NCBI GenBank assembly: GCA_019739335.1
Contig: CP073261.1
Coordinates: 806,001 to 870,000 of the forward strand
Length of the DNA stretch: 64,000 nt
From: Erythrobacter sp.
Lineage (GTDB): Bacteria; Pseudomonadota; Alphaproteobacteria; Sphingomonadales; Sphingomonadaceae
Direction: 5' to 3'
Position 1 is the stretch's first letter. Every line of letters begins with the position of its first letter. The translations under genes and the position numbers were made by a program. Under the pieces are notes generated by a model. It worked only from the letters and a program-made list of their open reading frames with translations. It did not search any database and was not told the origin of the DNA. Below are positions 1 through 64,000 of this stretch, piece by piece.

Positions 1-89
1 TCAACGGGCTCTATATCCAGCAGTTGCAGCAGAAGCGCGCGCAGGAAGCGGCTGCAGGCGGCACGCCGCCAACCGGCGGCCAAGGCTGA
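1..89 (+). CDS. secB: SecB chaperone, C-terminal fragment (partial)
   Basis: Only the last 28 codons are inside the window, read from base 3 to a TGA at 87-89. The peptide begins NGLYIQQLQQKRAQE and ends in a Gly/Pro-rich tail. The stretch resembles the C-terminal helix of SecB, the export chaperone that holds preproteins unfolded and hands them to SecA. The following murJ-trpS pair is, as I recall, the usual neighbour of secB in sphingomonads. The gene is cut by the window edge, so the call rests on a short match plus context. It could be another protein with a Gln-rich tail. Confidence 0.6.
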   Translation, partial: NGLYIQQLQQKRAQEAAAGGTPPTGGQG

Positions 90-118
90 ACTGCGCCAAG
101 CCAGCGGGCGACTGACGC

Positions 119-1690
119 ATGAGCCTGCTCCGGAATGTCGGCACGATTGGCGGACTGACCCTGGTCAGCCGTGTTTTCGGCTTTGCCCGCGATATCCTGC
201 TCGCCCGCGTGCTCGGCGCGGGCGGGGTAGGCGACGCCTGGCAACTGGCGTTCCAGCTGCCCAATATTTTCCGTCGCCTGTTTGCCGAAGGAGCCTTTGC
301 CAGCGCCTTCGTGCCGCTGTTCAACCGTCGGATGACGAAAGAAGGCGATATTTCCGAAGCGCGCGAATTTGCCGCTGCGGTGATGGCGGTGCTGATCCCG
401 ATCCTGATCCTGTTCTCCGCGATTGCTCTGATCGCCATGCCGTGGATCGCCGGGCTGTTCGCCAACGAAGGGATCGAAAGCGATCCCGAACTGATGGACC
501 TCGCCGTGGTGATGGCACGGGTGGCCTTTCCCTATCTCGCCTTCATGAGCGTAGCGACGGTGTTCGCCGCTATCCTCAATTCGCTGAACAAGTTTGCCGC
601 CGCGGCCGCCGCGCCGATATTGCTCAACCTGTGCCTGATCGCGGCGCTGGTGTGGGGCGCGCTGCAGCCCGATTCGCTCGAACTGCGGCGCGAAGTCGGC
701 GTATGGCTGGGCGTGGCGGTGACCGTCTCGGGGGTGTTGCAGGCGCTCTGGCTCGGCTGGTTCGCACTCCGCAACGGCTTCCGCATCAAATTGCGCCGTC
801 CGCGCATGACGGCGGGGGTGAAGGAGCTGTTCATCCTGATCGGCCCCGCCGTGCTGGGCGCCGGCGTATACCAGATCAGTCGCTTTATCGACCTGTTTTT
901 CCTCTCCACACTGCCCGATGGTTCCTACACGTTCCTGGCGATGGCGGACCGGCTGAACCAGTTGCCGATGGGGATTATCGGCATCGCGCTGGGCACGGCG
1001 ATCCTCCCCGCCTTGAGCCGCTATGTGGCGCAGGACCTGCCCGAGGAGGTACAGCGACTGCAATCGAACGCGGTAGAATTGGCGCTGTTGCTGACCCTTC
1101 CCGCCGCCGTGGCGCTTTTCATCGCCGGCAGTGCATTCACCCGTGCCTTCTACACCGGCGGAGCCTATACGCTGGACGATGCGATGGCGACCGGCGCGGT
1201 TGTATCGGGGCTGGTGGTGGGCCTGCCCGCCTATGTCCTGATCAAGGTGCTGATCCCCAACTTCTTCGCCCGCAAGGATACCCGCACGCCGGTCTATACC
1301 GCTGGCGGAGCGCTGCTGGTGAACATTGCGCTAAATTTCGTGCTGGTGCCGCGCTTCGGGGTGATGGGGCTGGCGCTGGCGGGATCGGTTTCCGCCTGGT
1401 GCAACACGGCTGCGCTCTACACCATCCTGCACCGGCGCGGCTTTTACCGGCTCACCCCGCTGGTGCTGTCGCGCATTGCCCGCATCCTCGCCGCTACCGC
1501 TTTCATGGGCGCGGTTTTGTGGTATGCGCTGCCCAATGGACAAGGCTTCTACGCCGGTAACGCTCTTGAGCGCGTGGGCGCAATCGTCGCGCTGGTCGGT
1601 GTGGGCGGCTTTGCCTTCCTGCTGGCGGCAGTGGCGTTGCGGGTTGTAACCCGCGAGACCATCGGCCAGTTGAAGCGTCGTCAGGGTTGA
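119..1690 (+). CDS. murJ: Lipid II flippase MurJ (MviN)
   Basis: This 523-residue, strongly hydrophobic protein has about 14 predicted membrane segments. It starts MSLLRNVGTIGGLTLVSR and carries the FGFARDILLA motif typical of MurJ/MviN. The family flips lipid-linked peptidoglycan precursors across the inner membrane. Length is normal for MurJ. The ATG lies 29 bases after the secB stop, and trpS starts 42 bases downstream, so the three genes are probably co-transcribed. No odd features were seen. Confidence 0.95.
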   Translation: MSLLRNVGTIGGLTLVSRVFGFARDILLARVLGAGGVGDAWQLAFQLPNIFRRLFAEGAFASAFVPLFNRRMTKEGDISEAREFAAAVMAVLIPILILFSAIALIAMPWIAGLFANEGIESDPELMDLAVVMARVAFPYLAFMSVATVFAAILNSLNKFAAAAAAPILLNLCLIAALVWGALQPDSLELRREVGVWLGVAVTVSGVLQALWLGWFALRNGFRIKLRRPRMTAGVKELFILIGPAVLGAGVYQISRFIDLFFLSTLPDGSYTFLAMADRLNQLPMGIIGIALGTAILPALSRYVAQDLPEEVQRLQSNAVELALLLTLPAAVALFIAGSAFTRAFYTGGAYTLDDAMATGAVVSGLVVGLPAYVLIKVLIPNFFARKDTRTPVYTAGGALLVNIALNFVLVPRFGVMGLALAGSVSAWCNTAALYTILHRRGFYRLTPLVLSRIARILAATAFMGAVLWYALPNGQGFYAGNALERVGAIVALVGVGGFAFLLAAVALRVVTRETIGQLKRRQG

Positions 1691-1732
1691 GGCCCGCCTT
1701 ACTTCTCCATTTCTTCCAGCACAGGATTTCCC

Positions 1733-2782
1733 ATGCCCTCCACCAGCATGACACCCGGTTCGATGACCGTCGTTTCCGGCATCCAGCCCACCGGCAAGCC
1801 GCACCTCGGCAACTATCTCGGTGCGATCCGCAATTATGTGAAGTTGCAGGATGAGGCCCATGCCAGCGGCGGGCGGTGCTTCATCTTCCTTGCCGATCTG
1901 CACGCGATTTCGATGCCCCACATCCCGGCAGACCTGCATTCGGCGACGCTGGAAATGGTCGCCACCCTGGTCGCCTGCGGGCTAGATCCCGCCAAGTCTG
2001 TGCTGTTCAACCAGGCACAGGTGCCCGCACATGCCGAACTGCAATGGCTGCTGATGGGCACCGCGCGGATGGGCTGGCTCAACCGGATGACGCAGTGGAA
2101 GGACAAGGCCGGCAAGAACCGGGAGGGCCAGTCGGTCGCGCTGTTCGGCTATCCGGTGCTGCAGGCTGCCGACGTGCTGCTTTACCAGGCCACCCATGTG
2201 CCGGTGGGCGAGGACCAGAAGCAGCATCTGGAGCTGGCGCGCGACATTGCGCAGAAGTTCAACAACGACTTTGCGACTGAGGATACGCCCGTCTTCACCC
2301 TGCCCGATCCGTACATTCCGGAAGAAGCAGCACGGATCATGTCGCTGCGTGACGGCAGCCGCAAGATGAGCAAGTCCGAACCTTCGGACATGAGCCGGAT
2401 CAACCTGTCCGACACTGCCGACGAAATGGCGCAGAAGATCAAGAAGGCGAAGACCGATCCCGAACCGTTGCCCAGCGAACTGGCAGGGCTGGAAGGGCGT
2501 CCTGAAGCGCTCAACCTGATCGCAATCTACGCCGCGCTGGCGGGGACGACACCGGCGGCTGTGCTGGCCGAACATGGCGGCAAGGGCTTCGGCCATTTCA
2601 AGCCGCTGCTGGCGGACAAGCTGGTGGACGTGCTCGGCCCGATCCGTGATCGCTTCGTGGACCTGAAGGAAGACCGCGAGGCGCTCGACGCCATTCTTGC
2701 GCGCGGAGCGGCGCAGGCGCGGGAGGCGGGGCGAAGCACGCTGGATCGCGCTTACAACGCGTTGGGACTGGTCCGCGGCTAA
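1733..2782 (+). CDS. trpS: Tryptophan-tRNA ligase
   Basis: This 349-residue class I aminoacyl-tRNA synthetase charges tRNA-Trp in the cytoplasm. The HIGH-type motif appears as PHLGN near residues 23-27, after SGIQPTGK. The KMSKS loop is intact at residues 211-215. The chosen ATG has AGGA six bases upstream. An internal ATG at 1763 (MTVVSGIQ) would remove ten poorly conserved residues and is the alternative start. The gene is last in the apparent secB-murJ-trpS unit. Confidence 0.95.
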   Translation: MPSTSMTPGSMTVVSGIQPTGKPHLGNYLGAIRNYVKLQDEAHASGGRCFIFLADLHAISMPHIPADLHSATLEMVATLVACGLDPAKSVLFNQAQVPAHAELQWLLMGTARMGWLNRMTQWKDKAGKNREGQSVALFGYPVLQAADVLLYQATHVPVGEDQKQHLELARDIAQKFNNDFATEDTPVFTLPDPYIPEEAARIMSLRDGSRKMSKSEPSDMSRINLSDTADEMAQKIKKAKTDPEPLPSELAGLEGRPEALNLIAIYAALAGTTPAAVLAEHGGKGFGHFKPLLADKLVDVLGPIRDRFVDLKEDREALDAILARGAAQAREAGRSTLDRAYNALGLVRG

Positions 2783-2950
2783 TCTGGGCAAGTTCCCGCG
2801 ATTACAAATGTTTACAGACGTCTACGCCTGAACGGTTCAACCCGCGTTCAGCACACCCTTGCTATTGCACGGCTCATCGTAGAGATTTGTGCGCGTCCGG
2901 GTGTTGGGGCGAAGCACAGCCACCTGCACCTGATTCGAAAGAAACGAGCC

Positions 2951-3664
2951 ATGAATATTACCACCTCGCTCAGGAAGAGCCTGAAGCTCGCCGCTATCCC
3001 CGCGCTCGCGCTGGGCCTCGCTGCCTGCGCCACGCCGTTCCGCGCAGACGTATCGCGGTTCGAGAGCCAGTTGCCCGCACCGCAGGGTGAAAGCTTTTTT
3101 GTCGTAGCCGACGATCCCGCGTTGGCGGGCGGGCTGGAGTTCTCACTCTATGCCGATCATGTTGAAGCGGAGATGGCGGAACTCGGCTACGTCCAGGCTG
3201 CCTCGCCGGAAGAAGCCACGTTGCTGGTCCGCTTCGATTACGGCGTTGACGAAGGGCGTGAGCGCGTCCGCTCGACCGGCTTCGGCTACGGCTACCATGA
3301 TCCCTTCTACAGCCCCTGGCGCAGCTATTCGCGCCCGGTGCTGTTCCGTGACCGGCAGGGCCGCACCCGCGTTGCCTACCTTGGCGGCAGCCGCTGGGGC
3401 TACGGCTGGCATGATCCTTTCTTCAGCCGCGGCAGCGATATTACCAGCTACACCGTCTATACCAGCGGGATCGATCTGAAGATCGACAATGCGGCCACAG
3501 GCGAACGCCTGTTCGAAGGCAGCGCACAGGCGGCCTCGCAATCGAACCGGCTGCAATATCTGGTGCCGAACCTGGTTGAGGCGATGTTCACGGATTTTCC
3601 GGGTAATTCGGGCGAGACAGTGCGCATATCGGTCGCGCCGGAAGAAGGCCAGCCGCGCCGCTGA
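2951..3664 (+). CDS. DUF4136 domain lipoprotein
   Basis: The 237-residue product has a positively charged start, a hydrophobic stretch and a lipobox (LGLAAC) with the lipidated Cys near residue 26, so it should be lipid-anchored in the envelope. The rest resembles DUF4136 proteins: a pattern of D..LLVRFDYGVD, a Tyr/Gly/Arg-rich middle with two related GYG-HDPF-S segments, and a late DLKIDNAATGERLFEG strand. The function of DUF4136 is unknown. The gene stands alone, 168 bases after trpS, and is followed by a strong terminator. Confidence 0.75.
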   Translation: MNITTSLRKSLKLAAIPALALGLAACATPFRADVSRFESQLPAPQGESFFVVADDPALAGGLEFSLYADHVEAEMAELGYVQAASPEEATLLVRFDYGVDEGRERVRSTGFGYGYHDPFYSPWRSYSRPVLFRDRQGRTRVAYLGGSRWGYGWHDPFFSRGSDITSYTVYTSGIDLKIDNAATGERLFEGSAQAASQSNRLQYLVPNLVEAMFTDFPGNSGETVRISVAPEEGQPRR

Positions 3665-3690
3665 GCGATTTCGCGGACAAAAATTCACAA

Positions 3691-3726
3691 GGGCGGTCCT
3701 CCTTCGCGGGAGGGCCGCCCTTTTTT
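3691..3726 (+). terminator. Rho-independent terminator after the DUF4136 gene
   Basis: A 10-bp GC-rich stem (GGGCGGTCCT paired with AGGGCCGCCC, one G-U pair) is followed at once by six T residues. It begins 27 bases after the stop codon. Confidence 0.9.
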
Positions 3727-3832
3727 GCGTCACGCGCGGGCGATTGCCATGAGTAGGCAGGCTCAGACGAGCGAGGTGCAGAGTCTTTACCGGGTTGAAG
3801 TTCTCGCCCAGCAGGGATCGCCTGTCGCGGTG

Positions 3833-3847
3833 GCGAGTTGCACTCGC
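3833..3847 (+). other. Hairpin in the DUF475 leader
   Basis: The 211-base gap before the DUF475 gene contains a perfect 6-bp stem (GCGAGT/ACTCGC) with a 3-nt loop. It overlaps a 34-codon ATG reading frame (3749-3853) that has no convincing ribosome site. I could not match the region to a known riboswitch, including the yybP-ykoY type found near some TerC-family genes. Confidence 0.3.
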
Positions 3848-3937
3848 ACCTGATCATCGACTACGGGCACTGCCATACCACGCCGCCCGCACATCCCGGC
3901 GCGTCCGGCACCGGAATCTATTGAAGGAAGTTACCTG

Positions 3938-4999
3938 ATGTTCAAACACTTCGGTGGGTCGCTGATCTTCACCGCTGTCATGCTCGCCTTGGGCGGATGG
4001 TACGGCTGGGTATCGACCGGAACGATCGGGGGGGTGCTCAGTATCCTGTGGATTTGCATTATCCTCTCGATCCTCGAAGTCTCGCTGTCGTTCGACAATG
4101 CGGCGGTAAACGCTTCGGTGCTCAAGGATATGGATCCGGTCTGGCAGGCACGCTTTCTAACCATCGGGATCATCATCGCCGTTTTCGGGATGCGTATCGT
4201 CTTCCCGCTACTCATCGTAATGATCGCCGCCAGCCTCGGCCCGATCGAGGCGGTAGATCTCGCACTCAGCAGGCCAGACGAGTACCAGCGCATCGTCAGC
4301 GATGCACATATCGGGCTGATGGGCTTTGGCGGCGCATTCCTCGGCATGGTCGGCCTCAAGTTCTTCTTCGACGCCGACAAGGAACACGACTGGATCAGCG
4401 TGATCGAGCGGCCGCTGGCCAAGGTGGCGAATATCGAAGCCGTGGCCATCGGCATCGTGCTGGCCGGCACCTGGGCAACCTCAGCTATGCTCGCCGATGA
4501 CGACGCGCTGACTTTCATCGTCGCGGCTATCGGAGGCTTGCTCACTTACATCGCTGTCGAGATCGTCAACCATGTGCTCGAACCGCCCACGCCTTCCACT
4601 GGTGATGTAGCCAAGGCAGGTTTCGGGGCCTTCCTCTATCTTGAAGTGCTCGACGCCAGCTTCTCGTTCGATGGCGTGATCGGTGCCTTCGCGCTGACCA
4701 ACAACCTGATCGTGATCGCGATCGGCCTTGGTATTGGCGCGATGTTCGTCCGCTCGATGACGATCTTTCTTGTCCGCAAGGGAACGATGTCCGAATACCG
4801 CTATCTCGAACATGGCGCATTCTACGCGATCATGGCGCTGGCGGTGATCATGTATGTGAACACCTTCTACCATATCCCCGAAGTGATTACCGGCCTTATC
4901 GGCGCGGTATTGATCGGACTCGCATTTTGGTCGTCGGTTCGCTGGAACCGCGCCAATCCCCACGGCGAATCGGACATCATCGCCGACATGAGAGCCTGA
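3938..4999 (+). CDS. DUF475 (TerC-like) integral membrane protein
   Basis: The 353-residue protein is almost entirely hydrophobic helices. It carries the paired acidic signatures of this TerC-related family: EVSLSFDNAAVNA near residues 47-59, and LEVLDASFSFDGVIGAFA in the second half. Such repeats suggest an internally duplicated transporter, and related TerC proteins have been linked to metal or tellurite handling. The substrate here is unknown. The ATG is preceded by GAAGGAAG at good spacing. The gene is monocistronic and convergent with the operon that follows. Confidence 0.85.
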   Translation: MFKHFGGSLIFTAVMLALGGWYGWVSTGTIGGVLSILWICIILSILEVSLSFDNAAVNASVLKDMDPVWQARFLTIGIIIAVFGMRIVFPLLIVMIAASLGPIEAVDLALSRPDEYQRIVSDAHIGLMGFGGAFLGMVGLKFFFDADKEHDWISVIERPLAKVANIEAVAIGIVLAGTWATSAMLADDDALTFIVAAIGGLLTYIAVEIVNHVLEPPTPSTGDVAKAGFGAFLYLEVLDASFSFDGVIGAFALTNNLIVIAIGLGIGAMFVRSMTIFLVRKGTMSEYRYLEHGAFYAIMALAVIMYVNTFYHIPEVITGLIGAVLIGLAFWSSVRWNRANPHGESDIIADMRA

Positions 5000-5073
5000 A
5001 AGGGCTCCACCAATTATGGGACATCTATCGATCGTCGGAGGTCGGATCAGAACCCCGTGATCTTGAATACTCG

Positions 5074-7068
5074 TCAAGCAAGATAAGACAGCCCAAGCCT
5101 CTGTTGGCGAGCCACCAGCAGGGCATAGCCCGCAGCAAGCAAGGCTTCGCCATCCTGTGCAATCGAAATCAGTTCTGCCAGGCGGGTCATACCATAATCG
5201 CCAAGCCGGGCCGCGTGAGCTGCGCGTTTCCCTTCGAGCAGAGAGGCCAGTTGCGGCCCTGCTTCGAGCCGGTCGAGCAAGTTCCGCCACGCATCGGCAA
5301 TCGCGCGCGAGGAGGCGCTCGGCTGGATGAATTGCAGGTTGCGCCCCGGATCGGGGCGCAGCCGTAGCAGCCAGCTACGCAGGTCGCGATCCTTGTTCCT
5401 TGCCCAGTGCTGCGGCGGCACTGTCAGGTCCGCCGGTTCGCCATCGCCGAGTAGCGACACCGGAGCCAGCTCCACAGACTCGCCCGCTAGAGTGGCCTTG
5501 GCCAGCACGGTCCCGCGCCAGCCCCTGCCGAGCGCCATCTGCAAGTTTTCAATGGCGGTGCTGCCGCGTACGTCGTGATCTAGCATGACTGCCAGCCAGC
5601 GGCCCTCGGCATCGCGCAGCGGCCAGATCAGGCGCTGTGCCAGTTCGTCGAAGCTGGGGCGGGCGGTGTCGGTGGGGTGGAGCAGTACCATCTGCGGCTG
5701 CCCGGTCGCCGCCAGCCCGAGCGCGAATCCTCCGGCGAGCGCGGCGCGCATGGCCTCCCAATCCGCGTGCCCATGCGCTGCGGATGGCAGCGCCGCCTTG
5801 TCGACCAGCCGCGCGCGGACATCTTGCCCCGCTGACAACCGCCCGTCAGCCGCAACTCCAGCGCCCGTCAGGGCAATCCTCGCGTGGGCCAATTCCGCTA
5901 GCGGCCCAGCCTGCCACACCGCCTGCTGGTAGAAAGCGTTTCGCGGATCGAACAGCGGCTCCTGCCCCGCGCCGCGTGCCAGCGAGATCGCGTGGAAGCG
6001 CCCGCTGCCTTCGTCGAGCAGATGCACCGTCACCCCTCGCGCTCCGCCTTTCGTGCGCCAGATCTCAGCGCCGCAGCCGACCAGTTCGACATCGCCCAGC
6101 GGCTGGTACTCGCGCCGCACCTGTCCGGCCAGGGTGGCGAAATGCGGGTCTGCCGGGTCGGCCTTTGCCACCGCGCGGCTCAGCGCATGGGCAGTCGCCA
6201 TCAGTTCGAGCATCAGCCCGGCATCGAAGGAAAACGATCGCTGGCGCCGCAGCCGCATCTGCGCGGCAATGGAGCGCAGCAGGCTGGCGAGGCGCGGCAG
6301 GGCATCGGCGCGCGAGGAGACCGACAGCGCGAACAGGCTCTCCTCCAGCGGCAGCGGGGCAAGATTGAAACCGAGCGCTGCGCAATCCACCAGTGCCCGT
6401 TGGACGCGGGCGAGGAACTGCGGATCGGGGGCACTGGTGGTCGGAGCCGCTGCCTGCTCCTCCGCGTCGGCACTTTCCAGCGACAGGCCAAAATGCCGCC
6501 GCGCCGCCAGCAGGGCTGCGGCATGATAGGCCTTCTTCTGCGCCTTGCTCGCGCCCGAAACGATCTCCGCCATGCCCTGCCCACGAAGGATCAGCACCGG
6601 CTCATCCAGCTCGTCGAAGCGCACTGCCACAGATGTGCCACCGGGTTCCACCTCACCCGCCGTCTCCAGCAATTCCAGCGCCGCGCGCCAGCCGGGGCGG
6701 CCGGTGAACTTGCGCGCCTCTTCCAGCGGGATTGCGGCGATAATCTCTAGCGGGTCGGCGACAGAAGCGATTTCACCTTCCACTTCCTCGACGGCAGACT
6801 CCCGCAACAGCAGCACCGCGCCGAGCAGGTGGCGGCAAACCCCCGCCGCCGAACAGTCGCAACGCCCTTTCGCCGGGCCAGCCGCGCCAATCTCCACTGC
6901 CTGCCCGTCCACCGCCAGCCGCGCATTCCCGCCTTCGCTCGCCTCAAGCACGACCTTGCCATCGGCAAGATCGCGCTGCGCCCGCCGCAGCAGGCCGGGA
7001 TTGGCGAGCGTTGCCAAAGCTTTATCGTCGAAGGCCTGCATCGCAGCAATGAGCGCCGGATCGATCAT
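5074..7068 (-). CDS. SWIM zinc-finger protein (YehQ-like)
   Basis: The 664-residue protein has a SWIM motif near its N-terminus (C70-x-C72, then C78-x-H80), a zinc-binding fold associated with nucleic-acid or protein contacts. The remainder is Ala/Leu-rich with no recognised domain. I chose the ATG at 7068 because it forms an ATGA overlap with the stop of the VWA gene; an upstream in-frame ATG at 7089 would add seven residues. It is the last gene of the DUF4132-MoxR-DUF5682-VWA-SWIM operon, matching the position of yehQ in E. coli. The role is unknown. Confidence 0.85.
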   Translation of the reverse strand: MIDPALIAAMQAFDDKALATLANPGLLRRAQRDLADGKVVLEASEGGNARLAVDGQAVEIGAAGPAKGRCDCSAAGVCRHLLGAVLLLRESAVEEVEGEIASVADPLEIIAAIPLEEARKFTGRPGWRAALELLETAGEVEPGGTSVAVRFDELDEPVLILRGQGMAEIVSGASKAQKKAYHAAALLAARRHFGLSLESADAEEQAAAPTTSAPDPQFLARVQRALVDCAALGFNLAPLPLEESLFALSVSSRADALPRLASLLRSIAAQMRLRRQRSFSFDAGLMLELMATAHALSRAVAKADPADPHFATLAGQVRREYQPLGDVELVGCGAEIWRTKGGARGVTVHLLDEGSGRFHAISLARGAGQEPLFDPRNAFYQQAVWQAGPLAELAHARIALTGAGVAADGRLSAGQDVRARLVDKAALPSAAHGHADWEAMRAALAGGFALGLAATGQPQMVLLHPTDTARPSFDELAQRLIWPLRDAEGRWLAVMLDHDVRGSTAIENLQMALGRGWRGTVLAKATLAGESVELAPVSLLGDGEPADLTVPPQHWARNKDRDLRSWLLRLRPDPGRNLQFIQPSASSRAIADAWRNLLDRLEAGPQLASLLEGKRAAHAARLGDYGMTRLAELISIAQDGEALLAAGYALLVARQQRLGLSYLA

Positions 7069-8213
7069 CCCATCGCCCGCCCTAGCCATTCGGCGAAGCG
7101 ATCCGGCGTCAGCGCCGCCACTTCCATCCCCACCCCGGCCAGCCGTTGCGCCGTCGCCCGATCGTAGACTGCCGCCCCATCATCGCTCAGCGCGGCAAGG
7201 CCGAGCAGCTTGACGCGGGCGGAGTTCATGCGGCGGACGCCGGCCAGCAATTGCGCCACGGATCCGCCTTCCATGAAATCGCTGAGCAGCACGAACACGG
7301 TCCGCGTCGGCTGGGTTATCAGCCCTTCGCAATAGCTTACCGCGCCGCCGATGTCGGTCCCGCCGCCAAGTTGCACCGACATCAGCACCGCCACCGGATC
7401 GTGCGCCTCGCTCGACAGGTCCACCACCGAGGTGTCGAACACCACCAGACGGACGTCAACCGGCGGCAGACCGGTCAATATCGCCGCCATAACCGCTGCA
7501 TAAATGGTTGAACCGAGCATCGAGCCCGACTGGTCGACGCACAGGATGATCGTCCACGGCAAGCGCCGCTCGCTGCGCCCGAAAAAGCGCAAGCGTTCGG
7601 CCACGATCCGCCCGTGTTCGGTATCGTAATGTTTGAGGTTCTCGCGGATCGTCCCGCGCCAGTCGAAATTGCGCATCGACTTGAGCTGGCTGCGGCGGAA
7701 GCGGTCGGTCTTGCCCGAAAGCGCCGCCATCACTTTCGGCTTCAGCCGTTGCATCGTCTCTTCGACGATCTTGCGGGCAATCTCGCGGATCTTGGCCTGC
7801 GCCGCTTCATCGGCAATCCCCTTGTAGGAGATCAGCGCCTTGAGCAGGTCCTGGTTGGGTTCGAGCTGGTCGAGCACCTGCGGATCGCGCAGCAGTTCGT
7901 TCATGCCGAGATTGTCGATGGCGTGGGCCTGAACAGTTTCCAGCACCGATTGTGGGAACAGCGCGCGCAGCTCGCCCAGCCAGCCGAGCGCGGTGAGCTG
8001 GCTGGGATCGAGCGAGCCGCCGCTGCCCTTGCCGCCGCCGCGCCGCATCCCGCGCTTTTCCATTTCACGGGCGTAGAGGTAATCGAGCGCGCGGTCGGCA
8101 CGGCCATCGCCGCGAGTCATCGGGGTCTGGCCCATCTGCCTGTCGGCGTATCGGCCTAGTGCCAAACGCCAGCGGCGGGCGCGGGCGGGATCGGGAGGCG
8201 GTGCCCCGCTCAT
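7065..8213 (-). CDS. VWA domain protein partnered with a MoxR ATPase (YehP-like)
   Basis: The 382-residue product has a basic, helical N-terminal half and a C-terminal von Willebrand factor A domain. The MIDAS metal site is intact: DQSGS at residues 227-231, a Thr in GGGTDIGG and an Asp in LLSDFMEGG. VWA proteins paired with MoxR ATPases commonly act as adaptors in chaperone-like assembly or metal-loading complexes. The ATG at 8213 overlaps the previous stop as ATGA. The same frame stays open to 8831, but that extension is antisense-like and lies inside the DUF5682 gene. Confidence 0.9.
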   Translation of the reverse strand: MSGAPPPDPARARRWRLALGRYADRQMGQTPMTRGDGRADRALDYLYAREMEKRGMRRGGGKGSGGSLDPSQLTALGWLGELRALFPQSVLETVQAHAIDNLGMNELLRDPQVLDQLEPNQDLLKALISYKGIADEAAQAKIREIARKIVEETMQRLKPKVMAALSGKTDRFRRSQLKSMRNFDWRGTIRENLKHYDTEHGRIVAERLRFFGRSERRLPWTIILCVDQSGSMLGSTIYAAVMAAILTGLPPVDVRLVVFDTSVVDLSSEAHDPVAVLMSVQLGGGTDIGGAVSYCEGLITQPTRTVFVLLSDFMEGGSVAQLLAGVRRMNSARVKLLGLAALSDDGAAVYDRATAQRLAGVGMEVAALTPDRFAEWLGRAMG

Positions 8214-10579
8214 GCCACGCCCTCCGCAATCAGCAAGTCCGCCATCGCCCGGTCGAGCGCGAGATTGGCGAGCACCTCGCTTTCCGAAACCGCCGCCACC
8301 TGTTGCAGCGCCAGCCCGGAAATGCCCAGCCGCCCGGCGACCATTTCCGCTAGCCGGTCCACATCGCGCGGATCGAGCGGCATCAGCGCCAGCCGCAGGT
8401 GCGGCAGCAGGGCGACGAACGCGTCCTCGTCGGCATCGCCCACCACCGCGTCGAGCTCGGCCACGATTCCGGGCAGGGTCCACAGCAGTTCGGGCGCGAC
8501 CGCGATGATCCCGCCGAGGAAGCCGAGCCGGTCCGCCGGATCGACATAGGCCCCGCCCAGTTCGCCGCGCAGCCGCTGCGCCAGCACAGCACTGTCCGCG
8601 CGCCCATCGAGCAGCGCGAAGGCGAGCACCGCCCCGGCGACGGGCGGCACCAGATCGGCAGTGCGCAGCCGCTCGAGCGCAGCGTCGAAATGCTCTGTAT
8701 CGAACGGAATCTCCGCCGAGCGAGCCAGGTCGATAATCCCGCGTAGTGAGGCTAGCGCGCGCAAGGCAGCTTGCGCCTGATCGGCGGGCAGTTGGGCCAG
8801 TTCGGGCAGCAGCATGGCCACCCGCCGCCACACCGTTTCGCGCAGCGAATCGATCGGCGCGGTGTCGGCAATGCCCAGCACCTCGTCCCCGCGCCGCAGC
8901 AGCACGACCTCGTCCAGAGCGGCGACGACCGAGCGCAGTTCGGCGTCCTCGATCACTTCAGCCTCGACCAGTTGCAGCACCGCGCCCGCGCTGTCGCCCA
9001 CCCCCGCGCGGCAGGCCGTAGCGAACAGGTCCAGCGCCGCTTCGGCGTTGCGGCCCAGCCCTTGCTCTGACAGCGCGGCGATCCGTTCGGCGATCACCGC
9101 CGCCACGGCTTCAGGCAGAGTGTCGGCCATGCCCGCCAGTTCGACCAACCGCGCCTCGACCATCGGCGACCAGCTCACCGACCAGACTTCGAACAGGCGA
9201 TCAAGCGCGACATCGTTGCGGAAATCGGGCCCGCCGGTGCGATGGCCGAAGCCTGCTTCGAGCAGTGCCAGCGCATGGCAGAAGCGGCTCGCCTCGCGGT
9301 GCGCGGGCTTGCGGTAGAGATCGAGCTGGCGGCTGCGCACGTCGCCATCGTCCACGGCGAAGCGCAGGCGGCGCGCTTCGCTGCGCACCGCTTCCACCAG
9401 CGGGGGAGAGCCGGTGCCGGGGGGCACATCGCCGATGGCATTGCCGGTCAGCCAGAGGTGCAGTTCGGCGAGCAGCGGAGTGCCGCTGCGGGTGATTTCT
9501 TCCTTGATAAAGGTAGATCGCACCGCATCGATAATATCATCACGCAAGGGCAGGCTGCGCCCGCGCAGGGATGCGAGCCGCTGCGCCTGTTCGACCGCGG
9601 CTAGGATGATCGGGAACGGCGGGGCCTTGCCCTCCTTGCGCAGGTGCGCGGCGAAGCCGGAGATCAGCGCAGTGGTCCATTCCTCCGCGCTGGCTTGCTG
9701 GTCAGGCACGGCGTGCCAGTCCCACCAGTGCTGGTAGAACCCCGGCAGCGGCAGTCCTGCCGAATAGCCCGCAAGCGCATCCAGTTGGCGGTTGCCATAC
9801 CGCACCAGATAGGCCGATGCTTCTTTCGCCGATGCCGCCATCGGCTTGCCCGCACCATCGGCAAACAGCGCCCCAGCATGGAACCCGCCGACAATCGCGA
9901 CAATCGGCCCGTCCACCTCGGCCCGCGCCTGCGCCACCAGCGCGCGCATCTGCGCCTCGCGTTCCAGCGTGCCGTCGGCTTCCATCACCCTCGCCGCCGT
10001 CGCCGCGCGGATGCAGGCGCAATATTGCCCGACATCGGCAAAGAAGGCCCGCCAGTCGGCCTCGGCAATGCGGGTTTCGAACAGCTGGTCCCATACCTCG
10101 TTGCCGTCGCGGCAGCCGAGTTCACGCGCCAGCCCGCGCACGTAATCGCCGCTGTCAAACGCCGCTTCGTCCCCCATCAGGGTGCGCGAGACTTCGCCCT
10201 TGCCGTCGAACAGCATGGCGCGGGCGTGGCTCGGCAGGTCGATGAAGCGGGTGACAATGCCCCGTTCCGCGCCGTGCCGCAGCGCAATGAATTCGGGAGA
10301 ATGGCTGGAGAAGGGGAAGTAGCTGGTCGCGCGCCGCCGCTTGCCCTCCTCTTCCTCCACCTGCCGCAGCGCCACCACCGCGACCGGCGCGCGGGTGCGC
10401 GAATCGCACAGTTGCGGGATCAGCGGATCGAAATCGCACGGCCCTTCGATCAGGATCGCCCCCGGCTGCACCTCGTCCAGCAGCCGCTTGAGCGCAGCCG
10501 CGCAAGCAGGGCTGTGATGCCGCACCGGCACCACGTAAAGATCGCGGGCCGGATCGTGGAGAGGGACCGGAGCCAGCAT
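8210..10579 (-). CDS. DUF5682 family protein (YehM-like)
   Basis: This 789-residue cytoplasmic protein begins with a segment typical of DUF5682: VVPVRHHSPACA followed by AILIEGPCDFDPLI. The rest is a long alpha-helical, Ala/Leu-rich region. The biochemical activity of the family is unknown. Its start is 3 bases past the MoxR stop and its end overlaps the VWA start, so translation is probably coupled. Length is close to that of E. coli YehM as I recall it. Both the order and the partner families support a joint complex, which is inference. Confidence 0.85.
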   Translation of the reverse strand: MLAPVPLHDPARDLYVVPVRHHSPACAAALKRLLDEVQPGAILIEGPCDFDPLIPQLCDSRTRAPVAVVALRQVEEEEGKRRRATSYFPFSSHSPEFIALRHGAERGIVTRFIDLPSHARAMLFDGKGEVSRTLMGDEAAFDSGDYVRGLARELGCRDGNEVWDQLFETRIAEADWRAFFADVGQYCACIRAATAARVMEADGTLEREAQMRALVAQARAEVDGPIVAIVGGFHAGALFADGAGKPMAASAKEASAYLVRYGNRQLDALAGYSAGLPLPGFYQHWWDWHAVPDQQASAEEWTTALISGFAAHLRKEGKAPPFPIILAAVEQAQRLASLRGRSLPLRDDIIDAVRSTFIKEEITRSGTPLLAELHLWLTGNAIGDVPPGTGSPPLVEAVRSEARRLRFAVDDGDVRSRQLDLYRKPAHREASRFCHALALLEAGFGHRTGGPDFRNDVALDRLFEVWSVSWSPMVEARLVELAGMADTLPEAVAAVIAERIAALSEQGLGRNAEAALDLFATACRAGVGDSAGAVLQLVEAEVIEDAELRSVVAALDEVVLLRRGDEVLGIADTAPIDSLRETVWRRVAMLLPELAQLPADQAQAALRALASLRGIIDLARSAEIPFDTEHFDAALERLRTADLVPPVAGAVLAFALLDGRADSAVLAQRLRGELGGAYVDPADRLGFLGGIIAVAPELLWTLPGIVAELDAVVGDADEDAFVALLPHLRLALMPLDPRDVDRLAEMVAGRLGISGLALQQVAAVSESEVLANLALDRAMADLLIAEGVA

Positions 10580-10582
10580 CGC

Positions 10583-11713
10583 TCAACCAAGCTTGAGCGC
10601 GCGCGCCGCCGTATAGAATTCCTTCCAGGTGGCCGACCGCGCCGCCCGCTCCCGCGCGATGTGTTCGACATAGGCGCGCAGCTTCTTGCCATCGTCGGGC
10701 GAGTCTTTCAGCACCACCCCCTGCAACTGCCGCGCGACATGCCCGCCGCCCAGCTTGCCATCGTCGAGATAGGCCGCTTCCAGCGCGGCGGCGTGGAGCA
10801 CGTTGACCGCCTCCGCAGTGGACATCACGGCGTCGGGCCGATTGAGGCTGGCGCCTTCGTCGGTGCGGCCCTTGCGCAGGTCCTGGAAGGTGCGCACCAG
10901 CAGTTCCGCCACGTCCTCGGCCCCGCGCACCTGCACCGCTTCGGGCTGCAGCCGCTCGGCGAGTTGCTTGAGCACCAGTTCCTTTTCGAACTTGGGATCG
11001 TCGATCGGGTGAACGGTTTCGAAATTGAACCGGCGTTTGAGCGCGCTCGACATTTCATGCACCCCGCGGTCGCGCAGGTTGGCGGTGGCGATGATGTTGA
11101 AGCCGGGCTTGGCATTCTCGATCCGGTCCGCGCCCAGTTCGGGCAGCGCCAGCGACTTTTCGGAGAGGATAGAGATCAGCGCATCCTGCACTTCGGGCGG
11201 GCAGCGCGTAATCTCCTCGAACCGGACAATCCGCCCGCTGCGCATCGCGTTGAGTACGGGTGAGGGCACCAGCGCCCGTTCGCTCGGCCCTTCGGACAGC
11301 AGCAGCGCGTAGTTCCAGCCGTAGCGCAGGTGATCCTCGTTGGTCCCCGCGCTGCCCTGCACCACCAGCGCGCTGGTGCCGCTGATCGCTGCGCCGAGCA
11401 GTTCGGAGAGCATCGACTTGGCCGTGCCGGGTTCGCCCACCAGCATCAGCCCCTGACGGCTCATCAGGCTGACGATGGCGCGGTCCACCAGAGGATCGTC
11501 GCCGTAGAACTTGCGGCTCACTCCCGCCTTGCTGTCGCCAAGGATGAACCGCCGCACCGCGCGCGGCGACAGGTGCCAGCCGGCGGGCTTGGGCGAGTTA
11601 TCGTCAGCCGCCAACCGCGCCATTTCATCGGCGTAGCGGACTTCCGCCGCCGCCCGCAGGTCCTGCCCGTTCTCGCTCACATCGCCGCTCACAGGCCGCC
11701 CTTCTTCTGCCAT
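10583..11713 (-). CDS. MoxR-type AAA+ ATPase (YehL subfamily)
   Basis: The 376-residue protein is an AAA+ ATPase. Walker A is GEPGTAKS at 93-100. The Walker B strand is RIVRFEEI at 161-168, with Glu where Asp is usual. A sensor-1-like ATAN lies at 209-212, followed by a KRRFN segment. MoxR ATPases remodel or activate client proteins together with VWA partners, and such a partner is encoded two genes downstream. The ATG at 11713 overlaps the DUF4132 end by 25 bases. A GTG at 11680 is an alternative start with a more plausible upstream purine run. Confidence 0.88.
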   Translation of the reverse strand: MAEEGRPVSGDVSENGQDLRAAAEVRYADEMARLAADDNSPKPAGWHLSPRAVRRFILGDSKAGVSRKFYGDDPLVDRAIVSLMSRQGLMLVGEPGTAKSMLSELLGAAISGTSALVVQGSAGTNEDHLRYGWNYALLLSEGPSERALVPSPVLNAMRSGRIVRFEEITRCPPEVQDALISILSEKSLALPELGADRIENAKPGFNIIATANLRDRGVHEMSSALKRRFNFETVHPIDDPKFEKELVLKQLAERLQPEAVQVRGAEDVAELLVRTFQDLRKGRTDEGASLNRPDAVMSTAEAVNVLHAAALEAAYLDDGKLGGGHVARQLQGVVLKDSPDDGKKLRAYVEHIARERAARSATWKEFYTAARALKLG

Positions 11714-14700
11714 TCCTTGTCGAACCCGGTGCCCTTGTCGGCAATGTCGTAAAGGTCGCGCCAGCTTTCGGCGAGCAGGACTTCGGGCACCGTGCCCAGA
11801 TCGACCGGATTGCCGCTGCGCCCGTTGGGCAACAATTTCCGGAAGCTGAGTGCGATCAGCGAGGCCGGAATGTTCTCTTCGGGCAGCGCAGATCCGGTGA
11901 ATTCGATTTCCGCCACCAGCCCCGCATCGCGCAAGGTGCGGGTGTAGGTCATGAACCAGCCGCCATCCTCCGCCGGGCCGCGCTGGTAGCCCAGCTTGGT
12001 GGCGATCCCGCGCAGGCGAAAGGTCTCGATCATCCAGCCTTCGCGATCGGTAATCGCGCGCTGGTTGCGCATTGTTTCGGTAATCGCGGGTAGCGTGCGG
12101 CCAAGCTGGTCGAATAATGGGGTGACGGCGTAATCAGCCAGATGGGCTTGCCAGGCGACAATGGCTTCGGTGGTGAGCAGGGTGCTATGGGCCAGCTTCA
12201 CGGTATCGAACCCGGCAGGATCGACATCGCCATCGCTGGCATCGGTAAAGGTGCCGTCCCCCAGCGGGCGGAAGCTCGCTTGCACCACGCCATCCGCATC
12301 CAGCCCCAGCCACACCAGCCGCGCCGCCAGTCGCCCGAGGATCGGGTGCCTGGCGACGTAGTTGAGCCAGTCCTCGCCCGACCATGTGCGCTCCATGCAC
12401 ATCGCCTCGCGCAGCCGTTCGGTCTGCGCGGTCACGACCTGCTTCACTTCCTTGCGGGCGTTGCTGAGCGCCTTCTTGGCGGCGTTGATCAGGGCGTTCT
12501 CGTCGTCGATCCGCGCGGCGGGGAGCGCCTTCACTTCCTTGCCCGAAGCGTTGAAGAGGGTGAGCTTGTCCTCCTCGTCCAGCCTGGCGGTGTACATGCG
12601 GTCCAGCCCGCAATCGAGTTCGAGCACTCCGTCCTCGTCGAGCCCGCCGGTGGGCACGGTGCGGTCTGCCAGTTCGCCCGGAGTCCAGCCGCGCTGTTCG
12701 GCCACGTCCTCGATCAGCTTGCGGGCGTGGGCCTGCACGCTCTTCTGCTTCAGGCGGTCGGCGGTGGAAAGCAGCACCTGCAAGGCCGCGGGCGTGCCGA
12801 TGCTGGCGAGCACATCGAGCAAGGCACGCGCCTGCGAGGTGCGGGCGCCGTGGTCCTTCAGGAAAGAGCGAATACGCGGCGCGGCGTCGGCGCCGTTCAC
12901 CCGGCTGGCGAGCGCGAGAATGCCTTTGGAATCGGTCGCGGTGCCGAGATAGACGCTCATTTTTGACCGTTTCAGCTGGGCAAACAGCGTGTCGTAATCC
13001 TGCGTGTAATACTGCGCGTGCTGCGGCCATTGCTTGGCCCAGGCCTTGTGCTGCGCCAATTGCGCATCAACATTGGCGAGCGCGTACCGGTTGCCCTCCT
13101 CCTCGGTCGGCATCCGGGTGTCCTCGGTGATCCAGCCGGTCAGGACCAGCCAGCCGAGTTTGTGCGCATCACCGGGAGCCAGCCGGTCGAGCCACAGATC
13201 GATCAGCGCATTGCCGCCGGGCTCCTTCAGCCGCGCGGCGAGCACCACCCAGTAGCGCGGCAGCATGGGATCGACCGGGTTGCCATCCGCCCAGGTCAGC
13301 GCGGGCAGGGCATCGAAGGGGAACCAGTCGAGCCCCTTGGGCGTGGCCTTCTTCAGCCCCGCCTCGGCCTCTTTCAGCATCGCCTGCTGATCGAAGAAAT
13401 CGCTGGTATCGTCCCCCAGCCGTTCGAGCGCGGTGATCATCGCCGCGCGGGCCTTGTCGCTCTTTTCTGCTTTCAACCGCTTGCGGATGGCGGGAATGTG
13501 CGACTTCGCTCCGCGCGCGACCAGCCACTGCGCGGCATTGGCGCGGACGGTCTGGTTGCCGTCTTCCAGTTGCAGGGCGATCGAATCCTCAATTCCTGCC
13601 GCGCCCCTGAGCAGATCGCGCGCCTTCTCGCGGGTCTGCCACGAGGTTTCGTTGGCGAGGATCATCAGCCGCGAACGATAGCGTTCAGGCACCTTGGGGA
13701 ACAGTTCGAGCACTTTCAGTCCACGATAGGCGTTGAATTGGCGGTGACCGCTCTGCGGAACCAGTCCCAGCGCCTCGTCAAGTTGCGGAAGATGTTCGAG
13801 GAAGATGGGCCAGCTATCCTGATCCCACCCCCAATGATCGCCGTGATAATGAGGGGCGCCGTAGAAGTCAGCGAAGAAGTCTTTCCCACCATTCTCCCGC
13901 CACAAATCATAGATTACCCGCAAGTCCGCTCCGCGAGTCACGCGGCGCTGAATGCCCCCGGCCACCGAGCCTGACCAACTGGTTAGCAAATGGCCGAACA
14001 AGTGAGCATGCATCCCCATCGCCATCCGCACCAGATGCCGCAGGTCGACCGAGGGATGATCGAAGAAGCGATCAATATTAGCGTGACGGACCCAATAGCC
14101 GAGCAGCCAATGGAAATTGTTCTGGTTGCTGAAGCCGACAATGTGATCCTTCTCGGCAAGGCTGCGCAGCTTGTCGATTGCGGCGGAAGTGAGCGGCTTG
14201 AAGCTGCGCGTCCAGTGGTTCTTGAAGTCCTTGTAGCGCGCCTGGTCCTCCAGCATCTTCGTATTGTAGGCCTCGATCACCGGAGGCAGCAACGCAAGGG
14301 CTTCGGGATCGATCTTCCCCGGCGGCGGCAGGTCGCCGCGCGGCGGGGCGGCGACCCATTCGCCGTCGAGCGCGATAAAGCCCGACTTGCCGTCCTGTTG
14401 CCCCGGACTGCGCGCTGCGGCCTGCGGAGCCGACGCCGCCACCGCTCCCGCCACCCGGTCCATCGCCGCCAGCACGGAGCCGCTCTTTTCGCTCTCCCGC
14501 AGTCGCGCGATCAGCGGTGCTGCGCGATCGCCCAAGGAACCCGCCATCGCTTCCACCAGCAGCGCCCTACGAGCGGGTGGATCGACGGCAAAGCGCGTTT
14601 CCAGCGCCGCTTCGAGTTCAGCGGGTTCGGCCCCGGTCAACGCCTGATTTGCCGCCTTGCGCGGTCCCTTGGCGCTACCCGTCGCCATGTCGAGCAGCAG

Positions 14701-15357
14701 CGGGAAATAGAGGCCGTGCAGCCCCATCTGCCCGATCGTCCCCGCCAGCTTGGCGCGCGGCTCCGCCCCCGCCTTGCGTGCAGCTGCCGTGACTTCCGCC
14801 GGATAGTCGTGCAGCCAGTCCTTCACCCCGGCGAAGCGATCGATGCTGGTGGTGGACTGGTAACTGGCGGCATCGCGCGAAAACAGCACGTCGATCACCA
14901 CCTCGTCACCCACGCCGCCCTCGCGCGCGAGATCGCGCAAGGTTTGCAGCGGCTGCCCCTTGCGATCGTTCGACAGCCACAGGGACACCACGTGCCGCAG
15001 CCATGTGGGCGAGGCCTTGGTGCCGAAATGGCCGTAATCCCAGGTAATCGGATCAAGCAGGGCAAGCACTTCGCCCAGCCGCTGCATCCGGTCCACACGC
15101 CATTGCGACAGGTCGCGGAACAGGCCTAGCTCGTCACGCTGTGGATAGGTGCGGCTGCGGTTCTGCCAATTGCGCTGGGTTGCTTGCACCGAGATATCGG
15201 ACAGCACCGAACTGCTGCTGCCGTCGGCCACATAGCTGGCAATCCGCCCAGCCGTCGCCGCACCGAGGGCCTTGGCAAAAAGCGGTGCAACGGGGGGTAG
15301 CGCACTCGTCCCGCCGCCTAAAACCTGCCCCAGACGGCTGAAAAACGATCCTACCAT
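11689..15357 (-). CDS. DUF4132 domain protein (YehI/MolR-like)
   Basis: The 1222-residue protein opens the operon. A helical repeat region resembling HEAT repeats lies near residues 590-640 (DGNQTVRANAAQWLVARG). The DUF4132 signature starts near residue 885: ELADRTVPTGGLDEDG, then LDCG and a GKEVKALP motif. The function is unknown; E. coli YehI (once called MolR) has a similar size. I chose the ATG at 15357 because GGAGGG lies 8-10 bases upstream. The open frame continues to 15870, but that part is the complement of the glycine riboswitch and gcvT start and is not coding. Confidence 0.85.
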   Translation of the reverse strand: MVGSFFSRLGQVLGGGTSALPPVAPLFAKALGAATAGRIASYVADGSSSSVLSDISVQATQRNWQNRSRTYPQRDELGLFRDLSQWRVDRMQRLGEVLALLDPITWDYGHFGTKASPTWLRHVVSLWLSNDRKGQPLQTLRDLAREGGVGDEVVIDVLFSRDAASYQSTTSIDRFAGVKDWLHDYPAEVTAAARKAGAEPRAKLAGTIGQMGLHGLYFPLLLDMATGSAKGPRKAANQALTGAEPAELEAALETRFAVDPPARRALLVEAMAGSLGDRAAPLIARLRESEKSGSVLAAMDRVAGAVAASAPQAAARSPGQQDGKSGFIALDGEWVAAPPRGDLPPPGKIDPEALALLPPVIEAYNTKMLEDQARYKDFKNHWTRSFKPLTSAAIDKLRSLAEKDHIVGFSNQNNFHWLLGYWVRHANIDRFFDHPSVDLRHLVRMAMGMHAHLFGHLLTSWSGSVAGGIQRRVTRGADLRVIYDLWRENGGKDFFADFYGAPHYHGDHWGWDQDSWPIFLEHLPQLDEALGLVPQSGHRQFNAYRGLKVLELFPKVPERYRSRLMILANETSWQTREKARDLLRGAAGIEDSIALQLEDGNQTVRANAAQWLVARGAKSHIPAIRKRLKAEKSDKARAAMITALERLGDDTSDFFDQQAMLKEAEAGLKKATPKGLDWFPFDALPALTWADGNPVDPMLPRYWVVLAARLKEPGGNALIDLWLDRLAPGDAHKLGWLVLTGWITEDTRMPTEEEGNRYALANVDAQLAQHKAWAKQWPQHAQYYTQDYDTLFAQLKRSKMSVYLGTATDSKGILALASRVNGADAAPRIRSFLKDHGARTSQARALLDVLASIGTPAALQVLLSTADRLKQKSVQAHARKLIEDVAEQRGWTPGELADRTVPTGGLDEDGVLELDCGLDRMYTARLDEEDKLTLFNASGKEVKALPAARIDDENALINAAKKALSNARKEVKQVVTAQTERLREAMCMERTWSGEDWLNYVARHPILGRLAARLVWLGLDADGVVQASFRPLGDGTFTDASDGDVDPAGFDTVKLAHSTLLTTEAIVAWQAHLADYAVTPLFDQLGRTLPAITETMRNQRAITDREGWMIETFRLRGIATKLGYQRGPAEDGGWFMTYTRTLRDAGLVAEIEFTGSALPEENIPASLIALSFRKLLPNGRSGNPVDLGTVPEVLLAESWRDLYDIADKGTGFDKEWQKKGGL

Positions 15358-15518
15358 GCCCCGACCCTCCGCTGTCCTGAAATCAAGCGGCAAAAGGTAA
15401 AGATCAAGTGGAATTGCGCCCCACGCAGCTTCCCCAGTAACAGTTGCAACAATGGCAATTGACCGCGTCACGCGATTGCCCCAAAGCCTCCCCGTCTGGT
15501 GGAAGCGCAAGCGACCGG

Positions 15519-15727
15519 CAGCCGCGCGGGAGAGCTTTCCCGGCCAAGTGCAGGCATGGAAAGCACCGAAGGAGCAACCGCCCCGGAAACTCTCAGGTAC
15601 AAGGGACCGCGCGACTGGAACGGACACTCTGGAAAGCGCGGGCGCGCGATGCGCCTGCCACCGAAGGAGTAAGGCGCGCTGGTCCAACGGCGCGCCGGAA
15701 TCTCTCAGGTTTCCCGACAGAGGGGGC
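15519..15727 (+). promoter_or_regulatory. Tandem glycine riboswitch
   Basis: Two glycine aptamers lie head to tail. The first runs from the CGCGGGAGAGC segment near 15523 to ACTCTCAGG near 15597 and holds CACCGAAGGAGCAA. The second runs from GGACACTCTGGAAAGC near 15622 to TCTCTCAGG and CGACAGAGG near 15723 and holds CACCGAAGGAGTAA. The short linker and the paired conserved cores are hallmarks of the tandem class. P1 of aptamer 2 can form from CTCTG (15627-15631) and CAGAG (15718-15722). The target is the glycine cleavage operon that begins with gcvT. Confidence 0.97.
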
Positions 15728-15778
15728 ATGGTGAAGGTACCCGAATTCCGGGTGCTGCCGTGCCGTGTCGGACCCTTG

Positions 15779-16960
15779 ATGAGCGAACCTGCAAACGATT
15801 CCGAAGCCGAAGATCTCCCGCTGGAGAAGCTGCCGCTCGACGCCTGGCATCGCCAGCATGGCGCGCGCATGGTGCCCTTCGCGGGCTATGAAATGCCGAT
15901 CCAGTATGCCAAAGAATCTGGGGGTGGCATTGTCGCCGAGCATGAATGGACGCGAAGCTCCGCCAGCCTGTTCGATGTCAGCCACATGGGGCAACTCATG
16001 TTCACTGCCGACGAGCCGCAAGCCTGCGCCATCGCCCTCGAAGCGATCCTTCCCGCTGCGCTGAGCACGTTGCGACCCAACCACGCACGCTATTCACTTC
16101 TTCTGACCGAGGATGGCGGCATTCTCGACGATCTGATCGTCACCCGCCTGCCAGACGAACAGGAAGGCGGAGCGGATTTCTACATGGTGGTCAACGGAGC
16201 GATGAAGTGGGACGACATTGCCCATCTGCGCGAACATCTGCCCGATGAAATCACCATGACCCATCTGGATGAGTGGGCCTTGCTGGCGCTCCAGGGGCCA
16301 GAAGCTGCTTCGGCACTGGAGCAATTGATCCCCGGTGTTGCGGAACTGGGTTTCATGACAGCAGGTGCGTTCGACTGGCCGCAGGGCAATACCGCGCTGT
16401 GGATCAGCCGCACCGGCTATACCGGCGAGGACGGGTTCGAGATTTCGATTGAGGCCGAACGCGCATCGGCCTTTTGCGATGCGCTGCTGGCGGATGAACG
16501 GGTCAAGCCCGCCGGGCTGGGCGCCCGCGATTCGCTGCGGCTGGAGGCGGGGCTGCCGCTCTATGGGCATGACCTGACCACCGAGACCGATCCTGTCAGC
16601 GCCGATCTCGCCTTCGCGCTAAGCAAGCCGCGCCGCGAGGGCGGCGGCTACCCCGGTCATGGCCGATTGAGCAAGCTGCTTACCGATGGTGCGCCTACCC
16701 GCCGCGTCGGCCTTGCGCTCGAAGGCCGCCAGCCTGCGCGCGAGGGGGCCGAGGTGTTCGCGGGCGATCAGAAAGTCGGCACCGTCACCAGCGGCGGCTT
16801 TTCGCCCACGCTCGGCCATCCGATCGCGATGGCCTATGTCGACAGTGCAGTCGCGGGCGACGGCACCGCGCTCGAAATCGAAGTGCGTGGGCGCCGCCTG
16901 CCCGCGCGCGTTACTCCCCTCCCCTTCGTCCCCCACTGTTACATCCGCAAAGGAGCCTGA
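15779..16960 (+). CDS. gcvT: Aminomethyltransferase, glycine cleavage T protein
   Basis: The 393-residue T protein transfers the methylene group from the aminomethyl-lipoyl H protein to tetrahydrofolate and releases ammonia. Visible signatures are [25 protein letters not shown] near the start, [10 protein letters not shown] and [11 protein letters not shown] in the middle, and [20 protein letters not shown]. The ATG at 15779 (MSEPAND) gives a normal-length protein. An in-frame ATG at 15728 abuts a purine run inside the riboswitch and would add 17 residues, so the true start is uncertain. gcvH follows 4 bases later. Confidence 0.95.
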
Positions 16961-16964
16961 CCCG

Positions 16965-17336
16965 ATGCCACGCTATTTCACTGAAGACCACGAATGGATC
17001 GACGTCGATGGCGATACCGCCACCATCGGCATCACCGACTATGCGCAGGGCCAGTTGGGCGACGTGGTCTTCGTCGAAGTCCCGCAGCCGGGCGCGGAAC
17101 TGGCCAAGGGCGCGGAAGCTGCCGTGGTCGAAAGCGTGAAGGCGGCGAGCGAAGTCTATGCCCCCATCGGCGGCACGGTGACCGAAGGCAATGCGGCGCT
17201 GGAAGCCGATCCCGAACTGGTCAATTCCTCGCCCGAAGATGCCGGATGGTTCTTCAAGCTGGCGATTGCCGATGCTGGCGAGCTTGATGGGCTGATGGAT
17301 GCGGGCGCTTACAAGGCGTTTTGCGAGGCGCTGTAG
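16965..17336 (+). CDS. gcvH: Glycine cleavage system H protein
   Basis: This 123-residue lipoyl carrier shuttles the aminomethyl group between the P and T proteins. The lipoylation site is K59 in the motif VVESVKAAS. The N-terminus (FTEDHEWI) and the [17 protein letters not shown] segment are typical. AAAGGAGCC precedes the ATG. The gene is 4 bases from gcvT and is followed by a palindromic repeat before gcvPA. Confidence 0.97.
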
Positions 17337-17341
17337 GCATT

Positions 17342-17437
17342 CCCCTCCCGCTGGCGGGAGGGGTCAGGGGTGGGCCTGTCCACCTGCAGCGAAACGTAAC
17401 CGTGCCCACCCCCAGCCCCTCCCGCCAGCGGGAGGGG
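17342..17437 (+). repeat. Composite palindromic repeat, intergenic copy
   Basis: Two 22-bp palindromes flank a spacer: 17342-17363 (CCCCTCCCGCTGGCGGGAGG plus GG) and 17416-17437. Each palindrome continues inward with a G-rich or C-rich arm (AGGGGTGGGC against GCCCACCCCC). The whole 96 bp is therefore two copies of a roughly 34-bp unit in inverted orientation, like a REP/BIME. It lies in the 114-base gcvH-gcvPA gap and will be transcribed. A related copy lies in gcvPB. Confidence 0.9.
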
Positions 17438-17450
17438 AGCAAGGAAAACG

Positions 17451-18812
17451 ATGCGCTACCTCCCCCTTACTGACACCGACCGCACCGCGATGCTTGCCGC
17501 CGTGGGCGCACCGACCATCGATGCGCTGTTCGCAGATGTCCCTGCCGAACATTACCTCACCGGCCCGGTCGAAGGCCTTCCGCTGCACGCCAGCGAGATG
17601 GCGGTGGAGCGGCACATGCGGGCGCTGTCCAAACAGAACCTCGCGGCGGCCGATGCGCCGTTCTTCATCGGCGCGGGGGCCTATCGCCACCACATTCCCG
17701 CCACGGTCGATCACCTGATCCAGCGCGGCGAATTCCTCACCGCCTACACGCCCTACCAGCCGGAAATTGCGCAGGGCACCCTGCAGATGCTGTTCGAATT
17801 CCAGTCGCAGGTGGCGCGGCTCTATGGCTGCGCGATTGCCAATGCCTCGATGTACGATGGCTCGACCGCCTGCTGGGAAGCGATCGTGATGGCCGCGCGG
17901 CAGACCCGGCGGGACCGGGTGCTGATCGACGGCGGCGTGCATCCGCATTACGTTTCGGTCGCGCAGACGATGGCCCATTTCACCCCCGGCCATGTCGACT
18001 ACACCCTGCCGAAGCTGGAAGCCGACGCGGGTGAGGACGCGCTGATCGCGCGGATCGACGGAGCAACCTCCTGCGTGGTGGTGCAGTACCCGGACATCAT
18101 GGGCCGCATCCCCGATCTGGCGCGGATTGCCGAAGCGACGCACGCTGCGGGCGCGCTGCTGATCGTGGTGAATACCGAGCCGGTGGCGCTCGGCGCGCTG
18201 GAGGCTCCGGGCCATCTGGGGGCGGACATCGTGGTCGGCGAAGGGCAAGCGATCGGCGTCGGGCTGCAATTCGGCGGGCCGTACCTCGGCCTGTTCGCGA
18301 TCCGCGATCCCAAGCTGGTGCGGCAGATGCCGGGGCGACTGTGCGGGGAAACCGTCGATGCCGACGGCAAGCGCGGCTTCGTGCTGACGCTCTCGACCCG
18401 CGAACAGCATATCCGCCGCGAAAAGGCGACGAGCAACATCTGCACCAATTCCGGCCTCTGCGCGCTGGCCTTCTCGATCCACATGACCCTGCTGGGCGAG
18501 AAGGGGCTGACCGCACTGGCGGCGGAGAACCACCGGCTCGCCTGCCTCGCCGCCGAGCGACTGGGCGCGGTGAAGGGATGCAGCGTGGTCAACGAAGCCT
18601 TCTTCAACGAATTCACCCTGCGCGTTCCGGTCGATGCACGGCAACTAGTGCGCGATCTGGCGGCCAAGGGCGTGCTGGCGGGCGTGGGCCTCGGCAAGCT
18701 GTTCCCCGATGGCGAGGGGCGCGAGAACGGCCTGCTCGTGACCGTCACCGAAACTGTCAGCGAAGCGGATATCCAGGCCTTCGTTTCTGCGCTTGAGGAG
18801 GTGCTGCCATGA
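17451..18812 (+). CDS. gcvPA: Glycine dehydrogenase (decarboxylating) subunit 1
   Basis: The 453-residue alpha subunit of the two-part P protein forms part of the PLP-dependent glycine decarboxylase. It is a fold-type I protein that lacks the PLP lysine, which lies in the partner subunit. Typical segments are MRYLPLTDTDR at the start, FIGAGAYRHHIPATVDHLI and YTPYQPEIAQGTLQ. AGGGGAGCAAGG precedes the ATG, and part of it is the 3' arm of the palindromic repeat. The stop overlaps the gcvPB start as ATGA. Confidence 0.97.
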   Translation: MRYLPLTDTDRTAMLAAVGAPTIDALFADVPAEHYLTGPVEGLPLHASEMAVERHMRALSKQNLAAADAPFFIGAGAYRHHIPATVDHLIQRGEFLTAYTPYQPEIAQGTLQMLFEFQSQVARLYGCAIANASMYDGSTACWEAIVMAARQTRRDRVLIDGGVHPHYVSVAQTMAHFTPGHVDYTLPKLEADAGEDALIARIDGATSCVVVQYPDIMGRIPDLARIAEATHAAGALLIVVNTEPVALGALEAPGHLGADIVVGEGQAIGVGLQFGGPYLGLFAIRDPKLVRQMPGRLCGETVDADGKRGFVLTLSTREQHIRREKATSNICTNSGLCALAFSIHMTLLGEKGLTALAAENHRLACLAAERLGAVKGCSVVNEAFFNEFTLRVPVDARQLVRDLAAKGVLAGVGLGKLFPDGEGRENGLLVTVTETVSEADIQAFVSALEEVLP

Positions 18813-20446
18813 ACAAGCCCGTCAACCCGAGCGGGTGGAAGCCCGGCGCTCCTATGGCTTCGGACGGCGCGCAGGACTATCCCACCGTCACCGGCAACAA
18901 GGCGCTGATGCTCGAAGAGCCGCTGATCTTCGAGATCGGCGGCAAAGATACATGCGGCGTCGACTTCACTCCTCCCCTCCCGCTTGCGGGAGGGGCCGGG
19001 GGTGGGCCTGAAATCGAGACGGTGGTCAGTCCCACCCCTGACCCCTCCCGCCAGCGGGAGGGGAAATTGGGCAAGTTTGCCCGCACCCAGCCGCTCGGCC
19101 TGCCCGGGCTGTCAGAGCCGGAAACGGTGCGCCACTACACCCGCCTCAGCCGGCAGAACTACGGGATCGATCTCGGCTTCTTCCCGCTCGGTTCCTGCAC
19201 GATGAAGCACAATCCGCGCCTGAATGAAAAGGTTGCGCGGATGCCCGGCTTTGCCGATGTCCATCCGTTGCAGCCGGTGGATACGGTGCAGGGCGCGCTG
19301 AAGGTGATCGACGAGCTGGCGCACTGGCTCATTACCCTCACCGGGATGAGCGCGGTGGCGATGAGCCCGAAGGCAGGCGCGCATGGCGAATTGTGCGGAA
19401 TCCTCTGCATTCGCGCGGCGCTCGAAGCGCGCGGCGATGCGCGTGAAGTGGTGCTGGTGCCCGAAAGCGCCCACGGAACCAATCCCGCCACCGCGGCCTT
19501 CGCCGGATACAAGGTCGAGAACATTCCCGCCGACGCGCAAGGCCGGGTCGATCTGGCGGCGCTCAAGGCGCGGCTGGGGCCGGACGTTGCAGGCGTGATG
19601 ATCACCAATCCCAACACCTGCGGACTGTTCGAACGCGACATGAAGGCGATTTCGGACGCGGTCCACGCGGCGGGCGGGCTGGTCTATTGCGACGGGGCGA
19701 ATTTCAACGCAATCATGGGCCGGGTGCGCCCCGGCGACCTTGGCATCGACGCGATGCACATCAACCTGCACAAGACCTTCTCCACCCCGCACGGCGGCGG
19801 CGGGCCGGGTTCAGGGCCGGTGGTGCTCTCCGAAGCGCTTGTGCCCTTCGCCCCGCTACCTTTCGTGATGCGCAATGCCGATGGCTCGCTGCGGATGGTC
19901 GAGGAAGAGAACGCGGGCGAAGATGCCGCGCAGAGCTTCGGGCGGATGACCGCGTTCCATGGGCAGATGGGCATGTTCACCCGCGCGCTGACCTATATCC
20001 TCAGCCACGGCGCGGATGGCTTGCGGCAGGCATCGGGCGATGCGGTGCTCAACGCCAATTACGTGCTGCGCCAATTGGAAGACGTGCTCCACGCGCCGTT
20101 CGGGGCCACCGGGCCGTGCATGCACGAAGCACTGTTCGGGGACGAGGGTTTTGCCGATGGCCTGACCACGCTCGATCTCGCCAAGGGGCTGATCGACGAG
20201 GGCTTCCACCCGATGACGATGTATTTCCCGTTGGTGGTCCACGGAGCGATGCTGATCGAGCCGACCGAGACCGAGAGCAAGGCCGCGCTCGACCATTTCA
20301 TCATGGCGATGCGCTCGCTGGCGGAGCGGGCGAAGGCGGGCGACCAGACCCTCAAGACCGCCCCCCATCACGCCCCGCGCGCCCGGCTGGACGAAGCACA
20401 CGCCGCGCGGCATCCCCGGCTGGCATGGAGCGAGGTGGTGAGCTAG
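18809..20446 (+). CDS. gcvPB: Glycine dehydrogenase (decarboxylating) subunit 2, with an inserted palindromic element
   Basis: The 545-residue beta subunit carries the PLP lysine (K322, in NLHKTFSTPHGGGGPGSG). It decarboxylates glycine with its GcvPA partner. Residues 56-85 are encoded exactly by a 90-bp palindromic element and form a Pro/Gly/Arg-rich stretch (PLPLAGGAGGGPEIE and onward) unlike the flanking sequence. The frame is kept. The insert falls in the N-terminal region, after LIFEIGGKDTCGVDF and before ARTQPLGLPGLSEPETVRHY, away from the active site. The protein is therefore probably still active. Confidence 0.95.
   Translation: MNKPVNPSGWKPGAPMASDGAQDYPTVTGNKALMLEEPLIFEIGGKDTCGVDFTPPLPLAGGAGGGPEIETVVSPTPDPSRQREGKLGKFARTQPLGLPGLSEPETVRHYTRLSRQNYGIDLGFFPLGSCTMKHNPRLNEKVARMPGFADVHPLQPVDTVQGALKVIDELAHWLITLTGMSAVAMSPKAGAHGELCGILCIRAALEARGDAREVVLVPESAHGTNPATAAFAGYKVENIPADAQGRVDLAALKARLGPDVAGVMITNPNTCGLFERDMKAISDAVHAAGGLVYCDGANFNAIMGRVRPGDLGIDAMHINLHKTFSTPHGGGGPGSGPVVLSEALVPFAPLPFVMRNADGSLRMVEEENAGEDAAQSFGRMTAFHGQMGMFTRALTYILSHGADGLRQASGDAVLNANYVLRQLEDVLHAPFGATGPCMHEALFGDEGFADGLTTLDLAKGLIDEGFHPMTMYFPLVVHGAMLIEPTETESKAALDHFIMAMRSLAERAKAGDQTLKTAPHHAPRARLDEAHAARHPRLAWSEVVS
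18974..19063 (+). repeat. Composite palindromic repeat inside gcvPB
   Basis: This is a second copy of the element found between gcvH and gcvPA. The terminal 22-bp palindromes are 18974-18995 and 19042-19063, with the same inner G-rich and C-rich arms (GGGGGTGGGC and CCCACCCCTG). It is 90 bp long, a multiple of three, begins on a codon boundary and contains no stop in the gcvPB frame. Confidence 0.9.
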
Positions 20447-20513
20447 CGTTCGGCTATCGTTCAGATGTGCAATTGCATAGATGAACGGAATTGATGTTCG
20501 ACAGGGGGACTCG

Positions 20514-22121
20514 ATGAAGAAGGCCGGATTTTTCACTGCTGTTGCACTGGGGGCGATGGTTATGCTGGCGCCCGTTGCAGCGCAGGATCTTGCCGTCGGG
20601 CCATCGGGCCTTGCCGATACCGACGCGAGCAAGCAGCGCAAGCCGCGCGATGGTGGTGGTGCGATCGTGCTGGGCGACGGCGTGGACGGCTCGCTCTCGC
20701 GCGGCACCAACACCTACGTCATGCAGGGTCGCGCGGGGCAAAGGGTGCGAATTTCGCTCTCCTCGCCTCGCTTTGATACTGTGTTGCGGATTTCCGGACC
20801 TAACGGCTTTTCCGCCGAGAACGACGATGCTCCCGGCGGGGCAACGCTCGACTCGATGCTCGAAGCCGTGCTTCCGGCGGACGGCTCCTACGAACTGGTG
20901 GTATCAGCCTTCAACGGCCAGGGGAGTGGCGAGTACCGCCTCGCCACGATGGATCCGGCCAATCCGGCCCCCGGCGGTGCCCGCCCGATTGCTTTCGGCG
21001 AAGCGGCAACGGGGATGCTCACCCCCAGCGACCCCACCTCCTTCACCGGACAATATGTCGACTACTACGCGTTTGCAGGGCGAGCCGGACAGCGAGTGAC
21101 CTTCGATCTCGGTTCGGAGGACATCGACACACTGCTCACCGTCTACCTGCCCGACGGACGGCAGGAAATGAACGACGATCGCAACGGCACGGCCAATACC
21201 GACAGCCTGCTCTCGATCACCCTGCCGACCGACGGCACCTATCACGTTGCCGCCAGCAGCTTCTCCCCCGGAGAAGCAGGCCGTTACGGGCTGACGGTGC
21301 GAGAGGCCGAGGCAGGCGTGCGCACCGTGAGACCATCCACGGGCAATTCGCGCGTCTTCGCCCTGACCGTGGGCGTCGCCGACTACGAACGGATCAGCCC
21401 GCTCGACCGCACCGACGAGGATGCCGAGCGCGTTTCCGCCGCACTGCGCAGTGCAGGCGTGCTCGCCCCCGAAAGCGTGACCTTGCTCAATTCCCGCGCC
21501 ACCCGCGCCAATTTCCAGGCCGCGCTGACCGACCTGACCAATGCGATGGGCGAGGAAGACTTGCTACTGATCTTCTATTCGGGCCACGGCGAGAAGGTGG
21601 AGAACATGACCACCGAGCACGATGGCAGTGCCGAAACGATGGAACTGTTCGACGCGCCGCTCTACGATTACGAACTGGCGGCGATGATGGAGAACATCGA
21701 TGCCCGCACGCTGCTGGTGATCGACGCCTGCTTTGCCGGCGGGTTCGACAACGTGATCGACCAGCGCGTGGACCGGATGGGCATTTTCAGCTCGGACGAG
21801 GATACGCTCAGCCTGGTCGCCACGCGGGAGAAAGCGGGCGGCCATATCAGCCACATCTTCCGGCAAGCGATCGAAGGCGGGGCAGACCTCGATGGCGACC
21901 GCGAAGTGACCGCGGGCGAGCTTTCCGAATTCATGCGCCGCCAGTTCTACCGCGCCGTGCTGGAAGCGCCGCTGGCCACCGATGCCGAGGATTTCCGCGA
22001 CATGCAGGTGCCCGGCTGGCAGCACATCGTGATCGATCGCGGCGGCGACGGGATGCCGCACCAGCAAGTCCTGATGAATCTGGCCCAGCCAAGCGGGGGC
22101 ACGCTGGCCCGCGCAAACTGA
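20514..22121 (+). CDS. Secreted caspase-like (metacaspase) protein with PPC-type domains and an EF-hand loop
   Basis: The 535-residue protein has a signal peptide that ends near AAQD. Two domains resembling bacterial pre-peptidase C-terminal (PPC) modules follow, at about residues 45-155 and 160-270, each with an AGQRV.....S...DT.L sequence. A caspase domain starts near RVFALTVGVADY. The catalytic dyad is present: H358 in YSGHGE and C406 in IDACFAGG. An EF-hand-type calcium loop spans D458-E469 (DLDGDREVTAGE). I chose the ATG at 20514 because of the GGGGGA upstream; a longer frame starts at 20481. Substrate and role are unknown. Confidence 0.85.
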   Translation: MKKAGFFTAVALGAMVMLAPVAAQDLAVGPSGLADTDASKQRKPRDGGGAIVLGDGVDGSLSRGTNTYVMQGRAGQRVRISLSSPRFDTVLRISGPNGFSAENDDAPGGATLDSMLEAVLPADGSYELVVSAFNGQGSGEYRLATMDPANPAPGGARPIAFGEAATGMLTPSDPTSFTGQYVDYYAFAGRAGQRVTFDLGSEDIDTLLTVYLPDGRQEMNDDRNGTANTDSLLSITLPTDGTYHVAASSFSPGEAGRYGLTVREAEAGVRTVRPSTGNSRVFALTVGVADYERISPLDRTDEDAERVSAALRSAGVLAPESVTLLNSRATRANFQAALTDLTNAMGEEDLLLIFYSGHGEKVENMTTEHDGSAETMELFDAPLYDYELAAMMENIDARTLLVIDACFAGGFDNVIDQRVDRMGIFSSDEDTLSLVATREKAGGHISHIFRQAIEGGADLDGDREVTAGELSEFMRRQFYRAVLEAPLATDAEDFRDMQVPGWQHIVIDRGGDGMPHQQVLMNLAQPSGGTLARAN

Positions 22122-22141
22122 GAGGTTTGCGCCAAGGAGAA

Positions 22142-22177
22142 GGGCGGGCGGTCTGCATGATCACCCGCCCTTTTTTT
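22142..22177 (+). terminator. Rho-independent terminator after the caspase gene
   Basis: The stem GGGCGGG/CCCGCCC (22142-22148 with 22164-22170) is followed by seven T residues. It sits 20 bases after the stop and between two convergent genes. Confidence 0.85.
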
Positions 22178-22195
22178 CATGGTTCTGTTTGTCGA

Positions 22196-23491
22196 TCAGG
22201 CCGGGCGGCGGGCAAAAATCCCGAACCCGGCAATAATCGCGTAACAGACAATCGGGATCACCATCGCCACTGCCAGGTTACCACCGGTAGCATCGGCTAC
22301 CATTCCATAAAGCAGCGGCACGATGGCACCCCCACAGATCGCAACATTGATGATCCCCGAACCGTCTGCCGCGCGCGGCCCCAGCTTTTCGCAGGCTAAC
22401 GAGAAGATGGTGGGGAACATGATCGAATTCATCAGGCCCACCGCAAGCAGAGAGTAGGCTGCCACCGACCCGCCGGTATTGGTGGAGACAAGGATCAGCA
22501 GGATCGCCCCCGCTGCATTGAAGGCAAGGATCTTGCCTGGGCTGAACACCCGCAGCACCGCCGAACCGATAAATCGACCGATCATCGCGCCGCCCCAATA
22601 GAGGCCTATCATCCAGCCGATCACGCTTTCGGGCTGGCCGAGCACACGTTCTTCCGCAAGGTAGTTGATGATAATCGAACCGATAGAGACTTCCGCCCCG
22701 ACATAGAGGAAGATGCACAGCGCACCGTAACCGAACCGGCCACGCTTAAGCAGGTCGAGACCTGCGAGGCCTTCCGAGGCTTCGTGCTTTTCGCCTCTCA
22801 GCCGGTCACGGAACATCCACACGACCGCAGCAACGATCCCGATCATTGCCGCAAGACCGAGATATCCCTGCCAGATCGCTTCGCTTTCGGCCTGCTGATA
22901 GGCCTGCAACTCGGCACCGGACAACTGGTCTGCGCTTATCGTTGCCAGGCTTCCCAGGATCAGCGCGGCCCCTACGAGCGGGAAGATCGTCGTCCCCAGC
23001 GAATTGAACGCCTGCGCAAAGGTCAGGCGGCTATGTGCGGTTTTGGGCGGACCAAGCAGACTTATCAGCGGGTTCGCCACCACCTGGACGATCACTACGC
23101 CGCTGGCGAGGATGAACAGCGCGAACAGGAAGATGCCATAGGTTGCTGTCTGGCTGGCCGGGATGAACAACAGGCAGCCCGCCATCATGGTGACCAATCC
23201 CGCCACCGCACCGCGCATATAGCCGATCTTCTTCACCAGCTTCGCGCCCGGAATCCCGACAATGGCATAGGCGGCGAAGAAGCAGAATTGCACCAGCATG
23301 GCCTCGGTATAACTGAGCGTGAAGAGCTCTTTCAGCTTCGGAATGATGACATCGTTCAGCGAGGTAATCCCGCCAAAGATAAAGAACAGCCCGAAGACGA
23401 AATACTGCAGGCCCGGCGCATCTACCGGCGGTGAATCGTCGGTTACGGGGCTAGGGTCGGTGCTGCTCGAAACTCCGGGCGCAAGGGCCAT
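22196..23491 (-). CDS. FHS-family sugar MFS transporter (FucP/GluP-like)
   Basis: The 431-residue, 12-helix transporter resembles the FHS family of sugar/proton symporters (fucose, glucose, galactose). It shows YFVFGLFFIFGGITSLNDVIIPKLKELF in helix 1 and the VANPLISLLGP motif in the first half. I chose the ATG at 23491 (MALAPG) because AGGGAGAA precedes it; 15 more residues are possible upstream. It lies 66 bases downstream of the GH3 gene on the same strand, so it probably imports the monosaccharide or short oligosaccharide that GH3 releases. Confidence 0.85.
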   Translation of the reverse strand: MALAPGVSSSTDPSPVTDDSPPVDAPGLQYFVFGLFFIFGGITSLNDVIIPKLKELFTLSYTEAMLVQFCFFAAYAIVGIPGAKLVKKIGYMRGAVAGLVTMMAGCLLFIPASQTATYGIFLFALFILASGVVIVQVVANPLISLLGPPKTAHSRLTFAQAFNSLGTTIFPLVGAALILGSLATISADQLSGAELQAYQQAESEAIWQGYLGLAAMIGIVAAVVWMFRDRLRGEKHEASEGLAGLDLLKRGRFGYGALCIFLYVGAEVSIGSIIINYLAEERVLGQPESVIGWMIGLYWGGAMIGRFIGSAVLRVFSPGKILAFNAAGAILLILVSTNTGGSVAAYSLLAVGLMNSIMFPTIFSLACEKLGPRAADGSGIINVAICGGAIVPLLYGMVADATGGNLAVAMVIPIVCYAIIAGFGIFARRPA

Positions 23492-23557
23492 GTCATTCTC
23501 CCTGAAAGCGGGCCTCCTCTGGGAGCGGCTCCGCAAATTTCTATCAGTCGATAACCA

Positions 23558-25954
23558 TCAAAACGAACAGGCAGTGCCCTGCGGCAATTCCTCACGGCGG
23601 ATTTCGGCGATACGGAACCGCACCTCGCCCTGTGTAGCGAAGGTGATCGATTGGCCAAGCCCCGGCGCGCAGGCTTCGGTGATAACCATTTCGCGGAAGC
23701 CCTTTTCGAAGGCGTGGGCGAAATGCGGCGTCAGGTCGATCGTGCTGGCCGAGCCGACCCGCAGGCTCACCGGAGCGGTGGGGCGGGTGACGACTTCGTA
23801 GGTAATCCGCCACGCGCCGCCGCTGTCCATGTTTTGCGCAATGCCAAGGCTGGACCCGGAGCGCATGGTGATCTCGCGCGAATCTTCCTGCGCATTGCGA
23901 TCAAACCCACGCGCCGAAACGCCAGCCTCGCTGCCGATCAGGTTGGGCAGCGCGCCCTCACCCGCATTGGCGAGCACGCCCAAGGCCAGTCGGCCCGAGC
24001 CGAACACTTCGGAGCCGTCGAACGCGGCCAATGCAGCGCATTCCTCGCTCAGTGCGGGAAGCGCCGAATGATCGTCCAGCGAGCGGCCATAGCCAAAGCG
24101 GAACAGTGCCCCGTCCGGCCCGTTCAGCGGTGCGCCGTTGCAATCCGAAGGCCACGAGAAGGAAAGCCGTCCGGTCGCTGGCACCCTGCCGGTCAGCACA
24201 TCAGCCACGCCGCCGCCTTCGCTGCCCGGCAGCCACGAAGCGACAAAGGCATTGGCCAGGTTCAGCTCGCGGTTCATCCACATGGGGCGGCCCGAGAGGA
24301 ACACCGCAACGGTGGGAATGCCCTGCGCTTCTAACTGGCGGAGCAGTTCAAGGCCCTCCTCGTCGCGCAGCACCAGATCGCGCTGGTCTCCGGCGAACTC
24401 GGCATAGGGTGCCTCCCCGAACACCACCACCGCGACATCGGGGCGCGCGGTGAAGCTGCCGTCTGCGGACAGGAAAGCTCGCCCGCCGTTTGCGGAAACC
24501 GCTTCGCGCAGGCCTTCCCAGATCGATTGCGCGTTGGGGAACAGCTCGCGATCCAGCTCGCGCCCGCCCTGCCAGGTCAGTGTCCAGCCGCCCGCAGCCT
24601 GACCGACATTGTCCGCCGCGCTGCCTGCCACCAGCACAGTGGCTCCGGCGGCGAGCGGCAGGACGCCGTCATTGCTCAGCACCACTTGCGAACGGGCGAC
24701 GGCTTCGCGCGCCACGGCGCGGTGTTCGGGCGAACCGAGCAGTGCGAACTGGCCGCCGACGCCACGATCCGAAGGGCGCTCGGCATCGGCATCGAGCAGG
24801 CCCGCGCGGTACTTCACCCGCAGCACCCGTGTCACCGCCTCGTCCACCCGCGCCATCGGAATCGTCCCGTCGTTCACCTGCGCGATCAGCGTTTCCATCA
24901 GGGCGCGCCAGTCATCGGGCACCATGTAGATATCGAGCCCGGCGAGCAGCGATTGCGGGCAATCGGTCACGGTGCAGCCGCGCACCTGCCCGTGGCCGTT
25001 CCAGTCGCCGACCACCAGCCCGTCAAACCCCATCTGCCCGCGCAGCACGCCGGTCAGCAGCTCGCCGTTGCCGTGCATCTTTTCGCCATTGATCGAATTG
25101 AAGCTGGCCATCACCGCTTCCACCCCCGCGCCGATCGCGGCGGGATAGGGGCGACCGTGCAGTGCCAGCAGCGCATCGATATCGCCGGTGACTTCACCCT
25201 GGTCGACCCCGCCATCGGTGCCGCCGTCGCCGAAGAAGTGCTTGGCCGTGGCGATCACGCGCCCATCGCCGAGGAAGTCGGCGTCGCCCGGCCTGCCCTG
25301 CAAGCCCTCGACCAGCGCTGCGCCCAGGCGGGCGACCAGATCGGGATCTTCCGAGTAGCTTTCGTAGGTGCGGCCCCAGCGGTCATCCTGCGCCACGGCC
25401 ACGGTGGGGGAGAAATTCCAGTCGATCCCGGTCACTTCGATTTCGCGCGCGGTGGCATGGCCGATGCGTCGGACCAGATCGGCGTCGCCCGCTGCGCCCA
25501 GTGCGATATTGTGCGGGAAGATCGTTGCGCCGACGACATTGGTGTGGCCGTGAACTGCGTCGGTCCCCCACATCGTCGGGATTACCGGTTCACCATTGGG
25601 AAGCGGCTGCACCGAAGCATCGTACATCTCGTCGGCATAGCGCAGCCATTCGGCGGCCGAGGCGTACTCATCGCCGTAGGGGCCACCGTTGCCCCCGTTG
25701 AGATAGCTGCCGAAGCGGTACCGTTCCATGTCTTCGGGCGTGAAGGAATTGATCTGCGGCTGGATCAGCTGGGCGATCTTGCGTTCGAGCGACATGCGGC
25801 TGACGAGGTCTGCCAACACGGCATCCTCGCCCTGCGGCATGGCCGACGAGACGGAAGTGGAATTGTCTGTTGCCGGAACCGTAGCACATCCGGCCAACGC
25901 CAGGCCCATGCCCGCCGCAGCCACCAGTGCCCTGAGAGAAACACCCGCTTTCAT
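23558..25954 (-). CDS. Glycoside hydrolase family 3, beta-glucosidase lipoprotein
   Basis: The 798-residue enzyme has a lipobox (LALAGC, Cys 23), so it is probably membrane-anchored. The GH3 barrel shows MWGTDAVHGHTNV near 128-140, the KHF motif near 238-240 and the nucleophile Asp 317 in VVGDWNG. A second alpha/beta domain and a C-terminal extension like that of ExoP-type glucan exo-hydrolases follow. GH3 enzymes remove terminal beta-glucose. The ATG at 25954 has AAGGGTGAG upstream. An operator-like palindrome lies 31-44 bases before the start. Confidence 0.92.
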   Translation of the reverse strand: MKAGVSLRALVAAAGMGLALAGCATVPATDNSTSVSSAMPQGEDAVLADLVSRMSLERKIAQLIQPQINSFTPEDMERYRFGSYLNGGNGGPYGDEYASAAEWLRYADEMYDASVQPLPNGEPVIPTMWGTDAVHGHTNVVGATIFPHNIALGAAGDADLVRRIGHATAREIEVTGIDWNFSPTVAVAQDDRWGRTYESYSEDPDLVARLGAALVEGLQGRPGDADFLGDGRVIATAKHFFGDGGTDGGVDQGEVTGDIDALLALHGRPYPAAIGAGVEAVMASFNSINGEKMHGNGELLTGVLRGQMGFDGLVVGDWNGHGQVRGCTVTDCPQSLLAGLDIYMVPDDWRALMETLIAQVNDGTIPMARVDEAVTRVLRVKYRAGLLDADAERPSDRGVGGQFALLGSPEHRAVAREAVARSQVVLSNDGVLPLAAGATVLVAGSAADNVGQAAGGWTLTWQGGRELDRELFPNAQSIWEGLREAVSANGGRAFLSADGSFTARPDVAVVVFGEAPYAEFAGDQRDLVLRDEEGLELLRQLEAQGIPTVAVFLSGRPMWMNRELNLANAFVASWLPGSEGGGVADVLTGRVPATGRLSFSWPSDCNGAPLNGPDGALFRFGYGRSLDDHSALPALSEECAALAAFDGSEVFGSGRLALGVLANAGEGALPNLIGSEAGVSARGFDRNAQEDSREITMRSGSSLGIAQNMDSGGAWRITYEVVTRPTAPVSLRVGSASTIDLTPHFAHAFEKGFREMVITEACAPGLGQSITFATQGEVRFRIAEIRREELPQGTACSF

Positions 25955-25984
25955 CACATTCTCACCCTTGGATTCGCGCGTTCT

Positions 25985-25998
25985 TGGGAACGTTCACA
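25985..25998. promoter_or_regulatory. LacI-type operator candidate before GH3
   Basis: The 14-mer TGGGAACGTTCACA is a near-perfect palindrome centred on CG, as expected for LacI/GalR regulators. Its right half (AACGTTCACA) recurs upstream of the TonB receptor. It lies in the 87-base gap between the MFS gene and GH3. Confidence 0.6.
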
Positions 25999-26041
25999 AG
26001 AAGCGTTCTACACGCCAAGTCCATCAAGGCAAGAACCTATT

Positions 26042-27235
26042 TCAGTTTGGCAGGCGTGCGGTGAACAGCAGTAGGCAGGCTATACCCGCCAATGCAGCGA
26101 GCAGGACGAACAGGCCGGAAAAGCCGAACACCGGCACTAGCGCCAGCGTCAGCCCCGGCATGATCAGCGAAGGCACGGTGTTGGTGAGATTGAACAACCC
26201 CATGTCCCGCCCCCGGTTCTGCGGGCGCGGTAGCACGCGCAGGGTCTGCGCCGTGTGCAGCGCAAGGAACACGCCTGCCGCCAGCCCGAACACGGCATAT
26301 CCTGCCAACGCAAAGGACAGGCCCGGTGCCAACGCCATTGCCAGCAGCGCGGCGGCGCATATTGCCGCCGCGATGCCCAGCGGAAGTATCGGGCGGTCCG
26401 CGCGGTCAGCCCAACGCCCCACCAGCAGTGTCACCGGCACGGCCAGCAGCAGCACTCCACCGAACACCTGTGCCGCATCACTGTCGTCGATTTCGGCGGA
26501 TATAGAACGCAGCCACAGGTAGAGGTAGGCAAACAGCGCCGCCTCCGCGATCTGCACCAGCAGCCGCGCCAGCCACATGCGCGCGACAATGCTCTTCGGA
26601 CGCTCCGCCGGCGGCAACGCGGGGCGGTGCTCCGGCATCATCAGTTCGGGAAAGCTCACGGGCTTGCCGAACAACAGCAGCGGCAGGACGCAAGCGATCA
26701 CAAACCCTGCCACCAACAGCATCCGCGTATCCGCCTGCGCCATGCCCGGGACCGTCACCAGCGTGCCCGACAGTGCGCCCATCGCCGGAGCCAGCGCCAG
26801 CAATCCGCCGAGCACGCCCTTCTGCCGGTCTGGCACCACGTCCCCCGCCCAGGCCGACAACGGCCCAAGCATCATGTTGAGGGCCAATTGCCAGGCTACC
26901 AGCAGGCCGACCAACAAGGGCAGGTTGTCGGCGCGGGTCAGCGTGATCAGCAGTCCCGAGCTCAGCAGCATCCCGCCGAAAATCCATCCCCGCCGATGCC
27001 CGGTGATATCGGACAGCCAGCCGAACAGGACATTGCCAAGGCTCGCAGCTATTGCCCCTGCGAATGCGCAATAGGCAAGCCAGGTGACGCTTTCGCCGCC
27101 TGCCATGGCTTCCACCCGCACCGGCAGCAGGATGGTCAGGAAGGGCACATAGGCAATCGCCCCACCCGCCATCGCCAACGCATAAAGCAGAAGGAAGCGC
27201 GTGGATTGTCGTCTGCGGGGCGCTCCAGCCGTCAC
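26042..27235 (-). CDS. MFS transporter
   Basis: The 397-residue protein has about 12 membrane helices and the GWLSDITGHRRGW loop between helices 2 and 3 that marks the major facilitator superfamily. The predicted start is a GTG at 27235, 10 bases after the LacI-family stop; no in-frame ATG fits better. Its place between the repressor and GH3 suggests sugar or oligosaccharide transport, which is inference from context only. Confidence 0.8.
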   Translation of the reverse strand: MTAGAPRRRQSTRFLLLYALAMAGGAIAYVPFLTILLPVRVEAMAGGESVTWLAYCAFAGAIAASLGNVLFGWLSDITGHRRGWIFGGMLLSSGLLITLTRADNLPLLVGLLVAWQLALNMMLGPLSAWAGDVVPDRQKGVLGGLLALAPAMGALSGTLVTVPGMAQADTRMLLVAGFVIACVLPLLLFGKPVSFPELMMPEHRPALPPAERPKSIVARMWLARLLVQIAEAALFAYLYLWLRSISAEIDDSDAAQVFGGVLLLAVPVTLLVGRWADRADRPILPLGIAAAICAAALLAMALAPGLSFALAGYAVFGLAAGVFLALHTAQTLRVLPRPQNRGRDMGLFNLTNTVPSLIMPGLTLALVPVFGFSGLFVLLAALAGIACLLLFTARLPN

Positions 27236-27245
27236 CTGTTATCCA

Positions 27246-28337
27246 TCATCGCGGGGCGGCCACCGATTCACGCTCGATCAGGCTGCCTTCGATCACCACC
27301 GGCATCGGCGGCAGTTCCTCGCCCCGATTGGCGGCGATGAGCAATTCCACAGCGCGGCCCACCGTCTCGGCAATCGGCTGGTCTATGGCCGTCAACGGGG
27401 GCTGGACGAAGCGGACGACCGGCGAATTGTCGAAACTGATCAGCGACAGGTCCCCCGGAACCCGCATTCCCAGCGCGTGCGCGGCGGAGTTGGTAGCCAT
27501 CGCCATCTGGTCGTTGCTGGCGATGATCGCTGTGGGGCGGTTCTTGGCGGTGAGCAGCTTGCGCGCAGCCGTCTCGCCGCTGGCGTAGGAAAAATCGCCC
27601 CGTTCGCACAGATCGGTGGCGAGGCCTGCCTCTTCCATCGCCGCCAGCCAGCCAGCCTTACGCCGCTCGCTCACTGCATATTCGCGCGGACCGGCGATCA
27701 GGCCGATGCGGGTGTGGCCCTTTTCGATCAGGTGGCGTGTCGCCAGCCTGGCCATCCGGCTGTCCCCCATCGTGATGGCGATATTGCCGCCGTTGGCGCG
27801 CGAGCCAATGCGGGCATAAGGTATCTTCTGCTTCGCCAGCAGTCCGGTGATCAGCGGATTGTCCGAATGCGGCGGGGTCAGGATCACGCCGTCGGGTTGC
27901 AGTGCAGCGATCGCTGCCTTGAGCTCACGCTGGATGTTGTCGTCATGCGTATCGACGAGTTCAAAAATCAGGCGGTATCCGTATTCGGCGCATTTCAGCA
28001 TTCCGCCCATGAGCATCTGGTCGACCCAGTCGTTGCCTTCACGCGCTTTCCACGCCTCGATCGTGCGTTCGCGATCGTTGAGCGCTAGGATCAGGTAGCT
28101 GCGCGATCCGCTCATCCGCTGCGCGGCGATGGAAGGCACATAGCCCAGCTTGTCGATCGAGGCCTGGACCCGCTCCTTCATCTCGGGGCGGACATTGGCT
28201 TCGTTGTTGATGACGCGGCTGACGGTTTGCAGCGAGACGCCCGCGTCTGCTGCCACGTGCTTGATCGTTACCGATTGCCGCCTGCGCGCCACGTCAATTA
28301 GCTCCCGTACATCCGCGTCCGGTAGCGGGGTCGGCAT
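27246..28337 (-). CDS. LacI-family transcriptional repressor
   Basis: The 363-residue protein has a LacI helix-turn-helix at about residues 22-48 (TIKHVAADAGVSLQTVSRVI), then a hinge and a periplasmic-binding-protein-like effector domain ending near VIEGSLIERES. I chose the ATG at 28337 (MPTPLPD). It overlaps the 3' end of GH16 by 44 bases, which suggests coupled expression. The frame is open further upstream but only inside GH16. It is the likely ligand of the palindromes at 25985, 32837 and 32859. Confidence 0.92.
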   Translation of the reverse strand: MPTPLPDADVRELIDVARRRQSVTIKHVAADAGVSLQTVSRVINNEANVRPEMKERVQASIDKLGYVPSIAAQRMSGSRSYLILALNDRERTIEAWKAREGNDWVDQMLMGGMLKCAEYGYRLIFELVDTHDDNIQRELKAAIAALQPDGVILTPPHSDNPLITGLLAKQKIPYARIGSRANGGNIAITMGDSRMARLATRHLIEKGHTRIGLIAGPREYAVSERRKAGWLAAMEEAGLATDLCERGDFSYASGETAARKLLTAKNRPTAIIASNDQMAMATNSAAHALGMRVPGDLSLISFDNSPVVRFVQPPLTAIDQPIAETVGRAVELLIAANRGEELPPMPVVIEGSLIERESVAAPR

Positions 28338-29310
28338 CGCATTGCCAGACACGCACCCAATCGATTTCCATTCGCTTGGGGAAACCCTCGGTGGAAACCC
28401 CGCCGAGCGAGGTGCTCTCGGGCCAATTGCCACCCACGGCGAGATTGAGGATCAGGTGGAACGGCCGATCGAAGGGTGCCTGCGGATCGCTGCTCGCCGC
28501 GGTAAACCATTCGCTTGCCTGCATGGTGCCGAACGGTTCGCCATCGATAAACCAGGTGAAGCGGCCCTGTTCCCACACTACGCCGTAGGTATGGAATTCG
28601 CCGTCGAGCACGCCGGGGAAGGAAATCTCCCGGTTGCGGAAGACATTGCCCGGTGGGCGATCGCCGAAATGCAGCGTGCCAAGAATCGAATTTTCGCCGC
28701 CCGCCTCGCAGGTGGGGCACACAACGCCGAGATTGACCGCTTCCATGATGTCGATCTCGCCCGAGAGCGGCCAGCCACCGTAGCGCTCTTCCTCGGGCAT
28801 CATCCAGAAGGCGGGCCAAACGCCCTGCCCTTGGGGAAGTCGCGCGCGCATTTCGAAACGGCCGTAGGTCCAGCTGGCGTTGCCGCGGGTGGTCAGCTTG
28901 CCGGAGGTGAAAGGTTTGGTTGCCTGTGCATCGGGATCTGCCTGTGTGGCCGCCCATTGCGCGGGCCAGGCTGCGCCGGTGAATTCCTCCTCGCGGGCGA
29001 CCAGCGCCAGCACGCCGTTCTCCACCACGATATTGTCAGGGCGGGCCGTATAGCACTGCCGCTCGTTGTTGCCGCCGCCCCAGCAGTCCTCGATCAGATT
29101 CCAGCGGGCGGTATTGACGGAGGAGCCTTCGAATTCGTCTGACCACACCAGATCCCAGTTTCCGCTGGTCGCTGTAGGTGACGGTGTCGGCGATGGGGGA
29201 GGCGACACAACGAGGGGCGGAGCCATTCGCTCTTCCCCGCCACAACCTGACAGTAAGGCGAGCGTGGCAAGCAGCCCTGCGCCTGCCGCGCTGCGTATCC
29301 GGTCGATCAT
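28294..29310 (-). CDS. Glycoside hydrolase family 16, probable laminarinase lipoprotein
   Basis: The 338-residue lipoprotein has a lipobox (LALLSGC, Cys 23) and a Pro/Ser/Thr-rich linker at about residues 31-48, followed by a GH16 jelly-roll domain. The catalytic signature GEIDIME is at 184-190, with nucleophile E185, D187 and acid/base E190. A WPAFWMMP segment before it is typical of beta-1,3-glucanases. The enzyme probably cuts beta-1,3-glucan (laminarin) at the cell surface or in the periplasm. It is upstream of and overlaps the LacI-family gene. Confidence 0.93.
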   Translation of the reverse strand: MIDRIRSAAGAGLLATLALLSGCGGEERMAPPLVVSPPPSPTPSPTATSGNWDLVWSDEFEGSSVNTARWNLIEDCWGGGNNERQCYTARPDNIVVENGVLALVAREEEFTGAAWPAQWAATQADPDAQATKPFTSGKLTTRGNASWTYGRFEMRARLPQGQGVWPAFWMMPEEERYGGWPLSGEIDIMEAVNLGVVCPTCEAGGENSILGTLHFGDRPPGNVFRNREISFPGVLDGEFHTYGVVWEQGRFTWFIDGEPFGTMQASEWFTAASSDPQAPFDRPFHLILNLAVGGNWPESTSLGGVSTEGFPKRMEIDWVRVWQCDADPATGRGCTGAN

Positions 29311-29366
29311 AAGTCCCTCTCCTCTCCAGCCTTAGGCGCTGCCTACCGGTCCTTGCCAGTCGGAAT

Positions 29367-29403
29367 AATGGGCCCCGGCGCGGGAGGTGCGCCGGGGCCC
29401 ATT
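29367..29403 (-). terminator. Strong hairpin between the TonB receptor and GH16
   Basis: A perfect 15-bp stem (AATGGGCCCCGGCGC with its complement) and a 7-nt loop lie 37 bases after the receptor stop. On the minus strand the downstream tract is ATTATTCC, so it is only a weak classical terminator. It may reduce read-through or protect the receptor mRNA end. Confidence 0.6.
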
Positions 29404-29439
29404 GGCCCTTCGTCGTCCGGAGGAGCTCCGACCTCTGTG

Positions 29440-32400
29440 TTAGAAGTTGAACCGGGCGATAAAGGCATAGCGACGATCATTGCGGAAGGCCGATCGGGTA
29501 ATCCGCGTGCCGTCATAATCGATGACCTGTGATGTCTCGGTCACTTCATCCAGCAGGTTCACCGCCTGCACACCGACTTTGATGTTCTCGGTAATGTCGT
29601 AGAAGATCGAGGCATCGAGCTGTCCCGTCGATTCCTGCCAGATCGGCGAGAACGGAAAGATGTCGTCGCGCGGCGTGATCAGGAACTCCGAGCGCCAGTT
29701 GTACGCGGCGCGCAGCGCCAGAGGCCCACGCTCGTAGAACAGGGTCGCGTTGATAGTGTGCTCCGAAATGCCCGCAAGCGGCTGCCCGGAGACGAACGGA
29801 CCTCCGTTAAGCGGCGTCCCGCCAGTTGCGACCGATGGTGAGCCGATGGCCGAGAGGTTCGGGTTGGAGAAGTCACCACCATCGATATAGGTGTAGGTGA
29901 ACTGCGATCCCAACCCGGACAGGATGCCGGGCAGGAAGTCGTAGGTCTGCTGATAGGCAAGTTCGAAGCCGGTCAGCGTTCCGCTCAGATCGTTGGCCGG
30001 ACCGGTGATGACCACGTCCTGCGAAACGCCGGAAGGAGTGGTGTAGTTCACTACGCCTGTACCGGTGGTCACAATCCCATCGATATCCTTCACGAACAGT
30101 GCGCCCGTCAAGGAGCCGACCGTGTCGAAATACCATTCGAGCGAAAGGTCATAGTTCCACGATTCGACCGGCAGCAGACTCCGATTCCCGGTTGAAATGC
30201 TCAGCAATGGGCCATCGTCCACCCGTCCGCTGAAGCCGAGCACGCCGCCGGCGCTGAAAAGCTGCAGGTCGGGGCGGGATATACCCTTGGACACCGCCCC
30301 GCGAATGACGAAGCCGGTCCCGCTGTCCAGACGAACGTTGAAATTCGGAAGCCAGTGATCGAAGACAATATCGCGGTCGTCCGGGATCGCCTCTCCGGTG
30401 TGGAGTGAGGCGAATTCGGCAAGACGTGCTCCGGTCAGATTGCAATAAAGACGTTGCTGGCCCGGCGGCGTTGGAGTCTGGCACAGGCTCGTGATTTCGG
30501 AAACTTGGACAATTCCGTCACCATTGCCGCCAATCGATACGTCATCGAATTGACCCGGCTCGGGCAAGCCGATCAACGAAGACGTCTGCACCGTAGTTTC
30601 CACATAGCGAAGGCCGATGTTGCCGCTCAATTCCCAACTGTCGCCGAAGTCCGCACCAAAATCGACGCGGGCATAGGCAGCCTTGGTGATTTCGCCGACG
30701 CTGGAGATTTCGCGAGGACAGTAGGTGTCGCAGTTGACCGTCTCGCCAGTCACCGGATTCGTGTAAGTGCGGCCCGCGACGCCGAGGTTGAACCGCTCGG
30801 GCGTCATCGAGAATTCGGAGATTTCATCCCACTGCGGCTGGATCTCGCCATTCAGGTAATCGGCCAGGAAGTCGTCGCCGCCATAGAACCAGGCCTGCCC
30901 GTTCGGGATCGGTGTCGCCACGCTGCCGCGCTGGAAGCCATCAGCGAAAGGGTCACGAAGTTGCGTGTAGTTGGGGAAATCGTCCGTGAAGGCACCCCCC
31001 GCAATCGCAAATTCCTGTCCCGGCAAGCCGGTAAAGAAGCGACCCGGCACAAATGGGCAACCTGCGCCCTCGTTCCAGGGGGCACAGTTACCCCGACCTG
31101 CCCAGGGTGCGGAGAGGTTGCCCCAGGTGCTGAAGTTGGTGTTCCGCGTCGTGCGATCACGATCGGCCCAGCGCGCACCAAAGCTCACCTGGCGGATGAA
31201 CCCGTCGTCGCTCACATCATATTCGACATCACCGCTCAGGCTGTACATTTCGCCGTCATTGCGCTCACGGCTGTCGAGGCCGAACCAGTAGTAGGTGTAG
31301 AAACCGCTGGAGAAATAGTCGGCAGGCGCGCCCACGGGAGCAAGGAACTCCACATTCGGCGTGCTGCCACCCAGATCGAGCGCGATGTCCGCCCAGGTGC
31401 TCATCGCGCCGAATACGGAATCGCGCGTCAGTTCCGACTGGACGATCTGGCCGTCGAAATTGAACCGTAGACGGTCGGTTACCTCGAAGTCGACATCGAA
31501 CGAATAGTCCTCGGTCACTGATTGCGTGTCCCGCAGGAAGCGCAGCGAGTCGACCGGGATGCCACCAAGCCCGAACGGCGTGGCATAGGCATTGCCGACG
31601 TTGTCGGTCAGGATGCCATTGAGGAACTGGCCATTTCCGTCGAACTGGAAATCCGTGCCGGGGCGCGGATCAGGAGCCGAGACGCCGTCATCGATCCGAC
31701 CCAGCAGCGCGTATTCCTCGGTGAAGAAACTGGTGTCCGAACGCAGGTATTCCAGCGTGAGGAGGAAGCGCCCGTCGTTGCTTTCGAACTGGCCGACTGC
31801 CGAATAGGCTTCCCGGTCGCGATCGAGGTCCGTCGTGCGAACGCCGGCATATTGCGGAACGATTACGGATCCCGCCGGCGGGAATTCGGAGGGCTGAAAG
31901 TTTGGCGTGTCACCAAAACCGCCCGAATTCGTGTCGAAAACGCGCAGGCAGCCGCCGCTGAGATCGGCATTGCGATAGCACGGGTCGGCAACCTGCGACG
32001 CATCGGTGCGGCTACGCAACTGGGAATTCGAATAGGACAGCTGCAGGCCGAAGGTACCAATGCCTGTGTCGAACGTGTTCGACGCGAGCAGGTTGATCGT
32101 CGGCGACCACTCTTCACGCAGGTCGCCGTAATTGGCTTCGATCGAACCGGCGAAATGCAGACCCGGATTGTCCAATGGCTTGCGGGTGACGAGATTGACG
32201 AGACCGGCAATCTGCCCTTCGATCATGTCGGCGGTGGTATTCTTGTAGACTTCGACCCGACCGACCAGTTCGGGCGACACGTCCTCGAAGCTGAGGCTTC
32301 GTCCGCCGGTGGCAGAGAAGATATCCCGCCCATTGAGTTCGGACCGGACAAAGGGAAGGCCGCGGATGATAACGCCGGTTCCTTCAACCGAAAAGCGATC

Positions 32401-32742
32401 CGGGTCGGAGGTCTTTTCGAAGCGACCGATGTTCACGCCCGGGACGCGCTGTAGCGCCTCGGTAACCGACCGATCGGGAAGCGCGCCGATGTCCTCAGCG
32501 GTAATCACGTCGACAATCGTGTCGGCGTTTTCCTTGAAGTCTTGCGCATTTTGCAGCGAAGCACGGAAGCCGCTGACGACGATGACGTTTTCATCTGCCG
32601 GATCGACCTGCACTTCAGGCTCCTGCGCGGCCGGCACATCTTGCGCCAGCGCCATGCCCGGATGCGCGGCACAGAGCGCCAGACCGGATACGGTTGCAAG
32701 CGTACGGGCCCGGTTAACGGGCTTCAAAGTCGATTTGCGCAC
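29440..32742 (-). CDS. TonB-dependent receptor, Xanthomonas/Caulobacter carbohydrate type
   Basis: The 1100-residue outer-membrane receptor starts with a signal peptide (to MALAQ). Its plug has VIVVSGFRASLQNAQDFKE and a TEALQRVPGVNIGRF segment, typical of the large TonB-Xanth-Caul receptors that import oligosaccharides. The C-terminus ends in an aromatic residue (IARFNF), as expected for barrel insertion. I chose the GTG at 32742 because GGGGAG lies just upstream; the frame is open to 32904 but without support. Two operator-like palindromes lie 95-131 bases upstream. Confidence 0.93.
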   Translation of the reverse strand: MRKSTLKPVNRARTLATVSGLALCAAHPGMALAQDVPAAQEPEVQVDPADENVIVVSGFRASLQNAQDFKENADTIVDVITAEDIGALPDRSVTEALQRVPGVNIGRFEKTSDPDRFSVEGTGVIIRGLPFVRSELNGRDIFSATGGRSLSFEDVSPELVGRVEVYKNTTADMIEGQIAGLVNLVTRKPLDNPGLHFAGSIEANYGDLREEWSPTINLLASNTFDTGIGTFGLQLSYSNSQLRSRTDASQVADPCYRNADLSGGCLRVFDTNSGGFGDTPNFQPSEFPPAGSVIVPQYAGVRTTDLDRDREAYSAVGQFESNDGRFLLTLEYLRSDTSFFTEEYALLGRIDDGVSAPDPRPGTDFQFDGNGQFLNGILTDNVGNAYATPFGLGGIPVDSLRFLRDTQSVTEDYSFDVDFEVTDRLRFNFDGQIVQSELTRDSVFGAMSTWADIALDLGGSTPNVEFLAPVGAPADYFSSGFYTYYWFGLDSRERNDGEMYSLSGDVEYDVSDDGFIRQVSFGARWADRDRTTRNTNFSTWGNLSAPWAGRGNCAPWNEGAGCPFVPGRFFTGLPGQEFAIAGGAFTDDFPNYTQLRDPFADGFQRGSVATPIPNGQAWFYGGDDFLADYLNGEIQPQWDEISEFSMTPERFNLGVAGRTYTNPVTGETVNCDTYCPREISSVGEITKAAYARVDFGADFGDSWELSGNIGLRYVETTVQTSSLIGLPEPGQFDDVSIGGNGDGIVQVSEITSLCQTPTPPGQQRLYCNLTGARLAEFASLHTGEAIPDDRDIVFDHWLPNFNVRLDSGTGFVIRGAVSKGISRPDLQLFSAGGVLGFSGRVDDGPLLSISTGNRSLLPVESWNYDLSLEWYFDTVGSLTGALFVKDIDGIVTTGTGVVNYTTPSGVSQDVVITGPANDLSGTLTGFELAYQQTYDFLPGILSGLGSQFTYTYIDGGDFSNPNLSAIGSPSVATGGTPLNGGPFVSGQPLAGISEHTINATLFYERGPLALRAAYNWRSEFLITPRDDIFPFSPIWQESTGQLDASIFYDITENIKVGVQAVNLLDEVTETSQVIDYDGTRITRSAFRNDRRYAFIARFNF

Positions 32743-32836
32743 TGTCTTCTCCCCTTCAATGCATGGCCTACGCTTCGCCAACATTGGTAAAAAAAATCGA
32801 TCCCTTGCCGGGATTCGTCTCGTGTCATACTGCAAA

Positions 32837-32850
32837 TGTGATCGTTCACA
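32837..32850. promoter_or_regulatory. LacI-type operator candidate 1, receptor/halogenase gap
   Basis: The 14-mer TGTGATCGTTCACA is a palindrome with one mismatched pair. Its centre is 22 bp from the next copy, two helical turns, so both sites face the same side of the helix. Confidence 0.6.
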
Positions 32851-32858
32851 AGCGCAAA

Positions 32859-32872
32859 AATGAACGTTCACA
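32859..32872. promoter_or_regulatory. LacI-type operator candidate 2, receptor/halogenase gap
   Basis: AATGAACGTTCACA contains the perfect 10-bp palindrome TGAACGTTCA. It shares AACGTTCACA with the site before GH3. The gap serves the divergent TonB receptor and halogenase-like genes. Confidence 0.6.
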
Positions 32873-32991
32873 ATTGTCATGCCATAGTGTAGCATTTTTG
32901 CCAATACGGACCTTGTGACCCGAGCCGACGCCCTTGCTTCGGGCAGGTGTGTCGTTACGCAGGGTTACGGACGAGAGGACGGATTGCACAC

Positions 32992-34500
32992 ATGGCTATC
33001 AAGCATATCGTGATCGTGGGCGGCGGCACCGCCGGGTGGATGGCGGCGGCTGCGCTTTCGCGGCTGCGGGAAGGGCACGATCTGGCGATCACGCTGATAG
33101 AATCCGAACTGATCGGCACAGTCGGCGTCGGCGAAGCGACGATCCCCCCATTCATTGAGTTCCAGCAATTGCTCGGCTTGAACGAGGCCGAGATGCTGGC
33201 GGCCGTCCAGGGCTCCTTCAAACTCGGCATCCAGTTCGTCAACTGGGGCAAGCTGGGTGACAGTTACATCCACCCTTTCGGCAATTACGGTTATGCGATG
33301 GGCGGCATCACTTTCCCGCATGTCTGGCACCACTTTCACCAGCAGGGGGACAAGCGGCCAATTCAGGTCTTCAATGTCGAAACAATGGCAGCCTACTTCG
33401 GCAAGTTCGCCAAGACCGAGGATTTCAAGCGTGATGACCTGCCGCCCGTCAATTACGCCTACCACATCAATGCCACTGCCTACGCCGGTTTCCTGCGCAA
33501 ATATGCCGAGCAGCGCGGCGTGGTGCGGCAGGAAGGACGGGTGGACGATGTCCAACTGGACAGCGAGAGCGGCTTCGTTACCTCGCTCGCACTGGAAGGC
33601 GGGCAGAGCATCGAGGGCGACCTTTTCGTCGACTGCTCCGGCTTTCGCGGGCTGCTGATCGAACAGGCGCTGGAGACGGGGTATGAGGACTGGACCCACT
33701 GGCTGCCGTGCAACCGCGCAGTCGCCCTGCCCTGCAATCGCGACGATGGCAGCCCGCCCCCGCCTTTCACCCGCGCGACTGCCCATTCCGCCGGATGGCA
33801 ATGGCAGGTGCCTTTGCAAACACGCAACGGCAACGGCCATGTTTTTTGCGATGCATTCATGCAGCCAGACGAGGCAACCGATATCCTCATGGCCAACATG
33901 GCGGGCAAGCCGACTGCCGAGCCCAACCACCTTCGATTTGTTACCGGGCGGCGAAAGAAGTTCTGGAACAAGAATGTCGTTGCGCTCGGGCTGGCGGCGG
34001 GATTCATGGAACCGCTTGAATCAACTTCGATCCACCTCATCAACACCGGCATCAACAAGCTGATGGCGCTGCTTTCGCTGGACGGGGTGAACGAGGCGCA
34101 GGCCCAAACCTTCAATCGGCTGACGACCAAGGAATACGAGAGGATCCGTGACTTCCTGATCCTGCACTACAACGCCACTAGCCGCACCGATTCGGAGTTC
34201 TGGAATTATTGCCGCACGATGTCTGTGCCCGACAGCCTGACCGAGAAGATCGAACTGTTCAAAATGAACGGGCAGATCTTCCGCGAGGATGATGAGCTCT
34301 TCACCGAAACGAGCTGGGCAGCGGTGATGATGGGGCAGGGTATTGCCATGCGGGGCCACAATGCAATGGCCGCCACGCTCGATCAGGCAGCGACGCGCAA
34401 AGAACTGGACGAGATCGAAAAATCGGTGCGCTTCCTCGTCCAGCACATGCCCACGCATGGCGAATATCTGGCCCGATATTGTCCGGCAGCTCCTGCCTGA
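32992..34500 (+). CDS. Tryptophan-halogenase-family flavoprotein
   Basis: The 502-residue protein has an FAD-binding GGGTAGWM motif at 10-17. It has the family lysine (K77 in GSFKLGIQF, the counterpart of the PrnA catalytic lysine), WQWQVP at 269-274 (the WxWxIP signature) and EPLESTSIHL near 340-349. These residues suggest a working flavin-dependent halogenase fold. Its substrate is unlikely to be free tryptophan; homologues are common beside sugar TonB receptors in marine alphaproteobacteria and remain unexplained. The start is the ATG at 32992, and it is divergent from the receptor. Confidence 0.88.
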   Translation: MAIKHIVIVGGGTAGWMAAAALSRLREGHDLAITLIESELIGTVGVGEATIPPFIEFQQLLGLNEAEMLAAVQGSFKLGIQFVNWGKLGDSYIHPFGNYGYAMGGITFPHVWHHFHQQGDKRPIQVFNVETMAAYFGKFAKTEDFKRDDLPPVNYAYHINATAYAGFLRKYAEQRGVVRQEGRVDDVQLDSESGFVTSLALEGGQSIEGDLFVDCSGFRGLLIEQALETGYEDWTHWLPCNRAVALPCNRDDGSPPPPFTRATAHSAGWQWQVPLQTRNGNGHVFCDAFMQPDEATDILMANMAGKPTAEPNHLRFVTGRRKKFWNKNVVALGLAAGFMEPLESTSIHLINTGINKLMALLSLDGVNEAQAQTFNRLTTKEYERIRDFLILHYNATSRTDSEFWNYCRTMSVPDSLTEKIELFKMNGQIFREDDELFTETSWAAVMMGQGIAMRGHNAMAATLDQAATRKELDEIEKSVRFLVQHMPTHGEYLARYCPAAPA

Positions 34501-34515
34501 AAATAGCCGTGGCGA

Positions 34516-34533
34516 TTGTCATAGCGGAGTCAA
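34516..34533 (+). promoter_or_regulatory. Weak Pho-box-like repeat before the PhoB-like regulator
   Basis: TTGTCAT is followed, after AGCG, by GAGTCAA. The two 7-mers start 11 bp apart, the phasing of Pho boxes, but the second unit is poor. The site lies 45 bases before the regulator start. Confidence 0.3.
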
Positions 34534-34578
34534 ATTTGGTCGGCAGCAGTGCCCGTGCACAACAGGGCACAATCGACC

Positions 34579-35271
34579 ATGCAGCGCGTCAGCATCTTCA
34601 CGACAGACAAGCAATCCGCCCGCTTCGACGCCTTTACCCATGACGGAGTGACCTACGCCTTTGCGCTGCTCACCTGCCAGGGCCCGATGCAACTGGTCGA
34701 AGGTGCGCCCAAGGCATTCGTCGACTGGGTGCTCGACGATTGCTCCGGCCTCGAACTGGTCCGCCGCCTGCGTGCCGATCCGCGCATGGTCCATGCGCAT
34801 ATCACAATGGTGCTGGACGAAGACGATGCCGAAGACCGCCGCCGCGCATTGAAGGCGGGGGCGGACGACTACGCGATTGCCCCGCTAGGTCGGCAGGCGA
34901 TGCTCGACCGGGTGCTGGCGGGACATGCCGGGGATCGCAGCGCCGCAACCGAGCGGCTGATCGAGCACGGCGATCTGGTTATCAACACAGGCAGCGAACA
35001 CGCGCGCTGGCAAGGCGAGCGAATAGTGCTTCGCCCCAATGAGTTTCGCGTGTTGCGCTTTCTGGCCGAGAATCCGGACCGGATTTTCTCCCGCCAGGAA
35101 TTGATCGAAGCGCTCGGTAAGGCGGGTGACCCGGAATACCTGCGCACGGTAGACGTGTGGATCAAGCGGCTGCGCGTGGGCCTCCGTGATGCCGGCGCGG
35201 CCCACCTGCTACGCACGGTGCATGGCAAGGGCTATGTGTTCGATACGCCGGCGGTCGTGCGCGAGGGGTGA
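34579..35271 (+). CDS. PhoB/OmpR-type winged-helix regulator with an atypical receiver domain
   Basis: The 230-residue protein has a receiver-like domain (about 1-120) and a C-terminal OmpR/PhoB winged helix (RPNEFRVLRFLAENP, then TVDVWIKRLR and TVHGKGYVF). The phospho-acceptor position seems to be D49 (FVDWVLDDCSGLEL). The usual N-terminal acidic pair and the KP switch lysine are missing (AIAPLG at 99-104). It may therefore act without normal phosphorylation. No sensor kinase gene is adjacent. The ATG at 34579 is preferred over an in-frame start at 34549; no good ribosome site is visible for either. Confidence 0.85.
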   Translation: MQRVSIFTTDKQSARFDAFTHDGVTYAFALLTCQGPMQLVEGAPKAFVDWVLDDCSGLELVRRLRADPRMVHAHITMVLDEDDAEDRRRALKAGADDYAIAPLGRQAMLDRVLAGHAGDRSAATERLIEHGDLVINTGSEHARWQGERIVLRPNEFRVLRFLAENPDRIFSRQELIEALGKAGDPEYLRTVDVWIKRLRVGLRDAGAAHLLRTVHGKGYVFDTPAVVREG

Positions 35272-35273
35272 TC

Positions 35274-35309
35274 GCCTGGAGCCTGTTCTGGATTGGGCAA
35301 GCTCCAGGC
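35274..35309. terminator. Hairpin between convergent genes
   Basis: A perfect 9-bp stem (GCCTGGAGC/GCTCCAGGC) with an 18-nt loop lies between the regulator stop and the TonB receptor stop. There is no clear T-run on either side, so termination is uncertain. Confidence 0.45.
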
Positions 35310-35316
35310 TTCAGCC

Positions 35317-37998
35317 TCAGAAAGTCAGCGAGAGCGAAGCCCCGATGGTCGTACCGACATCGTACGAGTTGATCTCGACCCGGTCGGTCCCATTGGTCTG
35401 GAATTCCTCGTTTCCGCGGCCAAGGATGTTGCGCGCTTCTATCTTCAGCTCGGCCTCACTGCCGAAGAAGTCGAAGCCCTGACGATATACCAGATCGAGC
35501 GTCAGGCCCGGCTCGTCGAGAATGTCCGGCAGGCCCGCCGTGCCACGGCTAGTCACCCGTTCGCTGGCATAGTTCACCAGCACGGTGAACTGTTGCAACT
35601 GGTCAAGATCTTCCAGGCTCATCTGGAAATTGGCAAGGTGATCGGACTGGCCGGTCAACGGAACGCCATCGACAAACAGATTGCTGGCCGCTGTCGGGCC
35701 ACCGGGGAATAGCAGGGTGACATCGTCTGCCGCCACCGAGATATCCGACTGCGTCCAGGTGTAGTTGGCGAACAGCAGCAGTTGCTTGGTTTCAAAGAAC
35801 CCGCCCATATCGATCAGATCGATCGTATACTGCGCATCGGCCTCAACCCCGTAAAGGGTGGCATTGGGCGCATTGGCGAAGCTGGTGAGTTGCGAATTGT
35901 CCGAAAAGCTGGAGAAGGCTTCGATCGGATTTTCGATATCCTTGTAAAAACCAGCCACCGACAAGCGATCACCGCCGCCAAGATAATACTCGGCGCGCAC
36001 TTCGTAATTGGTTAGCTCGCTGTCAACCAGCAGCGGATTGCCATTGAACTGGCGGTTGGTTTCCGGATCGTAGTAGGTCTGGAAAATCAGCTCACGGAAC
36101 TGCGGCCGGGCGATGGTGCGGCTGGCGTTAGCGCGCAGTTGTAGGTCTTCGATCGGTTCCCAGGTAATAGTGGCAGCGGGCAGCCAGTATGCATTTTCCA
36201 GCAGCGTCGAAGCAGTGGAGCCGCCGACCACGTCGAACACCTGCACTGGATTGACCGTCTGCATCGCATCTTCGTAACGGACGCCGATATCGAAATTGAG
36301 ACCAAGTGTCGGCTCCCAGTTGATCTTCCCGTAGCCGCCGTGGATTTCCAGTCCGGCAGCAAAGGCCGGATCGGACTGCGTCGATTCGATCAGGCCGATA
36401 TCGTAAAAATCGATGATCGCATCACCAAGCAGCAAATCGGGCCGCAGCGCGCCAATCGCATCGGGAAAGCTTGTGGGCGCGTTGAAGAGGAACTCGCGGC
36501 GCTCGGAGAAGCGCGTCGTATCCGTATAGGCATAACCGACCGTTGCGGTGAACCCGTCGAAAATCGGATAGCTGAGATCTATGCCACCCGACCAGACTTC
36601 TTCCTTGAGATCGGAAAAAACAACGGCCGCATCGCCTGTCTGGCGGTCGAGCACGTTGATGAATGTGTCGCTCAGATCACCCTGGGCGTTGTCGCGCACA
36701 TAGGTGAAAGTGTACTCGTAGGGCGCCTCCCGGTCGGTGCGGGCATAGCCTCCACGCAGGTCGAGACCGAGATCGCCGAACTCCAGCTCGACCACGAGCT
36801 GGCTATCCATCAACTGGCGCTCGTACCAGGCGGTCTGCTGCCGCTGGATGCTGTCGTCATCGTCGAAATCCTCGCCTACCGAAAGCGATGCCTGCTTCAC
36901 GGTGTCGCGGATGAACAGGTTGGTGAAGCGGAAGCGGTGGTCGCCGATTTCAAGACCTACCGCGAGCATCGCGTTCGCCAAAATGCGGTTGTCGGTCACC
37001 ACGTCGCGGAAGTCGGTATCGAGCGAGAAGTCCGCCAGAATCGACTGCGAGGTAATGTCGCGCGTGCGCCACTTGTTGCTGAGCGAGCCGGTGAAGACGA
37101 TACCCAGCACGCCATCGCTGCCGACATCGACAGCCGTCCCGGCGGTCAGACTGGCCGACCAGTTGGCGGGAACATCGCCGATGCGCTGAAGCAGGATCTG
37201 ATTGGGGTCGCCAAGCTGCTGGGCAATGTCCTGCTGGGTAATCGGCGCGCCGCCAATATTCTGGGCCGGATCGAGCGGAATATCGCTCATTTGCAAACGG
37301 CTGTCGAAATAGGTCTGCAAGGCGGGTGGAACGTCGCGCGTCCCGTCATCAAAGCCGAACCAGTCGTAATCGGAGCCGTAATAGGACAAACCGTTGTGCA
37401 AGGTCGTCTCGGTGTCGCCGCTGAGGCTGCCGCCCACGGTCAGGAATGTCTCTTCGGGCACTGCGCGGGTGGTCAGATTGATTACGCCACCGCCGAATTC
37501 GCCGGGGAAGTTGGCCGAATAGGTCTTCTGCACCAAGCTTGAAGCAATGACGTTGGTGGGGAAAATGTCGAGCGGAACCACGCGGCTGAGCGGTTCGGGC
37601 GAAGGCAGCGGCAGGCCGTTGAGCAGTGCCAGGGAATACCGGTCGCCGAGGCCGCGGACATAGACAAATCCCTGCCCCTGCACCGAAAGACCGGTAACGC
37701 GGCCGAGCGCACCGGCGATGTCGCCTTCACCTGTGCGGGCGATTTCCTCGGTCGAGAGCACAGTCACGACCTGGGTAGAGCTTTGCATAGGATCGCGGTT
37801 GATCCGCCCAGTGACGATGATCGAACCGCCCGGAACCGATACGTCGGGTTCCTCGACCTGCTCTTCCTGCTCGACCTCGACATCCTGCTGGGTCGGGGCG
37901 GTAGCGCCACCAGCATCCTGTGCGAAAGCCGCTACCGGCGCGGTCAGCGCGGTTGTTAAGAGAAGCAAAGCCGCCAGCTGCTTGCCAGTGGTCATCAT
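35317..37998 (-). CDS. TonB-dependent receptor paired with a surface lipoprotein
   Basis: The 893-residue outer-membrane receptor has a signal peptide (to AAFAQD), an acidic Gln/Glu-rich linker and a plug with GSIIVTGR. A strongly conserved-looking FVYVRGLGDRYSLALLNG and an EFGGGVINLTTR segment follow. The barrel ends in LSLTF. I chose the ATG at 37998 because GAGGG lies eight bases upstream; the in-frame ATG at 38013 adds five residues. The lipoprotein gene is 118 bases upstream on the same strand. The ligand is unknown; nearby Pho-box-like repeats hint at a phosphorus compound, which is inference. Confidence 0.9.
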   Translation of the reverse strand: MMTTGKQLAALLLLTTALTAPVAAFAQDAGGATAPTQQDVEVEQEEQVEEPDVSVPGGSIIVTGRINRDPMQSSTQVVTVLSTEEIARTGEGDIAGALGRVTGLSVQGQGFVYVRGLGDRYSLALLNGLPLPSPEPLSRVVPLDIFPTNVIASSLVQKTYSANFPGEFGGGVINLTTRAVPEETFLTVGGSLSGDTETTLHNGLSYYGSDYDWFGFDDGTRDVPPALQTYFDSRLQMSDIPLDPAQNIGGAPITQQDIAQQLGDPNQILLQRIGDVPANWSASLTAGTAVDVGSDGVLGIVFTGSLSNKWRTRDITSQSILADFSLDTDFRDVVTDNRILANAMLAVGLEIGDHRFRFTNLFIRDTVKQASLSVGEDFDDDDSIQRQQTAWYERQLMDSQLVVELEFGDLGLDLRGGYARTDREAPYEYTFTYVRDNAQGDLSDTFINVLDRQTGDAAVVFSDLKEEVWSGGIDLSYPIFDGFTATVGYAYTDTTRFSERREFLFNAPTSFPDAIGALRPDLLLGDAIIDFYDIGLIESTQSDPAFAAGLEIHGGYGKINWEPTLGLNFDIGVRYEDAMQTVNPVQVFDVVGGSTASTLLENAYWLPAATITWEPIEDLQLRANASRTIARPQFRELIFQTYYDPETNRQFNGNPLLVDSELTNYEVRAEYYLGGGDRLSVAGFYKDIENPIEAFSSFSDNSQLTSFANAPNATLYGVEADAQYTIDLIDMGGFFETKQLLLFANYTWTQSDISVAADDVTLLFPGGPTAASNLFVDGVPLTGQSDHLANFQMSLEDLDQLQQFTVLVNYASERVTSRGTAGLPDILDEPGLTLDLVYRQGFDFFGSEAELKIEARNILGRGNEEFQTNGTDRVEINSYDVGTTIGASLSLTF

Positions 37999-38056
37999 CG
38001 GGGAATCCCTCATGGTACGATCCGGATTGTAACGCGGGCGTCTGCAGCCCGCCGGA

Positions 38057-38103
38057 AAAGCAAAAGGGGGAGTGTGCCGGGCACACGCCCTGACACACCC
38101 CCC
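38057..38103 (-). terminator. Terminator or attenuator between lipoprotein and receptor genes
   Basis: On the minus strand a GGGGGGTGTG...CACTCCCCC stem with an inner GTGTGC/GCACAC hairpin is followed by TTTTGCTTTT. It lies just after the lipoprotein stop and 59 bases before the receptor start. It could stop most transcripts after the lipoprotein or leave partial read-through. Confidence 0.7.
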
Positions 38104-38115
38104 GCTCGCATCATC

Positions 38116-39693
38116 TTAGAAGACCGGAATGGTCAGGCAGTTGCCGGTATTGTTGCCGAAACTCACAGCCGATGAGTCGCAGGTCCAGCCTTGCGTCCAG
38201 TCGGTTGCGCCAACCGCGCCGATGAAATTCGCCGCTTCGAAGAAGCTTCCCAGCGTCGTCACGTCGAAGATCGTCGCGAAGGTGTTCTCGTTGGCACCGT
38301 TGAGGTAGCCGTTGACGAGGGTATTGGTGAAGCTCTTGTTGTTGCCCGCTCCAGCATCGAAAATCGCTTCGGCCTGCGCAGCGGTGGGGCCGCCATCGCT
38401 GCCGTTGCGGAAGTTGGTGGTGCAATTGAGCGCGACCGACTGGAAGCGCGGCGCACCGACTTCGTCACCGCCAGGATTGGTGGCAGCAGCGGTTTCGGCC
38501 TGATCGATCCGGATACAGGGCGTTCCGGCTGCCGAAGCATCCCACACCAGCGTGTTGTACAGACCGTAATCGGCAGCACCACGGATGCGGACCACCTGAT
38601 CGTCGTTCTTGCGCTGGATGAAAGTAGCGTTGGCAATCGTCGTGTTCTGGCGCGGAGTCTGCTGGTACAGGCCGTTATCCGAGTCAGCTTCGATGATCGC
38701 GTCGCCGATGCCTGCGCGCTGGACAGCAAGGACGAACTGCATGTTCGCCTTCACGCCAGTATCGGTATCGAGCGAGTCGTCTTCCGCACCGGCCACGATC
38801 AGCCGCTTGATGTTGACGAAGCCGCCGAAGAATTCGACGCCGTCGTCCGAGGAGTTGACCGACTGGATATTCGCCAGTTGCGTGCCCGTGCCGGTACCGC
38901 CGGTGGTGAGCGACTGCAATTCGTTGTCACCCGAAAGGACGAAGCCCGAATAGCGGATCTGGACGAAGCTCATCGAGCCCGAATTGTCGTTGTTGGTTGC
39001 CCCACCGAAGAAAGCCGGGCTAGCCGCACCTTCGACTTGGCGCTCGCAATCGATCGTGCCCGGCGCCGCAGCAGGCTGGACGCAATCGGTCACCGGCGCG
39101 CGGCCTGAAAGCACCACTCCGCCCCACTGGCCTGACGAATCGGCATTGTTGAGGCCCAGCACGTTATCGCGGCTGGTGAAGATGATCGGCAGGTCTTCAG
39201 TACCGTTGGCATCGATCGTGTTGCCGCGCGTCACGTTCAGGAACGAGGAGCCGCTGGCGTAGATTATGACGCCCGGATCGATCGTAAGTTCAACGTCGGT
39301 GTCGGAGAAGCCGTCACTCGCATCGGGAGCGGGACCGCCATCGGTTCCGACGCTCACCTGGCCGGGCAGGCGATAGAGCAGGCCGGGAACGCGTGGCAAG
39401 GTGGAGGAAGCGTTGAAACGCAGCGGGGTAGCGCACACGCGCCATGTGCCTTCAGGGCCGGTGATCGTGCCTTCGTCGGTCAGCCCCTGCGCATCGGCGA
39501 TGGTCGGGCAGCCATTGGCGGGAGTCACCAGCGACGAAGTCGGTGTGGGCGTCGGGGTAGGCGTCGGCGTGGCAGGCGGATTGTTGATGATGACATTGCC
39601 ACCGGTGCCGGGCGAAGCGATCTCTTCCGGACCGCAAGCGGCGAGCGCCAGAATCGAACTGCCAAGGATGAATGAACGGGAAAGTTTGGTCAC
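38116..39693 (-). CDS. Surface lipoprotein, probable right-handed beta-helix
   Basis: The 525-residue protein has a lipobox (LALAACG) and a TP-repeat linker at about residues 42-54. Long stretches of short beta strands with Asn/Asp turns follow (VELTIDPGVIIYASGSSFLNV; GQWGGVVLSGRAPV; DGVEFFGGFVNIKRLIV). This pattern fits a parallel beta-helix. I know no function for the family. It is directly upstream of a TonB receptor on the same strand, which suggests a surface ligand-binding partner, by loose analogy with SusD or other receptor-coupled lipoproteins. Confidence 0.75.
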   Translation of the reverse strand: MTKLSRSFILGSSILALAACGPEEIASPGTGGNVIINNPPATPTPTPTPTPTSSLVTPANGCPTIADAQGLTDEGTITGPEGTWRVCATPLRFNASSTLPRVPGLLYRLPGQVSVGTDGGPAPDASDGFSDTDVELTIDPGVIIYASGSSFLNVTRGNTIDANGTEDLPIIFTSRDNVLGLNNADSSGQWGGVVLSGRAPVTDCVQPAAAPGTIDCERQVEGAASPAFFGGATNNDNSGSMSFVQIRYSGFVLSGDNELQSLTTGGTGTGTQLANIQSVNSSDDGVEFFGGFVNIKRLIVAGAEDDSLDTDTGVKANMQFVLAVQRAGIGDAIIEADSDNGLYQQTPRQNTTIANATFIQRKNDDQVVRIRGAADYGLYNTLVWDASAAGTPCIRIDQAETAAATNPGGDEVGAPRFQSVALNCTTNFRNGSDGGPTAAQAEAIFDAGAGNNKSFTNTLVNGYLNGANENTFATIFDVTTLGSFFEAANFIGAVGATDWTQGWTCDSSAVSFGNNTGNCLTIPVF

Positions 39694-39770
39694 AGCGGTC
39701 GGCCCCTCAAGTCCGTAGAATCACAGGAAAGCGAATGCGTTTTCGCTCAACGGCGGACTAGGCGCAGCGC

Positions 39771-39800
39771 GTGACAGTTTGTTTGCGACTATGTGACAGT
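39771..39800 (-). promoter_or_regulatory. Pho-box-like repeat upstream of the beta-helix lipoprotein
   Basis: On the minus strand two CTGTCAC units start 22 bp apart (two 11-bp steps), with a poor unit between them. They lie about 78-107 bases before the lipoprotein start. The unit matches the Pho-box half-site CTGTCAY. The rest of the 287-base gap holds one more such unit (39905-39922). Confidence 0.45.
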
Positions 39801-39904
39801 ACGAAGAATGGCGGACATAATTCCAGTAACCTTCTGATAAATTTAGCAGTAAGTTTTCCCGGTCCCGCATCTGCCAAACATCGCCCGAAGTAATATTGCG
39901 GATT

Positions 39905-39922
39905 TGTGACAATGTGACAGTT
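39905..39922. promoter_or_regulatory. Overlapping TGTCAC motifs before the TPR gene
   Basis: TTGTGACAATGTGACAG reads as CTGTCACATTGTCACAA on the other strand: two TGTCAC cores 8 bp apart. A TTGCAG...CACAAT promoter-like pair with 17-bp spacing follows on the plus strand, about 25-55 bases before the TPR start. Confidence 0.35.
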
Positions 39923-39980
39923 TTGTTGCAGTGCTGCGGATCGCGCGGCACAATGCCTCCATAACCAAAGGAGAGATGCC

Positions 39981-40349
39981 ATGTTTGCCACGCTTGCCTT
40001 CGCGCCGCTGATGCTGGCCCAGGCCGCCACTGCCGTAATGGTGGAACAGCAGTACGAAACCCGCGATGTTGCCTATGAAGCATTGGTTGAAGGCGACGCT
40101 GCGGCGGCGCTGATCGAACTGGAAGCGGCGCTGGCGGAGAATCCGGACGATCCGGCGATTCTTATCAACCTCGGCAGCGCGCACTCCGCTCTGGGCAATC
40201 TCGAACGTGCCGAGTTCTATTACAATGCCGCGCGCAACAGCAGCGAGGAATACGAGCTGGAACTGGCCAATGGTCGGTGGATGGCTTCGCGCGAAGCCGC
40301 CAGTCTTGCGCTCGCCAGCGTTGAATTGCAGGCGCTCGCCTCGCGCTGA
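39981..40349 (+). CDS. Small secreted TPR-type protein
   Basis: The 122-residue protein has a short signal-like N-terminus (MFATLAFAPLMLAQAATA). One or two TPR-like helix pairs follow (ALVEGDAAAALIELEAALAENPDDPAILINLGSAHSALG, then NLERAEFYYNAAR). TPR units mediate protein contacts; no enzyme motif is present. AAAGGAGAG precedes the ATG. A terminator follows, so it is probably a single-gene unit. Confidence 0.75.
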   Translation: MFATLAFAPLMLAQAATAVMVEQQYETRDVAYEALVEGDAAAALIELEAALAENPDDPAILINLGSAHSALGNLERAEFYYNAARNSSEEYELELANGRWMASREAASLALASVELQALASR

Positions 40350-40373
40350 GCATCCTGAGCCGAGAATTTCGCC

Positions 40374-40404
40374 AAGGCCCGGTGAGCGTTGCTCGCCGGG
40401 CCTT
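40374..40404 (+). terminator. Terminator-like hairpin after the TPR gene
   Basis: AAGGCCCGGTGAGC pairs with GCTCGCCGGGCCTT around a 3-nt loop. Only a short mixed tract (ATGCTT) follows, so it may end transcription before the T4SS genes but is not a textbook case. Confidence 0.65.
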
Positions 40405-40448
40405 ATGCTTATCGGAGCTCTGCACTGACAGCCCAAAATCTCGCAAGT

Positions 40449-40466
40449 TTGTCACAGCGTTGTCAT
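40449..40466 (+). promoter_or_regulatory. Pho-box-like site before virB1
   Basis: TTGTCAC-AGCG-TTGTCAT gives two 7-mers starting exactly 11 bp apart. Each differs from the Pho-box unit CTGTCAY only at the first base. The site is 38 bases before the virB1 ATG. A possible -10 (TGTAAG, 40471-40476) lies just downstream. Confidence 0.5.
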
Positions 40467-40503
40467 TTCGTGTAAGCAAGGGCGCGTTCTGGAGACTCCT
40501 TGG

Positions 40504-41148
40504 ATGATTCTGCGTTCCGCCCTCACTGTGACAGCTTTCGCGCTGCTCGCCTGCACTGCGCTTCCCGCGCAGGCAGACGTGCTGGAAGTCGGCATGGACG
40601 GGCAGGTGCAGTGGATCGCCGGGCCGGTCATGGAACAGCCGGGGCTCGCTACGGCGCTCGTCGCCGGTGAGCCGCTCAGCGAAGTTCCCGCCGACGTGGC
40701 GACGCTGCTTCCCGAATATGCGGTGGCCAACACGCAAGCACATGCAGCAGGTGTTCCTGTTACCTATGCCGCCGCGATCCAGAACCTTGCGCACCGGTTC
40801 GACCTCAGCCCCGCGCTACTAGAAGCCCTCGTGTGGCAGGAAAGCCGCTGGCGCGCCGATGCCGTCTCTCCGGTCGGCGCGCGGGGACTGGCGCAGCTTA
40901 TGCCGGGTACCGCGCGCGATCTGGGGGTGAACCCGGACGATCCTTTCGCCAATCTCGAAGGCGGGGCGCGCTACCTGCGCGAACAGCTGGACCGGTTCGA
41001 CGGCGATCTGGAGCGCGCGCTGGCCGCCTACAACGCCGGGCCGGGGCGGGTGATCCGTTCAGGCGGGGTTCCCAACATTCGTGAAACACGCAATTACGTG
41101 ACGGCCATCATGGGCCGCCTTGCCAACCACTCCCGGAGTCCCGAATAG
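40504..41148 (+). CDS. virB1: Lytic transglycosylase, VirB1-like
   Basis: The 214-residue exported protein has a signal peptide (to PAQA) and a C-terminal SLT domain. The catalytic Glu is E113 in WQESRW, followed by GARGLAQLMPGTA and AYNAGPG, the standard Goldman-type motifs. It opens the peptidoglycan for the T4SS encoded just downstream; virB2 starts 2 bases after its stop. A Pho-box-like site lies upstream. Length suits VirB1. Confidence 0.88.
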   Translation: MILRSALTVTAFALLACTALPAQADVLEVGMDGQVQWIAGPVMEQPGLATALVAGEPLSEVPADVATLLPEYAVANTQAHAAGVPVTYAAAIQNLAHRFDLSPALLEALVWQESRWRADAVSPVGARGLAQLMPGTARDLGVNPDDPFANLEGGARYLREQLDRFDGDLERALAAYNAGPGRVIRSGGVPNIRETRNYVTAIMGRLANHSRSPE

Positions 41149-41150
41149 AC

Positions 41151-41447
41151 ATGCGTATCCTTGCCCGTCTTGCTGCTTTCCTCACCGTGCTGCTGCCGAG
41201 TGCCGCTTTCGCGCAGGACCCTGCCGGTTCTTCGCCGATCAACAATGCTTTCGGCTGGATGCGCGACACCATGCTTGGCACGGTGGCGACCACAGTGGCG
41301 GTAATGGCGGTGGCAGCGGTCGGGTTCATGATGCTGACGGGCCGCGTGAACTGGCGGTTCGGGGCGACAGTGATCATCGGTGTGTTCATCATCTTCGGCG
41401 CTGCCTCGATAGTTGCGGGCATCCAGGGCGCGGCCGCCGTCGGCTGA
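41151..41447 (+). CDS. virB2: VirB2/TrbC-type pilin
   Basis: The 98-residue protein has a signal peptide (cleavage near AFAQ) and two hydrophobic helices, VATTVAVMAVAAVGFMML and FGATVIIGVFIIFGAASIVAG. These are joined by a short polar loop (TGRVNWR). This is the pilin layout of type IV secretion systems. It sits between virB1 and virB3. Confidence 0.88.
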   Translation: MRILARLAAFLTVLLPSAAFAQDPAGSSPINNAFGWMRDTMLGTVATTVAVMAVAAVGFMMLTGRVNWRFGATVIIGVFIIFGAASIVAGIQGAAAVG

Positions 41448-41460
41448 TCGGGACCAGGCC

Positions 41461-41742
41461 ATGCAACTCACCCGCCACCCCGTCCATCGCGCGCTCACCC
41501 GCCCGCAGATGTTCGCGGGCGTGACGTTCAATTATTTCGTGATCAACGCGCTGGTGACGACCGAGGCTTTCCTGATCCTGAAGAGCTTCTGGATCGTACC
41601 CATCCCGATTATCATGCACGCCATTGGCTATTTCGCCTGCCTGCGCGAACCGCGCTTTTTCGACCTCTGGATCACCAAGGTCAGCCGTTGCCCGCGCGTG
41701 AGAAATTACAAGCGCTGGGGCTGCAATTCGTACTCCGCCTGA
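41461..41742 (+). CDS. virB3: VirB3 family T4SS inner-membrane protein
   Basis: The 93-residue protein starts MQLTRHPVHRALTRPQMFAG, typical of VirB3. It has one or two membrane helices and a C-terminal FFDLWITKVSRCPR segment. VirB3 works with VirB4 at the inner membrane. A longer frame begins at 41413 but would run through the virB2 end. Confidence 0.85.
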   Translation: MQLTRHPVHRALTRPQMFAGVTFNYFVINALVTTEAFLILKSFWIVPIPIIMHAIGYFACLREPRFFDLWITKVSRCPRVRNYKRWGCNSYSA

Positions 41743-41763
41743 TTGGCGGCAGGAGCAAATGCG

Positions 41764-44193
41764 ATGACAAACAAGTGGCTCGGAGCCGCTGCATGGAGCG
41801 CCAAGGAAGCGGCGGCTGGTGACCGGCTGCCCTATGCGCGGCTGGTCGATGCCAGCACGCTGCTGCTGCGCGACGGCTCGCTGATGGCGGCGCTGCAAGT
41901 GCCGGGCCTGCTGTTCGAAACCGAAGATACCGATGCGCTCAATGCCCATGCCGTGACCCGCGAGGTAATGCTGCGTAGCAATCTTGATGCGCGGTTCGTT
42001 ATGTATCACCACGTCATCCGCCGCCGGGTGGCTGTCGAGCTGGAAGCCCGGTTCGACGATCCGCTGTCCGCCCATATCGATCGCCGCTGGCGCGAGAAGC
42101 TGTCCTCCGGCGCGCTGTTCGTCAACGATCAGTTCGTGACGCTGGTGCGCCGCCCGGCGCGCGGCAAGGCAGGACTGGCCGAACGGGCGAGCAAGTTCTT
42201 CAATCGTCGCTCAAGCGAAGCGGAGGATATCGATCCCAAGGACCTGCGCACCCTGCGTGCCGCAGTGCAGGCGCTCGCTGCCAGTCTGGGCGATTACGGG
42301 GCGCAGCCGCTGGGCGACTATGCCGGTGCTTCGGGCGGCACCAACAACGAACTGCTCGAACTGCTGAGCGCGCTCTACAACGGCGAAATGCGTCCGGTGC
42401 GTCGCCCCGACATCGAAACCGATATTGGCAACATGCTACCCTATCGCCGCGCCAGCTTCGGGATCGATGCGATGGAACTGCGCGGTTCCGCCGGAGCCGA
42501 TTTCGCGGCCATGCTCAGCCTCAAGGACTATCCCGAAGCCACTAGCCCCGGCCTGCTCGATGCCATGTTGCGGCTGCCCTACGAAATGATCGTCAGCGAA
42601 AGTTTCGCCCCGCAGGAGCGCCAGACCGCGCGCGAACGCATCGATCTCGCGATCCGCCGCCTCAAAAGCGCGGACGAGGAAGCCCAGGCCGAGCGCGCCG
42701 ACATGATGGCCGCGCGCGACGAACTCGGTGCAGGCTCGGTCGGCTTCGGCGATCATCACCTCAGCGTGCTGGTGCGCGAGCGCAGCCTCGAACGGCTCGA
42801 CGACGCCACCGCCGCAGTCGCCGCCAGTCTGGCCGATACGGGCGCGATTGCGGTGCGCGAGGATACCAATCTCGAACCGGCGTTCTGGGGCCAGTTCCCC
42901 GGCAACGAGGCGTTCCTCGTTCGCCGGGCGATGATCTCGACCGCCAATATGGCCAGCTTCGGTTCGCTCCACGGATTCGCGCTGGGACAGGCTGAAGGCA
43001 ACCACTGGGGCGAGGCGGTGACGCTGCTCCAGACGACCAGCTCGACGCCGTTCTTTTTCAACTTCCACCATGGCGATCTGGGCAATTTCTCGGTGATCGG
43101 CCCGTCGGGTTCGGGCAAGACCGTCGTGATGAATTTCCTCGCCGCGCAGGCGCAGAAGTTCTCGCCGCGTACGATCCTGTTCGACAAGGATCGCGGCGCG
43201 GAGCTGTTCATTCGCGGGATCGGCGGCACCTACGATCGCATCCGCGCGGGAGAGCCGACCGGGTTCAACCCGCTCGCGCTGCCCGATACGCCCGCCAACC
43301 GCGGTTTCCTGCGTGACTGGCTGTCGGTGCTGCTCAAGGCCGAGGGGCCCGAGGAAAGCGCGACCATCGCCAGCGCGGTAGACGCGGCCTATGCCAACGA
43401 TCCCTCGCTGCGCCGCCTGCGCCATTTCAAGGAACTGGTCTCCGGCAGCCGCCGCCCGCAACCCGGCGATCTGGCGGACCGGCTATCGGCCTGGATCGAG
43501 GCAGGCGAAAACGGCTGGCTGTTCGACAATGCCGAGGATCGGCTGGACCTTTCCACCCGCGTTATGGGGTTCGACATGACCGCGCTGCTGGAAAACCCCA
43601 AGCTGCGCACGCCGACGATGATGTACCTGTTCCACCGCATCGAAGAGCGGCTGGACGGCAACCCGACGATGATCCTGATCGACGAGGGCTGGAAAGCGCT
43701 CGACGACGAAGTGTTCGCCGCGCGCATCCGCGACTGGCTGAAAACGCTGCGCAAACGCAACGCGCTGGTCGGCTTCGCCACCCAGTCGGCGCGCGATGCG
43801 CTCGACAGCAAGATCAGCACCGCGCTGGTCGAACAGACCGCCACGATGGTGTTCATGCCCAACGCCCGCGCGCGGCCGGAGGATTACTGCGAGGGTTTCG
43901 GCCTGACCGAACACGAATTCGCGCTGATCCGCAGCCTGCCCGCGCACAGCCGCTGCTTCCTCGTGCGCCAGCCCGATGCAAGCGTGGTGGTGCGGCTGGA
44001 CCTTTCCGGCGCACCCGAAGTGCTGACCATGCTCTCGGGCCGCGAAAGCTCGGTGCGGCGGCTTGACCTGCTGCGCGAGGCGGTGGGCGACCATCCTTCG
44101 CAATGGTATCCCGCGCTCACCGGTCGGCCGTGGCCCGGCCCCGCCGGGGAAGAGCCCGAAGACGATGCGCAGCGTTGGGAAGCTGCGGAATGA
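41764..44193 (+). CDS. virB4: VirB4 T4SS ATPase
   Basis: The 809-residue ATPase powers pilus assembly or substrate transfer. Walker A is GPSGSGKT at 446-453 and Walker B is around residue 640 (MILIDEGWKALDD). The N-terminal CagE/TrbE/VirB domain precedes them. I chose the ATG at 41764 because AGGAG is eight bases upstream; an in-frame TTG at 41743 is less likely. The stop overlaps the virB6 start as ATGA. Confidence 0.95.
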   Translation: MTNKWLGAAAWSAKEAAAGDRLPYARLVDASTLLLRDGSLMAALQVPGLLFETEDTDALNAHAVTREVMLRSNLDARFVMYHHVIRRRVAVELEARFDDPLSAHIDRRWREKLSSGALFVNDQFVTLVRRPARGKAGLAERASKFFNRRSSEAEDIDPKDLRTLRAAVQALAASLGDYGAQPLGDYAGASGGTNNELLELLSALYNGEMRPVRRPDIETDIGNMLPYRRASFGIDAMELRGSAGADFAAMLSLKDYPEATSPGLLDAMLRLPYEMIVSESFAPQERQTARERIDLAIRRLKSADEEAQAERADMMAARDELGAGSVGFGDHHLSVLVRERSLERLDDATAAVAASLADTGAIAVREDTNLEPAFWGQFPGNEAFLVRRAMISTANMASFGSLHGFALGQAEGNHWGEAVTLLQTTSSTPFFFNFHHGDLGNFSVIGPSGSGKTVVMNFLAAQAQKFSPRTILFDKDRGAELFIRGIGGTYDRIRAGEPTGFNPLALPDTPANRGFLRDWLSVLLKAEGPEESATIASAVDAAYANDPSLRRLRHFKELVSGSRRPQPGDLADRLSAWIEAGENGWLFDNAEDRLDLSTRVMGFDMTALLENPKLRTPTMMYLFHRIEERLDGNPTMILIDEGWKALDDEVFAARIRDWLKTLRKRNALVGFATQSARDALDSKISTALVEQTATMVFMPNARARPEDYCEGFGLTEHEFALIRSLPAHSRCFLVRQPDASVVVRLDLSGAPEVLTMLSGRESSVRRLDLLREAVGDHPSQWYPALTGRPWPGPAGEEPEDDAQRWEAAE

Positions 44194-45395
44194 GCACAAT
44201 TGGTTCAATCTCGGTCGAATGCGCGCGGGCGATGGAAGGCGTCGGCGCCGGGATCGGCGCGAGCTTGCGCGGTGTCGACTGCGCCGCGAATGCGATGGCG
44301 CAGGCGGCGTTCAACCGGCTGTTCGCCGAAGGAGGCTTCCTCGGCCCGACGCTGACGATTGTCCTTACGCTGTTTGTGGCCCTGCTCGGTTTCGCGCTGA
44401 TGACAGGGCGCACCCGTATCGGCTTGTCCTCACTCACGCCCAAGATGATCACGCTGGTCGGTGTGGTCACTTTCGCCACCAGCTGGTTCGTGTTCCAGAT
44501 GTTCTTCTGGAACCTGGCAGTGCTGGGCCCTGACTCGATCGCCACCGCGCTCATGGGAACCGATGGCTCCGCCACCACCATTTTCGCCGACAAGCTGGAC
44601 GCGGTGATGCTGTCGCTGATGCAGGCATCGGGCGGCGATGCGATGGACAACAGCACATCCATCTTCTCGCCACCGGGGCTGCTGTGGTCGGGCGGCACCA
44701 TGCTGCTGCTGGGCACGGTGGGCGTGCTGGCGACCACCAAGATCGCGCTCGCCATCCTGATGGGCATCGGCCCGATCTTCATCCTGATGGCACTGTTCGA
44801 TGGCACCAAGGGGCTGTTCGTCGGCTGGCTCAAGGGCGTGGTGCTGATGGCGCTCGCCCCGCTGTTCGCAGTGCTCGGCGGTTCGCTGATGCTCGAACTG
44901 GCGATCCCGGTGCTTTCCAGCTTGGCAGCCAACCCCGGCCAGATCGACGTGCGCCCGGCGATGGCTTTCTTCATGATCGGCGCGGTGCATCTGGCGCTGA
45001 TGTTCATGATCATGAAGGTGCTCACCACGATGGTGAGCGGCTGGACGGTATTCGGCTTCGCCAACAACGAGAGGGCGGACGAACGCGCGCCTGCCCCGGC
45101 TGTCGCCGCCAATGTCTATAACGCTCCGGCGCCGACTGCCGCAGCTACATCTGCGCGCGAGCGGGTGGCGCAGGCCGCCACCGCGCCCTCGCGCGGTATT
45201 CGCGTTTCCGGAGCCACGCTGATGGCGGCGAACGACAGCGGACCTGCATCGACCAACCGCGAAACCCGCATTGTCTCCGGCCCCAGCGGCGCAGGTTCAG
45301 CCCCCGGCAATTCCGCTTCCCCCATTTCGCGCGCACGCGGCATCGGCAGCCGCTTCAAAAGCGCGCCCATCCGCTCCACGGAGAAGAAATCATGA
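44190..45395 (+). CDS. virB6: VirB6/TrbL family channel protein
   Basis: The 401-residue membrane protein has about five to seven helices in its first 300 residues and a polar, Ala/Pro/Ser-rich C-terminal tail. The central GTVGVLATTKIALAILMGIGPIFI segment is typical of VirB6. It forms part of the inner-membrane channel. Both ends overlap neighbours (ATGA with virB4 and virB9). Confidence 0.88.
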   Translation: MSTIGSISVECARAMEGVGAGIGASLRGVDCAANAMAQAAFNRLFAEGGFLGPTLTIVLTLFVALLGFALMTGRTRIGLSSLTPKMITLVGVVTFATSWFVFQMFFWNLAVLGPDSIATALMGTDGSATTIFADKLDAVMLSLMQASGGDAMDNSTSIFSPPGLLWSGGTMLLLGTVGVLATTKIALAILMGIGPIFILMALFDGTKGLFVGWLKGVVLMALAPLFAVLGGSLMLELAIPVLSSLAANPGQIDVRPAMAFFMIGAVHLALMFMIMKVLTTMVSGWTVFGFANNERADERAPAPAVAANVYNAPAPTAAATSARERVAQAATAPSRGIRVSGATLMAANDSGPASTNRETRIVSGPSGAGSAPGNSASPISRARGIGSRFKSAPIRSTEKKS

Positions 45396-46183
45396 TCCGG
45401 CAGACCTTTGCCGCCTTGCTGCTCGCCAGTGCCCTGCTGCCCGTCACGGCGCTGGCGCAGGACGATCCGCGCCTTGTAGAACGCCTTTACGATCCCGCCG
45501 AAGTCGTGCGGATCGAAGGCAAGACCAATGTGCAGACCACCATCCGCTTCGGCGATGACGAGGCGATCGAGAACGTCGCCATCGGCGATTCCACCGCTTG
45601 GCAGGTGACGCCCAATCGCCGCGCGAACCTGCTGTTCGTCAAGCCGCTCGCCCCGCGCGCTGCCACCAACATGACGGTGGTGACCAATCGCCACACCTAC
45701 CTGTTCGATCTGGTCGCAAACCCGAACGCGCGCAGCCCGCTGTACATCCTCACTTTCACCTATCCCGAGGAGCCTGAGGACGCGACGACTCTGGCCGCCG
45801 CCGATCCTGCGCTCACCCCCAACGCCGTGGAAATGTCCGCCGCCAGCGACGATCTCGCGGTGCTCGATCCCGCCACGCTCAATTACGCCTGGGCGGGCTC
45901 TGGCTCGGCGGGCCTGCTTCCCGAAGTGATCTACGACAATGGCGAAGCGACCTTCCTCACCTGGCCGGTCGGTCGCGCCATGCCGGCCATCCTGCTGAAA
46001 GACCACGAGGGCAACGAAGGCCCGGTGAACTTTGCCGTGCGCGGCGATGTGATCGTGCTCGATCTGGTGCCCGGAGAAATCATCCTGCGCTCGGGCGAAG
46101 ACGAAGCCTTGCTTACCAACCAGGGCACCGCAGGTGCCTATCTTGCCGATGGCACCGCGCGCGACCAGAACGAGCGGAATTGA
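45392..46183 (+). CDS. virB9: VirB9/TrbG/CagX T4SS core protein
   Basis: The 263-residue protein has a signal peptide (to ALAQ), an N-terminal beta domain (QTTIRFGDDEAIENVAIGDSTAWQV) and a C-terminal outer-membrane-core domain (PEVIYDNGEATFLTWP). It forms the outer core with VirB10. No virB7 lipoprotein gene was found beside it. GGAGA precedes the ATG. Confidence 0.9.
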   Translation: MIRQTFAALLLASALLPVTALAQDDPRLVERLYDPAEVVRIEGKTNVQTTIRFGDDEAIENVAIGDSTAWQVTPNRRANLLFVKPLAPRAATNMTVVTNRHTYLFDLVANPNARSPLYILTFTYPEEPEDATTLAAADPALTPNAVEMSAASDDLAVLDPATLNYAWAGSGSAGLLPEVIYDNGEATFLTWPVGRAMPAILLKDHEGNEGPVNFAVRGDVIVLDLVPGEIILRSGEDEALLTNQGTAGAYLADGTARDQNERN

Positions 46184-46197
46184 ACGGAGCCGATGCG

Positions 46198-47361
46198 ATG
46201 AAACTTGCCATGCGCCTTCCTGAAAAGAACCGCGGCGTCGCCAACGATATGGACCCGCGCGATAGCGAGACGACCGAGATCATCGATCTCGCCAGCCGCA
46301 CTTCTTACCCGGCGGTGGCGAACCGCAAGAGCCGTTCGGATGCCTTGGGACTTGCGGCGGGGATCGGCTTTGTCGCCCTGCTCGGCGCGGCGACGCTGTG
46401 GGGCCTCAATGCCAGCAAGGTAAGCAACGAGGAAGCGGCGGCGGGCACGGCTGCGCCACCCGCGCCGCCGCCTGCCAGCGTAGTCCCGGTCGGCGTCACG
46501 CCCACCGATGGTCTGCCCAGCGCCAATGCCGGAGCTGCGGGCGCGAGCGTGATGCCGCAGGCCGATCCCGGCCCTTCACCAGTCCTGGCGAATGCACCGG
46601 GCGCGAATTACGGCCCTGCTGCTAACCCCTATTCTTCGCCCACTCTCGTGTTCGACGGCGGTGTCGCCCCCTCCAGCGCCGCAGCCAATGCCGCTGCAGC
46701 CGAAGCGGCAATGGCGCGCGCGCCGGAGAACGCGGTGGTCGCAGGCGGCGGCGCGGCGGGCGAATTTGCCGCGCGCATCGGCGGCGTCGGCGGCGGCACG
46801 GCAGTGGCGCGGCAGGACATCAATCCGGCGACCACGGTGACGCAGGGGACGATGATTCCCGCCATCCTCGAAACCGCGATCAACACCGATGTCCCCGGCT
46901 TCGTGCGCGCCGTGGTGAGCCAGGACGTGCGCAGCTTCGACGGCAGCCGGGTGCTGATCCCGCGCTCCAGCCGCCTGGTCGGCCAGTACCAGTCCGGCCT
47001 GCAAGCCGGCCAGCGGCGCGCCTATGTGATCTGGCAGCGGGTGATCCGCCCCGATGGCGTGACCGTTCAGTTGCAAAGTCCCGCCACCAGTTTTGATGGC
47101 ACGGCAGGCATCGCGGGCGATGTAGACAACCACTTCTTCAGCCGTTTCGGATCGGCCATGCTGCTCTCGGTTATCGGTGGGCTGACCACAGTGGCCAGCG
47201 GCGGGGCATCAGTCATCCTCGGCGGCGGGCAGAGCGCAGCCAATACCGCGCTCCAGCAGGATGGCCAGCGTTCGCCCACCGTGCGGGTGCGCATGGGCGA
47301 GCCGATCCGTGTCTATACCGCGCGCGATCTCGACTTCGGCCAGGCTCCGTCGGTCCGCTGA
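46198..47361 (+). CDS. virB10: VirB10/TrbI T4SS core protein
   Basis: The 387-residue protein has a short cytoplasmic N-terminus, one membrane helix (GLAAGIGFVALLGAATLWGL), a Pro/Ala-rich periplasmic linker and a C-terminal TrbI domain. That domain shows TMIPAILETAINTDVPGFVRA and SRLVGQY. It spans both membranes and links ATP use to channel opening. I chose the ATG at 46198 with GGAG upstream over a TTG at 46180. Confidence 0.92.
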   Translation: MKLAMRLPEKNRGVANDMDPRDSETTEIIDLASRTSYPAVANRKSRSDALGLAAGIGFVALLGAATLWGLNASKVSNEEAAAGTAAPPAPPPASVVPVGVTPTDGLPSANAGAAGASVMPQADPGPSPVLANAPGANYGPAANPYSSPTLVFDGGVAPSSAAANAAAAEAAMARAPENAVVAGGGAAGEFAARIGGVGGGTAVARQDINPATTVTQGTMIPAILETAINTDVPGFVRAVVSQDVRSFDGSRVLIPRSSRLVGQYQSGLQAGQRRAYVIWQRVIRPDGVTVQLQSPATSFDGTAGIAGDVDNHFFSRFGSAMLLSVIGGLTTVASGGASVILGGGQSAANTALQQDGQRSPTVRVRMGEPIRVYTARDLDFGQAPSVR

Positions 47362-47368
47362 GCTGGAC

Positions 47369-48394
47369 ATGAGCGCCGAGATCCACAGGTTGGCGGGCGC
47401 AGAGCCGGACGAGGTGCCTCAGGTTCCAAGTGGCTCGGTCTATCTTGACGCCTATCTCGCGCCGTTCCGCGAATGGCTGGAACGGGACACGGTCACCGAA
47501 ATCCTCGTCAACCAGCCCGGCGAAATGTGGGTGGAAGATGCCGCCGCTCCCTCCGGCGGAATGCAACGCATCGAGCTTGCCTCCATCGACGACAAGCTGG
47601 TCCAGCGCCTCGCCGAGCAGGTCGCGCGGATCAGTCATCAGGGGATCAATCGCGAACATCCCCTGCTCGGCGCAACCCTGCCCGATGGCGCGCGCATCCA
47701 GTTCTGCGGCCCGCCTGCCACGCGCAAGCACTGGGCAATGGCGATCCGTCGCCACCGGCGGCTTGACCTGCCGCTCGACGCCTATGACGCCGGGCCACTG
47801 CTGCAACCCGGCAATACCACCCTGCCCGATCCGCAGGCGGAACCGATCGCTTTCCTCCGCGCCGCGATCCGCGCGCGCAAGACGGTGCTGGTTTCGGGCG
47901 GGACCAGCACTGGCAAGACCACCTTCCTCAACGCCATGCTCGGCGAAATCCCGCGCGAAGAACGCGTGGTGCTGGTGGAGGACACGCCCGAACTCAAGTT
48001 CCCCGGTGCCAACGGCGTCGGGCTGGTGGCGGTTAAGGGCGAACTTGGCGAGGCCAAGGTCACCGCCAACGAATTGCTGCAATCGGCCTTGCGCCTGCGG
48101 CCAGACCGGATCGTGCTGGGCGAATTGCGCGGCGCGGAAAGCGTCAGCTTCCTGCGTGCGATCAACACCGGCCATCCGGGCAGCTTCTCCACCATCCACG
48201 CCAACAGCCTGCGCGGCGCATTGGAACAGCTCAGCCTGATGGTGATGCAGACCGGCATCGGCCTGACCCGCAGCGATACTATCGCCTATGCCGCCGGAGT
48301 GATCGATGTGATCGTGCAGCTTGACCGGGTCAACGGCAAACGCGGCATCAGCGCCATCGCCGAAGCGCGCGATATCGTCGACAACTGGGGCTGA
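47369..48394 (+). CDS. virB11: VirB11 T4SS ATPase
   Basis: The 341-residue hexameric traffic ATPase has Walker A GGTSTGKT at 177-184, an Asp box (VVLVEDTPEL) and a His-box region (TGHPGSFSTIHA). It is the last T4SS gene; no virD4, virB5, virB7 or virB8 was found before or after. The ATG at 47369 lies 7 bases after virB10. Confidence 0.95.
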   Translation: MSAEIHRLAGAEPDEVPQVPSGSVYLDAYLAPFREWLERDTVTEILVNQPGEMWVEDAAAPSGGMQRIELASIDDKLVQRLAEQVARISHQGINREHPLLGATLPDGARIQFCGPPATRKHWAMAIRRHRRLDLPLDAYDAGPLLQPGNTTLPDPQAEPIAFLRAAIRARKTVLVSGGTSTGKTTFLNAMLGEIPREERVVLVEDTPELKFPGANGVGLVAVKGELGEAKVTANELLQSALRLRPDRIVLGELRGAESVSFLRAINTGHPGSFSTIHANSLRGALEQLSLMVMQTGIGLTRSDTIAYAAGVIDVIVQLDRVNGKRGISAIAEARDIVDNWG

Positions 48395-48463
48395 GCGGCA
48401 AATATGACCTCCAAGGGTCATCGGTTGCGCTGCTGCTCCGCAAAAGCCAGATGATGCGAGATC

Positions 48464-50662
48464 ATGTCGAGCAATCCTGAAATCACCCCGCCCCCCGCCG
48501 CCAACGATGGCCCCGGCGCGCCCGATCTCTCGGTGGGAGATCGCTACTTCAACCGCGAATTGTCGTGGCTTTCATTCAATGACCGGGTGCTGGAAGAAGC
48601 GAACAACGCCGCCTACCCGCTGCTCGAGCGACTGCGCTTCCTCTCGATCTCCGGCAGCAATCTCGACGAATTCATGATGATCCGCGTGGCGGGGCTGGCC
48701 GGGCAGGTTCGCAGCGGGGTGAGCGAAATGTCGCTCGATGGGCGCACCCCGCGCCAGCAGCTCGCTGCGATCACCACTCGCGTGCGTGAACTCGAAGAGA
48801 AGCAACAGCAAGCCCTCGCCGCGCTGCGCCCGCTGCTGGAAGACGAAGGCATTCATATCGCCGGGGAAGATCGCATCGATGACGCTGCCGAGGCATGGCT
48901 CCGGCAGTATTTCGTCGATCACATCATGCCGGTCATTACCCCGCAGGCGCTTGATCCGGCGCATCCGTTTCCCTTCGTTGCCAATATGGGCATCGGGGCG
49001 CTGTTCAATCTGACGCGGCTGAGCGACGGCAGCCAACTGGTAGAGATGGTGCTGATCCCCAGCGCCTTGCCCCGCTTCGTGCGCATTCCCACCGAAGTCC
49101 TGGGGGACGATGCGATCTATGTCGCCATTGAGCGGCTGGTGTGCCGCTTTGCCAGCCTGATCTTTCCCGGCTTCACGATCAACGGGGACGGCGTCTTCCG
49201 CGTCCTGCGCGACAGCGACATGGAAATCGAGGAAGAGGCCGAAGATCTGGTCCGGCTGTTCCGCAGCGCCATCCAACGACGGCGGCGCGGGCAGGTCATC
49301 ATGCTGGAGATCGACGAGAGCTTCGATCGGGAAGCGGGTGAACTGCTACGCGACAAGTTGGGGCTTAGCCAGGCCTTCATCACCGCCACCGAAGGGATGC
49401 TGGGCATATCCGGGTTGGCGCAAGTGGTGGCGGAAGATCGCCCTGAATTGAAATTCGTCCCCTACGCCCCGCGCTATCCAGAGCGCGTGCTGGAGCATGA
49501 CGGGGATTGCTTCGCGGCGATTTCCGCCAAGGATATCGTCATCCACCACCCTTACGAAAGTTTCGAAGTGGTGGTGGATTTCCTGCGTCAAGCCGCCGCC
49601 GATCCCAATGTCGTCTCGATCAAACAGGCGCTCTATCGCGCGGGCAACCAGCCGACTGTTATCAATGCGCTGATCGCTGCTGCCGAAGCGGGCAAATCGG
49701 TGACCGCAGTGGTCGAACTAAAGGCCCGCTTCGACGAGGAGCAGAACCTGAAATGGGCGGCCGAACTGGAACGCGCGGGCGTGCAGGTGATCTACGGCTT
49801 CATCGACATGAAGACCCACGCCAAGATCAGCATGGTAGTGCGCGCGGAAGAAGGGGCCCTGCGCACCTACTGCCACTTCGGCACCGGCAATTATCACCCG
49901 GTGACAGCCAAGGTTTACACCGATCTCAGTTACTTCACCGCCGATCCGGCACTGGGCCGCGATGCGGGTAAGCTGTTCAACTTCGTCACCGGCTATGTCG
50001 AACCGCTGGAGATGGAGCGCCTCGCGATCAGCCCGCTTTCGCTTTACGAGCGGATTATCAGTGACATCGATCATGAAATCGCGCTGGCCCGCGCGGGCAG
50101 GGCCGCCACGATCTGGGCGAAGATGAATTCGATCACCGATCAGGGTATTATCGACAAACTCTACGAAGCCAGCCAGGCCGGGGTGGAGATCATGCTGGTG
50201 GTGCGCGGGATCTGCTGCCTGCGCCCCGGTGTGCCCGGTCTGTCGGAGAACATTACCGTCAAATCGATCATCGGCCGCTTCCTCGAACACAGCCGCATCT
50301 ACGCCTTTGGCAATGGCGAGCCGATGCCGAGCGACAAGGCCAAGGTCTATATCTCCAGCGCCGACCTGATGGAGCGCAACCTGCACCGCCGGGTCGAAAC
50401 CCTGGTGCCGATTGCCAACACCACGGTCCACGATCAGGTGCTCGACCAGGTGCTGCTCGCCAATCTGATCGACGTGCAGCAAAGCTGGCTGCTTGATGGT
50501 GAGACGGGGGATTATCACCGAGTGGACAGCATGGCTGCACTTGAGCGGCGCGGCTTCAACTGCCACGAATATTTCATGACCAATCCATCGCTCAGCGGGC
50601 GCGGCGAAGCACTGAAGGACAGCCGGGTGCCGAAGCTCACCTTGCGCAAGGGCGACCGGTGA
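48464..50662 (+). CDS. ppk: Polyphosphate kinase 1
   Basis: The 732-residue enzyme reversibly makes polyphosphate from ATP. The N-terminal domain begins YFNRELSWLSFNDRVLEEA. The phospho-accepting His is H471 in HFGTGNYHP, and the second catalytic region GICCLRPGVPGLSENI follows. Length is normal. It starts 69 bases after virB11; a short TGACC/GGTCA dyad (48404-48419) lies in that gap. ppx overlaps its stop. Confidence 0.97.
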   Translation: MSSNPEITPPPAANDGPGAPDLSVGDRYFNRELSWLSFNDRVLEEANNAAYPLLERLRFLSISGSNLDEFMMIRVAGLAGQVRSGVSEMSLDGRTPRQQLAAITTRVRELEEKQQQALAALRPLLEDEGIHIAGEDRIDDAAEAWLRQYFVDHIMPVITPQALDPAHPFPFVANMGIGALFNLTRLSDGSQLVEMVLIPSALPRFVRIPTEVLGDDAIYVAIERLVCRFASLIFPGFTINGDGVFRVLRDSDMEIEEEAEDLVRLFRSAIQRRRRGQVIMLEIDESFDREAGELLRDKLGLSQAFITATEGMLGISGLAQVVAEDRPELKFVPYAPRYPERVLEHDGDCFAAISAKDIVIHHPYESFEVVVDFLRQAAADPNVVSIKQALYRAGNQPTVINALIAAAEAGKSVTAVVELKARFDEEQNLKWAAELERAGVQVIYGFIDMKTHAKISMVVRAEEGALRTYCHFGTGNYHPVTAKVYTDLSYFTADPALGRDAGKLFNFVTGYVEPLEMERLAISPLSLYERIISDIDHEIALARAGRAATIWAKMNSITDQGIIDKLYEASQAGVEIMLVVRGICCLRPGVPGLSENITVKSIIGRFLEHSRIYAFGNGEPMPSDKAKVYISSADLMERNLHRRVETLVPIANTTVHDQVLDQVLLANLIDVQQSWLLDGETGDYHRVDSMAALERRGFNCHEYFMTNPSLSGRGEALKDSRVPKLTLRKGDR

Positions 50663-52155
50663 CGATCACAACCGCGAAACGCAGCGCGCAAGTGATCGAG
50701 GTGCCGGACCGGGCGGTGATCGACATCGGCTCGAACACCGTGCGGCTGGTGGTCTATTCCGGCCCCCGCCGCGCGCCCAACGTCTGGTTGAACGAAAAGG
50801 TGACCGCGCAACTGGGGCGCGATCTGGCGACGACCGGGAAAATACCGCGGGAAGCGCAGGAACTGGCGCTTTCCGGCCTCACCCGCTTCGCCGCGATTCT
50901 GGATGATCTGGGGGTGGAGGATATCGCTACCGTCGCCACCGCCGCCGCGCGCGATGCCAGTAACGGCGGCCAATTCGTGGCCAAGGTTCGCGCGCTGGGG
51001 CTCGATCCGCGCGTGCTGACTGGTGTCGAGGAAGCCACTGCCGCCGCCTTCGGCGTCATCGGTGCATTTCCGGGCACCAAGGGAATCGTCGCCGACCTTG
51101 GCGGTGGCAGCCTCGAACTTGTCGCGATCGAGAACGGCACCTGCCATGACGGGGTCAGCTTGCCGCTCGGCACCTTACGTCTGCCCGCCTTGCAGGCAAG
51201 GGGCGAAGCGGCTTTCCGCAAGGCGGTTAAGTTGGAGCTGGACAAGGCCCGATGGGCAAAAGCGTACGGCGGGCCGCTCTATCTGGTCGGCGGCACATGG
51301 CGGGCGCTGGCGAGCTATGCGATGCACAAATCGCACTATCCGCTCACCGATCCGCAGGCCTACTGCCTCTCGCACGAGGAAGCGGAGGCTGTGGCCCGCA
51401 AGCTGGCGAAATGCGATCCGGCCAAGCTGACCGGCATTTCGGGCATTTCCGGCAACCGCGCTTCGGGCCTGCCCGATGCGGCGGCGATGCTGCGCGTGAT
51501 GCTCACCCAGTTCGCGCCTGCCGAAGTCATCATTTCCGCTTGGGGATTGCGCGAGGGGCTGCTTGCCCAGCGGCTGAGCGACGCGGCGCGAGAGCAGGAT
51601 CCGCTGCTCACCGCCGTCACCCATTTCGCCACTCCGCGCGGGGCGGACATCACGAGTGCAACGCTGAAAATGGCCTGGACCGCCGAAGCGACAGACGGGC
51701 GCAATCGCGGCAGTGAGCGCATCCGGCTGGCCGCGACCATGCTGACGCAGGCCTCCGCGCGGATCGAGCCCAATATGCGGCTGTCGCATTCGACCGACTG
51801 GGCGCTGGAAAAGCGCTGGGTAGGTCTCGATCACACCGGCCGGGCGATGATGGCACAGGCGCTGCGCGCCAGTTGCGGCCAGCCCGCGATTGTCGAGGAA
51901 TACCTGCGCATGGCGAACGCAGATCAGCTCCACCGCGCCTCCGCCTGGGGACTCGCAAACCGGCTGGCGCGCAAAATCGGCGGCGGCACGCGCATTTCGC
52001 TGCGCAACTCCATGCTGCGACGCGAAGACGACACACTGGTGCTGCGAATCAAGGAAGACCGCGCCTATCTGAAATCGGATTCGGTCGAAAGCGAACTTGC
52101 CCGGCTGGCGGGCTGGATCGGCCTCCATCATCGTATCGAAATCGGCGGAATCTAG
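50659..52155 (+). CDS. ppx: Exopolyphosphatase (Ppx/GppA family)
   Basis: The 498-residue ASKHA-fold phosphatase has the two phosphate loops VIDIGSNTVRLVVY and IVADLGGGSLELVAI. The C-terminal region suits Ppx, which removes terminal phosphates from polyphosphate; GppA-type pppGpp hydrolysis is also possible. It starts with GTG overlapping the ppk stop (GTGA), so synthesis and breakdown enzymes are coupled. Confidence 0.93.
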   Translation: MTITTAKRSAQVIEVPDRAVIDIGSNTVRLVVYSGPRRAPNVWLNEKVTAQLGRDLATTGKIPREAQELALSGLTRFAAILDDLGVEDIATVATAAARDASNGGQFVAKVRALGLDPRVLTGVEEATAAAFGVIGAFPGTKGIVADLGGGSLELVAIENGTCHDGVSLPLGTLRLPALQARGEAAFRKAVKLELDKARWAKAYGGPLYLVGGTWRALASYAMHKSHYPLTDPQAYCLSHEEAEAVARKLAKCDPAKLTGISGISGNRASGLPDAAAMLRVMLTQFAPAEVIISAWGLREGLLAQRLSDAAREQDPLLTAVTHFATPRGADITSATLKMAWTAEATDGRNRGSERIRLAATMLTQASARIEPNMRLSHSTDWALEKRWVGLDHTGRAMMAQALRASCGQPAIVEEYLRMANADQLHRASAWGLANRLARKIGGGTRISLRNSMLRREDDTLVLRIKEDRAYLKSDSVESELARLAGWIGLHHRIEIGGI

Positions 52156-52257
52156 GCGCTCCCGGTCACTGAGTGCGTTAGGGCTCACCGATTGCAGGTT
52201 CCCCTTGCACTTCCTCTCCCACTGGCGTTGACTAAGTCTCCTTGCAGGGAGAAAGCA

Positions 52258-53676
52258 GTGCCGGAAGTGTTTCACCCATACGCCAGCTTCGGCATGCAAG
52301 AGCGCACAACGATGCGCTTTGAAGCGGATGTGTTCGAGTGCGAGGTCCTGGGCGAAGTTCCAGCGGAATTGCAAGGTGCTTACTATCGCCTCGGTGGGGA
52401 CCGGCAGTATCCTTCGCTGGAAGGCGACATCGTCCTCAACGGCGATGGCATGGTCAGCGCCTTCTGGTTCGAAGACGGCCACGTCTCCTTCCGCAGCCGC
52501 TACGTCCAGACCGAGCGACTGAAGGCAGAGCGCGCGGCGCGGCGGCGGCTCTATGGCCTCTACCGCAACCGCTACACCGACGATGCCAGCGTCTCCAACC
52601 TGCCCCAGCGCGACAACACCGGCAATACCTTTGCCTTCGCCCATCACGGCGAACTGTTCGCCCTGCGGGAAGACAGCCGCCCTTACCGGATCGATCTGGA
52701 TACCCTGGAAACGCTGGGAGAGGGACAATGGGGAGACCTGCGCTCAACCGCGCTCACCGCGCATCCCAAGATCGATCCGCAGACCGGCGAATGGTGGAGC
52801 TACGGCGTGTTCGCGGGCGGGGAGCCGACGACCGATGCCAGCCTGCACGTGTTCGATGCCGAAGGCACACTGATCCGCGAGCAATGGTTCCAGACCCCCT
52901 ACCCCGGCCTCAGCCACGACTGGGGCGTGACGCGTGAGCATCTGGTATTCCCGATCATGCCGCTCACCGCCAGCAAAGCACGGCTGCGCGCGGGGAAGCC
53001 CTATTACGAATACGATCCCGATCTCCCCGGCAAGTGGGGCGTGATGCCCCGCAATGGCGATCCGGCGCGGGACATGCGCTGGTTCGATGTGCCCGGCGTG
53101 ATGGGGCACGTGATGAACGCCTATACCGAGGGCAACTGCGTGGTGGTGGACACCCCGATCAGCCCAGGCAATTGCTTCTCCTTCTTCGCCGACAAGCACG
53201 GCAACCTGCCGAACATGTCGGAAACGATCACCCAGATCACCCGCGTGGTGTTCGACCTCTCCAAGCCCGATGCCGAAGCCGTCAGCCTGCATCCGCTCGC
53301 GGGCGCGAAAGGCGATATGCCGAAGATGGATGACCGCTTTGCGATGGCGAAGTACCGCCACGGCTGGTTCGCCCTGCGCGATTTTCCGCGCATGGGGATC
53401 GGCCAGATCGACTGGGAAACGGGCGAGGTGACGGCGCAAACGCTCGAAGGTGCGGCGGCGCAGGAACCGCTGTTCGTGCCGCGCTCGCCTGATACGGAGG
53501 AAGGCGACGGCTTTATCTTCACCGTGGTCGATCGCTTCGCCGAACGCCGCGCCGAACTGCTGATCCTCGACGCGCGCGATGTCAGCCGCCCACCGCTCGC
53601 CACGGTGCGCCTTCCTTTCGCCATGCCGATGGCGTTTCACGGATGCTGGGTTCCCTCGAAGGAGAATGCAATATGA
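52258..53676 (+). CDS. Carotenoid oxygenase (retinal pigment/lignostilbene dioxygenase family)
   Basis: The 472-residue protein keeps the four iron-binding histidines of the family: H169 (TAHPKID), H220 (LSHDWGV), H284 (VMGHVMN) and H461 (MAFHGCW). Such non-haem iron enzymes cleave carotenoid or stilbene double bonds. The preferred start is a GTG at 52258 with GGGAGAAA upstream; an ATG at 52294 is the alternative. The stop overlaps the DksA/TraR start as ATGA. The substrate is not known. Confidence 0.93.
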   Translation: MPEVFHPYASFGMQERTTMRFEADVFECEVLGEVPAELQGAYYRLGGDRQYPSLEGDIVLNGDGMVSAFWFEDGHVSFRSRYVQTERLKAERAARRRLYGLYRNRYTDDASVSNLPQRDNTGNTFAFAHHGELFALREDSRPYRIDLDTLETLGEGQWGDLRSTALTAHPKIDPQTGEWWSYGVFAGGEPTTDASLHVFDAEGTLIREQWFQTPYPGLSHDWGVTREHLVFPIMPLTASKARLRAGKPYYEYDPDLPGKWGVMPRNGDPARDMRWFDVPGVMGHVMNAYTEGNCVVVDTPISPGNCFSFFADKHGNLPNMSETITQITRVVFDLSKPDAEAVSLHPLAGAKGDMPKMDDRFAMAKYRHGWFALRDFPRMGIGQIDWETGEVTAQTLEGAAAQEPLFVPRSPDTEEGDGFIFTVVDRFAERRAELLILDARDVSRPPLATVRLPFAMPMAFHGCWVPSKENAI

Positions 53677-53996
53677 TCGATACCGCGAAAGCCAAGGCCA
53701 CGCTCGAAGCACAGCTTGCCGAATTGCAGGGCAGGCTCCAGCACATCGAGGACGATCTGGACGAGCCGCACGACCCGGATTCCTCCGAACGCGCCGTGCA
53801 AATGGCGGACGACGAGTCGCTCGAGGGGCAGGCGCGGCTTGTAGCGCGCGAGCTGGCGTCGACCCGCCGCGCGCTGGAACGCATCGCGACTGGCGAATAC
53901 GGTTACTGCGTGCAGTGCGGTGACGAGATCGCGGCAGGCCGGCTGGAGGCGCGCCCTGAAGCCGCGCTGTGCATCACCTGCGCCAGCAAGGGCTGA
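53673..53996 (+). CDS. DksA/TraR-type C4 zinc-finger protein
   Basis: The 107-residue protein has an N-terminal coiled-coil-like helix pair and a C-terminal four-Cys zinc finger (CVQC, then CITC 18 residues later). DksA/TraR proteins bind RNA polymerase near its secondary channel. It is shorter than DksA itself. Its ATG overlaps the oxygenase stop. Confidence 0.9.
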   Translation: MIDTAKAKATLEAQLAELQGRLQHIEDDLDEPHDPDSSERAVQMADDESLEGQARLVARELASTRRALERIATGEYGYCVQCGDEIAAGRLEARPEAALCITCASKG

Positions 53997-54020
53997 CGCA
54001 GGTGATGGTACAAGCGCGGG

Positions 54021-54269
54021 TTACTCTGCGGGAGGCTCGTCTGCTTCCGCCTCATCGGCATCGGCTTCTTCGACCCCGATAACGGGAACGTCCACGGTCC
54101 GTTCCTCGGTGCCGACCGTAACTTCGGGCGTGTCCACGTCATATTCGGGAAGATTGCCGCCCTCGACATTCACATCGGGCATCTCGCCTTCTTCGGTCTG
54201 CTCGACATCGCAAGCGGCGAGCGCCAGCGAAGCGGTGCCGAGGGTGATGGCCATGGCTAATTTACGCAC
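54021..54269 (-). CDS. Small acidic lipoprotein
   Basis: The 82-residue product has a lipobox (LALAAC) after a short basic/hydrophobic start. The mature part is very acidic (repeated E and D, with VDTPEVTV and VDVPVIGVEEADADEAEADE). The start is a GTG at 54269 with AGGAG upstream. No family is recognised. Confidence 0.7.
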   Translation of the reverse strand: MRKLAMAITLGTASLALAACDVEQTEEGEMPDVNVEGGNLPEYDVDTPEVTVGTEERTVDVPVIGVEEADADEAEADEPPAE

Positions 54270-54332
54270 GTCAGTTCTCCTGTTTCTGCAAGCCAAGCAA
54301 CGAACAGGTGGTGGTAATCGTTCCGATTTTCT

Positions 54333-55193
54333 TCACGTCACCCGCTGGACGAAGCCCGCCACCATCGCCTCCGTCTGCGCCTGGTCGCTGCCGATGCAAA
54401 GGCCGGGGCTGAGGTGGTTGTGGCCGGTGAGATAGTGCATTTCGGGCAAGCGGCCCTTGGCTGCGGTCCATTGCTCCACGACCTGTGCGGCCTGCCGGTG
54501 GAAGTCGTCGGGATCGAATTCGGCCACGCTGAACTGCAACGGCACGGGTGAAGCAATCAGCCCAGCAAGCGCCGAGGCTGGCCCCCAGCCCGCCACATCC
54601 TCCCCGTAATAGGCCTTGTTGAAATCGTTCACGGCGCTGGTACGGACATCGTAGATGCCGCTGAGGAACACGGCCCCGGCAATTCCCACGGCATGATCGC
54701 GCGCATGGGCGAGGTAGTTGGCAATATGGCTCGCCCCGGCGCTCTGGCCCATCAGCACGATCCTTGCCGGATCGCCGCCGTGGGCTGCCACATTCGCGCG
54801 CAGCCAATCGACGAACAACCGCATATCCTCCACCCCGCTGGGGAAGCGGTGCGCGGGGGCGAGGCGGTAGGTCATGGTCACCCCCACCCAGCCCATCCGC
54901 GCGGCAAAATCGCCCACGTTGGAATAGAACGGCGAGCTTTCGCTATGCTTGTCCCCCATCACGAAGCCGCCGCCGTGGACGTAGACCAGCACCGGCGCAC
55001 CTGTCGGTGTGCCTTTGGAAAACACGTCGAGCCGGTGGCGCGGGTCGGGACCGTAAGATAGATCGCGCTCAACCTGCGTAGACGGGTCCATGCCAAGATT
55101 GATCGATGCCATTAGCGCCTCCGTGGCGCCGAGCATCGCGGGCGAGAGATCGGGGCCCAGTTCTTCCAGCCTGGCACGCAGTTCAGGCGACAT
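54333..55193 (-). CDS. Alpha/beta hydrolase (HSL-type esterase)
   Basis: The 286-residue protein has the oxyanion motif HGGG at 73-76, a nucleophile Ser 151 in GQSAG (the usual motif is GDSAG) and a late GHNHLS with the probable catalytic His. It fits carboxylesterases of the hormone-sensitive-lipase type. AAGGAG precedes the ATG at 55193. A TonB receptor lies 81 bases upstream on the same strand. Confidence 0.85.
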
Positions 55194-55274
55194 CTTCAAT
55201 CTCCTTCGTGACGCACTTGTGGAGATCGCCGAGCGATTTCCTGCGCAAATGGGTGGCCAACTGAGCGGGGATCG

Positions 55275-57287
55275 TCAGAAACCGTAGCGCAGGCCTACCC
55301 AGAAAGTCTGCGGCGCGCCCAGATCCATCGATCCGCCCTGGTTGCGAGTAATAATCGTCTCGTCCCACAGGTTCTCCACCCGGCCCACCAGCGACAACTG
55401 CGCTGTCAGCGGGAACTGCGCGAACAGGTCAAGCACGGTGGCGGCGGGGAGCACATCGTCCTCCTGATCGCCTTCAAACTGCTTGGCAACGTGGCGTAGC
55501 GTAGCTGCCACAAGCCCCCCCTCGATATATTCATAGGCACCCGTCAGGCTGGCTGCGAAGGCGGGGGTCTGCGCCGGGCGATTGCCATCCAGCGGTGCCG
55601 CGAACCCATTGCCTGCGACTTCGGCGTCGGTAATCACCAGCGTTCCATTGAGGCTGAACGGCCCGCGCTCGATGTTCGCTGCAAGCTCCAGCCCGGTCGC
55701 CTCGATGGCATCGAGATTGCGCCGTTCGCGCAGGTTGGTGGCTATGGTGACGTTGGCGATGGCATCCTTCACGCGGTTGTCGAAGTATGTCGCGGCGAAG
55801 GAAATGCCCGGCGCTGGCGTCAGGTCCAGCCCCAGCTCCCAGCCCTCCAGCCGTTCCGGAGCAAGCGCGGCATTGGCCTGCGTCGTCACCGGGAACACCA
55901 CGAAGGGGCGGTACAACTCGTTGAGCGTCGGCAGGCGGAAGCCGGAATAGGCGGCGGCACGCAAGGTCACCGCCTCGCTCGCTTCGAACAGCGCACCGGC
56001 GCGCCAGGTCACTTCCCAGTCGGAACGGTCGGCATAACTGTCTTCACGGACTACGCTCCCATCAGCCGCCAGTGCCCGGTAATAGCCGCCGGTAATCGAA
56101 TAGCGATCCGCGCGCACCCCGCCGGTCAATGTGAGCGCACCGACCTGCCAGTCGTTCTCCAGATAGAGGCCCACATCGTCGGTCGCGCCCCCCGCAAACC
56201 GCTCTTCGGTGAGCGCGCCGGTGAAGGCGGAAATCGCGTCCTCGAACAGGTCGCCTTCGGCACGGCGATAGTCCAGCCCGACCCGCAGCGTGTGCGCTTC
56301 GCCAACCGGGGGACGGACTTCGATTTTGCCGCCCATGCCGGCGGACGGGGTATCCTTCTGGTCGAGAACCGGGACAAAGCGGGTCGAGGAAATCACGACA
56401 TTGGTGAAATTGCGCCACTGGCCGTAGGCCAACGCGTCGACCTGCCAAGGCCCCCGGCTGACCACACGCAGCGAGACATCTTGCCCTTCTGAGGAGTTGT
56501 CAGCACCCTGGAAGCGCAGCACGCGGCTGTCCTCAAACGCCAGCACCCGCGCCTGCACTTCGAAGTCGCCAAGCTGCTGCACCACGCGGCCTCCGGCAGA
56601 CCAGCTGTCGTAATTGGCACGGCTGGTGGCGGGCACGCGCTGGTCTTCGGGTGTGGTGAAAAAGCCGTCGCCCCGGTCCCAGCGGCCGTGGATCACCGCG
56701 AACCCGTCACCCAGTTCGGGCGCGAGCGTGGCGCTGAGTTCGGTATCGCCGCGAAAGTTGGCGAGGCCGCTGGCAGTGACGAGGCCGAGGGTGGCGGCAT
56801 CGGCGCTTTCCAGCTCGATCGTGCCCGCCAGCGCGCCCGCGCCGAACGGGCCGGAGCCGCCGCCGCGGGTGACGCGGATGCTGTCCAGCCGTTCGGGCGC
56901 GATGGCGCTGAAGGGGATGTAGCCGAAAAAGGGATCGGCCACCGGCACCCCGTCGAGCAGGATCAGCGCCCGGCTGGTGGCATTGCCCCCGAGCGCGCGC
57001 AGTGTCGCGCCCTGCGCGGAAGGGTTGGACGAGCGGCTGTCCGAACGGCGGAACTGCTGGAACCCGGCGACATTGGCCAGCGCATCCTCCAGCCGCCCGC
57101 TGGCGGTGGTGACAATCTGCTCGCGGTCCAGCTCGACGGTGGAATAGGCGGGCGTGCCGGGCGTATCGGGCAGGCCTTCGCCGAGCACGATGATGGTGTT
57201 CTCTTCCGCCTGCTCGCCCTGCTCCTGTGCAGCGGCTGGGGTGGCGATGAACGGCAGGCAAAAGCCGGCAAGCAGCAGATATTTCAT
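55275..57287 (-). CDS. TonB-dependent receptor
   Basis: The 670-residue receptor has a signal peptide (to AAAQ), a plug with IIVLGEGL and NVAGFQQFRRSDSRSSN, and a barrel that ends VGLRYGF. Size suits siderophore or small-ligand receptors. I chose the ATG at 57287 (MKYLLL); 16 more codons are open upstream. No riboswitch or iron box was recognised. The esterase gene downstream may process its ligand, which is speculation. Confidence 0.9.
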   Translation of the reverse strand: MKYLLLAGFCLPFIATPAAAQEQGEQAEENTIIVLGEGLPDTPGTPAYSTVELDREQIVTTASGRLEDALANVAGFQQFRRSDSRSSNPSAQGATLRALGGNATSRALILLDGVPVADPFFGYIPFSAIAPERLDSIRVTRGGGSGPFGAGALAGTIELESADAATLGLVTASGLANFRGDTELSATLAPELGDGFAVIHGRWDRGDGFFTTPEDQRVPATSRANYDSWSAGGRVVQQLGDFEVQARVLAFEDSRVLRFQGADNSSEGQDVSLRVVSRGPWQVDALAYGQWRNFTNVVISSTRFVPVLDQKDTPSAGMGGKIEVRPPVGEAHTLRVGLDYRRAEGDLFEDAISAFTGALTEERFAGGATDDVGLYLENDWQVGALTLTGGVRADRYSITGGYYRALAADGSVVREDSYADRSDWEVTWRAGALFEASEAVTLRAAAYSGFRLPTLNELYRPFVVFPVTTQANAALAPERLEGWELGLDLTPAPGISFAATYFDNRVKDAIANVTIATNLRERRNLDAIEATGLELAANIERGPFSLNGTLVITDAEVAGNGFAAPLDGNRPAQTPAFAASLTGAYEYIEGGLVAATLRHVAKQFEGDQEDDVLPAATVLDLFAQFPLTAQLSLVGRVENLWDETIITRNQGGSMDLGAPQTFWVGLRYGF

Positions 57288-57382
57288 GGCGTCACACGAT
57301 CCGAAATTGATTTTGTCCGAATCCCTTAGCGACATAAACTTGGCGCGTCACCCCGGCATTGGCAGGCAGGCCGAGAATGAAG

Positions 57383-57904
57383 TCAGTGCGAGACGAGCGA
57401 CAGCGCCTGCCGGAAAATGCTCGCGGCCAGTTGGTCAAAGCAGACGAAGGTGATTGCATCGAACGCGTCCGGGAAATCGCGCAGTTCGGCAAGAGAGCTG
57501 TCGATCGCAACATGGGCAGCTTTTTCCATCGGATAGCCGAAAATTCCTGTGGAGATGGCGGGGAAAGCAATCGTTCTCAGACCATGCTTCCTGGCGATCG
57601 CCAAGGAATTGCGGTGACATTCTGCCAGCTGTCTATCCTCACCATTGTCGCCACCCCGCCAAACGGGGCCGACGGTATGGATGATGTTTCTGGCCGGCAG
57701 CCGATATCCCTTGGTCAGCTTGGCTTGCCCGGTTTTACACCCACCGAGCAGGCGGCATTCGTGCACCAGATCCGGGCCGGCAGCGCGATGGATTGCCCCG
57801 TCCACCCCTCCTCCGCCGAGCAGCGAAGAATTGGCAGCGTTGACCACCGCGTCGACCGCATAGGTAACAATGTTGCCCTGTTCGACGGTGATCGTGTCAG
57901 TCAT
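57383..57904 (-). CDS. Macro-domain ADP-ribose hydrolase (YmdB-like)
   Basis: The 173-residue single macro domain shows VDAVVNAANSSLLGGGGVDGAIHRAAG, where the NAAN and GGGGVDGAI loops bind ADP-ribose, and PAISTGIFGYP in the second half. Such enzymes remove ADP-ribose from proteins or hydrolyse O-acetyl-ADP-ribose. It starts 9 bases after the ALDH stop on the same strand. Confidence 0.93.
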   Translation of the reverse strand: MTDTITVEQGNIVTYAVDAVVNAANSSLLGGGGVDGAIHRAAGPDLVHECRLLGGCKTGQAKLTKGYRLPARNIIHTVGPVWRGGDNGEDRQLAECHRNSLAIARKHGLRTIAFPAISTGIFGYPMEKAAHVAIDSSLAELRDFPDAFDAITFVCFDQLAASIFRQALSLVSH

Positions 57905-57913
57905 TCACCGCCG

Positions 57914-59386
57914 TTAGCCTGACGATGGAAGCGCGTCGAGCAACACCGTCTTCGTCTCCAGGTAGCCCCACAGCCCTTCCTCGCCGCCTTCGCGGCCAAT
58001 CCCCGATTGCTTGTAGCCGCCGAAGGGCGCGGTCCATTCCATCCGCATACCGTTCTGGCCGACCACGCCGGTGCGGATGCGCTTGGCGATGGCGTAGGCG
58101 GCGTTCGCGTCGGTGGTGAACACGCTACCGTTCAGGCCGAAGTCGCTTTCGTTGGCGATGCGGATTGCATCCTCCTCGTCATCCGCCGGTATCAGGCACA
58201 AGACTGGTCCGAAAATCTCCTCCTGCGCAATCTTGCTGCGATTATCGACGTTCGCAAATAGCGTGGGCTGCATGTAATAGCCCTTGTTCAGATGCGCAGG
58301 GCGATGGCCGCCTGTGACGAGCTGCGCGCCCGAAGCCTTGCCCGCCTCGATATACATTTCTACGCGTTCGAGCTGCCGCCGCATCGCCAGCGGGCCGAGC
58401 TGGGTCGCGGGATCGGCGGGATCGCCGATGACCACGCCTTCCATCACGCCCTTGATCGCTTCGGCCAGTTCGTCGTGCCGCGCGCGTGGGACAATGGCGC
58501 GGCTGAGCATCGCGCAGACCTGCCCGCTCATGACGGTGATGGTGTTGCCGAGGATCTGCGCCGCCACTTCGATTGGGAAATCGTCGCGGATGATCGCGGC
58601 GCTCTTGCCGCCCAGTTCCATCGTGAAGCGGGTCATGTTGCCGCCGCAGACGCTGGCGATGTGGCTTCCGGCGGCAGACGAGCCGGTGAAGCTGACCTTG
58701 TCGATCAGGCGCGAATGGATCAGGTGATCGGCGGCCTCGCGGCCAGAAGGGACGAGGTTCACCGTGCCCGGCGGCAGGCCCACCGCCTCGGCGGCTTCGG
58801 CGAGGATATAGGCCTCGAGCGGCGTTTCCGGCGAGGGTTTCATGATGATGACCGAGCCGGAAATGAGCGCGTAGGACACCTTGTTCGCCATGATCCCGAA
58901 CGGCCCGTTCCACGGCGCGATGCCGACGACCACGCCCACGGGTTCGCGGCGGATCACCACCGTGTCCACCGCCATGCCGGGCTTGCGGCTTTCCCATTCG
59001 AAGGTGGTGCCGAGCATGGCCAGCCCGCGCAGGCCTGCCACCGCGCTGCCGTGCATCATTGGCGCAAAGCTGGCGAGCCCGCCGACCTGCGCCGTCCATG
59101 CTGCGGCCAGTTCGGGCACGCGGGCTTCAAGGTAATCGACCATTTCGAGCAGCTTGGCCTGCCGTTCCTCCGGCGGCGTCTGCGGCCATGGCCCATGATC
59201 GAAGGCATGGCGCGCGGCGGCAACGGCCGCGTCCATATCGCGATTGCCCGCCGCAGCGGTGCGGGCGACGATTTCCTCGCTCGCCGGGTTGATCACTTCG
59301 ATGGTCTCGTTTGACAGCGGCCGCACCCATTCGCCGCCGATGAACAGCTTGTCGGGGTGGGCGATGTTTACGCCTTCGGGGGTCAT
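57914..59386 (-). CDS. NAD(P)-dependent aldehyde dehydrogenase
   Basis: The 490-residue enzyme has N160 (PWNGPF), K183 (MKPSPETP), general base E257 (MELGGKS) and catalytic C291 (SGQVCAML). It oxidises an aldehyde to an acid. AGGAGAAGG precedes the ATG. It lies 43 bases downstream of the PQQ dehydrogenase on the same strand, so the pair could convert an alcohol to an acid. Confidence 0.93.
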   Translation of the reverse strand: MTPEGVNIAHPDKLFIGGEWVRPLSNETIEVINPASEEIVARTAAAGNRDMDAAVAAARHAFDHGPWPQTPPEERQAKLLEMVDYLEARVPELAAAWTAQVGGLASFAPMMHGSAVAGLRGLAMLGTTFEWESRKPGMAVDTVVIRREPVGVVVGIAPWNGPFGIMANKVSYALISGSVIIMKPSPETPLEAYILAEAAEAVGLPPGTVNLVPSGREAADHLIHSRLIDKVSFTGSSAAGSHIASVCGGNMTRFTMELGGKSAAIIRDDFPIEVAAQILGNTITVMSGQVCAMLSRAIVPRARHDELAEAIKGVMEGVVIGDPADPATQLGPLAMRRQLERVEMYIEAGKASGAQLVTGGHRPAHLNKGYYMQPTLFANVDNRSKIAQEEIFGPVLCLIPADDEEDAIRIANESDFGLNGSVFTTDANAAYAIAKRIRTGVVGQNGMRMEWTAPFGGYKQSGIGREGGEEGLWGYLETKTVLLDALPSSG

Positions 59387-59429
59387 TGCGGCCTTCTCCT
59401 CTTCACTGAATTCCCGCCTTCGCGCGGCG

Positions 59430-61652
59430 CTAATAATTCGACATGATCGTCAGCGCCTGGCTATCCAGCGGTAGCCCGCGCCGTTGCAGTTCCAGTTCGC
59501 GCTCGCGTAGCGGTCCCTGCACCGAGATAAGGTAGGCCTGGATCGCACGCACCTGTTCGGCGTTCAACCGGTCGGCAAAGCTGGGCATCCCCTGCGGCAC
59601 GAACAGGCCCTGCAGCAGGATCTGTTCGAACCCGGCGTGGATATTCGGGGCCATCCTCCGCAGATCGGGCAGCGGCGCGCGCGGCTGGTTCGAATGGCAG
59701 ATCATGCAGTTTTCGGTGAACAGCGCGTTGCCCATGGCCAAGGTTTCGGGCGTCACGCCCTCGAACTGCGCAGGCGGAGCAGGCGCGGGTTCGATGGGCG
59801 GCAAATCGGCGGGCACGGGCACTTCGCCGCCACCAAGACGGAACACCAGCAGCCGGTTGGCATTGCCCTTTGAATAGGCCGCCGAATAGCCGGGCACGAA
59901 GCCCCAGCCGCCGCCGCCCCAGCCGGTCTGCACGGCGATATATTGCACCCCGTCCACGCTATAGGTCATCGGCGCGGCCATGATGGTGGAGCCGGTTTCG
60001 ACCTGCCACAGGGCTTCGCCCGTATCGCTGTCGCGCGCTAACACCGTGCCTGCGGCGTTGCCGTGGAACACCAGCCCGCTTTGCGTCGCCAGCACCCCGT
60101 GGCGATCCTGCCAGCCAAGGCTGTCGACACTCCACCTGGTCTCGCCCGTCATCGGATCGATGGCGCGCAGCTGGCTGGTGAACGGCTGGTCGAGCACCCA
60201 TTGCCAGCTCGGCAGCGCGCGGACCGCTTCGGCCATCGGTGGCGGCAGCGTGTTGATCGATTGCTGGATGTCGGCGGTGAAGAGGATCGCGGTGCCCGGG
60301 TTGAGGAACTTTTCCTGCCGCTCGGGCGGGGTATTCGGATCGCCGGTGAGGAACAGCAGGTTGCCCATGTCCAGCACGTGAGCGAAATAGGTGTTGCGGC
60401 CCGGATCGTAGGCGGCGGGGTACCAGTTGCGCGCGCCGGGGGAGCCGGGGAAGACGATCTGCGGCTGGTCGCGGTAATCGCTGGTGGCGGGCGTCAGGTT
60501 GGGGCGCTGGGTTTCGTAGTTCCAGCCGTCGGCCCAGTTCATCCGTACGATGGGGTTGGCCTGGTGCACTCGCCCGTCCTCACGGTCGATCACGAAAAAG
60601 AAGCCGTTCTTGGGGGTGTGCAGCACAACCGGGCGCTGTTCGCCGTTGATCTCCTGTTCGGCCAGGATCATCGGCTGGGTCGCGGTCAGGTCCCAGCTGT
60701 CGCCGGGAGTCTGCTGGATGAACCAGTTCATTTCGCCCGATGCGCGGTCCACCGCCACCAGACTGCTGAGATAGAGATTGTCCCCCCCGCCCGGTGAGCG
60801 GACGTGGACATTGATCGGATCGCCGTTGCCGGTGCCGATGATGACCTGGTCGAACTGCGGATCGTAAGTGATCGCATCCCAGGCAGTGCCGCCCAGCCCG
60901 ATGTCGTAGCGCGATGTCTCGCTCCAGGTTTCCAGCGCCGCTTCCAGCGCCGGGCTTTCCTGCGGCCCTTCGGCGGGATCGCGCGGCACGGTGAAGAATC
61001 GCCACGCCTGCTCGCCGTCAGAGACGCGATAGGCAGTGACATAACCGCGCGTATCGTACTCTGCCCCGGCATTGCCGATCACCACGATATCGCCCGCCAC
61101 TTCGGGTGCGCCGGTGACGGTGTAGGCGCGGTCGCGATCGGTTATCGTATCCACCTGCCACGCGATCAAGCCGTCGTCAGCGTTGAGGGCGTAGAGAATC
61201 CCGTCCAGCGCGGCGACGAACACCAGCTTGCCGTCGGGTCCGTCGGCCACCGCTACCCCGCGATTGGCCCAGTCGCAGCAGGCCGAGCGGGTAATCTGCA
61301 TGTCCATTTCGGGCGTGAAGGTCCACAGTTCCGCACCCGTCGCGGCGTTCAGTGCATAGACCTTGCCGAGATTGCCCGAGGTGTACATCACCCCGTCGAT
61401 CACCACCGGCGTGGCTTCCTGCACCCGCTCGCTGCCCAGATCGTATTCCCACGCCAGCCCCAGCTCGCCAACATTGGCGGGGGTGATCGTTTCCAGCCGG
61501 GAGAAATGGCTTTCGGCCCAGTCGCCGCCGGGATTGTCCCAGTTCTCGCCCGCGCCGTAGGCGGCGGTATCGATGGAGGCGGGATCGAAGCTCTCGCTGC
61601 AGGCAGCGAGGGAAAGGCTGGCGGTCAGTGCCAGCACGAATGCGCGGATCAT
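59430..61652 (-). CDS. PQQ-dependent quinohaemoprotein alcohol dehydrogenase, lipoprotein
   Basis: The 740-residue protein has a lipobox (LSLAAC, Cys 18), then an eight-bladed propeller with the vicinal disulfide pair C125-C126 and several W-motif repeats. A C-terminal cytochrome c domain (CMICH, 649-653) follows. It would oxidise an alcohol in the periplasm and pass electrons through haem. I chose the ATG at 61652, which overlaps the upstream stop (ATGA), with GGGGAG ten bases away. Confidence 0.9.
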   Translation of the reverse strand: MIRAFVLALTASLSLAACSESFDPASIDTAAYGAGENWDNPGGDWAESHFSRLETITPANVGELGLAWEYDLGSERVQEATPVVIDGVMYTSGNLGKVYALNAATGAELWTFTPEMDMQITRSACCDWANRGVAVADGPDGKLVFVAALDGILYALNADDGLIAWQVDTITDRDRAYTVTGAPEVAGDIVVIGNAGAEYDTRGYVTAYRVSDGEQAWRFFTVPRDPAEGPQESPALEAALETWSETSRYDIGLGGTAWDAITYDPQFDQVIIGTGNGDPINVHVRSPGGGDNLYLSSLVAVDRASGEMNWFIQQTPGDSWDLTATQPMILAEQEINGEQRPVVLHTPKNGFFFVIDREDGRVHQANPIVRMNWADGWNYETQRPNLTPATSDYRDQPQIVFPGSPGARNWYPAAYDPGRNTYFAHVLDMGNLLFLTGDPNTPPERQEKFLNPGTAILFTADIQQSINTLPPPMAEAVRALPSWQWVLDQPFTSQLRAIDPMTGETRWSVDSLGWQDRHGVLATQSGLVFHGNAAGTVLARDSDTGEALWQVETGSTIMAAPMTYSVDGVQYIAVQTGWGGGGWGFVPGYSAAYSKGNANRLLVFRLGGGEVPVPADLPPIEPAPAPPAQFEGVTPETLAMGNALFTENCMICHSNQPRAPLPDLRRMAPNIHAGFEQILLQGLFVPQGMPSFADRLNAEQVRAIQAYLISVQGPLRERELELQRRGLPLDSQALTIMSNY

Positions 61653-62557
61653 AGCGGCCATGCTCCCCGATACTGTTCGCACACTGATCGCAAGCTGCGC
61701 GGCTTCCTGCCAGTCACCCGCTCCACATCGTTCGAGGCGATATCCATGAAACCCTCGCGGATCGACTGGCCGAAAGTCACCATGCCTTCGCTTGCCCAGG
61801 GGATCGGGCCGTTGGGATCGACATCCGCCGACTTACGCGGCACGCCGAGTGAATCGAAGTAGGCGAACATACCCTGGTCATCGACATCGTGGACCGCAAT
61901 CGGCTTGCCCGCCATGTCCGCAATCAGTGCCATGGCATCGGGAAGCGTCCACAGGTCCGGCCCGGTCACGTCATAGGCCATGTTTTCGTGCCCGTCCTGC
62001 AGCAGCACCGCGACGGCGATGGCAATGCAATCGTCGCGGCTGACAATCGGCACGCGGCCCGTCCCGGCATTTTCGGGCTTGCTGCCAGCGGCCAGTGCCG
62101 GGATCGCCATCGCCGTGGCGACCGCTTCGGCATAGAGGCTGTTGCGCAGGAAAGTGTAGGCCACGCCCGACTGCTCGAGAAGTTCCTCGGTGGCGATATG
62201 ATCGAAGCCTTCGACCGAAGGATTGCCCGGATTGCGGGCTCCGAGCAGCGAAGTGTAGACGATCTGCGAGACCCCCGCCGCCTTGGCCGCCGCGATGGCA
62301 TTGCCGTGCTGGCGCGGGCGCTGCCCCACCAGCGTGGTGGAAATCAGCAGCAGCTTCTCGCCCCCCGCCATCGCCTCGACCAGCCCATCGGGCGAATCGA
62401 AATCGGCAGCGCGAACTTCCGCCCCGCGCGCGGCGAGATCGGCCAGCTTGTCGATCGAACGGCTGAGCGCGATGACCTCTGCCCCTCCATCCAGCAATTT
62501 TTCGGCAGCAGCATGGCCGAACTGGCCCGATGCGCCCGATACGATGATCTTGCCCAA
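61649..62557 (-). CDS. NmrA-like NAD(P)-binding oxidoreductase
   Basis: The 302-residue protein has the dinucleotide-binding motif SGASGQFG near the start and a long NmrA/atypical-SDR domain with VYTSLLGARNP. It resembles quinone oxidoreductase or regulatory NmrA proteins; the substrate is unknown. The start seems to be TTG at 62557 with GGGAGAGAGA upstream. The stop overlaps the PQQ dehydrogenase start. Confidence 0.85.
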   Translation of the reverse strand: MGKIIVSGASGQFGHAAAEKLLDGGAEVIALSRSIDKLADLAARGAEVRAADFDSPDGLVEAMAGGEKLLLISTTLVGQRPRQHGNAIAAAKAAGVSQIVYTSLLGARNPGNPSVEGFDHIATEELLEQSGVAYTFLRNSLYAEAVATAMAIPALAAGSKPENAGTGRVPIVSRDDCIAIAVAVLLQDGHENMAYDVTGPDLWTLPDAMALIADMAGKPIAVHDVDDQGMFAYFDSLGVPRKSADVDPNGPIPWASEGMVTFGQSIREGFMDIASNDVERVTGRKPRSLRSVCEQYRGAWPL

Positions 62558-62738
62558 GTCTCTCTCCCGTCGGCCATCCGCGCACGAGTCAGCCGCTCGC
62601 GCTTTCCCCAGTGGGCCGCGATCATAACGACTGTTACGATTGAGGCAACTGCTCGTGGTGCGCCTTCATCGGATGCTGGCACGGCATTGTTTTGCTGCTA
62701 GACCACTGGCTGCAACAGGGGATTGAAAGGGGCTTTCT

Positions 62739-63251
62739 ATGAGAATCAGGCCTATTGCGGCTGCCGCGATGGTGGCAGGCGGACTGCTGGCGGCTGCACC
62801 AGCACTGGCGCAGAAAGCGGCGGCCTACCCGCCGGTTTACGTGTTGGGCGAGGAGGACGATGCCGATCTACTGTCCTGCGGCACTTCCTACGGTCAGGTT
62901 CTCCGGGCTGCCAGCAATGCCTTCACCGCAGCAGGTGTTCCAATTGGAACGGAACAGATGGCACTCGATCAGCAGGCGCTGACTTTCTACATCAATCTCA
63001 ACATCGCCCCGATCGTCTTCGATGACGGCGAAGATGCCGGATCATGCTACGGCGCGGTGAATGTGCGTTTGTCGAGCTATGCCTTCCTTACGGAACCGGT
63101 GACAGGAACCAGCCGCTTTGCCACACTGGCGTTCTGCATGGATGGCTTCAGCTTTACCCTCACCCGCTCTTCGCTGCGCCGCTCGGTCGACCAGCAGGTG
63201 ACCGAGAAGGTGCAGGCCTGTCTGGCCGAATGGAACGGATCGGCAGCCTAG
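62739..63251 (+). CDS. Secreted protein of unknown function
   Basis: The 170-residue product has a clear signal peptide (cleavage near ALAQK). The mature part has four cysteines (LLSCGTSYG, GSCYGAV, AFCMDG and KVQACL) that could form two disulfides. No family is recognised. GAAAGGGG precedes the ATG. Confidence 0.6.
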   Translation: MRIRPIAAAAMVAGGLLAAAPALAQKAAAYPPVYVLGEEDDADLLSCGTSYGQVLRAASNAFTAAGVPIGTEQMALDQQALTFYINLNIAPIVFDDGEDAGSCYGAVNVRLSSYAFLTEPVTGTSRFATLAFCMDGFSFTLTRSSLRRSVDQQVTEKVQACLAEWNGSAA

Positions 63252-63278
63252 GCAACCTCCACCATATGGCGACGGGGT

Positions 63279-63770
63279 CTAGAGCCAGCGCCTGACACGC
63301 GCGCGGTAATTGCGGAACTCGGCTCCGAACAAGTGTTCGAGCGCGCGTTCTTCCGGGCGGATCTGAAAGCGCGTGATCCACGCAGCGAACAGTAGCGGGC
63401 CGAGCAAGGCCAGCGCATTGCTCAATACCAGCGCGACACTGAGCAGAATCAGCGCCATGCCCAGATACATCGGGTTGCGGGTAAAGCGAAAAATGCCGCC
63501 GGTGACCACGCTGGTCGCCTTTTCGGGGTGAAGCGGATCGACTGTGGTTGCCTTGCGGCGGAAGGCCAGCACGCCCGCCGCCATCGCCGCAAGCCCGGCC
63601 ACGCCAAGCGCGATGCCTGCCAACTGCAACGGTGCGAGATCGGGCCGTGCTGCGATTGGGCCGAATTGGGCAGCCGGGACCCAGCGAGCCGCGGCAAGTT
63701 CAGCGAGCAATACGGCGAACGCCACCACCGGCGGAGGGATCCGGTTTTCGAGAGGATGGGCGCGGGTCAT
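63279..63770 (-). CDS. Isoprenylcysteine carboxyl methyltransferase-like membrane protein
   Basis: The 163-residue protein has about four membrane helices and the family motifs FRFTRNPMYLG and RPEERALEHLFGAEFRNYRARVRRW. Such proteins use S-adenosylmethionine to methylate small or lipid-linked targets. The bacterial substrates are mostly unknown. AAAGGG precedes the ATG. Confidence 0.85.
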   Translation of the reverse strand: MTRAHPLENRIPPPVVAFAVLLAELAAARWVPAAQFGPIAARPDLAPLQLAGIALGVAGLAAMAAGVLAFRRKATTVDPLHPEKATSVVTGGIFRFTRNPMYLGMALILLSVALVLSNALALLGPLLFAAWITRFQIRPEERALEHLFGAEFRNYRARVRRWL

Positions 63771-63781
63771 GTGCCTACCCT

Positions 63782-64000
63782 TTATGCCCAGACGATGCGT
63801 GGTGCGAGGGCCCAGTCGATGGCATTGCCCCGCACTTCCAGCGCCACGCGGCTGTAGCCCTCTTCCCCGGCCACGTCTTCCAGCAGCACGGCATCGGCCT
63901 GCCGGGTGACGCCGCGCACCAGCAGCGGGCGGCTGGCGAAGAGTTCGCGGGCGAAGCGGATGCGGTCTCCCTCCAGCGCCAGCGATTGGCGGCCATCGAC
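63782..64000 (-). CDS. Unidentified protein, C-terminal fragment (partial)
   Basis: Seventy-two codons and a TAA stop (63782-63784) lie in one open frame that runs off the window. The peptide starts VDGRQSLALEGDRIRFAREL and ends AIDWALAPRIVWA. I do not recognise it. A competing frame with an ATG at 63996 has a biased composition and looks like a shadow. Confidence 0.5.
   Translation of the reverse strand, partial: VDGRQSLALEGDRIRFARELFASRPLLVRGVTRQADAVLLEDVAGEEGYSRVALEVRGNAIDWALAPRIVWA

Follow-up and report, generated by a model that had tools for sequence, protein, structure and literature searches.

An Erythrobacter operon orthologous to the yehI-L-M-P-Q genes of Escherichia coli contains a conserved MoxR-DUF5682-VWA core

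Organization of the operon

The window, a stretch of 64,000 nucleotides from an Erythrobacter sp. (GenBank assembly GCA_019739335.1, contig CP073261.1, positions 806,001 to 870,000), harbors five contiguous genes on its minus strand, all of them with intact reading frames. The operon begins with the gene of a DUF4132 protein, a YehI homologue of 1222 amino acids (11689..15357) in which HEAT-like repeats (HEAT_2, E 3e-7) are followed by a C-terminal DUF4132 domain (residues 939-1124; PF13569, 127.5 bits, E 7e-37). Next come a MoxR AAA+ ATPase assigned to the YehL subfamily (10583..11713; 376 amino acids; AAA_5, 124.6 bits, E 4e-36), a DUF5682 protein homologous to YehM (8210..10579; 789 amino acids; PF18934, 343.9 bits, E 3e-102), a CoxE-type VWA protein homologous to YehP (7065..8213; 382 amino acids; VWA_CoxE, 175 bits, E 2e-51), and a SWIM zinc-finger protein homologous to YehQ (5074..7089; 671 amino acids), the last of which carries a CxC-x5-CxH motif at residues 77-87 and gave no match in a Pfam scan. 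The DUF4132 and MoxR genes overlap by 25 nucleotides, 3 nucleotides separate MoxR from DUF5682, the VWA start codon lies within a 4-nucleotide ATGA overlap with the DUF5682 gene, and VWA and SWIM again share 25 nucleotides, an arrangement that matches the tightly packed minus-strand operon of the original prediction. The divergent intergenic region (15358..15778) lies between the 5′ end of the operon and a glycine riboswitch with gcvT; a LexA-type box was sought in this region upstream of the operon and none was found.

Residues expected of a MoxR motor are conserved in the ATPase, comprising Walker A (G93-S100), Walker B (E166/E167), N212, and R227/R228. The MIDAS site of the VWA protein is likewise intact (D227-x-S229-x-S231, T286, and D312), with at least 99% conservation across 100 sequences, and the cysteines and histidine of the SWIM motif, C77-x-C79-x5-C85-x-H87, are invariant in 81 homologues. 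For the C-terminal 423 residues of the DUF4132 protein, AlphaFold2 (AF2) gave a confident model (pLDDT 93) to which no close fold was found in the PDB. Since its likeness to YugN amounts to a weak match (probability 0.98, E 0.02) and the sulfotransferase matches look spurious, no function was drawn from this fold.

The counterpart in Escherichia coli

In E. coli K-12, the genes yehI, yehK, yehL, yehM, yehP, and yehQ follow one another in this order on one strand, and their families match those of the window genes. By BLASTP, the window MoxR protein is 49% identical to YehL over 357 amino acids, the VWA protein 42% identical to YehP over 375 amino acids, and the DUF5682 protein 27% identical to YehM over 766 amino acids (1e-42). 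The alignment with YehI covers only part of the DUF4132 protein (29% identity over 291 amino acids, 6e-30) and that with YehQ only the N-terminal ~105 amino acids of the SWIM protein (30% identity over 105 amino acids, 3e-7), a homology further backed by a wider SWIM family profile. Judged by these alignments, all five products are homologous to their E. coli counterparts and, with order and strand alike, the operon is assigned to the yehI-L-M-P-Q system; the gene order foreseen in the original prediction is thus borne out, with yehK intervening in E. coli. Two differences exist between the loci. While the window operon is compact and contains a single DUF4132 gene, in the E. coli block yehI and yehL are set apart by yehK and a gap, and an additional WGR/DUF4132 gene (yehF/yehH, a broken molR) lies upstream. 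A match to yehL-Q was found in 5,321 of 5,426 E. coli genomes (98%).

YehL is one of seven named MoxR subfamilies (PMC3893208), and the motor is therefore not new. The window ATPase is placed in this subfamily by its identity to YehL, which extends over the whole length, by its canonical Walker A, Walker B, and arginine finger, and by its DUF5682 and VWA neighbours. The papers found on the YehL subfamily give no function and do not mention a DUF5682 partner. A literature search that reached few of the subscription papers found no paper on DUF5682 and none joining DUF4132 or DUF5682 with MoxR, and the papers it found that name two or more yeh genes do not treat yeh function. The set had been called undescribed, which holds for its function in the papers found and fails for YehL as a named subfamily. 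The operon is the orthologue of a known but unexplained E. coli system that is now better defined, the additions made here being an obligate MoxR-DUF5682-VWA core, the exchange of its scaffold, fusions between its members, and a Tiki-like signature in DUF5682.

Co-inheritance of the five families

The MoxR protein was scanned against one genome per species, yielding more than 500 relatives, of which the best 80 loci were read. All five families occur in 62 out of 62 MoxR-found loci with full flanks, and every incomplete locus among the best 80 is cut by a contig end. The surveyed loci span alpha-, beta-, and gammaproteobacteria, Actinobacteria, Planctomycetes, Cyanobacteria, and Verrucomicrobia. 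Most of them keep the order I-L-M-P-Q; a few show rotations (P-Q-I-L-M and L-M-P-Q-I), and inverted copies of I also occur. Flanking genes vary and recur only among close relatives, and a search for a sixth conserved partner beside the surveyed loci returned none apart from extra DUF4132 copies. The co-inheritance of the five families is real, because all five are present in each of the 62 loci while the flanks differ; it extends over at least five phyla and goes far beyond chance. The predicted conservation over a large phylogenetic distance is thereby established, and the five families are found together throughout the uncut loci rather than rarely. Among 249 Pseudomonadota genomes, DUF5682 was detected in 11 and DUF4132 in 9, with both present in 7 (~0.4 expected). 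Pairwise distance correlations among the five families range from 0.86 to 0.95, a figure that partly reflects species relatedness. The HEAT and SWIM parts evolve fastest, with mean identities of 33% and 27%, respectively, as against 62% for MoxR.

The nearest relative locus (L003) belongs to an Erythrobacter MAG, in line with the alphaproteobacterial host proposed at the outset. The closest relative, a member of the same genus, carries the same five genes with 60-88% identity, and none of the window's other tested neighbours is present in the 20 kb read there. Within the genus of the window the distribution is patchy: of 40 genomes, 2 have DUF5682. The relatives examined do not have TerC next to gcvT and thus offer no empty site for comparison.

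An invariant core and an exchangeable scaffold

A second survey started from DUF5682 and comprised 31 loci from three phylum samples. MoxR adjoins DUF5682 in 30 of these and a VWA gene lies near it in 29, the exceptions in both cases being cut by the end of a contig or stretch. In five genomes (L151, L152, L157, L164, and L170) DUF5682 and VWA_CoxE form a single open reading frame, for two of which, L151 and L164, Pfam shows both domains in one frame; SWIM and HEAT are joined in the same manner in L165. Two apparent anomalies proved to be artefacts: a MoxR-less variant in L118 and L120, read as a 430-amino-acid extension of DUF5682, arose from overlapping frames and MoxR is present, and a 1,064-amino-acid 'MoxR' in L151 is an over-extended reading frame.

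The large scaffold protein is less constant. The four Pseudomonadota genomes that are positive for DUF5682 and negative for DUF4132 (G028, G082, G111, and G207) have DUF5691, a HEAT-like family, adjoining MoxR-DUF5682-VWA, and most of them have a SWIM or SWIM-like gene farther out. In Actinomycetota, DUF5691 lies within ~3.5 kb of DUF5682 in all 15 genomes in which it scores above the cut-off. At other loci the scaffold position is taken by one or two WGR-DUF4132 proteins or by an unnamed protein of 1,584-1,962 amino acids. Because DUF5682 loci keep MoxR and VWA beside them while scaffolds differ, MoxR-DUF5682-VWA is the invariant core. SWIM often accompanies it, and the large scaffold can be exchanged, being DUF4132, WGR-DUF4132, DUF5691, or the unnamed protein of ~1,600 amino acids. 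DUF4132 had been counted as part of the set, and it is indeed present here and in all 62 uncut MoxR-found loci; it is not an essential part, since DUF5691 or other large proteins can take over.

The N-terminal domain of DUF5682

The AF2 model of the DUF5682 protein (pLDDT 89, pTM 0.85) shows an N-terminal alpha/beta domain followed by an alpha-solenoid. Invariant or near-invariant residues are H22, E45, R191, R207-E208-M211, and G231/H234. Each of E45, R207, E208, M211, and H234 is retained in at least 118 of 120 DUF5682 sequences (E45 in all 120, H234 in 118). H22 is invariant in sequence set A3; its conservation among the 120 sequences is not independent, as these were picked by an RHH motif. 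Active members of the Tiki/TraB/EreA/ChaN superfamily use a His-Glu pair together with a second His (PMC6254334), and the motifs of DUF5682 occur in the order typical of that superfamily, with H22 after strand 1, E45 in strand 2, an RExxM helix, and GxxH234 after a late strand. The order of strands and helices in the model is compatible with a Tiki-type parallel beta-sheet core, a fold that is absent from the PDB matches listed below.

Profile and structure comparisons point weakly in the same direction. A loose Pfam scan of 46 DUF5682 members placed ChaN first among other families (4 members, best E 0.024), and TraB was among the next most frequent (3 members, 0.022). With hhalign, the RExxM...GGFH segment of DUF5682 aligns with RDxxMA...GNxH of ChaN at P 2.8e-4, a value lying between those obtained for known superfamily pairs (8.5e-5 and 8.6e-4). 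When the 120 sequences were used, ChaN ranked first of 373 templates (P 1.6e-4; next 5.3e-3). The hhalign probability for the Tiki assignment is 41-51%, and DUF5682 aligned directly against the TraB and EreA sets gave no match. A Foldseek search with the AF2 model of DUF5682 returned a TraB family protein as top viral match (probability 1.00, E 0.024). Sequence comparison of DUF5682 with the PDB gave no match, and no Tiki-fold entry is among the 50 matches listed by Foldseek for the full model against the PDB, where helical repeats dominate.

DUF5682 differs from the superfamily in the long alpha-solenoid that follows the N-terminal domain, in having no detected PDB match, and in R20, which occupies the position of the first Glu in the 2His/2Glu set (motif in PMC6254334). 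This Glu is found in RRSP and ChaN and is missing from TraB set A7, so it is not a superfamily-wide feature; its replacement by R20 nevertheless means that DUF5682 could be a non-catalytic binder. As the tests agree, each of them weakly, the N-terminal domain quite probably belongs to the Tiki/TraB/ChaN superfamily, and catalysis by DUF5682 is put forward with less confidence than this assignment. The original statement that DUF4132, DUF5682, and the SWIM protein have no known activity is accordingly sharpened for DUF5682 only.

A proposed remodelling machine

Several features of the operon recall MoxR/VWA pairs such as NorQ/NorD, CoxD/CoxE, and RavA/ViaA, in which a MoxR motor and its VWA adaptor act on a bound partner, the window VWA protein belonging to the CoxE family and keeping its MIDAS site. 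In contrast to these, the window pair is linked to DUF5682 as well as to a SWIM/HEAT module and has no gene of a metalloenzyme client beside it. In NorQ/NorD, a finger of the VWA protein reaches into the pore of the motor, and the latter puts the linker to the target under strain (PMC13036017); MIDAS residues are required for the target (PMC9976466). Together with a general model of peptide capture, these serve as precedents (PMC13036017, PMC9976466, PMC7159879) for the following scheme, to which we give an even chance of being correct: the operon would encode one ATP-driven remodelling machine consisting of a MoxR/VWA motor, a DUF5682 core, and a SWIM/HEAT targeting module. YehL-type MoxR subunits would form a hexameric motor, with the CoxE-type VWA protein as its adaptor gripping the partner through the MIDAS site. 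DUF5682 would constitute the obligate third core part, whose Tiki/TraB/ChaN-like domain is probably a hydrolase or a metal- or haem-binding relative and is continued by the alpha-solenoid, and the motor would activate, load, or gate it. As DUF5682 always accompanies MoxR/VWA and is in some loci fused to VWA, it is most simply taken as the part on or through which the motor works. A HEAT-repeat scaffold, provided by DUF4132 in the window and by DUF5691 or other large proteins elsewhere, may bring the core to its substrate in concert with the SWIM zinc finger. The HEAT and SWIM parts, fastest to evolve, are best accounted for as a target-recognising module. A physical complex is suggested by genetic evidence, namely the operon, the co-inheritance, the DUF5682-VWA fusions, and the SWIM-HEAT fusion; the targeting role and a Tiki-like catalytic role of DUF5682 are likewise inferred. 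Neighbouring genes point to no substrate for the machine.

A more specific version, in which the MoxR/VWA motor controls a built-in hydrolase of the Tiki superfamily (DUF5682) that interchangeable HEAT/SWIM scaffolds aim at differing targets, is tentative and more doubtful than the general scheme. To our knowledge, an AAA+-gated Tiki-type enzyme has not been described.

The yehL-Q genes, which nearly all E. coli genomes share, are so far unexplained and include a member of a MoxR subfamily without a known function. With DUF5682 as an obligate and sometimes fused partner of the motor, its Tiki-like active site offers defined residues to mutate, and the exchange of DUF4132 for DUF5691 or other proteins suggests that a single core machine can be fitted with several targeting modules. 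DUF4132, DUF5682, DUF5691, and the SWIM proteins, all of them unannotated families, are thus united in a single question that is testable in K-12.

Alternative explanations

The CoxE type of the VWA protein would also suit a chaperone that matures a metalloenzyme whose gene lies elsewhere, comparable to NorQ/NorD or CoxD/CoxE, with DUF5682 as a ChaN-like carrier of metal or haem or as an adaptor. By profile, the DUF5682 N-terminal domain comes closest to ChaN, a haem-binding family, and the replacement of the first active-site Glu by Arg fits such a carrier. Known MoxR/VWA chaperone pairs, however, usually adjoin the gene of their client, and no client gene recurs beside the operon; moreover, a permanent fusion of DUF5682 to VWA resembles a machine part more than a cargo carrier. 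This explanation is considered unlikely.

The machine might instead act at the DNA level, remodelling nucleoprotein or damage-associated complexes in a DNA-damage response to which WGR-DUF4132 and SWIM would recruit it. The E. coli block starts with the LexA-regulated molR/yehF (regulon listing in PMC11039860), with a LexA-like site, CTGGATAAAATTACAG, that ends ~10 bp upstream of yehF. DUF4132 and WGR genes in Deinococcus are DdrO-responsive (PMC8533742), and several loci encode WGR-DUF4132 fusions. On the other hand, a LexA-type box is found in none of 89 upstream regions, nor upstream of the window operon, and SOS control as a general feature was rejected, the site at E. coli yehF being the only one seen. 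The window DUF4132 protein itself is without a WGR domain, and SWIM domains bind proteins too. A role at the DNA level is rather improbable.

MoxR-vWA ternary conflict systems were described in 2020 (PMC7159879; bpMoxR, PF20030), and the five genes resemble them in combining a motor, a VWA protein, and a third component. A further system of this kind, with DUF5682 as effector, would also accord with the patchy distribution in the genus, the differing flanks, and the swappable large component. Yet none of the five proteins contains a VMAP, iSTAND, or beta-propeller domain, PF20030 scores below its cut-off (22.9 versus 27 bits), and the presence of yehL-Q in nearly all E. coli genomes is core-like. 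PADLOC gave no match for the five proteins other than DpdC at E 0.008 for MoxR, and membership in a defence island was discarded after its application to these and 97 neighbours revealed no recurring system. The neighbours are mostly ordinary, with no defence family in more than 2 of 97 (a count without a random-gene baseline), and DUF5682 occurs in only one phage record. A function in conflict or defence is regarded as quite improbable. A single strong match among the 97 neighbours was to WGR_XIII.

Joint transcription and inheritance of the five genes without a common machine is highly improbable, given that all five are retained over five phyla in varied contexts and that members of the set have fused with one another.

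Gene-order and possible scaffold variants in other genomes

A protein of about 1,584-1,962 aa, unnamed, adjoins MoxR and a DUF5682-VWA fusion, in which both families share one ORF, at four of the compared loci (L151, L152, L164, and L170). It may constitute the scaffold, the large exchangeable component, of a third variant; a Pfam scan of two members yielded no match. At another locus, MoxR-DUF5682-VWA is adjoined by a 946-aa protein that combines a SWIM zinc finger with HEAT repeats (L165:11959-14799, + strand) and weakly matches PDC-S62 in PADLOC. Divergent DUF5682 proteins are encoded in the order VWA-MoxR-DUF5682 in three genomes (L153, L154, and L162), of which two are from actinobacteria and the third is from a planctomycete. 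A DUF5682-like sequence also occurs in MT835988.1 (11100-12758), a 14-kb 'Bacteriophage sp.' record from faeces, deposited without annotation, which is possibly a bacterial contig wrongly labelled as phage.

An additional DUF4132 gene lies outside the five-gene set at L124:6676-10347 (+ strand), next to genes for type I restriction HsdR and a YgjP-like metallopeptidase. In E. coli K-12 (L001:6450-10270), yehH, part of molR, is annotated as a pseudogene, and a LexA-like site, CTGGATAAAATTACAG, is located upstream of yehF, its end approximately 10 bp from that gene.

Genes flanking the operon in the window

Immediately downstream of the five-gene operon, and convergent with it, a TerC/DUF475 membrane protein is encoded (3938-4999, + strand), sharing 59-65% identity with versions elsewhere in the genus. 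On the opposite side, a glycine riboswitch aptamer (RF00504, 15517-15619, + strand, 55.9 bits), with a second aptamer-like stretch immediately beyond it and 5′ of gcvT, precedes gcvT (ending at 16960) and two gcvP genes (17451-20446), which is an ordinary arrangement. The gene directly 3′ of these glycine cleavage genes (20481-22121, + strand) encodes a Peptidase_C14 protein, which is caspase-like and also carries a PPC domain.
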